Origin: Halocafeteria seosinensis
Taxonomy: Eukaryota > Sar > Bigyra > Bicosoecida
Direction: 5' to 3'
Assembly: GCA_001687465.1 (NCBI GenBank)
Contig: LVLI01000614.1
Coordinates: 1 to 39,434, forward strand
DNA length: 39,434 nt
Shown here: positions 1-39,434 of the stretch, piece by piece
Layout of the letters: the number at the start of each line of letters is the position of its first letter
Position numbering within the stretch: the first letter of the stretch is position 1
The notes under the pieces: model-generated
Told to the model about the DNA's origin: nothing
Databases searched by the model: none
Seen by the model: only the letters and a program-made list of their open reading frames with translations
Position numbers and translations under genes: made by a program

Positions 1-801
1 TGATAATGCAATTTGATATGCTTGGGTGTCTTTTAATTTCCCTTTAATATGCATAATAATGGGTCCACATTCTCCCTTCACAAAACTGGCAAATTTTGAA
101 ATATCGGGGGCACGGGCGCTTTTTCCAGTGGTGCGCCCCCGCAAAACATCGGGGGCAAAGTGCGGAAAAGGAAATATCCCAGCTCTGAATGAAAGACGCA
201 TTTGCATCGCTCCCCAGTGACGTCATAGTGATGTTTGATGATTGTATTGAAATATATATATCTCCAACGACATCGAATTCATCTGAACGTTGATTTATGG
301 GAAGAGGAGGTCGTATCAGAACGGAGGTGGTAAAATAATTCATCACCTCAAGTTGAAGCTGGAGCCGGAGGAGAAAAAACGATATCTGTTGAACACGTTT
401 TGACGTCTTTTCGTCTCTAGTTTCCCTGCTCTGTCAGTTTTAAAGTGTGCATTGGAGGCGTAGTGGAACGTGTGTGGTACTGGACTCTGTGGAAGTGGGC
501 GTCATTGGAGGGGAAAACGAGTGATTCGGCGGTGGTTAACGATTAAGACTTTCGGGCAACGAAACAGAGGAAGTTTTGGATTCTTTTAGCGTCTTTGTGA
601 GCACCAGAGTCCGCAGACGAGGCGATTCTCTCGTGTACTATGGTCAGCTAAAAACGTACGGGTCAAGTTTTCTCAGAGAGCAAAAATCGTCATCTAGCAC
701 AGATTCTGTGGGTGTTCTGGCGTGGAGATTCCTGACTTCAAGTGACTTTTGATACCCAAATTCTCCGGAAGGGCAAAATACTTGATTGCAGGGTCTCAAG
801 G
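1..801. other. Upstream region of the ATG11-like gene
   Basis: No gene is supported here. A 100-residue Cys-rich open frame on the minus strand (44-346) has no recognisable family and is probably chance. Visible elements are a direct repeat ATCGGGGGCA at 103-112 and 148-157, and a perfect TGACGTCA palindrome at 218-225, which resembles a bZIP (CRE-like) site. The stretch just before 802 presumably holds the 5' UTR and promoter of the autophagy gene. No TATA box can be assigned with confidence. Confidence 0.5.
218..225. promoter_or_regulatory. CRE-like palindrome TGACGTCA
   Basis: An exact eight-base palindrome matching the classical bZIP cAMP-response-element core. It lies about 580 bases upstream of the ATG11-like start codon. 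Function is inferred from sequence alone; one eight-base match can occur by chance. Confidence 0.25.
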
Positions 802-3800
802 ATGTCGAATTCAAGTGCAACGGCTAGTACAAGAACCACAATTACGTTGACTGTCGTCAACGTGATTGCTGGAGAGAAATTTGGACCCGATTCCATTGAT
901 GCAGCGTAAGTAAAATGGATTACGTGCGTGGCGGTTGTTGGAGCTAAACTAATTGTGCGCATCTATCCCCTGTACAGGTTTGAAGCGCTACAGGAGTATG
1001 TTGGAAATACTACAGGGATCAGCGCGGATGACCAGCTACTTCTCTATGACGATGGCAAAGTGCCCTTGCAAATTACAGAGGAAAGTTTCACCCCTGTTCT
1101 AGGACTGGCTGACAACACGACTTCAGGCGGTGCAGCGGCATCTAGTTCGTTCATGTCTCAATCTTACCAGTATTCTACGTCAACCTCGGATGTGAAAATC
1201 GGACAGTTGTTGGCATACGATGTTAGCAGAATGAAAAGGCAGGAGATCGACGACCAGTTCGTCGCTCCTCTAACTGAGAACGAAGAAGTTTCCCCGGAGA
1301 ATATGTCAAAGTCGACTTCTTCCTTGGAAACTTGTCTAAACTCAGCCCGTGGAGTTGGACGATCGCTTAGGGCGGTCAAGGAAGATGAAGCCATTGCGAC
1401 TTTAGCCGACTATTTCGATGCCGTTATTGAGGCTACCGTCGCAGGCAGAGAAGCGTTTGTCAACGTAGAGAAAACAAAGCAGCAAATCAATGTTCGTTCT
1501 CGAAGATGCTCCATTCTAATGCAAGGAGTAATGGCTTTCTACCGGTTTGTGCCGTCTGTCTGTGAGGAAATGAGGAACCGAGTCCGTTCCTTACATGACA
1601 ACTTCGAAGCGCAAAAGAGCAAGACGAAGAAGCTAGCAACTCGGGTTGAACAGTATTTGGGACGCCTTCGGGATATCGATGTGCACAACTATGAATCAGG
1701 GTCTGCTGTGAAAGATCGTTTACTCGAACAGGTTGATGAGGGCGCAATCCAGGAGGCTGCTAAGCAGATAGTACACGCGATAGAGGAGTTGGGCGAGGAC
1801 AAGGGCACTATTGATAGGCATTTGACGCATGTAAACTCCCGTATGCGCGACTTGAGCTCGGGTGTAACCAATGAGCTTTCATCGTCCACTTACGCGTTAG
1901 ACAACGACGAAAAAATTCCGAAGTCCAAAGTAGATGTTTCTGAGGCCGAAAAGTTGGTGGGGAAAATGAAGGAGAACCTGGAAACAATCACCAACTCGGT
2001 TTCAGCGGTCTTGAACTCGGACTCTGCTTCTTCCAATAAAATCCAACTAATTTCTCAAATGGAAGATATGCGCAGTGACCACACGAATGCACGGTACACA
2101 ATCGAATCCACTCTGCAGCGTACGGAAAAGACACTCAAAAACTGTAACGATTTTGTGAAGCAACTTTCGGAAGAGTACCTATTCTATTTGCTAAAACTAT
2201 TCGCCCTATGGGACCAACTACTTGATATTCATCGAAGGACGGATTTGTTCCAGCAAGCATGTGAGAGGGTGACTACCTTTGGATCGCAACTTGGGACCTT
2301 GCGAGGGTTGCCATCAGCCGTAGCTGCAGGACTAGAGGAGCGGGAGAGACGTCGCGTATTTCTTAACTCAATTGCAAATGATATTCAAACTGTGTGCCAG
2401 TCTCTCTATGACAGATTGGGGAGAGAGAACTCACGACGAAGAAAGTTTGTAAGACGTCACGGAACCCTGCTTCCAGATGGATTACTCCCGGAACTACGAA
2501 GCTGGGCACCAGAGATCGAAGTAACCTTGAAGATAGACAATGAGGAGGAACCATTGGCTAGTTCTATTCCAAGAGAATTTTCTAGCTCTATTCGAAGTGC
2601 TCGTCATACCCCATACACTGGTGCAATCAATGCGGAGGATAGTCTCTCCAACAAATTCCGGTTGCTTTCTGACAACTCTCCTGGCGTAGCTGCAGCCGAC
2701 TCTCGCTCTCCGAGCACATCCATGATGGCATCTCGTGACACTACTCCTGACATTGATACCCTTTCGTTGGGTCCCGCTGCAAATAAAGGTGGAGACAGTA
2801 AATCCAGTACAACTGTAAAAACCAGGACTAGAAGCGGCAGTGGGAACCAAACGTATCCGAACACTTCTCGAGACCCCGAAGCAGACAACTCGAAGGGTGC
2901 TCCAACGGAGGAGTCACGCAAGTCGCCCGAGGAAATCCTTGCTCAACAGAGAAAGTATATTGAAAGATTGGAGGAAGCAAATGCATCTTTAAAGTCTGAA
3001 CTTGAGTCGACGAAAATGGTGGGAGCCTTAGCCTCAGAAGACTATGGTGGCTCCCCCGCAAGCAGGACTGAATCTGAATCGGAGAACTTTTCCTTTACAG
3101 CCTTGCGGGAAATACACGATTGTATAAGGAATACGTTTGACACTGCGCAGTTGATTCATAGGGACGATGGAGGTGCGTCGACCGAAACAACCCCTTCAGA
3201 ATCTAGCGGACACGATGTGTCGCCGGCTCACACCCGTCTTTCAAATACTGTACGGCGCCTTGTACGCGAGCATTACAGCTTTGCCGAGTATATAACTAAG
3301 CTTCAGGATACGTTATCCAAAATGTCTACTGACTTGGAGCGCTCGATTTCTATACGAGATTTTCACGTAGGTGACAGAATGCTTTTCGTACAGCTTAAAC
3401 CTCCGACATTTTATTCGGCATTCAATATGGATGAACCTCACTATTACTTAAGCTCAGCAGTTGTGAAGAAGGAAACACCCAGTACCAAATATGCAAACAG
3501 GCTGCCTGCGTACATTGTCGTGGAGGCGAAGTCTATTAAGTCGTTTGTCGCAAGCGATGAGAGGAATCCGTACCATCTAGTTTGTGGCACCGTGTACCAC
3601 ATCGTGGATGGAACCATATTATCTTCCAGTTTTTCTGTTTTACCGCCACGGGGTAGCACGTCAAGCACAACCCGTCAGAACGAGGCTGGATCCAGTACTG
3701 TCGACGTAGAACCGAAACAGCGTCACAGGAGTAGAAGTGAGAGTGACACTGATTCGCGTTTTGACACAACAACAGATGAGCAGAAAGACACGCCGTTTAC

Positions 3801-3855
3801 GATGAAACGGGCTCTGTCTTTGCCTGCCAACATTGAGGATAAAAAGACCAAGTAG
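802..3855 (+). CDS. ATG11: ATG11/FIP200-like autophagy scaffold (993 aa)
   Basis: Two exons, 802-905 and 978-3855, separated by a 72-nt GTAAGT..CAG intron. The start is ATG at 802 with A at -3; reading only the long exon would lose the N-terminus. Residues about 11-75 (TITLTVVNVIAGEKF, then QLLLYDDGKVPLQ across the splice) look like the ubiquitin-like domain of FIP200/ATG11. A long helical middle of the ATG17/ATG11 type follows. A short coiled coil sits near residues 680-715 (KYIERLEEANASLKSELE). The C-terminal claw domain is at about 828-925 (FHVGDRMLFVQL, YYLSSAVV, LVCGTVYHI). A basic Ser-rich tail ends the protein. Members scaffold the ATG1/ULK kinase complex at the phagophore site, and the claw binds selective-autophagy receptors. 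The stop lies three bases from that of the convergent Sfi1-like gene. ATG11 versus FIP200 cannot be separated here, since both share this layout. Confidence 0.85.
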
Positions 3856-3858
3856 AGG

Positions 3859-6800
3859 TTATAATGATCCACTGGAGTCTGATCCATTTAGGATACGTTT
3901 GACAACTTCTTGCAGCTTGCGAGGGCGGAATTCTGCAGAACCTCGGTCATGATCGCTGTAATTTTGAAGGACGTTCCCCTTAATTTCGCTAACATCTCTC
4001 TTTGTCCACTGTAGTTCACTGTTGCGCACTTTACGGAGAAGTGCTAGCTCCCTGTCTAGGACCTCATTAGTATCATAAGATGAAAATGGACGTCTCTTCG
4101 AGTTTTCTTTGGGCCTACCCCCGGTACTACGCATAGCTATTTTTAGTCTAGCCTGCAATGTTCTCGCGAACACTCTCCTCCACCGGTTTACAATATGGGA
4201 TTTCTGAATACGTTGAACAGCCACTACTCGGCTCCTATCATCTTGCCCTTCTTTGCGAACGTACGTGCTCCAACCCTCGAACGCCGCCCGTAGCTGTCGT
4301 TTTCTGACTATCGCCGTCAGCTGGGTTTCAGCGTGCTGTATCCGTTTCGCTCGCAGGTGTTTCTCTTTCCACGTTCGAAAGAACTTTTTCTGAATACGTC
4401 TTCGATCAGCTGACACTGTAAGCCACAGCTGGAACCATCCTAGAAGCGCTCGCACTTTAGTATTTCTTTCCCAGTATACACGGGCCCTTTTTTTGCACCG
4501 ATTTATGTACGCATACTTAGTTGCAAATTGATGCCATTGCGCCCAAGCTTGCAATTTTCTCTGTAATTCCAACGTCCTCGTTGCATTACAAACGATGGAT
4601 CGAGCACGTCGCTGGTTCGACGTTATGGTCCTGAGCATGGAGAATGATGGAAGCAATCGAGCTTTAACAGCAGTTTCACTCCCTTCCGCCAGCAAGGGTT
4701 CCGTGAGATGAGACAGAAATAATTGAGCGATTCTCAGTCTATCCGGCTCCTCAAAGTAATTGGAAGTTCGTTTGTGGATGTGCTGGCGAGAACACTGAAG
4801 TGCTTTTATTCGCTCCTGACGATTTCGGCGAACAAAATCGCATCTCCGGTGTAACCGCCGAAAGGCGAATGATCGGCGAAGCGAGTGGGCTCTTTCCTCT
4901 AATATTTGCATCCGCTGTTGCGAGTAGAGTGCAATCCTCCATAGCTTCAACAATTTGCGTTTCGCGCGGTAGGAAAAGACTGATTCAGCCTTCTCGAGAA
5001 GTTGTCTCTCAGATCTCAGAAGAAGAGCTTGAGAATTCCATTGATGCATAAGCTTGCGCAGTCTATGTACTCGAGTACTAGTCTGCAGATAAAGACATTT
5101 CGTAGCGAGGTCTTTAGACTTTTCGGTAAACTGTCTCCATTTGGAAAATGCATGTCTCAACAATCGCTCAGTCCTCACAACTTGGGAGTATCGATACAGC
5201 TTTTGCTCGTAAGTAAACATTCTAAAGCATTGGAAAACCTGCTTCTTCCTTCGAATTTCCTGTTTTGACCACACCAAACCTATCATTCGCGTCCTGACAA
5301 GCTGAAGTTCGTCAAACCTTTGTCGCCAAATACCGAACGCAGAACTAACAGTCTTTCTATCACGATCCCGCGAAATCAATAACTTCCGGTCTGACAGCCA
5401 TTTCATTTGCCTCGTATGATCTCCCCATGAGCGAACAATTCTGCCACATAGTTGCATGGACAACTTGCTCTGAAACGACCGTGCGATCTTCCGGGAACGA
5501 TAGCCCCTGTACAGTTGCCCAAAGAGGGTGTCGCGGCGACGAGTTAAGATCCTATCACGCAGCAATTGCGTTTTGCCACGAATTATTCTCATCCTTCTAC
5601 GGTACTCCGTCCATTTCTTCAAGCTGTGTGATAATCGGATGCTCTCCGACTTGCATCTGAATGCATGGAATCTTTTTTTCATCTCTTTCTTGCTAGCAGA
5701 GTAACTGACGAGTCGAGAAAATACTTGTTTCTTGACGCGATGTAGATATAAACCGACCGCGGACTCAGTAAGCCTCTTCCACTGAGAACGGGTTCTAGCC
5801 ATAGTCTTCCACTGTATCAATGAGCGGCGAGCTCTTCTCTGCAGGTTCCTCGTATTGCATGTAATTTGTTGTTTTCTCAACCACCTTAAACGATGCAGGA
5901 ACTCCTGCCACTGTCGCACTCCGTGACGCAGTCGTCTGACAGTATACAAGCTATCAGCCGCATAAAACATTCGCCTTTTTGTGTGAGCCTTCGCGGCATT
6001 CGTCAGTAACATCCTTATACCAGCGTTGTACCGATGACGGCGAATGAGGGATCGTATCCTGTTGGTCTTGTGTTCCAGCATCTTGGAATCATAGTTTGCA
6101 TCCATCCAACCAGTAAACGCCCTTCGCAGCAAATTCCTGCGAAACACTGAGTCAGCTATTTGCTCCTTTCGCACCCTTATCCGATCTTCTATGACGAACT
6201 CCTTCCAGCGGTACCAGTAAGTTCTACAGGATCGCCCGTTCAGTATACGGGAAACTTTATTGAGGGCAAACTTACGAACAAATATCTGTCTGGTGAAAGA
6301 TTTCCATTCTTGGTAAGCGTTGAACAATACCTTTTGATCAGCATATTCTCTAAAGCGGTTGCACTGATACTCAAGCAACTGATGTCTTAACGTCGCGCCT
6401 CTCCAGTAGTGCCAATAACGCTCCAACTGATGCCGATGTCTGTAGGCCACTATCTCCCGCTGTAAACCCGACAACCGGCCTTTATGGGCAGAGTACGCCC
6501 AGAACCCATTGAACATTTTTTTGAGTAATACAAATTTTCGCACACCTTGCAACTTTTGGACAGCCTGCTTTCGCAATCTTCCAATGTGAGCCTGCTCATG
6601 CATACGTCTAAAATGATTATGTAGTAGCATCATTCTCCGGAATCGTCCAGCGCGCACGAGGAGATTGACCAATTCGTGCTTTTCTGCAATCTTCTGCTTC
6701 CATGTCTGGAAAGCCTTGGATACACGCTGCGTAGCACGGAAAACCCTGGCCTGCCACTTCCGTTTACGGTATTCGTAAGAGGTGAAATTATACATCTTCC

Positions 6801-9651
6801 ATTTGGATATCGCCTTTTTCAGTTTCAGCTTCTTCACCTGAGCTTCAGCTTCCACGAAGTATTCGCGAAAACTACATTGCAGAGAGGCGACTTGCCGCCA
6901 AGCACCAAGGCAAATAACAGAGGTGAACTTGTCCCGTACGCGCTGTAACGTGAGTACCGCGGCCCGCTTTTTCAGCTTCTTTGAGGTTGCGAAGGTACTC
7001 CAAGTGAACAGACACGCACGAAGTACATAATCGGACCATTCTTTTTCCTTCCTTTTCTTTTCTACTCTTTCTTGCCGAGCTATTTCCGTAGAGTACTTCC
7101 AGTTCTTAACAGACTTGGACAACACGCTCTTCAAGTGGAAAATGGCAGCTATCTCAGCCCTTGCGCGGAAGACATGTATGCGATGTAGGCGGAGTCGCCA
7201 GTCTCCTATATATTTCTTTAGCAATTTGGTACAGTGCCTGTGTTCTGTGATTGCCGACGCCTCTAGGATTCGTCGTTCTTTTAGCGCATGTTCCTGAATT
7301 CGTACGAAGGCTTGACCTTTCATTCTCCTAGCTACAAGGACGACAAAGCAGTCGATGACGTGTCCATAGCGTCGGGATTCATGTAGCATCGACTGTAGCC
7401 TCGCGAATGTACGTCTTAGAACACGCCATCGCCAAATGCGATCTACCGTCGCAGATATGGATCGACGCTTAGCAACTGTCACGCTGTACCGATACCAAGT
7501 GCAGAGTGCATTGCGACTCACAAAGCGAAAAATCAGCATTCTAAAACGCTGCTTTTGATACGCAACCCAGCTCCATTCTCGTAAAGCTCGTCGCGATTTC
7601 TTCTCAGCAAGCATATTGTAGAGTTGCGAAGCTTGGCGCTCATGCTCCCCGACTATGCCCTGCCAGTTGTGGAACGTGGACCGCACAACCATAGACCTAT
7701 CAACCGAGCGAATTACACGCACAAGGGTTTCCCTGGCAGCATGCTTCCGAAGATGCGTATTGTACCATGAGTCAAGAATGATTCGTTTCCGGCGATTCTC
7801 AATATACCCCTTTACGGCACGTAATTGTTGTTTCTGAGCAGCACGCATTGAAGCATTTTCTGTCCATCTATGAAAGAGAACATCCTCTGCAATCATAACC
7901 AAGTGTCGCCTGGCTCGGCGAAGAATTTGTTTTGAGCGATAAAGAGACCAAAAATCGGTGAAAATACGCCGCTTAAAGGTAAGCTCTGTCTTCTGCTTTA
8001 TAGTACCGGCACTTCTCTGAAGACGCCGTCGCTCCCGGCAAAACCGTTTCCATGCCAGAAGACACTGTCCCAAGAGATTCACAGAAAACGATTCTTGCAT
8101 CTGAGAAACCGCGTTAAGAACACTTGTACACCTCCTCCAGACTCGAAAAAGAGCCCGTGACCTCTGCCAGTTAAGCCGCTCCCGAAGATCGGACCCCATA
8201 TTTTCGACATAGTACCTCCTCCTCCATAACGACCAAGCCCAACTAAGGAGCCGTCCAGCTTTGTTATTGCTGACATTCCAAGCCGCATTTCTTTCTTGAG
8301 AACGCTTTTGAGCAAGCAACGACCACTGATAGACAAAGTTACGTAAGAACTCCGTTTCCCGAGGTGGGCCGCTCTTCGTCCCTAGAGATTCCACCGTCGA
8401 CTGCCCAGGAGAGGGGGTGCTTGAGGTGCCATATTCTGGGCCCTGTGGTTGTGTAGTCGGCTGAGGATTGAAGGTAAACGAGACTGTACGCGTATGTGGA
8501 GGCTGGTTCTGGATCGTGCTTGGGTCATGAAAGGGGAGTTCATCTGGGGTATCAGCAGATATGGGATTTCTTGACTCAGCAGGTGAATTTCTCGGTGATA
8601 TAGCCACTTGAAGACCACGGCACGTCCTCAAAACACTCCTATTGGGTCCGATGTTCGTTCCTCCATCTGTGTCATAGTCGCTTTGTTGCCTTACAGCAGA
8701 GTAGTCATTGTATGCATACCGCGTACTACTTGAGACAGAGGAACGCTGATCAGCTTGTGGAGCTACGTTCTGATGCCGGCCATCTGTGCTCGAGAGTGCA
8801 GGTTGCTGTTGATACCGCTGCATAGTATCTGTGGTGGCGTAAGCCCACAGCGGAGGCTGCTGTTCGTTAGTCCCAGCTATTTCTTCGCTTGGTCCAAGCC
8901 TTCGAGCAAGCTCGTAGACCGGTACCTGTATTGGGTGGGGAAGTTGTTGGTACCAGACGTTTCCGGATGCCCACATAGGGGGCTGATGCGATAGCCTATC
9001 CGCAGAGTAATTCCCTTGTCTTTCACCATTAGCGAATGCATTTGTTGCTACACTATTATTCCTATCTTCTTGCTGCACTGGCACCATCGGCGCCGCTAGA
9101 TAATCTAGTGCAGTTTCTTCTTCCATGCCATAGCTATCGGTACCAGTTAAAGCGGGTTCATGGGAACGACTACCTTTCCGCGGCTCGAAACATTCCGCAA
9201 TCGTTTCTTCGTGACGATTCTCAGCTCCCATCCGCCGATAGTGCTCTTCCATAATTTCTCGAGTACCATCGCTCATACTACCTTCCTCATCGGAACCTTC
9301 CAGGGAGACGGTGGAAGTCGAGCTTGCATGGGTTCCTTCAGGAAAGTTGCCGTTCCACCCAGAATCATTCCCATACAGCGTTCCACCTCCATAAGCCGAA
9401 AATACTGTTTCAGAAGCAGTGGATAACGGCTGCTGGTCTCCTAATGAAGCTTGTAATGGTCCCAAAGCCTGATTGATCTGTTGCCGGAACTCCTGCTGTT
9501 TAGACTGCTTAAATGTCTCCACCTCCGAGACTAGATCCCCAAACAAGCTTCGTTTGCCTTTTTCATGTCGTTTAGAGCGAGATTCATCAGGTTTCCTGCT
9601 GGAATAGGTCCTGTATCCTCTGGTAGAGCGCTCCATATCCCCGTAGCCCAT
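3859..9651 (-). CDS. SFI1: Sfi1-like giant centrin-binding repeat protein (1930 aa)
   Basis: A single uninterrupted exon. The first 430 or so residues are low-complexity and rich in Ser, Gln and Pro. From there to about 1820 the protein is an almost continuous basic helix. It contains roughly forty repeats spaced about 30-35 residues, with a Trp or Phe core such as FTGWMDANYDS, LLGWFQLWL, HQWNSQALL and FRTWKEKH. This is the signature of Sfi1, whose long helix binds one centrin per repeat in spindle-pole-body half-bridges and centriole or basal-body fibres. The length exceeds yeast Sfi1 (about 950 aa) and human SFI1 (about 1240 aa), so the filament could be unusually long. The start ATG at 9651 opens the frame directly after an intergenic region shared head to head with SAM50. 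The 3' end abuts the ATG11-like gene. Another Sfi1-repeat protein such as a centriolar POC5-type factor is possible, but the repeat count favours Sfi1. Confidence 0.85.
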   Translation of the reverse strand: MGYGDMERSTRGYRTYSSRKPDESRSKRHEKGKRSLFGDLVSEVETFKQSKQQEFRQQINQALGPLQASLGDQQPLSTASETVFSAYGGGTLYGNDSGWNGNFPEGTHASSTSTVSLEGSDEEGSMSDGTREIMEEHYRRMGAENRHEETIAECFEPRKGSRSHEPALTGTDSYGMEEETALDYLAAPMVPVQQEDRNNSVATNAFANGERQGNYSADRLSHQPPMWASGNVWYQQLPHPIQVPVYELARRLGPSEEIAGTNEQQPPLWAYATTDTMQRYQQQPALSSTDGRHQNVAPQADQRSSVSSSTRYAYNDYSAVRQQSDYDTDGGTNIGPNRSVLRTCRGLQVAISPRNSPAESRNPISADTPDELPFHDPSTIQNQPPHTRTVSFTFNPQPTTQPQGPEYGTSSTPSPGQSTVESLGTKSGPPRETEFLRNFVYQWSLLAQKRSQERNAAWNVSNNKAGRLLSWAWSLWRRRYYVENMGSDLRERLNWQRSRALFRVWRRCTSVLNAVSQMQESFSVNLLGQCLLAWKRFCRERRRLQRSAGTIKQKTELTFKRRIFTDFWSLYRSKQILRRARRHLVMIAEDVLFHRWTENASMRAAQKQQLRAVKGYIENRRKRIILDSWYNTHLRKHAARETLVRVIRSVDRSMVVRSTFHNWQGIVGEHERQASQLYNMLAEKKSRRALREWSWVAYQKQRFRMLIFRFVSRNALCTWYRYSVTVAKRRSISATVDRIWRWRVLRRTFARLQSMLHESRRYGHVIDCFVVLVARRMKGQAFVRIQEHALKERRILEASAITEHRHCTKLLKKYIGDWRLRLHRIHVFRARAEIAAIFHLKSVLSKSVKNWKYSTEIARQERVEKKRKEKEWSDYVLRACLFTWSTFATSKKLKKRAAVLTLQRVRDKFTSVICLGAWRQVASLQCSFREYFVEAEAQVKKLKLKKAISKWKMYNFTSYEYRKRKWQARVFRATQRVSKAFQTWKQKIAEKHELVNLLVRAGRFRRMMLLHNHFRRMHEQAHIGRLRKQAVQKLQGVRKFVLLKKMFNGFWAYSAHKGRLSGLQREIVAYRHRHQLERYWHYWRGATLRHQLLEYQCNRFREYADQKVLFNAYQEWKSFTRQIFVRKFALNKVSRILNGRSCRTYWYRWKEFVIEDRIRVRKEQIADSVFRRNLLRRAFTGWMDANYDSKMLEHKTNRIRSLIRRHRYNAGIRMLLTNAAKAHTKRRMFYAADSLYTVRRLRHGVRQWQEFLHRLRWLRKQQITCNTRNLQRRARRSLIQWKTMARTRSQWKRLTESAVGLYLHRVKKQVFSRLVSYSASKKEMKKRFHAFRCKSESIRLSHSLKKWTEYRRRMRIIRGKTQLLRDRILTRRRDTLFGQLYRGYRSRKIARSFQSKLSMQLCGRIVRSWGDHTRQMKWLSDRKLLISRDRDRKTVSSAFGIWRQRFDELQLVRTRMIGLVWSKQEIRRKKQVFQCFRMFTYEQKLYRYSQVVRTERLLRHAFSKWRQFTEKSKDLATKCLYLQTSTRVHRLRKLMHQWNSQALLLRSERQLLEKAESVFSYRAKRKLLKLWRIALYSQQRMQILEERAHSLRRSFAFRRLHRRCDFVRRNRQERIKALQCSRQHIHKRTSNYFEEPDRLRIAQLFLSHLTEPLLAEGSETAVKARLLPSFSMLRTITSNQRRARSIVCNATRTLELQRKLQAWAQWHQFATKYAYINRCKKRARVYWERNTKVRALLGWFQLWLTVSADRRRIQKKFFRTWKEKHLRAKRIQHAETQLTAIVRKRQLRAAFEGWSTYVRKEGQDDRSRVVAVQRIQKSHIVNRWRRVFARTLQARLKIAMRSTGGRPKENSKRRPFSSYDTNEVLDRELALLRKVRNSELQWTKRDVSEIKGNVLQNYSDHDRGSAEFRPRKLQEVVKRILNGSDSSGSL

Positions 9652-10045
9652 GGCAGATTCTCCGTCTCTTCAAACAGCTCCTGCATCCATGACAGCCCGT
9701 TCCCTCCAAATCAGCCCACACAAACAATACCTAGAGACATATTGAAACATTATAAAACAAAAATTGGAATGAAAACACATCGGGAAACCTTCCAAATCGG
9801 CCTCTAAAACTGATGGCCTCCATTGCGTAGCTGGAATTCAAACAGTTAACGGGCGTCCTTGTAGATAATCCGGGCCTTCGGCCCGGATTTCGAGCTTAAA
9901 GGGCATAATTGTTTATTCTAGACAATGTGGCTCGTATTGCAGAGAATTTTAGGCGGGGATCGAATGCTCCTTATCCAGTGGAAGGTACTTGGCGTTGAGA
10001 GGGAGCGAGTGGAAACGTGATTAGGGAGGAAATAGGCTATCTGAT
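9652..10045. promoter_or_regulatory. Bidirectional promoter region, SFI1 / SAM50
   Basis: A 394-base head-to-head spacer with no open frame worth calling. It must hold both promoters. Its clearest structure is the perfect hairpin at 9867-9889, described separately. No TATA box or other named element is convincing. Confidence 0.5.
9867..9889. repeat. Perfect 10-bp hairpin with TTC loop
   Basis: AATCCGGGCC, loop TTC, then GGCCCGGATT: ten perfectly paired bases. It lies about midway between the divergent SFI1 and SAM50 start codons. It could be a palindromic factor-binding site or a cruciform or RNA structure in one of the 5' leaders. Similar GC-rich inverted repeats occur in the other two divergent spacers of this window. 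Confidence 0.7.
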
Positions 10046-12342
10046 ATGTCCCAATCCGGCTCCGGTGGCCCTGATTCGGGACATAGAGGCCATAAACGAG
10101 ATACAGATGAGATACCCGAAGGGATGGGTCCCAAGGGGACCTCCTACAGTATCATCCCTGAGCGCATACGCGGGCGATTGGCTGATGCGTGGGCACAAAG
10201 AGCGAGAAACATGCCCCAGGAGCAGCAGCCTCAGCAGCTTCGAATCAACAAAATCTACGCTTATGACGAAAATGGGTACGTTTTGACGGATTTTTTTTTT
10301 CATGCTCAGCACATCGAGCATGACCTGCCGATTCGGACTGTGCATTTTCCTTGAGCTCGGTTGTGTGTATGGATGCAGGAGCCCGAAAATCCGGACACGG
10401 CCGGAAGTACTTCGAGCCTTATTGCATGATATAAATGGATATACTCGCGGTATCGATAGGACTACAGCGACCTCTTCCATGCTCCAGGAAGTTATGAACA
10501 GGCTCTCAGAGACAGGCGCATTCACGGATGTGAATCTCCGACTCACATCCCCCCAAGGGTCGTCGAGAGACCGTCGGCAATCGCATCAATACGGGGAGAG
10601 GATCCCTCAAGCAGATTTATGTCTAGGACTCACGGAGAGATCATATTCTCTCCAAACAGGAGTATCAGGAACTCCACAAGGGAGTCTAGAAGCTGTAAGT
10701 CGTTCTAGCCATCATGAAGAGCACATGGACGTGGTTTCAACATGTTTGAATTGTTTGTTTGGGTGCGCAGTACACCGAAGGGTCATTGGTCAATATGTTG
10801 GGCAGTTTAGAGACTATAACCTGCAAGGTGATGGCTGCGAAGAATGCTGCTATTAGGGCAGAATGGGGACTAAGTGAATCGGGGTCCACCAAGTCGAAGG
10901 ACAAAGAGGATTCTTTCAGTAGCATAGCTTCACCGTCGGTGGAGTTAGGATTTTCTAAACCTACGTTCCAAGGTACCCGCTGGGGCATTAAGGCCAATGC
11001 CCGAATGGATGAAGACGACTTTACACACCGAAGCCGTTTTGTTAATAAAGTACGTCATGCTGTGACTTCTACGTTCGTTTTAGCCCGTCTAATACTCATT
11101 CTCTGACGTTCTTGTCACAGGTCACTGAAGCTGACGCTTCATTCGTCTCTCCTAACAAGCGACATAGCATTGGGATGTTCTCTTCGTGGAGAAATCCGGT
11201 TTATCATAGAGCTCCAAAACGCCATTTCAAAGCGGATGCGCCTCCAGAGTAAGCTGCTTTCATTCGCAGTGTGCGCCTTCTTTCATTTTTCATCACTTTC
11301 TTGCAGAGTGGCAAAATCTTGCTCAGCAAGTTCTGCATCCGGATTCCGGTATATGTATGAGAATAATCAACGTCAAGGTGACAGTGCACCCGTTTCAGGA
11401 TCATATTCGCGACTCTTGGCTGAGTTTGCCCATCCTGGTGTAGCTGGTGACTGCCGATTCGTGCGTTTTGAGAATACGTACGAACGGATCGTCTCGTGGG
11501 GTCGTCGCATGCCTGATACCGGGTACGAGAAGCCCTTGTCGAAAAGCCGTTACAATTCCCCTGCAGATAAATCTGCTCCGGGCACGAATCTATCTCCGCA
11601 ACCACATCCAAGCGAATCTAACATACTGTCAGGATGGCTCAGCGAGCCTCAGAAGGAAACTTCAGAAAGAAGGAGAAAGGGCAAAGAAAAGTTTACACTA
11701 TCCCATCAAATATCTGGATGGCTATCACCCGGTATTGTAAGTCTGCGCTGTGTTCTCGCATCGATACGAGTTGAAAGTCACTCTTGGAATGCATTGACTA
11801 CTCTGCAGACTGCACGAGCAGAGTGGAAGGGCGGTTTACTGCTTTCTCCCAAACTCTTAGATTACCTACGAGGTGATCCATCGGCAGCGAACTCCAAAAG
11901 CTCGTTCATCTGTGATAGATACTTTTTAGGCGCTCCTGCTTTCCGAGGGTTTACTTTAGCCGGAATCGGTCCCTCGTCGACAATGGGTTCTGGGCAAAGA
12001 GTTGCTCTAGGCGGGGATTTGATGGGTTTATTTACAGCCAGACTACAACTACCGCCTCCTATACCTTCCATTACACTTGCTAATGCTGGCATGAGACTTC
12101 AGCTGTTTGCCAGTTGTGGTACTCTATTGAGCGATGATCAACTAGTGGCGGCTTGCAGGACTACCTCATTAACTCGCGAGTCTTTGACATCGCTGGCAAA
12201 GACGCATGGACGCGCTTCGGCAGGAATAGGAATATGGCTTCCCATAGGGCAAGCCGCCGGATTGGAAGCCACATGGACATTGTGGCAGCACTCTCACCCT
12301 TCAGACAGCCGCGCCTCCTTCTCCTTGGGTGTCTCCCAGTAG
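10046..12342 (+). CDS. SAM50: SAM50/TOB55 outer-membrane beta-barrel assembly protein (638 aa)
   Basis: Six exons: 10046-10275, 10379-10694, 10771-11049, 11121-11248, 11307-11736, 11809-12342. Introns are 103, 76, 71, 58 and 72 nt and all phases agree. Residues about 67-170 form the POTRA domain (RINKIYAYDENG, then RPEVLRALLHDING, SRLSETGAF-like spacing, FTDVNLRL). The rest is the Omp85 barrel. LVNMLGSLETI aligns with the early barrel strands of animal SAMM50, and DRYFLGAPAFRGF near residue 497 is the conserved loop-6 region (usual core RGF). Members insert beta-barrel proteins into the mitochondrial outer membrane. The usual length is about 470 residues. The excess lies in a polar N-terminal extension and in Ser-, Lys- and Pro-rich inserts between barrel strands, one near residues 320-460. 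The chloroplast OEP80/TOC75 relatives are an alternative, but the single POTRA and the LLG motif favour SAM50. Confidence 0.85.
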
Positions 12343-12434
12343 ATACGTAATTAGCTAGCTAGATTTAGACAATGAACACTACCCAACCTTGTCATTATGT
12401 TCGGTCCTTATCATTATTTCGGGCTGCTCTTGCT

Positions 12435-12739
12435 TCAATCTTCCTTGGGCTTTGGCTGCTGCGCTGACGTCTCCTCATTACCAGAGGTCATGGTCCATTT
12501 CGCCAACGAGTACACCAAGCACGGTAAGCACGGACAGCAGATGATCCAGAATCTGCAAGCGCGTCCGTGTAGCGGCAGTGAAAAAATCAATGGCACTGGC
12601 TCGAAGGGGGCCACTTGACTTACCCTTGTATGGCTTCCACTTTAAGGTAGGTCTCAAGAACGTAAAACAGGACCGAGATGGCTGTAAAGGCCGCGTACGC
12701 GCACGATAAGATGCCGTAATTTAATTCAGAGGTCTCCAT
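12435..12739 (-). CDS. Small Cys-rich two-helix membrane protein (77 aa), unrecognised
   Basis: Two exons, 12739-12624 and 12552-12435, around a 71-nt intron (12553-12623) with GTAAGT and GCTTGCAG ends. The start is ATG at 12739 with A at -3; upstream in-frame codons add only an unlikely leader. Residues about 7-30 are hydrophobic (ILSCAYAAFTAISVLFYV). After the splice a second hydrophobic stretch reads FWIICCPCLPCLVYSLAKW. The protein ends in a polar tail (NEETSAQQPKPKED). The CC-P-CLPC cluster could be palmitoylated or bind metal. I do not recognise the family and assign no function. Splicing that joins two hydrophobic segments in frame and closes with a hydrophilic tail argues that this is a real gene although either exon alone looks trivial. 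It ends tail to tail with SAM50, 92 bases away. Confidence 0.6.
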
Positions 12740-13181
12740 ATTGTGTGTCTGTGAGGGTGTATTTATTGAGTATCGACCACTCAAAGAGGCTAGCAACAAT
12801 CCATGTAGTTCAAGTGGATAGTACCATTCTGACCATTCCACCATCACCATCTGGTGGAAGCGAAAAAGAGACTAGCAAGCACAAAATATATGGGCAATGG
12901 GGCTGTACATTTTTTTAGATACACAAAAAGATGGTAACTACTGTAAGCTACAATATGAATATAAAACATCCCCTCCTTCCCCAAAACAAAAACTTATTTG
13001 GCAAGCCGAGCGTTGCGTACTTGGTAATACTTCCAGGGCATTATGTGTGCATGAATCATACGGAGAACTGAACTGGGATACAGCTTCCAAACAACAGGTG
13101 TTCGCTTAAATCTGTTGGTGTGCTTTTTGTGTCACAAATTGGACCGTACAATTTGGACGAGATGCAGATTTTTATTAGCGA
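12740..13181. other. Spacer between the small membrane gene and the channel 3' end
   Basis: This 442-base stretch should contain the promoter of the small minus-strand gene and the 3' UTR of the channel gene, which runs in the same direction. No open frame is supported. An inverted repeat TTCCACCA (12836-12843) and TGGTGGAA (12852-12859) with an eight-base loop is the only structure I see. Confidence 0.5.
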
Positions 13182-16100
13182 TCAATCAATAACGTCCTCG
13201 TGTTTGTTTGTTTTGGTCTGCTCTTGTCTTGCCTTCTCCAGCTCTTTGTCTTCCACTTCTGAAAACGTATCGCATAAGACACCGATAAATAGATTCGTGA
13301 ATAGCAGACCATTCACAATGACAAAGAGCACGAAGTAGGTGATCGGCACCAAGGAGTTTCGTGCATCCATAGCCGCGTACGACACAACGTGCCACTGCTC
13401 CCCTTCCATTATTAGGAATAAAGTTGTTAAAGCAGTGGAAAAGCTATCAAACGTGGCAGGTCCCAAATCGTAGGCGTCGTCACTTAGTCGCCGGAATTGT
13501 CCACCATACAACCAAACTCCGAAGACGGCAAAAACGTACATAGTAAGAAGGATAAGAGCGCAAATCGGAGCAAATGTAGAAGCTCTCTTGAGCAAACCGA
13601 AAACAAGTCTCCTAGTCGAGTGAACCACAGACAGCAACCGTAGCACTGGGAACGTTACTGCTAGTCTCATACCCACATTGACGGCAAACGTGTACCTATC
13701 TTCATCTTGGCGGATGTTGTCAGTGTGTTGGGCAACTCCAATGAAGCTTGTACCGATGATCATCATCAACGAAACCATGATAACAGCAAAATCGAACCTA
13801 TTTGCCGATATCTGATAGTTGTTTCTTGCATCTATGTCAGCTTCTTCGTCCTCTTCCGCATCATCTAGATCCATAAGCGAGGAAGCTCGACCAGGGGGAC
13901 GAGAAACCCGCCTACTGGACTTAGCTCCCCCATTTAGAGCCAAGGAGGACACGCTTTGCCTCTGTAACCACCCTTCGCCTAATTTTAAACGTTTTTTCAT
14001 CTTTCCGAACCAGAAGCGTTTCCATCCACCAAGCATGTGGAAGAACACCTCCGCTACCTGGAGAAACAAAAACCCACCTAGAATAGGGTCGGCATAGGAC
14101 GTCAAGCGAGTTCCCAGCAACATAATAGTCCAAGTGTGAAGCAGTACCGTCTGCAAAATATACAAGGTTGGAACAGAGACCATGACCGAAAACAACAAAG
14201 CAACTTACTATAAGTAATGCTATATCATATCGGACTAGCATCTTATTATCAAAGAATCGCCTAAGCCACACTCGACAAGCAGCAAGACCAGGTAAACTTC
14301 CGCATCGACTGTTTTTCTTGACTTTTGCTGTTAGAAATTCCCCGCGATACTTCCCGCTTTCAAAGTTGAAACCTCTGTAACGGTGCCGACGAAGAGAGCG
14401 ATTATAGAAGCTACTTTTAGAAAGAGTGAATGACTTTGGCAACTTACAGCTTTACCATCAGATATTCACACACATAAACAAACTCTGTGGATGTCAGTTT
14501 GTCGTTTAGTCCGACGTAGTGACTCTTCTTTATTCCGCAAGAGTGAAAGAATGGTTCGTATTCAGTCCGCTCAATTATTCCGTTCGCATTAAGATCTAGT
14601 AGAGAGAAAGCTACCAAAGGCGCAAATCTTCTCCTCGCAGTGAGACTCCGAGACCGGACATTGTAACACTCAGTATAACGTGATTGGAAGCTAACTAGCA
14701 GCAGCGATCCCAAAATGAACATTCCTGCGAGAGAAATAATAATGAAATACGGTCGGTAAATTGTACCAACGAAACCTCCGTCGTCTGTTGGATCCTCATT
14801 GGGGTATGTGATATCGTCATAGTTCTCCCCAGTAGCAGCCAGAATGAATATTGTGTACCAGCTAGATTGAAAGTTCGAAAAACCTCTGCCCAGCCCAGGT
14901 AAAGCAAAATCATCTAGTTCGTGTAAACGCAACCCTGGGTTCGCTCCTTCAACGGCAGTGTTTTTTACTTGCTGATCTAGTTGTCTGATGTTCTCTGTTT
15001 CATCTAGTCCTGGAGGAGTATCATCGCCGGTGAAAGGAATTGTATCACTGACTTCCGGACCTTCTCCGCGTGTAGGGGCACTTCCTAGGTCCGTATAGTC
15101 ACTGAATAGGGCAATCGAAACAGCAGCTACTATTATCGTAAATGTAATGAACAAGGTAAACGTTCGTCTAGCGAGAAGAATAGTACTTCCTAGAGCTTGA
15201 AGAGATCGCCTCACAGGAGACACTCGCATCACCACCAAAAAGGGTCGAATAAGAGCTGTCAGGGGCAGCAACGTGGCAGAGCGTCCTGTTCTGTAGTCGA
15301 CTCCAAGCCTTACAAGAAAGTCAATAGATAGTATCAACAGCATCAGTGATCGCACGACTACTAGAATCCTGTACGATGGAGCTTTTGTATTCGAAGTTCT
15401 CGGTGGTTTGGCCACGCTATGCTCTCCACGCTTGGGAGCGGCAGCCGAATAGCGGTCACGTTGGCGCATGGCGGCTGTTACGTCGTATAACGAATAATAG
15501 TTCTTCCGTATGCCTTTGAGATATAGTCCCAAAGCATTGTCAGTCACAAGTACGAACAGGATAAATAACTCTACAAGTAAAACCTGCGCCCGTAGCTTCC
15601 GCACTGCCTCGACGGGCTCATCAGCAGACAGTGGTTGTGCCCCGAACGCCGACTTGCTTTCAACAGACCAGCCAGTCCTGCCATCTACACTTGTATCCAC
15701 AGGAAGCTGCTCTTTGCCTTCAAATGCAGCACCGACGTCCACTTCCATATCTTTGCTCGAGCTCTTAGGGGAATCCGCAGGCCACAAAGGGGTTACACCG
15801 TCATCCGACATTGTGCCAACTATAACGGCTCTCTCGAGAGTACCGGTACCGACAACTGTATCGCTCGCCTCGAAAAAGGCTAAACACAAGTAAGCTGCCA
15901 AAGCTAAATATATTAACCCTTTGTACCACCTCGTGGAAATAATACTATGAGCACGCTCAGCGGTCCACCTTCCGAGTTTTTCTAGGTAGACCGCCTCCAA
16001 GGCATGCCTGTCCGATGCATACATATGAATGTATTCCCGAGCCCTACGGAATATCGACAGCTCCCAGTAATATACCTCTTCACTAACAAGCTTAGGTGAA

Positions 16101-19100
16101 CCACCGCCGGCCATAACAGATAACCGAGACTTCCTCTTATTTCCGGTTTGTAGCGGATTCGCTGTTGCATCCACAGTATCCTCTTCTTCGTTAGCTCGTT
16201 TCGAAGCTTGTGGTGTGTCGGACCGCATTCCCCTAGTCTGCGTTCCCGCAAGCACATTAGAAACGTGGTTAGAGTATGACGATTTCCCTCCAAGCAGGTT
16301 TAGACGCCTCCATGTTCGTTCAAGACAGCCCTCGGAGGCTTCCTGTTCCCTATCTTTCAAAGCCTCCTGGATACGAAACAATTGCCAGCAACTCCAACGT
16401 GATCCATAAGCGTAAACATTGGACACAGAACCGTGAATAGCGTGCATGGCAGACTCAATTGCTGGATCTGCTGGTACCATCATTTCATCGGCATCGAGTG
16501 TGACAAGCTCGGATTGGGCGGTACTATCCTTTCCCAGACCTTCTGAGACTGATAAACGAGACTTGGAGGCTATTCTATGCAGGTCATGGTAAGAGGAATC
16601 CCTCGATGCTGTAGATGCCATACTTGCAAGGCGTGCAAAAGTTCGAATTTTGGTTATTCTTCGCTGGTGGTCACTCTGGTTGGCTTCACTCTTGCTTTCA
16701 TTGCCAACCGGCTCAGGTTTCTTGGGAGGTTGAGAGCTCACGCGAATAAAATAAGATCTCAAATCAGTCGTCAATGCTCCAGCCAACAAGGTACAGCAAA
16801 GTAAAGGACCGATAGTTATCAAAAATAGTGCCCACTGCCAACTGTCAGATTCTCGCTTAATGGTGCGCAAGTGAATCAAACCACTAGCGATTACGTCTAA
16901 GTCACTTCCTGTTCGCAATGTCGCAGCCAGAGTGCTGCCTAAAAACTTGTCGAGATTGTCGTCGACGTTGACACTTTGAATGTTCGGGTCACCGACGCAT
17001 GCCCGAATGAGTCCACCTGCTGAGCTGGCACCCCCAACCACATGAGTGTTTGCTACGTACTCGGCAAGCTCCCCAACGCCAATGTAATTCACAGCGTTCG
17101 CCACCGTTGTTTGGATTCTCCCCAATTTTGTGGCAGTTTGGAGAAGAGAGCTGGCATCCTTCCGGTACTGGAAAAGGTCAACGCTTCCAGAAATGGCGAG
17201 CGCGGAAGTACTGATGTAGACATCTTCGCTTTCGGCTGCAAACGCACGCTCAAGACCTACGTTCTCTACGTCTACTTGTAGAGATCCACCATGAGATGCT
17301 CCCAAGAGTAAAGCAGCGGGGCGCAACACAAAGTCGAAATCTTCTTCAGAGTCGTGTGAAACTGCAGCTCCCGTGAAAAATGGGGATGCACTTGTTTTCC
17401 GACTGGGGAATGAAGGGCAGTTACCCGAACAAAGAATATTCTGTAGCCGTACAGCTGCATTCTTTATCACTTCCACCGTTTGATCGCTTTGCGCATCGGC
17501 GACCTCGTCAAACGTTACTGTTAAAGCGCGATCAAAAGATGTTGAAAAGACTAGTAACCTTGCAGCACTAATCTGCAACGAATCAAGGGTATGCATAAGA
17601 CGCAGCGGGCCCTCCGAAACCACCAGTCGATGCGGCTGGTGAAACTGGTCGATATCAAACTCAAACGGTGAGGTGTTGTCAAAAGGACTAAGCGTGCTAA
17701 ACTGCAGTGGCACAGATGCAAGCCTCTCGTTTAGGGTCGACATTGTCATCTCCGCATGAGCCCTCGTAAGCACCAAGTACCCATCTTCACTGAAATGATA
17801 CGTCGCGAGAGTAGCGTTCAGGGGTTGTTTTCCAATTAACCTTGAGTCCTCCAGAGGTTGGAATAGATTACTCCCTATATACCGAGAGAGCGATTCGCTG
17901 ATTTCCACACTATTCTGAGGAATCGGACTTGCGACGAAATAGGATAATGAAAGAGTCCGAGCTCCACTCACAAAACTCCTAGCTTCCGGTGCCACAACCG
18001 AGACGGTATTTGCAGTAAAAAAGCTGCGCGATAATCCCGATCGAGAGGGTGCCCAGAGGGTGTAGGTAGGTGTCCACGTTGCAGAAAACATCGAGTCGAC
18101 AACTTGCGAGGGGAGACTACGTTGGCTACTGATGGAGGAGTCACACAGCTCCGCGGTTTTCTTCCCCGACGTGAAGTTGTTCTTTACAAAGTCGAGCATG
18201 TCAAACCAAGGAAGTTCGGTGATGCTCAGGTCGGAAATGGTCTGCGCTACGGGTTGGAGCCTTGTTAAGACGTTTGAACGCCACCTAGTCAAGAATACTT
18301 TCTGCAATTGAAACACAGGGTCTCGCTGAGTGTTTCTATCTTCTAAAGCCGAAATAGATCGGAGAATCTCTAGTGAGATAACGTCCATCGCTAGACTCAT
18401 CGCCGAACCGTGTGAATGGTAGAGTACGTGTCCATTCACTGCTGCAGGGACTCCCTTACCATCGATGTAGTTGATCCGCATGTTTGATACAGAGGGATAA
18501 ATAACATATTCTGTCACTTTTTCATCTTCCAACTCGTCCTTATCAAGTAGTGATACAGATCCTAATATCGGATCATTCCATGCTGCCGCGAAGGCACTCT
18601 GAAAGTTTGTCCCTGCCTGTTTTGCAGACAAATCTGCCACGAGAGCTTCTACTGAGAGTGCTATAGGTTGCGCGGCAGAATACCCTTCAGCGGCCCAAAT
18701 AGTCGAACCCATGCTGTCACTCCCATGGCCTACCTGCTCCAGAGAATATATGCAGTCAATGTATGCCAGAATAGCTGAGGCTTTCGAAATATGGTAGTCA
18801 ATCCAATTGGGAGGAATGTCAACCAACGTAGTATTGAAGAAGAGTTCCCGTCTTCCAATGGCAGCTACAATGGACGACATATAGGCCGATCTACTGTTTT
18901 GAACATCCTCGATGAATGTGTCCAGAACGGTGTCATTTTCAGCGAAAATAGAAGAAGAGCCGACGAAGTGAACAACCCGCATATCCGCCGCCCCGTTTGT
19001 TGCCAGTTGTCTCAGCGAGGCTTCGTGTTGGGTTGCTCTAGCGCCCATGGTAGCGGCAATTTCAGCCACGCGGACAGAAATGTCATCCGTCGCTGAGCCC

Positions 19101-21424
19101 CAAGTAGACGAAGCGGCGAATGTCAAGAACATTGTCAACGCAAATGTACCCAGCATGATGCCTATGGTATGCGGGCGTAGTCCTCCCAATACTGCGTCAT
19201 CACCAGTTTGACCATCACCTATATTACCCGATTCCACCTTCTTCGCAGACGTAGTGGAGTGGGAGGCTTCAAAGAATCCTTGCATCCAACGAATCACTTT
19301 GTAGTCTGAGGAATGGTCCCGAGGGTATGTCATCACCCTGATATGCAAGATCGCCACAGCACTCAAAGCCATGGCCGAAAGCGTTAGCACTATGCCAAGG
19401 GCCATTTGCGGGCGCAAGTAACGAACTATCCGTGACCGTGGAGTGGACACAAATACACCCCATGAAGGAAGGAAGAATTCCTTTGCTTCGAGTGCAGAAT
19501 CGCTCGGTGTATTAGGAAGTGCAGCTTCACCAAGTCGAAAGAGCTGAGAAACTTCAGGATCCACAGTCGGGGCAGATATCGGCCACCCCTTTTGAGATCC
19601 AGTATGAAATGCTAAGACAACATCTCCAGGTCCACTGTCGCCGGACCATGGTGATCTGTAGAATGAAGCTGTTGTAGCCCCACTTGGATCTTCGTCCGTA
19701 TCTATGGGCCACCAACTAAGTGAACCAGGGAATACCGGACCGTAGAAGAGAGATTCGACGAATCTGCCTTTCAAATTTTCATGAAGCTCTCCCAGCTTGG
19801 CTTGCGACAACTCCGAAAACTGAGTGAGCTTTTGAGATGAACAAATTTGTAGAGGGCTGTACCCCGGAGGCAGTGGTTCTCCAGGAATAGGCGGAAAAAC
19901 GGACTCGTGTTTCCAACTAGAGCTCTCAACCATGTCTTCCTTCGATTTATCCGAGCCTACTACCGCAGAACCACTCAGTTCAACTATACCAAAGCAGCCT
20001 CCGTCAGCGAGAGAGTAGCCTGACCCCGTAACTGGACTGTCTTTTTCGTCTGCAGCCCCGGAAACTGCCAAAGCTGCCATTACCTTCTCTGAAAAGATAG
20101 CTGTGTCTACCCCAATGCTAACGACGACAAGCGTGTCTTCAGTTTCTAGTCTCCGCAGGACTGGAAGTGTAAACACGGCCACTTGCGACAAGCCAGTCAA
20201 ATGCTCGATGTGTGGAAGCTGTCGGAGCTGCGACGTTGTCAGCACGTGCCAGCGTGGTGACAAGAGTCGTTTCCGAGGTAAGCGCTTCCCGTCCATGAAA
20301 ATTGTGCCGTCGTTGATAAAAGATGTTGAAGACCAAATGTCGTTTCCACATTGCTTTTTGAAGGGATAACATCTGTGGGAGTCAGACTCGCACTCCAACT
20401 GGCCTAGTCTTCCTGCTCGGATCGTTTCTCGTTTTACGCTTTCGTGTGTGAACCCGAGATTCTCAGTTTCGGGTATATCCACCGTTCCCCAATGGTAGTA
20501 GCTTTCACACATAACGCCGTCGTGCGAATTCGTGCAGCATTCTCTCCAGTCTACTTCGGTGCAATTCTGGGCACATCCCGGGAGGCTTTCATAAACTGTA
20601 ATTTGGTTCTTTGTTTCCATCCTCGAAGATGCCCCTAACACTCTTCTGGCGCTAAAATCCCACACGTCCATCCAAATCAATTTTTCATCCTCCGCCACCT
20701 GTTTACCCAGGTAGCTTTTGAAATGCGTCCACTGCCGCTCCACAACGTCACGGAATCCCTTATCGGTAAAATTTTGCAAAGTCATTAGTTGTCCCGTAGA
20801 ATTCATTAGACGGTTGTAGAGCCTGCCAACCATTTGACTTTTAACGGCGTATTCAGTCGCTGTATTTCTAACCTCATTTGTCGCTAACATAGCCGTGCTA
20901 TTCATCATGTTCCCTACAGTCGTATCCACACTGAGCACGCTTCCTGTGTAGCCAATGGCAAACACAAACACAGCCCCACAAAAGATCACTAGAGGTATGA
21001 GAGAGCTCCGATATACTGATGGCGCCCATTTCGGGATATTCTCTCGGTTGCATTTCGATCTGCATAGTGCTAAGCCTGATAGCTTTCCAGCCTTTCGTGC
21101 AACCACTTCCGGTTGCGCTTCATGCATTGAATTCGGTTGCTTTGTTGTTGTAGCAATCTCTTCATTTTTTGTGGATACTCCACCCTTTTCTTTCTTATGA
21201 CTGGATGAGACTGTCTTCCCAGAGAGCTTTGGGTTGTCTCGCTTCTTGCCAGATGAGCTCTCGGTAGGTTCTTCACGTTGCCCTCGAGCATTCATTACCG
21301 TGGTTTCACTTTGGCTCTTTCTCACTGCTGTATCAATAGGGTTAGTTGTCTTTTGGACCTTCTCTCTGTCACTGTTAGGTTTCTTCGAATCGGAAGAGCC
21401 TTTCTCCTTTGTGGTGCTCATCAC
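13182..21424 (-). CDS. Giant two-pore-type cation channel fused to two N-terminal ectodomains (2703 aa)
   Basis: Three exons: 21424-14448, 14374-14209, 14150-13182, with introns of 73 and 58 nt. The cytosolic head (1-140) is charged. TM1 is near 140-163 (LIPLVIFCGAVFVFAIGY), then a Cys- and N-glycosite-rich ectodomain to about 668. TM2 follows at 670-697. TM3 at 750-773 begins a second ectodomain to about 1527, closed by TM4 at 1528-1552. The channel has two six-helix repeats. Repeat I spans about 1830-2252, with S4 LIRPFLVVMRVSPVRR and pore ILAATGENYDD. Repeat II spans about 2366-2668, with S4 LRLLSVVHSTRRL and pore LIMEGEQWHVV. Between the repeats lies a perfect EF-hand loop, DLNANGIIERTE at 2275-2286, as in plant-type TPC1. 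Each ectodomain starts with a long helix after its TM, as Cache-type sensors do; that assignment is inference. Plant or animal TPCs are about 730-820 aa, so about 1800 residues are extra. The uninterrupted frame shows this is not an annotation join. Confidence 0.85.
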
Positions 21425-21984
21425 GGCATGCTAAAGAATCTGTATTTAAGTAAGGATAGCCGAAACACTGAGCTTCGCTACTTTGACTCCTTGTGGGAGA
21501 TCGGTATTTTGTCCAATCTCTTCCAAAACTTGCACCCTAGATGAAACTGGAAAACATCGACAACACTGAGCAATGGAACAAGGCGGGTTGACGTTTTCCC
21601 CCGACTCTACCTCTTCCTTTGATACCCTTCAACTGAACTGCCCCGTCACCATCCACTGCAGAGTACTTCTTTCCACCTATCGTTCCCCGTGCACTCACCT
21701 GCCGGCACAAACAGAGGACAAGAGCAAAATACCTACTCTCAGGGACACTCTGTACGCGCTAGAAACAAGGCATAGATTCTGTTCAATGTAGTTTCTTTGC
21801 GAATTTCCCGGCCCTTGTCCCGGGAACGCTTCCGGGCTCGAACGGGAAATTCGGGGCGCCGAAAAGTTTGTCTCGTTGAAGTTGGTATTTTTTTGGGGGA
21901 GCGAGTTCGATACTGACACCTCCTCGGGAATCAAGTGTTTTGATGCTTTTTCAAAGCGTTCTCGGGTTCATATTCCAAGGAACA
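21425..21984. promoter_or_regulatory. Bidirectional promoter region, channel / RRP5
   Basis: A 560-base head-to-head spacer. Short open frames here are not convincing. The RRP5-proximal half holds the nested GC-rich inverted repeat at 21800-21853, described separately. No TATA box is evident. Confidence 0.5.
21800..21853. repeat. Nested inverted repeat upstream of RRP5
   Basis: The outer arms CGAATTTCCCG (21800-21810) and CGGGAAATTCG (21843-21853) pair perfectly over 11 bases. Between them, CCCGGGAA and TTCCGGG form an inner stem of about seven pairs with one bulge. The whole can fold as a long GC-rich hairpin about 130 bases before the RRP5 start codon. The arms contain TTTCCCG, which resembles an E2F-type core, so it may equally be paired factor sites on DNA. 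Function is inference. Confidence 0.65.
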
Positions 21985-24900
21985 ATGTTTGGCTCATCGA
22001 ACTACGATGGGGCGTTTCCGCGAGGGGGCGCGCCTGTCGTGGCATCGGCCGTGCCGCGCCCGAAAGCTGCCTCCGCCACCAGTGGTCGAGGGCTCTTTGC
22101 TACCCAGACTCCCATGCATAACAACCGGAAAGCGTCGAAATCAGACAAGCTTGGCCGTTCTGGCTCGAAGAAAAAGAGGTCCCGAGACGATGCGGATGCC
22201 GATGGTGATCAGGATGGCGGATTGGACAGCAAATGGGTCGTGGCGAACCCTGCTCAACTCACCAAAACCCTCACATTCAAGGTATGTTCCATTTTCCAGT
22301 CATTCTTGCATGGTGCTGGTTCATGTACGAACGGTGGTTGAAATTCGTCCTCCGCAGGACCTTCGAACGGGAATGTGCCTTCTGGCGACTGTGAGCAAAG
22401 TCCAAAGCACTGTACTTCATCTTAGCTTGCCCTTCGCCCTGACGGCGAAGTGCTCCTTGGCAGAGGCCATAGATACAGAGAAATACGATTTCCAGTCAAG
22501 TAAATTGCCTTTCCAGGAAGGCGATATTCTCCCCTGCGCCATTGTATCGTTGGAAAAAAGGGAAGAGAGAAGCGTCATATGGGTGTCGTTACGGCCGAGA
22601 CTGGTCAATGCAGGACTCTCGATTGATCAAATAATGGACGGGGAAATTCTGTATGGATGGGTCTCGTCAGCTGAAGACCATGGATATACTATTGAGACGG
22701 GAATCGAGGGTGTCCGGACGTTTCTTCCATATAAGGATAACGACGGCTCGAATGGGCAGGGCACACCTCTTACTATCGGTGGTCCAATTTGGTGCACTGT
22801 CAAGAATGTGAAGCTTGAGAAGAGTGGAGAGCGCACTGTGGATCGAGGACTTCTTACTCTGGAATCTTACAGTCAGGATTTTGAAGGAGGCTCGGGAGTG
22901 GATAAGCTGAGCAAGAAGAAGGCGGACGCAGTCAACACCAAACTGAAGGGCAACTCCATCGCTGCAAGGTTATCAGGTGGACTCGGTTATAAATTGTCAG
23001 GTCTGAAACCTGGTTATCTTGTTAAAGGAGAAGTATATAAAATCGCTAAGACAGGACTGGTGGTGTCGTTTCTTGGTTTTTATCAGGGGTTTATTGGAAT
23101 GCAACATCTTCCCTTTCCTGCTGACGCTATGTGGAAGAAACAGTATACCAAGGGACAGAAAATTTATGCTAGAATAGTGTCAGTGGACACAGTGGAAAAG
23201 CACATAATTCTTAGCTCTGTTCCAAATGTTGTGCGGATGCACAAACCCAATTTCTCGTATGAAATTGGAGACATTATTGACGACGGTAGAGTCCTCAGAG
23301 TCGATCCAAAACTCGGAGTACTGGTATCCGCTGAGAAGAAAGTTTCCCAAGAATCTGGCGAAGCGTACAAAGTACCATGGAACAAGGTTGCCTTTATTCA
23401 TGTTTCTAGGCTCTCAGATAAGCGCGTAGATAATATCGAGCGACTGTACCAGCCCGGTTCAGATATAAAGTGTCGTGTGACGGCGTACTCGTGGATGGAT
23501 GGTATCGTGCTGGCATCGTCCCAGAAAAGCGTGCTAAACTCCCCTATCTTTTCCTACGACGATATACAGCCAGGGATGTTATTGAAGGGCATCCCAACGA
23601 ATGAACTTGAATCCGGGATTGTCTTCACTGTGGGGTCCAAGATCAAAGGGTTTGTCCCCAATATGCATGTTCTCGACAATGTGACGGATGAAAAAAGCCA
23701 CGCGTTGAAAAAATATAAGGAAAAGGTGATTGATCGGGAAGAATACGTTTCAGCTCGGGTTCTTTCAGTTGACAAAACAAAACGCCGTCTTATCCTCACT
23801 ATGAAACCGTCTATGGTCGAAACCTCTTCTCCTATAATAACATCATATTCGCAGGCCTCAGATATACTGACAGTATCGAGCAACAAAACCACTGATGATG
23901 ACAATGACAATGGCGCCATTGTATATGGAGTTGTCGATAAAGTTACGGACGCCGGAATTGTGGTCGCCTTCTTTGGCAACGTTAAAGGGTTGGTGCATAA
24001 GTCCGAGTTAGAAGCTGCCGGTATGGAAGACTTTAAACATGATTTTCGCCGAGGAGAAGTGCTTCGAGTCTCTATCTTGTCCGTGGACCCAGTCCGAGAG
24101 CGCATTAAACTCTCTACCTTGTTAACGAACAATGAACGAGTACACGCAGTAAACGGCAACGCTACCCCCTGTAACGAGGCGCGAGGTGGAATCCAGTCCG
24201 TGCAAGCTGTCGGTGCGGTGGATGGTAATAGACGCTTTCATATTTCTTCCGAGGCTAGCAACCGTATCCGGAAGTCGTCCAAAGCTCATCAAACTAATCC
24301 TCTGATCTCAGAACCTTATTTGCTTGTCTTAAGCAACTCTGAGAGAATATCTGTAGTTCCCATGCAGCACCTTTCAGATCATCCCTATGTTTGCCAAAAA
24401 ATATTTGAAAAATACGTCAGTGATTTAGAAGCAGGAAGGGATGTCGTAATTAGCAGTTGTTTGGCAATTGAACAAAAGAAGTTGTCTGGCACTGTCTTCC
24501 GAGCCCATCAGAAATGGCTGGGACAGGAAGCACGGGATATCCAGATTCTAACAGTAAAGCCTAGCCTTCTTTGGAGCTTCGGAAGGGAAAAACAGCTGAT
24601 TAAGTGTCCACGGCATTTCATGGAACTCAGTCAAGGTGATCTAGTTGTAGGCTATGTCGTCTCAGTTACTGCGTTTGGGGTCTTCGTTCGGTCCATGAAT
24701 GGATGCACGGGCATGGTTCCCCGCAGCTCGCTAATGAGGCAGTCGGAGTCTACGTTGGACTATACAATAGGTCAAAGCATCGTTGCTGTAGTGCAGTCAG
24801 TGGATCAGACTAAAGGTAGCTACGTGCTGACATTGCGCAGCGAACGAGTCTGCCAGAGAATGCGTACTTTGCGCGAGAATCTCTTAAATATGGAAGAGGA

Positions 24901-27900
24901 AAATGACACTGTTTATAACGGTGTCAGTTTCCCGTCCTTGTTTCTTTTGTCAGCCTTGCAAGGAGAAGACGAATTTAGGTGTAAGAAATCCGGCACGGAC
25001 GAGGATGAGCGATCTCAAGATGATGAAGATGACCAAGATGAGGCAGCCGGTGTTTCTGATGTCTTAACACACTCCCATCTTCCTCCGGGTACCGTTGTAC
25101 CAGCCACAGTGGAAGTGTTGCGCGAGTACGGTGCTGTCTGTAGTGTAACAGTTGAGAATAGCACTGTTCCAGCATTTTTGCATAAATCATTTTGTAAAGA
25201 CGATAAGACTATGAGTGTGGGAGCGTCGTTCAAAGCGGAGGTGTTGGATGTTGATGTGGAGAAGGGGATCATCGATATTGCTCCAAATATGTCACCCTCT
25301 AGGGCGCAAGACGTTAAAATAGGTGAGCAGGTAGACTGTACAATTCAACTTGTCCGAAAGAGAGATAAAACTCTACAATACGCTATTACGCGGCTATCTG
25401 GAAAGCACAGTGGATTAGCGATTTTGGCCCTATCTGACTATTATGTCACATCAGATCAGGCGGGGGAAGTATTGCATAGTCCTTTAGAGCAGGGGACTAC
25501 TCTTAAAGCTGTGGTCACCCATGTCCCTGATGGACAACAGCAATGTTTGAATTTTATGCTGTTGAGCCCGTTTCTTGCCGGAACGAAAGAAACCTCTGCC
25601 AGCAACGGTGCTCTCACGTCTGCCTCTAACTTGCGGCCGGGGATGAAAGCCATGGGGGTCGTATTACATGGACTGAAAAGGAAGCATGGAGGCGTAATAT
25701 CTATGCAAGTAAAATTAATGGGTGTGCGAGGACGCTACAAATGCACAGTGCCACTTTCAGAGGTTGTCGATTGCAACTTATCCAAGTTCTATGATTCACC
25801 TGAGTCGGTTCCAGACGAATCTTTGAAGAACGCCCTGAGTATCAAACAAGGTGCAGAGATAGCTGTCAAAATAGTCTCGGTAAAACTGCCTCCATCGAGT
25901 TCGGAGGTGAAGGAAGTATCAATTTATGCGACGACAAAAGAAGCGGATCTTGCGATACAGGAAGAACAGTTGCAACATTTCCGACCTTCTTGGCGTCCTC
26001 TGTATGCGGACGATGATGTGATTCCTGAGATTTATGAACCTGCGCCGATATCGTCTTCGAAGTGTTCCCTTTCTGATGGCACTCAGCTGGGAATCAAGCA
26101 TGATTCTGGAAAGGACGTTCCTGAATCCGCCGATAAGGATGGTATTCCTTGCAATAGTGGACTGAGAGCCGGCGTAGATTTACACTCTGGGAGCCTCGTG
26201 TCAGGCCTCGTTGAACGCGTTGACTCAGAGGGTCTTACAATTGGTTTGGGTAGTGGGATCCGAGGGAAGTGTCATGTGACAGAACTGGGATCATCAGCAG
26301 CAGACGTGGAAGGAACGTTAAAATCGATAAATGTTGGAGACCTCATATCGGTAGCGGTCATCCGACTGAATACTCGTTCCAAGCAACTAGAGGTGTCTTA
26401 TCGCCTTGCGACAACTCTCAGGACAAAGGCGGAAGAGTTTTCAATAGGATTGGCCGAAGTAAAGAACAAGAAGGCAAAAAAGAGTGTTTCAGGACCCAAA
26501 TCAGAAGTCTCACTCAATTTGCTTTGCGAGAAATTGGATGGGTATATTGCGGAGGTGAACGCGCTCTATCCTGGGAAACGAGTGGTCTGTAGGGTTGAAC
26601 GATTACATTCGGCAGTGGAAAATTTGAAGGAAAGCGTGCAAAAGCTGCATGGTAACAGTAAAGAACACACGTATCTCAATCAAGATACAAGACTTCGTGT
26701 TACATTTGGGTCAATGCTTGAAAAATTCGGGTACGTGAATGCAACACATAGTGCGGATCCTTCGGAATGGAAGAGCTTCCCGTTCGAAGAGCATGAAGAT
26801 GACGACATTGTTGACGCTGTCATTCTCAACTGCCCTGCGGAAGAGAACCCCACGGATACCCCATCGATTTCTTCGCTACGAAACCGCTTTGAGCTATCGT
26901 TCCGGGACAGTGCAAAGAAGAAGAGTAGTAAACTTCATAAGTCCAACAGTGCGAAAGAGGATGTGGCAAGCAAGTTTGTGAAATGGTTGACAAAAGAAGA
27001 AAACAACCTGTTCCATGGCATGCGCGAAGAGCAGAAAGGAAAAGGTTTCATTCTTAACACTTCGAAGAAAGGTTGCTTCGTTCAGCTGACACTATTCCAC
27101 GTTGCCCGCATCCTCGTATCTAACCTATCGAATACGTACGTCACTAACGTTGCCCAAGAGTTCCCTCCAGCGAAATTGGTAGTTGGCAACATAACCATGT
27201 TTGACGCGAAAACGAACCGCATCGAAATGTCGCTTAAGGACAAAGACGAAGATACGCCAACTGCTCCCAATTTAAATTGGATAGAACACGGCCAAGTTTT
27301 GGACGGTATCGTGGACTCTGTCACAGAGTTCGGTGCATTCGTAAAACTAATTGATCCGGTCTCTAAGAAGGTTTCGGACGTTAAAGGGCTATGTCATGTA
27401 TCGGAGCTATCTGATAAACCTTTAGAGAGAAGCCGCTTAGCAATCATGGAGCACATTAATCCGTCAGACACTGTCTGTGTATGTGTACTAAAAGTGGACC
27501 GACAGAAGGGCAAAGTTGCCCTCTCGATGAAGCCCTCAATGGTTCAGCAATCACTGCAGAATGCAACTACTTCTCAAAAGCATCGCACTAAAGAAAACGA
27601 AAACGAGAAGCGACTCCCTGACGCGAATGTCATAGACGATCTTAACGAGATCCAAGAAGACGATGGAGATGTCAACATGCTAAACCAAGACACTCAATCC
27701 TCGCGAAGCAATTTGTGGTCCGCGCCTGAATGGACGAAGGATTCGAGAAGCACTCTTGACATTGGCGATATCCAGTCGAAACTCACATTCTCAGGTACAA
27801 ACGATGTGCACGCTGAGGAAAAACGCCGAGCTGCTGGGGAGCAAAACCCCGCGAGCACTTCGGACTACGAGAAGCTTGTAGCTGCTCATCCACAAGACAG

Positions 27901-28645
27901 CAATTCTTGGATTCGTTTTATCGCATGGCTAGTTAGTGTGACAGAAATTGATCAGGCACGCAAAGTTGCTGAACGGGCGCTTTTATCCTTACGCTTTAAC
28001 GAGAAGGAAAGCAGGGCAATTTGGATTGCGTACTTAAATATGGAGCAACGCTATGGAGACGAGGACCGCTTGCGGCATATTTATGAAAGGGCTGTCGAAT
28101 CAAATAGTCCTCGCGCAATCCGTCATGCAATGGCGCATATTCTGCAGCAAAACGGTGACATCGAAGGAGCCGCAGGTGTCTGGAAAAAGATTGTTTCCAC
28201 GGAAAAAGATGATAAAGACACATGGTCAGAGTATTTTGAATTTCTGATGAGAAATGGGCAGGAAGCAGACGTGCACAGCAAGATCGATACAGCACTATCG
28301 CATGTCCCCACCATTCACCACTTGTGGCTTCTACAACGTGTGGCAGTGCTTGAGTTCAAATTTGCTAACCCTGAGAAAGGGAGAACAATGATGGAAAACA
28401 TTGTATCTTCATACCCGAAACGACCCGATGTTTGGAATGTGTACATTGATCAGGAGCTCTCTAGCGGTAATGTTGATGCCGCTAGAAAGCTGTTTGAGCG
28501 TGCTGTGAGTAGCAAGTGGAAACCGAAGAAGGTGAAAGCCATGTTCAAGAAGTGGTTACAGTTCGAACAAACGTCCGGCACCACAGAGAGCGTAAACCAT
28601 GTGAAGAGCCTCGCCCAGTCGTACGCTGAATCTTTGATGCAATGA
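21985..28645 (+). CDS. RRP5: RRP5 / PDCD11 pre-rRNA processing factor (2194 aa)
   Basis: Two exons, 21985-22281 and 22358-28645, with a 76-nt GTATGT..CAG intron. The start is ATG at 21985; an upstream in-frame ATG-like extension is hydrophobic and unlikely. The N-terminus carries a basic nuclear-localisation-like stretch (GSKKKRSRDD). A long array of S1 RNA-binding repeats follows. Clear ones are near residues 315-380 (LVKGEVYKIAKTGLVVSF), 617-690 (GVVDKVTDAGIVVAFFG), 855-928 (GYVVSVTAFGVFVRSM), 1374-1445 and 1737-1827 (GIVDSVTEFGAFVKL). Acidic linkers separate some repeats. Residues about 1930-2190 are HAT/TPR-like helical repeats (RHIYERAVE, ARKLFERAVSSKW), the classic C-terminal module. 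RRP5 acts in the nucleolus on both small- and large-subunit pre-rRNA cleavage. Yeast is about 1730 aa and human about 1870, so this copy has longer linkers. Its stop lies 13 bases from that of the convergent ETFDH gene. Confidence 0.93.
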
Positions 28646-28658
28646 AAACGCGGGTGAG

Positions 28659-30789
28659 TTACATCACTTCATAAGCTGGACCTCCTCCACCAGCCTCGGG
28701 AACCGTCCATTTGATGTACTCTTCGGGGGTCTTAATACTGCAAGCCTTACAGTGTACGCAGTTCTGCGCATTAATGACTAGCTTACCGTCTTCATCCGGA
28801 TACTCGTATACTTTGGCAGGGCAGAATCTGCTCTCAGGGCCCGCATATTTCTGATATGAAACCTGCTCTGGGACGTGCTCCTTTCCTTCTTTAATCTTTA
28901 GATGGGGTGGCTGATCATGGTTATGATTCGTACCCGACCGCGTCAAGTTCGTCAGTAGATCAAAGCTTAGCTTGCCATCTGGCTTCGGATATTCTATAGG
29001 TTTGCATTCAGATGCAGGAAGCGTCTTATCGCAGTCTCTCTCGCTCCATTTAAACGTCCAGGGCTCCTTTCCTCGAAGAAGGAATGCCGTTGCACCCGAG
29101 TACAGGGCTCCTGGAAGCAAACCGTACTTGAAGCTTGGATGAAAATTGCGAACTTCCTTCAACTCATCCCAGACCCAGCTTGATTCCATCTTCGTCTGGT
29201 ACGTAGACGGTTCGATACCAGCGGGTGCGCCGCTAACACCTTCTTCGCTCTCTACAGTAGATTGATGGTCCTTAAGGCTCTCGTAAACAGCCTCTCCCGC
29301 CAGCATTCCGCTCTTCATGGCAGTATGTGACCCTTTAATTTTCGGGACATTCAAAAATCCTGCACTGCAACCTACTAAGGCACCGCCTGGGAAACTAAGC
29401 TTGGGAATCGATTGATACCCGCCCTCATTGATACAGCGGGCGCCGTATTGGATACACTCTCCCCCTTCGAGATGCTGAGCCACGGTAGGGTGATGTTTGA
29501 ACCTTTGGAATTCACGGTAGGGGTTAAGATAGGGATTCTTATAGTCTAGACCCACAACAAATCCAACAAGAACTAAGTCAGGCTCCATGTGGTACAAGAA
29601 GCTTCCACCGTATACATCATGAGAAAGCGGCCAACCAAAAGTATGCTGAATATAGCCAGGTTTGAATTTCTCCTTCGGAATGCGCCAGACTTCTTTAAGT
29701 CCCAAGCCATACGTCTGCGGACAACTGTCCTCTCGTAGGTTCATTTTTTCCATCACTTCTTCCGAACAATTGCCGCGACATCCTTCAGCAAACAATGTTT
29801 GTTTTGCTTGCAGTTCCATACCTCTCGTAAAATTCTCCTTGGGAGTTCCATCCTTGCCAATGCCCATGTCACTGCACCGCGCAACATCAATGCAAAGTTG
29901 ACGTTCCTCAAGAATCGCCATATAGAAAGCACTTACGCAGTGGCGACACCGATGACCTGCCCTTCATCATTGTATAATACTTCTGATGCTGGTGTTCCTG
30001 GGAAAATTTCCACGCCCAATTCTTCAGCTTGTTCCCCGAGCCAGGCAGTCAATTTAGCCAGAGAAATGACGTAGTTCCCATGATTGTTGAGCAACGGAAT
30101 CGTCGGAAGACGCATTTGAGAGTCTGCAAGAAGTATCAGCTTACAAAAAGCAAGTTTAAAGAATGCTTCCGGCGGATACGTCACGACGTACTTTCTGTCA
30201 AATAGTAAAACTTGTCCTCCGCCGCTTCTGTTTCTAGCTGCAAATGGATGACGTAAAATATCCAAAGTAAAGCAAGACCACCCGAGACGAGACGAGTTGC
30301 TCATTGCTCAGGACATACCGGTGCTCCCCTTTCTTTCCAGTCTGGAAAGAGTTCATTTAATGCCCTTGGTTCGAAAACATTCCCCGACAAGATATGGGCT
30401 CCTACTTCATGACCTTTCTCAATGACGCAGACGCCGATGTCTTTTCCATTCTCATGGGCCAGTTGTTTGAGCCGGATAGCTGAGGACAAACCAGCTGGTC
30501 CGGCTCCAACAATGACGACATCAAACTCCATAGCTTCTCGGGGAGCCCTCAAAGGATCATCTTCGCTGCCGGAGGCCGCGGCAGCTGCTGATTCCTCTTC
30601 CATGAGGCAGCTCGACGTCGAGTACCCTCTCGCAGCTAGATTATTAGTTTGCAGAGAGGGTGTATTGCAGGGAAACAGCGGACAGAAACGGCGCAAACGA
30701 GCGCCATTGCCTTGTAAAGACCGATGCGCTGTTCCGGGCCGAAGATGACGGAGGCCTTTCGAGGCGACGTTTGTCACAGAACGCAGCAT
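28659..30789 (-). CDS. ETFDH: Electron transfer flavoprotein-ubiquinone oxidoreductase (638 aa)
   Basis: Four exons: 30789-30319, 30237-30192, 30123-29937, 29871-28659; introns are 81, 68 and 65 nt. The start at 30789 gives an Arg-rich, acid-free leader ([19 protein letters not shown]) typical of mitochondrial targeting; an earlier in-frame codon at 30825 is less likely. The FAD-binding motif [13 protein letters not shown] is at about 91-103. The 46-nt second exon restores the conserved stretch after WKERGAP. The 4Fe-4S ligands are Cys585, Cys606, Cys609 and Cys612 (NCVHCKAC), followed by the conserved GGGGPAY end. The enzyme sits on the matrix side of the inner membrane and passes electrons from ETF, fed by fatty-acid and amino-acid dehydrogenases, to ubiquinone. 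Human ETFDH is 617 aa. All key residues are present. It shares its upstream region head to head with ATG13. Confidence 0.95.
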
Positions 30790-31233
30790 TTTTTCAATAC
30801 CTACAGAAGAAGAGAGAAAAAGCACAACTAGTATGTATTTTTCACTAATCTATGCTTCTTGAAAACCCTTCAAAAGCGAGCATTATAGAGCATCGTAACA
30901 GATATTCCCGGCAAAAATTCCCCTCCACAAGAGGGTACAATCTTTTCTTATAGGTTCCGTTATCTCAACTTCAACCGAGGAAAGCCCAGCTACCCCACGA
31001 TGGGGCCCCATCCTAAACTTTTACACGCTTCCAGGTGCTTCTAAACGAGACACATGCGCAAGATTCACTACGTGGTAGCAAAGACTTGCAGCAAAGTGCT
31101 ACAAAACATGATCTTTCCGCCTGAGAAAGTTTCAGGCTTCAAGTTGAAGTAGTTCACCACTCTGACTTTCGTTTCAGAGCACAGGTTGAAGTAGTAGTTT
31201 TGTTAAGCATATATTGTACAGAATTATGCTACG
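30790..31233. promoter_or_regulatory. Bidirectional promoter region, ETFDH / ATG13
   Basis: A 444-base head-to-head spacer with no credible open frame. It contains the compact inverted repeats at 30993-31010. A GTTGAAGTAGT direct repeat lies at 31143-31153 and 31185-31195, shortly before the ATG13 start. The first copy overlaps a CTTCAA-G-TTGAAG palindrome. Any regulatory role is inference. Confidence 0.5.
30993..31010. repeat. Overlapping GC palindromes in the ETFDH/ATG13 spacer
   Basis: CCCCA, loop CGA, TGGGG forms a perfect five-base hairpin. Its right arm is also the left half of a second perfect palindrome, TGGGGCCCCA (31001-31010). The two structures are mutually exclusive. The element lies centrally between two divergent start codons, as do the hairpins at 9867 and 21800. 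Confidence 0.55.
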
Positions 31234-33083
31234 ATGAGCTCCTCGAGTACGGGCAACACAGCCAGTGGCAGTGGGGGAGGGGCGAGTGCTCTCGAGGCCA
31301 GTAGCTCCTCTATTTCATCGCGCACCACGGGAAGCAGCAAGGAGCAGAAAAAAATTGAGCAAATCGTCTTGGAAACCTTGTTTCGTTTAGTGGAGACTGT
31401 GCTCGTGAATCGGCTACCTCAGGAGGATTTGGATCTATTGGATCCCTCCTCTCAAGATGGCAATGGTGCTTCTGGAAGCACATATGCCAAACTGCAGCTA
31501 CGGTTGCTCTCGCTCCTAGGCTTACGGAACGCAATGAAAGACTGGAAAGACGATATTTATAAACCTCTCCAACTGGAGATCTGGGGAATGAAGAGGACAT
31601 CGTCCTCCTCGTCTGAAGATACAGCGGACGCCAATGTTGAATCAAGCAAGGTATGAACCAAAGAATGCCTGAAGTCTTTCAACAACTTCTTTCAACACGG
31701 CTTTCCGCAGGCAGTACTTCTCGAGCTCTACTATATTCATTACCGGCCACGAGACATGGATGTGGATGACAACACGGGAACGTCGGATCCCTCACTCACA
31801 GTCATTAAGGATATGCATGCCCTATATACCCGCTTATCCGTATTGATTCGGAGTCTATATGCTAGTGTCGTTGCTCTGCCCGCTGAGCAAGTAAGTCTGG
31901 AAATAACTGCGATTTTTTGTGTCGTCCAGTCCAGTCGACTCAACGTTCGTTCGTATTGCTTCAGTATCGTCGGGACGAATTTACGAGTGACAGCAGCGAC
32001 AAGAACGAACGAATCACATATGTTCTTAAAGTTCCAGTACAAGGGCCCCCTAACAGGGAGTCCGCCTTCGGCTATGATCAGCCCGCATCTGTGGTCACAT
32101 TGCCATCTACGCACACTGAATATGGGGTTTTAGAATGCTATTTCATGTATCATATGCAACCGCAACAGTTGCTTAAGCGTTATGAGGAAGAAACGGTATG
32201 TGCTAACATTGCAGTGAGAAGTCGCTGTCGCTACACAAATTTCCGCACTGCAGACTACCTATCATGTACAGCAAAAATCACCAAAACAAGGCCTCCTAAA
32301 CACTGGTTTGATAAAGTAAGTTGCCCGTCGGGGAGTCTGAGTAAATTTGTGTTCACTTTCGATGCGTATTCGATCCCCAGCAACTATGCCACCCTTGGCG
32401 AGGCTTCTACGGAGCACCAATCAACATCTTCGAAAGAGGAAGAGTATGCAAGTAACGATGTACGAACGCTGCCCCGAGAATTTGTTGAATTCGATGTTGG
32501 AACGCTGCGTTCGGATGACATCCTCAATAACTTTCCTAACCACTCGCTCTTCTCTCAATGCACTCTAGGTCAGAGCAGTTCGCGTGGGCACACTCGTATA
32601 AATTTCAGACGAGCTACAGGAGATGAAAGCAGTCACCCTCCTGATCGCCTTCCGGAGTTGCCTGTAATGCCCAATGAGCAAGGAAGTCATGCGTTGAAAC
32701 GATGGATCGATCAGAGATCGAATCACAGTGGCTCGCATCGAGCAGGAAGAACAAGTGCCCATGCCAAAGGGGCGGAATTGATTGCAATGGCAGGGGCTTC
32801 TACCGATTCAAGCGCTGAACAAATAGGGATATCTCCGTTGTCTGAATCCACTTGTGACTACACAGTGCAGGTCCAAGTGCTAGATAAGTTATTCAACTCT
32901 TTGGAAGCAAACCAACCGCTGGATTGCCAGCTGGAACATACTCTTGCTGAATCTTCCCGCGTATTCAACCGTTTACACTCTCGTGAAGAAGATGATACTT
33001 TTGACAGAAGGGACGCGTATCAGCCTCAATCGTCTACAGCGATGACCACCACGGTTGAGCAAAAGACTTCGGACGAAACCTGA
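31234..33083 (+). CDS. ATG13: ATG13, autophagy initiation HORMA protein (530 aa)
   Basis: Five exons: 31234-31650, 31711-31890, 31965-32195, 32254-32315, 32381-33083; introns are 60, 74, 58 and 65 nt. After a Ser/Gly-rich leader, residues about 43-250 are the HORMA domain. IEQIVLETLFRLVETVL opens it. YTRLSVLIRSLYASVVALPA at about 178-197 matches the conserved ATG13 segment with the RSLY core. The part after LPA reads YRRDEF, then GVLECYFMY. The remaining half is Ser-rich and disordered, as usual for the region that binds ATG1/ULK and ATG17/FIP200. ATG13 is the regulatory subunit of the autophagy kinase complex and is controlled by TOR phosphorylation. The last two introns (58+65 nt) have canonical ends, but both are open in frame if retained together, so an isoform 41 residues longer is possible. 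The other partner, an ATG11/FIP200-like scaffold, lies at 802-3855. Confidence 0.8.
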
Positions 33084-33383
33084 GATTCATCGCATTAACA
33101 CTGAACATTTGACGCCTGCTTTACTGCCGTGCCTCTTTAACCTGTACTAAACGCACTAAGCCTTGATTCGTAAGAACAAGAATTTTTGAGCAGCACGCAG
33201 TGTTAAACTGGTTTGTATCCGCGTGCTCGTTATCGTTCTTCCTTTCCGCTCACAACGGGGGCTACTACAGAGAATGAACATCCCTTGTTGAATAAAGTGC
33301 ATGGAAATATTCCAAACGCTAGTTACTATTTTTCTTTACAGATTTTCTAACTGCCACACGGCACGATTTGGATACCGGCCCAA
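33084..33383. other. Convergent spacer between ATG13 and the 13-exon membrane gene
   Basis: A 300-base region bounded by two stop codons, so it holds only 3' UTRs and terminators of both genes. I see no gene, strong repeat or structured element in it. Confidence 0.5.
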
Positions 33384-36300
33384 CTAAGTTTCTTCACTGT
33401 CCCTACTCTCCACAGCAACACCCTGCTCCGCGTTCTCAGCGGGTTCTTCTTCTACCTTGTCTACATCAGTAGCAATGTACGCCCCACCACCATACATAGC
33501 CATGTTCTTCACTTTCCCTTGTTCCATGGCATGCAGACTCTGATGAACAACCTTGTTCGTGGTAGTATTCCGACGCACGCTGTAGGCACAATTGACAGCT
33601 GGAGTGAATTGAAACCCTGAAGGAATATGCTTCCCTTTGGCACTTTCTCTTTCTTCCCTCTTCTCGTTGTCTCTCTTGGCATCACCCTGGTTCTCCTCAT
33701 CCTGAGTTTTCGCCTCTTCTTCTTCAACCCCCTCTTCGTTCTCCTTGGTTTCTTCAGAGACCAAATCTTGGGATTCTTCTTTGGATTCTTCTTCGGTTTC
33801 TTCCGTCGCCTCTTCGCGATTTTCCTTAGTGGCATCCTTAGTATCGTCCGTACCTTGCATTTCAGCATCAAAATTACTATAGTCTTCGTCCGTTTTCTCT
33901 AACTGTGCAAGATCTTATTGAAACATCAACTCTATAGAATAATCTCGTGCAGACATTTTGTTAACTTACTAGACCATACAAGTAGTCAAGCGTCTTAGGG
34001 GTTATCCAGCGATATGAACCTTTGAGACCTCTCTCCTCGAGCCATTTTTCCAGGCTCTCTCGCTTCATAGGACGAAATGCGATAGAGTCTTCTTCTCTGT
34101 AGGACCAATACCGTAGCATCCACAAACATGAGGCAGATATAAGAATTTCACGAGAAGACGTACGAGGGGTCGAGTTCCTCTTGAAGCGTTTCAATCTTCT
34201 TCACCTCATTGTTGGTCTCCCATAAATCGTCAAAGAAGACATACCTGCTTGTCCATTGGAATCCAACATGTACATGACACCACTGTGCAATCCACGATAG
34301 ATGCGCAAAGTCTTACCAGATGGCAGCACAAGGATGCTTATTTACCCACCCCATTTTATTCATCAGGTAATCAAGTCCCTCTTTGTGTCTCCGGGGAATT
34401 TGTTTCACTCTCTCCCGAGCTTCGAAGTTCTTAAAGTAGGCTTCTATTTCTTCACGAGTTGCTGTGTCGTTGTCGTAGATGTGCAGCCAAAAGGCAGAGC
34501 TCAAAACACTTTCGTCTTCGCAACGTTTCTTCAATAGTTTTTCGCGATAGGTTTTTACTTTATTTTGCCATCTTCGCAAACCCTCTGGCCATATTTTGTT
34601 GTTCGGGTGATTATTAAATAACTGACGGAGGGCATCGCACTCCTTGAACCTGTGACACAAGGCATAAGTAGTCGTACCAAGATGTTCAAGATAGCATGGT
34701 CAATACCAACACGCCATACTCGTTGTTGATGCCGAGCTCTTCTCGGGTTAACGTAGCTGTCGTGTTGATTGTGTGTCTCTGGCCAGTTGAGGGAGCGACG
34801 GCAACTCCTGTACCATCCGTGAGTTTCAGTGTCAGTTTAAACCCTGATTGCATCTCCAGGTCATAGTTCATCCCGATGGCTAGGTGTCCTTTAGAGTAAG
34901 TGATTAGAACGTTCACTGTAGCGTATTTCTGCCTGGTATGAGTATTTCCCTTTGAATCCTTATAGGTTTCTGTTCCGTCGGGAACACGATGTTGCTCCCA
35001 CCGCTGCAAGTGGTACGTCAGAGTGGGACCGTAACTAAGGTCGGCAGCACAGAGCCCTCGAAGCTTCTCTCGAACAAGTCGTCTTCGTTTAGTCTCCCGG
35101 CTGTCGTTTTGTTCCAGCAACTTGTGCGTACAGTCTGGGCGCGCACGCAAAGTACATGTGAGATACATGGCATTGCGGTACAGATCTTCCATTCGCTCTC
35201 TACGAACCTTCCCAAATAAAAGTATAGTCATCACTATCATCGTAAACCATCACAGCGTGAAACGGGTACGCCACGACATACATTTTTCCAAAGCAGGTTT
35301 TACTGTCGAGATGTCCGTCATGGCTGACCTGCATGTGTACACGATTAAAACAATGCGGGTGCCCACAGGCTGTCCAGCTGCAATTTCATGAGAGCCTTAC
35401 AGCGTTATAATACACGTCCACTCCTTCGAATTCCTTCATTAGACGCTCGCGGACTTTATTCTTTCCTTCATCAGCCGCATTTTTCCAATGCTCTAGCACC
35501 CTGTGCTTACCAACATCTCTGGCCTTGTTCTGCATATCACTCAATCGCTTGGCGTAAATTTCTCCTTCCTTCATTAACACCGCTTCCCAAAAGGGATGCC
35601 ACACACGACGTTTCAATTCAGAACCGATGTCCCAATTGGGGATGATGCGGCTAGCCGGACCAGTTACCCTGCAAACAGTGTCACTAAATTGCAATTGGCC
35701 AGTGATGCGCTTCACAACAGACCGAACGGCAGCCAGTCCCCACAACAGAGAGAGGATCATTATAAGCGCATTGATCCCGTTTACTATCATCACCAACGTC
35801 GACATGGTTGCAGCCCCGCCAAGCTGCGAAAGGAAGCTGAAAAGCACGGTCAGAACACTGGTGATTCTTCCTGAACCGTCTAAAACATCATCTGTGTAAA
35901 GAAACCAGCACACCCTGCTTCTTGAACGGAATACTGTATTGCACCTCACTCAAAGTATGACAGCCATACCTGTTGGATCCAGGAATGGTGTTGAGTAGAA
36001 GCAGAATGCCGCTAGCAGCCCCAGAACTACCATGCTTATAATTGACTGCCCGCCAGGATTGGAGAACCAGATAATTGCTGGTAAAATTAATATAAATTTC
36101 ATACCCATGACCCAGACTTTATAGAACGCCCATTTTCTCTCATATCCGTTGTATCTGAAAATGCAAACAAATACGAAGTTATGAACATAGGCTTTCACTT
36201 TAGGATTCTCGTTTACAGCAACACCTACAAGCTCAAATAAGGGCTACTTAATTGGTTTGGATCATTTCTAAGGTCTTCTCGATACCTGCGAACAGGAATC

Positions 36301-37528
36301 AGGAATCATATCTCGCGTATCAGGTAGCGGACGTTCCTACAGTGAGCCCTTACCGGTTATCAGTGTACTCTACGAGATGACCCTCTTCATCGTAGCATTT
36401 GTCTGGGTCTTCTCGACTTCCATACGGTTTGTTCTTCATAATTAGCCAGGCGCAGTAAAACGGGAAGGCTACAGTAAAGATGATACCTACAATGATCGCC
36501 ACGAATCTCACCGTGCTGTATCGTTCTGCAAGGCTCATAGCCGGTGATAAGTGCTTGCTTGGAGCAAGCAGGGGACAAAAAAAAAAAATTCCTAGCATAC
36601 CCCATTTAGTGCAATCACAATTTTCAAAGTTAACTTTGTCGCCACCGTTTTCATCGTTAATTATTTCGGAATCTGTCAATCCTCTGTTTAACGCGTCGGC
36701 GAGAGATTGGCACCCAGCACTAGCTGTAATGACTTCAGGAACAGCTAGATAGTCTTCCTGGACCAATATCTGTAAAACCCGAAACACATAATTTTAAAAC
36801 ACAAGCTGCGACCAGCTCTTCTAGGGACTCCTTACGCGAATCATCCGAGGACCACACCGAATTGCTTCAGCCAGACCTCGGGAAACGGGGAGATAGAGTG
36901 ATGTCGCAGCCAGCAAGGTATATTGAATGAACAACACTTTGTACTTTTCTCCCTCTTTTCGTTGGTCCCATTTAACTACTTCATGTCCCTGCATATTCAA
37001 CACTTAGATGTACTGTACTGTGTCTTCAGAATCAGTGAGACCGCATCGTACCTGACGAATTTCATCCGGGTTCAACTTCCGAGACATGCAATAGAAAATC
37101 AGAATGGCAATCACCAACAGTATAGCCAATATGGTCAATAAGGCGATGATGTGGAATGGATTGATGCCCTCGTACACCATGGTCAGATCGATAGAAACCA
37201 GTCCGAAAACCCTGCCAAACGTCTTCCGAGCCAGTTCCAACCCCTCACTGGCGATTCCCGAGAAGAACAAAGCCACAGTTTGAGCAAAGTCTCTCACAAT
37301 ATCGAACTTGAGTAAGTTAGCCAGAAAACCCCCGAGCCCAGCAGCCACCAGGAATGCTGCTTTGATCGCTTTGCGGCTCTGTTTGTACGCTGCAGGTGCC
37401 TGTGAAGCCAGCAGTGGTATGGGTAAAATCCCGTCTATGATCGCAATTTTAGCGTATACACTCCTTACATTCACTTTCCCCAATGCCGCTTGGCCAGATG
37501 CCAATGGTGAATCAAAAAATTTAGACAT
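33384..37528 (-). CDS. 13-exon polytopic membrane protein with acidic tail (about 1102 aa), unrecognised family
   Basis: Exons: 37528-37052, 36988-36836, 36769-36601, 36525-36354, 36285-36229, 36154-35970, 35891-35401, 35328-35208, 35134-34711, 34649-34317, 34244-34164, 34096-33970, 33902-33384. The 12 introns are 61-78 nt, and two start with GTT. About seven hydrophobic helices fill the first half: IIALLTILAILLVIAILIF, VLFIQYTLLAATSLYLPVSR, FVAIIVGIIFTVAFPFYCAW, FILILPAIIWF, SMVVLGLLAAFCFYS, ITSVLTVLFSFLSQL and ALIMILSLLWGLAAV. The second half is cytosolic-looking, with charged helices and a block EKWLEERGLKGSYRW. The tail is very Glu-rich, then closes with a less acidic stretch (VVHQSLHAMEQGKVKN). 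The LYLPVSR and LYNGYERKW blocks recall the C-terminal multi-TM module of some large protist surface proteins; that is memory-based and weak. The 5' end is uncertain: a Cys-rich hydrophobic frame just upstream may be missing exons. Confidence 0.6.
36526..36600 (-). other. In-frame intron with T12 tract and hairpin
   Basis: The third intron of the 13-exon membrane gene is 75 nt, a multiple of three, and has no stop in frame, so retention would insert 25 mostly hydrophobic residues (LGIFFFCPLLAPS core). It contains twelve consecutive T and an eight-base perfect hairpin (36552-36559 with 36563-36570, loop of three). Splicing is favoured because it restores KWERYSTVRF directly before a TM helix and the ends are GTATGC..TTGCAG. 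Confidence 0.55.
37145..37243. repeat. 99-bp inverted repeat, arm 1 (inside exon 1)
   Basis: This part of exon 1 of the membrane gene encodes GLELARKTFGRVFGLVSIDL and onward. It recurs in the opposite orientation at 38561-38659 with 97 of 99 bases identical. Both differences fall in adjacent bases changing Ala to Thr. Confidence 0.9.
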
Positions 37529-38027
37529 TTTTCTTGGCCTTCACTGCAAACAATGCCAAAATCCGCAGTATTGATCCTGCGGTTGGCCAACGGTATCCAC
37601 GTTTGTGTATGGTGGATAAATAGCTATTCCAGCTCAAGCGAAAATGCACAACAGTGAAGAGCACAAAGATCTTCTTCAGGAAAATTGTAGCAACCCACAA
37701 TACACCCTTAAAAGTAAGCGTACAGCAAATACCGTTGTACGGCAGCCTACACTCGCGGCGGAAAATATCCAAGCCACTCTCCCTGCACTTCACTTGCAAA
37801 TCGGGCTAGGAAACGCAAGTAACCATGAGTGATAGTGTATCAACCACAGCTACAAAGAAATTGATAATGCGGGGAGCTTCAAATAGAAGAAGCTTCCAAG
37901 GTCTTCAATTCTTCTTCCATGTTCTATACTGAGCGTGTGTAGGCGTGTAATGAATAATTTATTGTGGCGAATCATCATCAATAATACACCCAGCCATCAC
38001 ACACACATGTAGCCGTGCCCGTTACCT
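37529..38027. other. Upstream region of the 13-exon gene, possible unplaced 5' exon
   Basis: A minus-strand open frame at 37799-37521 reads CRESGLDIFRRECRLPYNG, a Cys-rich piece, then the hydrophobic KGVLWVATIFLKKIFVLF. It overlaps the proposed ATG at 37528 in another frame. This could be a true upstream exon giving a Cys-rich ectodomain and an extra TM, or decayed sequence. In the reading frame of the called gene, a TGA stands just before the ATG, so a simple extension is blocked and an intron would be required. I therefore left it out of the coding call. Confidence 0.35.
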
Positions 38028-38133
38028 AATCGCCATGTTCTTTGCCTTGCCTTGCTCCATCGCCTGCAGACTTTGATGAACAACTTTGCCCGTGAGGGGG
38101 GGGGGTCCGATGCACAGCATAGGCACAATGTGG

Positions 38134-38162
38134 GTATTGGTATTGCTCCTACTGGAAGACGT
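38134..38162. repeat. 29-bp direct repeat, copy 1
   Basis: Begins GTATTGGTATTGCTCC and ends GGAAGACGT. It is repeated at 38347-38375 with a single T/C difference. This copy lies in a 40-bp insertion (38130-38169) flanked by GGCACAAT on both sides (38122-38129 and 38170-38177), inside the decayed paralogue. Confidence 0.75.
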
Positions 38163-38346
38163 GTCACGTGGCACAATTGACAGCCGGGCTGAGATGGAAT
38201 TGACGAGGAATACTGTATGCTTCAATTTGGCGGCTTCCAAATTACGATAGTCCTCATTTGTTTTCTCTTACTGTGCAAGATCTACTGTATGCAATTTCAA
38301 TCCTCCATAGCCATTTACTTACCAAACCGTACCGGTAGTCAAGTGT

Positions 38347-38375
38347 GTATTGGTATTGCTCCTACCGGAAGACGT
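38347..38375. repeat. 29-bp direct repeat, copy 2
   Basis: Second copy of the unit at 38134, differing at one base. It starts exactly where similarity to the functional gene ends at about 38345, so it marks a rearrangement junction. Confidence 0.75.
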
Positions 38376-38560
38376 TTTTGCTACAGGCTACGCTAAGCCG
38401 TGTGAGGGGTGAACCCTACCCGGAACCGGTCCAACATCTTCACGTCGTGGCGCATCAACGTGACTGACAGTTTGCCGTCATCAGCTTGCGGACGTTCCGC
38501 ATCTCCCTTGTTCCCCAGCGGGAGCCCGGTGCTTTCCTGGCAATTGTCTTCCTCGAAGCC

Positions 38561-38659
38561 GGGTTGGAACTCACTCGGAAGACGTTTGGCAGGGTTTTCG
38601 GACTGGTTTCTATCGATCTGACCATGGTGTACGAGGGCATCAATCCATTCCACATCATC
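38561..38659. repeat. 99-bp inverted repeat, arm 2 (displaced exon-1 fragment)
   Basis: A near-identical, opposite-strand copy of 37145-37243. The open frame stops soon after, so it is not an expressed exon by itself. The high identity implies a recent event or ongoing gene conversion between the arms. Confidence 0.85.
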
Positions 38660-38660
38660 A

Positions 38661-39269
38661 CTTCATTTTAGGTCATAGCTATGTTAACATGCTCACGTAA
38701 GTATCTTTTATGATCTATCGGCTTCAGGTATATCGAACCTGGAATTGTGGAGAGCACGTACTGTTGTCATGGGGTTTACATGTATTACAGACTTCCCCAT
38801 GCGGATGTACCGAGGGACGTAACGAAGACGATTACCGAAGTTCGGGTTTGCGTCCAACCGCTGGTGGGCCATCAGTCACATTTTCGTCGTCTTCCCCTAT
38901 ACCTATGGTACGTGATAGTACACTGCTCTTCCCGACGCTCCGAGCCACACGCACAGCTATCTGTCACATTTGTGTGTGCGCACAGCTTGCGATGCCAAAT
39001 GGGTCCGGGTAAAAAATGGCGATGGCCAAAAATGGATCTCATTCCACAACTAGTATGGCAACGTGCGGGTACCACCATTCGATAGATAATATCATTGCGA
39101 TTCCAACTATGTCATTGTACGTCTCACAAGGGGAAAGGTCATCAGAAGAAATGGGAGGTGAGCCAGCTCTTAACAGAATGCTGTATCACTAGATACGAAA
39201 GTTACTATATGTTTGCCACTTACAGGAGTACAATGGAGATGTTTCATTCAAGATTGACGAAGCCTTTAA
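38661..39269. other. Rearranged region before the chromodomain fragment
   Basis: No intact gene can be supported. Several short plus-strand frames (for example one reading KKWRWPKMDLIPQL, and HCDSNYVIVRLTRGKVIRR) are separated by possible splice sites such as GTACGTGATAG..GCACAG and GTGAGC..TTACAG. They could be exons of a partial gene or the decayed remains of a retroelement. I could not link them to a family. Confidence 0.4.
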
Positions 39270-39434
39270 GTCGGAAGACACTGCTGTATCGACTTCAGGC
39301 TCCACGACAAGCGGATCCTCGTCCACTGGAAGGGCTACCCAGAGGCAGCACGGACGTGGGAACCGGCTTCGTGGCTTCAGAAAGACCTGGGTAGCTGCAC
39401 CTTCTTCGATCTCGAGCAGGAGATGTACTTTAAT
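39270..39434 (+). mobile_element. Chromodomain fragment, probably of a Ty3/Gypsy chromovirus (runs off the window)
   Basis: The frame opens after a TAA and reads RILVHWKGYPEAARTWEPAS, followed by a W-L pattern and an acidic end. This is the core of a chromodomain (consensus YLVKWKGY..E.TWEP). In chromoviruses this domain sits at the end of the integrase. The upstream half of the domain is not in the same frame: an adjacent frame reads DVSFKIDEAFKSEDT, so a frameshift or splice is needed. No reverse transcriptase, integrase core or LTR is visible in the window. A host chromodomain protein remains possible. Confidence 0.55.

Follow-up and report, generated by a model that had tools for sequence, protein, structure and literature searches.

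Signals from outside the cell usually act on channels of the voltage-gated superfamily by way of auxiliary subunits, second messengers or G proteins. A gene in Halocafeteria seosinensis, a bicosoecid that lives in hypersaline water, raises the question of whether such a channel could also receive those signals itself. The gene lies in a contig of 39,434 nucleotides, the whole of which is called the window here. A first-pass annotation, made from the letters alone, described a two-pore channel (TPC) fused to a membrane-anchored sensor module. Does the open frame encode a single protein? To which known channels is its pore related? And what might the two large ectodomains do?

Results

A single reading frame from tail to EF-hand

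Along the protein, an N-terminal tail is followed by a TM-513 aa-TM unit, a TM-759 aa-TM unit, a linker and a two-repeat Ion_trans channel with an EF-hand (Table 1). Residue 1 is the GTG at 21424 and the first ATG lies at 21421; counted from this ATG, the predicted protein has 2702 amino acids. Both introns have GT-AG borders. The continuous 6977-nt exon of the first-pass annotation proved exact (21424-14448). At the stop frequency of the window itself, 2326 open codons would arise by chance with a probability of about 10^-40. The other architectural claims also held: four extra TM helices (hydropathy peaks at matching places in 5/5 proteins), ectodomains of about 500 and 750 residues (measured at 513 and 759, both conserved) and an in-frame run into a complete channel, in which Ion_trans matches both repeats and the EF-hand pattern occurs in 5/5 proteins.

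Table 1. Features of the window gene; positions are those of the window, residues those of the predicted protein.
Feature	Position	Strand	Remark
Exon 1 (6977 nt)	14448..21424	-	N-terminal tail, ectodomain module, linker, channel repeat I, EF-hand
TM1 (residues 140-158)	20951..21007	-	hydropathy peak in 5/5 proteins
Ectodomain 1 (residues 161-673, 513 aa)	19406..20944	-	six invariant Cys
TM2 (residues 675-693)	19346..19402	-	hydropathy peak
TM3 (residues 753-771)	19112..19168	-	hydropathy peak
Ectodomain 2 (residues 773-1531, 759 aa)	16832..19108	-	
TM4 (residues 1533-1551)	16772..16828	-	hydropathy peak
Linker (residues 1553-1834, 282 aa, taken as cytosolic)	15923..16768	-	ends in conserved stretch before S1
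Channel repeat I (residues 1835-2250)	14675..15922	-	Pfam Ion_trans, E 2e-9
Selectivity filter I, ...AATGENYDD	14813..14845	-	Glu at 14827-14825; 5/5 proteins
EF-hand loop DLNANGIIERTEY (residues 2277-2289)	14558..14596	-	pattern match
Intron 1 (73 nt), GTAAGT...CAG	14375..14447	-	
Exon 2 (166 nt)	14209..14374	-	joins EF-hand region to S1 of repeat II
Intron 2 (58 nt), GTAAGT...CAG	14151..14208	-	
Exon 3	13182..14150	-	codes for repeat II and the C-terminus; last base of the stop codon at 13182
Selectivity filter II, MEGEQW	13392..13409	-	Glu at 13400-13398; aligned with CaV GEDW

Paralogs and transcripts preserve the fusion

An upstream gene for a four-TM protein and a downstream channel gene could share an open frame by chance. 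What favours this reading is that the homolog searches and the profile search with the five family proteins turned up no transcript that covers the window gene over its full length. However, the fusion was sought in other sequences and recurs there. Two paralogs, A and B, stand in tandem elsewhere in the genome, each with the whole architecture and each with exon 1 as one single exon (L009, L010). In two further relatives, on ENA contigs, the same frame is seen as far as the EF-hand, starting with the tail; these proteins stop at the end of exon 1, so the comparison with them covers repeat I. The family of five proteins is 38-51% identical. Because tandem paralogs and two relatives repeat it, the fused frame is not a chance merger.

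Transcripts cross the junction as well. The ORF P0002 (2647 aa), taken from a transcript assembly, covers the two ectodomains and the two repeats. It is identical to paralog A over residues 1-2264 and over the third exon (321 aa), and the two introns removed from it are the homologs of introns 1 and 2. The P0003 transcript passes the ectodomain/channel junction in paralog B, with 2231 identical residues. The first-pass annotation had asked whether transcripts might end or start between the two halves; for paralog A the answer is an unbroken frame. Two possibilities were rejected: two separate genes, by the paralog transcript and the repeated fused frame, and in-frame introns hidden in exon 1, since the transcript ORF equals the genomic exon over 2264 residues in paralog A and 2231 in paralog B. 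An artefact of annotation is thus largely refuted and very improbable. That the window gene encodes this architecture on one polypeptide is near certain.

How far does the family extend? The profile search with the five proteins recovered three of the four proteins already known, missing P0004, and no wider family. Like the homolog search before it, it scored only some 8000 candidates, and both may well have passed over distant relatives. The channel half alone (914 of its 923 residues as query) gave one weak partial match, P0005, with 30% identity over 14%.

Constrained ectodomains of unfamiliar sequence

Outside the channel, the window protein has four hydrophobic peaks, with peaks at matching places in all four other homologs; P0003 has one additional weak peak within ectodomain 2. 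In 5/5 proteins TM1 is preceded by two to five Lys/Arg and followed by none, the ectodomains are net acidic and the linker is net basic. Around TM3 an inside-positive bias is not clear.

The window gene and paralog A differ at codon positions 1/2/3 by 0.48/0.37/0.70 in ectodomain 1, 0.53/0.41/0.68 in ectodomain 2, 0.40/0.25/0.66 in repeat I and 0.67/0.64/0.65 in the tail. In ectodomain 1 the second position is conserved and the third saturated. The ectodomains are under evolutionary constraint. Residues 497-535 of ectodomain 1 have a disorder-prone composition.

Could these be divergent double-Cache (PAS-like) sensors? Judged by eye on crude propensities, ectodomain 1 appears to begin helix-like after TM1 and to end strand-like (LPNWGVFVGTPR) into TM2. 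A helix start and a strand end running into a TM is the Cache layout. Among the extracellular sensors of prokaryotes, Cache domains are described as forming the largest superfamily (PMC4822843). Against this fold, no Pfam family matched the ectodomains, and at E up to 10 no dCache, CHASE, periplasmic-binding or other sensor family was listed for any of the five members of alignments A2 and A3; in this range HMMER filters discard most matches above 0.1. Profile searches of the PDB with the ectodomains found no sensor family. An hhalign comparison with a dCache-like receptor of the same genome gave a probability of 0.1%, on a single template that itself falls below the Pfam cut-off and without a positive control; pSymA, considered as a source of dCache sequences, gave no match. 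A double-Cache fold is a tentative proposal and would be compatible with the explanation we favour below.

Nor did hhalign find the ectodomains homologous to each other or internally repeated: all 13 part-to-part comparisons gave probabilities of 0.3% or lower. Two outside sources were considered and set aside. A pattern scan for a bacterial source of ectodomain 2 (genome_contigs, alignment A3 only) yielded 44 stretches, and one for a viral source (viral_contigs, alignment A1) yielded 51; tblastn found no relatives in either set. Among the proteins searched, none is recognisable as a relative of the ectodomains, whose fold may be an extracellular one of a new kind.

Channel repeats, EF-hand and voltage sensors

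Repeat II matches Pfam Ion_trans at E 3e-28. The EF-hand pattern, of PROSITE form, occurs just after S6-I in 5/5 proteins, where 0.005 matches per protein are expected (200 shuffles of the window protein). It found one canonical loop per protein and no second one, and in Pfam no EF-hand family came up at E up to 1.

Filter I was located by aligning the channel with the TPCs and four-domain-type channels that this genome encodes, an alignment that also covers filter II; filter II is identical in paralogs A and B. The pore had been called TPC1-like. This does not hold for its filters, which carry Glu in both repeats (TGENY and GEQW) and resemble those of CaV and BacNaV channels.

The 18-residue S4 cores contain two basic residues each (S4-I in 5/5 proteins, S4-II in the two counted), against 5, 7, 5 and 5 in four-domain-type S4s and 4, 4 and 4 in three TPC S4s of the same genome, all comparison strings being picked by eye from the alignment. 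Because the cores are weak, the voltage sensing suggested in the first-pass annotation is doubtful, though two more Arg lie just behind each core. The weak cores leave room for a gate other than voltage.

Relation to known channels

Like TPCs (plant TPC1, animal TPC1-3), the window channel has two Ion_trans repeats per chain. Its single EF-hand pattern match lies right behind repeat I; plant-type TPC1 has two EF-hands between the repeats. Repeat II matches structures named 'Two pore calcium channel protein 1', presumably those of Arabidopsis, at E about 1e-10. Its best solved-structure matches are CaV alpha1 subunits (E 4e-34), and with CaV and BacNaV it shares Glu at the high-field-strength site of the filter. 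Unlike CaV, the channel has two repeats rather than four, its frame closing at 13182, and the next filter site is a neutral Asn or Gln. A neutral residue there is reported to go with Na+ permeability (PMC10120453).

Known TPCs carry Asn in their filters, with MGN and VNN in repeat II and VND in the diatom TPCL (PMC11085791), whereas the window channel has Glu in both repeats, GEQ in repeat II. The same genome encodes ordinary TPCs (on C136 and C268), with TTN or TAN in repeat I and VNN in repeat II. TPCs also lack the four additional TMs and the ectodomains, about 1270 aa together. The roughly 1834 residues before S1, TMs included, are not the short cytosolic N-terminus of a TPC. The statement that known TPCs have such short N-termini has an exception: TgTPC of Toxoplasma, with 1502 aa, has an extended one (PMC8490419). 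TgTPC and the TPC-related channels (TPCR) of unicellular organisms also resemble the window channel in their divergent two repeats and altered filters, so TPC filter residues are typical rather than strictly defining; TgTPC differs in lacking an EF-hand, and the available account of it mentions no extra TMs or ectodomains (PMC8490419).

The trees do not place the channel. Repeat I joined TPC_I only at 64/35; in the AU test repeat II with TPC_II had a p-AU of 0.34, and 0/5 groupings tested were rejected. Both repeat trees were built without C127, C230 and C256_31581, the second also without C256_33408.

Discussion

We favour, at a probability of about 0.5, a giant receptor-like, Ca2+-modulated cation channel on one chain. 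In the mechanism we propose, a cytosolic tail would be followed by two outer modules, one after the other and each anchored in the membrane, and the 282-aa linker would run from TM4 to the channel. By analogy with TPC structures, two chains would form one pore surrounded by four ectodomains, and its filter ring would hold four Glu. A change outside (ligand, ion or salt) would move the ectodomain pair; by way of TM2/TM3 and TM4 this movement would reach the linker and S1-S4, opening the pore to cations. Ca2+ on the EF-hand would tune the gate. Permeation by Na+ and/or Ca2+, gating by the ectodomains, a site in the plasma membrane and a role in coping with brine are all predictions from sequence. 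The channel may thus sense an outside signal directly. Counting against sensing is that no ligand-binding fold was recognised by sequence, and the conserved ectodomains may instead serve assembly, traffic or adhesion. The flanks of TM3 and the disorder-prone stretch of ectodomain 1 also count against the proposed mechanism.

One form of that alternative is an auxiliary subunit built in cis, the counterpart of the alpha2-delta that animal CaV channels have in trans. It would fold, traffic or anchor the channel and sense nothing. Ectodomains that are conserved yet match no ligand-binding family would suit this role, and bulky outer subunits are described on NaV1, CaV1/CaV2 and NALCN channels (PMC10120453). 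But two N-terminal TM-ecto-TM units with a 282-aa linker to S1 would resemble a signalling chain more than a cap, and we think the subunit reading rather unlikely.

The channel might also be of a vacuolar or endosomal two-pore type, its ectodomains sensing or binding luminal contents. TPCs are often found on organelle membranes, and the diatom TPCL is vacuolar, with the di-leucine motif EASPLL (PMC11085791). Linker motifs in paralog A (ESAPLI) and P0004 (ESEPLL) resemble it, but 3/5 proteins, the window protein among them, have no acidic di-leucine-like motif in the linker. We judge this site improbable.

Is there precedent for the receptor-like channel we favour? In ionotropic glutamate receptors and polycystin-1 type proteins, a channel, or a part resembling one, is covalently linked to large outer domains. 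The window protein likewise carries both on one chain; its pore and ectodomains are different ones. Within stramenopiles, the voltage-sensor/cyclase fusions described in oomycetes, and also in ciliates, join Ion_trans to signalling modules, but there the cyclase follows Ion_trans, whereas here the ectodomain module precedes it (PMC12223298).

In the three paralogs of this protist, as in the relatives on other contigs, sensor-like ectodomains are joined to the pore in a single chain, and one cDNA would be enough to test for direct control. More speculatively, and with less confidence than the reading above, the family could be a new class of receptor channel in a halophilic predator: an EEEE ring predicted to pass Na+, voltage sensing largely lost, an orphan ectodomain pair opening the pore and EF-hand feedback by Ca2+, together sensing brine composition, osmotic state or prey chemicals. 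In a host from hypersaline water, the gene is also a candidate for the means by which a eukaryote perceives strong brine.

Other genes of this organism came into view. The genome gave one weak CHASE match, below the cut-off, and two CHASE kinases have been reported (PMC5447177). P2X matches fell on C103, C183 and C264 in six pieces, one above the cut-off; 13 P2X genes are reported (PMC5447177). The six ectoine synthase matches are separate pieces spread over contigs C33 and C93, and intron-bearing ectoine genes have been described in H. seosinensis, with ectoine genes in other eukaryotes as well (PMC5796728).

The fusion gene and its relatives

The gene lies on the minus strand in a frame open from 21430 to 14444; given the window's own stop frequency, the chance of a 2326-codon open run is about 10^-40. 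The first-pass annotation described a single 6977-nt exon, and an exon of exactly that length was found. With two shorter exons it encodes a protein that, read from the ATG at 21421, has 2702 amino acids. Residue numbers follow that annotation in taking the GTG at 21424 as residue 1.

Features of the fusion gene, its paralogs and its neighbours (window positions unless otherwise marked)
Feature	Position	Strand	Remarks
Exon 1	21424-14448	-	6977 nt
Intron 1	between exons 1 and 2	-	73 nt; GTAAGT donor, CAG acceptor
Exon 2	14374-14209	-	
Intron 2	between exons 2 and 3	-	58 nt; GTAAGT donor, CAG acceptor
Exon 3	14150-13182	-	
TM1	residues 140-158		hydropathy
TM2	residues 675-693		hydropathy
TM3	residues 753-771		hydropathy
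TM4	residues 1533-1551		hydropathy
Paralog A (L009)	C25:79783-87871	same as B	whole architecture, tandem
Paralog B (L010)	C25:89262-97573	same as A	whole architecture, tandem
ATG11/ATG17-like protein	928-3855	+	
Omp85-type protein	11170-12342	+	
RRP5	21989-28645	+	
ETF-ubiquinone oxidoreductase	28659-29921 and 30301-30825	-	with Rossmann-type FAD/NAD piece

Does this frame encode one protein or two? The fusion is genuine and conserved. The host genome assembly (30.6 Mb, 605 contigs) holds two paralogs, A and B, which share 41-42% identity with the window gene; between A and B the figure is 51%. The window copy is dispersed, on contig C391, apart from this tandem pair. A protein search returned four relatives. 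P0001 (50% identity) and P0004 (39%), both from ENA contigs, carry the same fusion in frame to the EF-hand; they stop right behind it, at the end of exon 1, and are known only without repeat II, the second channel unit. P0002 and P0003 come from EukProt, under the transcript names GECG01012031.1 and GECG01012034.1. P0002 is paralog A: it matches residues 1-2264 without a difference, extends across exon 2 and agrees fully over 321 residues of exon 3. Both ectodomains and both repeats are therefore present on one transcript, spliced at both introns. Separate transcripts, named beforehand as the finding that would count against a fusion, are thus contradicted in paralog A, where P0002 passes unbroken through the junction. 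P0003 is paralog B over 2231 residues spanning the ectodomain-channel junction; its first residues differ from those of paralog B, and close to the EF-hand its reading frame is lost, with one additional T in a T run as the probable cause. For the window gene itself, protein and profile searches found no transcript of full length.

By identity the proteins form two subgroups, the window protein with P0001 (50%) and A and B with P0004 (45-51%). The repeat I tree unites A with P0004 (97/99) and gives no firm position to the window protein and P0001. Because both subgroups have the fusion, it probably predates their split. A decayed relic of the family's pore-I region lies at C156:20421-20995 (L033:2922-3496), its pore stretch present in about three tandem repeats with an internal stop codon.

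When the window gene is compared with paralog A, differences at codon position 3 are saturated in every part (0.65-0.70). At position 2 they reach no more than 0.37-0.41 for the ectodomains, and 0.25 for repeat I; the ectodomains are therefore selected as protein. The N-terminal tail is free of constraint, at 0.67/0.64/0.65 for positions 1/2/3.

The ectodomain module

The four extra membrane segments and two ectodomains of about 500 and 750 residues proposed at first pass were borne out by four hydropathy peaks and lengths of 513 and 759 amino acids. The peaks recur at corresponding positions in all four remaining homologs, P0003 having one additional weak peak within ectodomain 2. Lys and Arg precede TM1 (two to five) and none follow it in all five proteins, which indicates that the N-terminal tail is cytosolic. 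At TM4 more follow than precede in four of the five (the exception is P0001), and the charges flanking TM3 are ambiguous. In all five, the ectodomains are net acidic and the 282-residue linker behind TM4 is net basic. Ectodomain 1 has six invariant cysteines. Unstructured ectodomains would also have argued against the proposal; by composition, which answers the point in part, the ectodomains look ordered and the N-terminal tail does not, although residues 497-535 are disorder-prone.

By sequence, the ectodomains appear to match nothing known. Pfam gave no convincing family for either alignment (six families with one member each at E 0.03-0.5 for one; one family, one member, E 0.12 for the other), NCBIfam gave none for either (three single-member matches, E 0.04-0.33), and PDB profile searches gave only one unconvincing match, at E 0.06. 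Pattern scans of prokaryotic contigs (ectodomain 2 only) and viral contigs found no relatives, the host genome at E <=10 held no ectodomain copy beyond the three genes, and the two ectodomains have no detectable relationship to each other. The layout of ectodomain 1 looks Cache-like by eye. A dCache-like receptor in the same genome (L027, contig C37), itself below Pfam's cut-off, gave no signal against either ectodomain in hhalign, a weak test without a positive control; this receptor has C-terminal TPR repeats. The module possibly contains new folds.

The channel

The two-repeat channel with an EF-hand was confirmed by Pfam Ion_trans matches (E 2e-9 for repeat I, 3e-28 for repeat II) and by one canonical EF-hand loop behind S6-I in all five proteins. 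For a pattern of PROSITE form, 200 shuffles of the window protein put the chance expectation at 0.005 matches per protein. Pfam lists no EF-hand family in the window protein at E <=1, and a second loop was sought and not found.

The description as TPC1-like did not hold. The filters, aligned with those of same-genome channels, read ATGENYD in repeat I (identical in all five proteins) and MEGEQWH in repeat II (identical in the three genomic copies), whereas ordinary same-genome two-pore channels (TPCs; contigs C136 and C268) have TTN/TAN and VNN; the best PDB match of the C136 channel is an animal TPC1. Same-genome channels of four-domain type, so named from their number of Ion_trans matches (C235, C129), have T-x-E-D/N/L-W type filters in most domains. 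Repeat II best matches CaV alpha1 structures (E 4e-34); structures titled 'Two pore calcium channel protein 1', which we take to be Arabidopsis TPC1, score about 1e-10. In repeat trees, repeat I groups with TPC repeat I at 64/35 support, and an AU test rejected none of the five other groupings. The repeat-II filters described so far read MGN or VNN, with VND in diatom TPCL (PMC11085791), in contrast to GEQ here. The protein is better classed as a two-repeat channel of the voltage-gated superfamily than as a TPC.

A dimer would place four Glu in a ring, as in CaV and bacterial NaV channels. In the scheme of PMC10120453, a neutral non-glycine residue beside such a ring goes with Na+ permeability. 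Since neutral Asn and Gln adjoin the Glu here, we predict a Na+-permeable cation channel, not strictly Ca2+-selective.

Voltage sensing, also proposed at first pass, is doubtful. The 18-residue S4 cores hold two basic residues (S4-I in all five proteins, S4-II in both counted), against five to seven in four S4s from four-domain-type channels and four in three TPC S4s, all of the same genome, the comparison strings being chosen by eye from the alignment with those channels. With two further Arg directly behind each core, gating by voltage is possible, if perhaps weak.

What the sequences and the paralog transcript show is the order of the parts, their presence on a single chain, the constraint, and the filter and EF-hand sequences; the dimer, the sensing, the coupling, the ion species and the membrane site are inferred. 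Most likely, an outside stimulus would be sensed by the pair of ectodomains and reach the pore via TM2/TM3, TM4, the linker and S1; Ca2+ would act on the EF-hand. Alternatively, the module could be a built-in auxiliary subunit, or the channel could be vacuolar with luminal ectodomains; for the latter, di-leucine-like motifs in the linker of two of the five proteins resemble that of the vacuolar diatom TPCL (PMC11085791).

The combination of a two-repeat channel and a bipartite ectodomain module with four TMs appears to be new: no title or abstract opening among the matches listed, from a search with most subscription journals outside its scope, describes one. Stramenopile fusions of channel modules are known from PMC12223298, but there the partner is an enzyme. 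The remark that known TPCs have short N-termini meets an exception in TgTPC, a protein of 1502 amino acids whose N-terminus is extended (PMC8490419).

Other genes

The window also contains a 1930-aa open frame at 3859-9651 (-), with no Pfam family at E <=0.001. Two genes (C33:55312-55779 and C93:18298-18788) match ectoine synthase piecewise, as split exons would; intron-bearing ectoine genes are reported for the halophilic bicosoecid Halocafeteria seosinensis (PMC5796728). P2X matches on C103, C183 and C264 comprise six pieces, one above cut-off; 13 P2X genes have been reported for that species (PMC5447177). The ectoine and P2X matches point to H. seosinensis as the probable host. CHASE kinases, reported for the species, gave one weak match. 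An IP3R/RyR-like gene on contig C161 (L014:2-4090) has a RIH_assoc domain in a 4276-aa frame, and on contig C230 (L013:3448-7491, minus strand) RyR domains and ankyrin repeats share a single frame with a polycystin-type channel.
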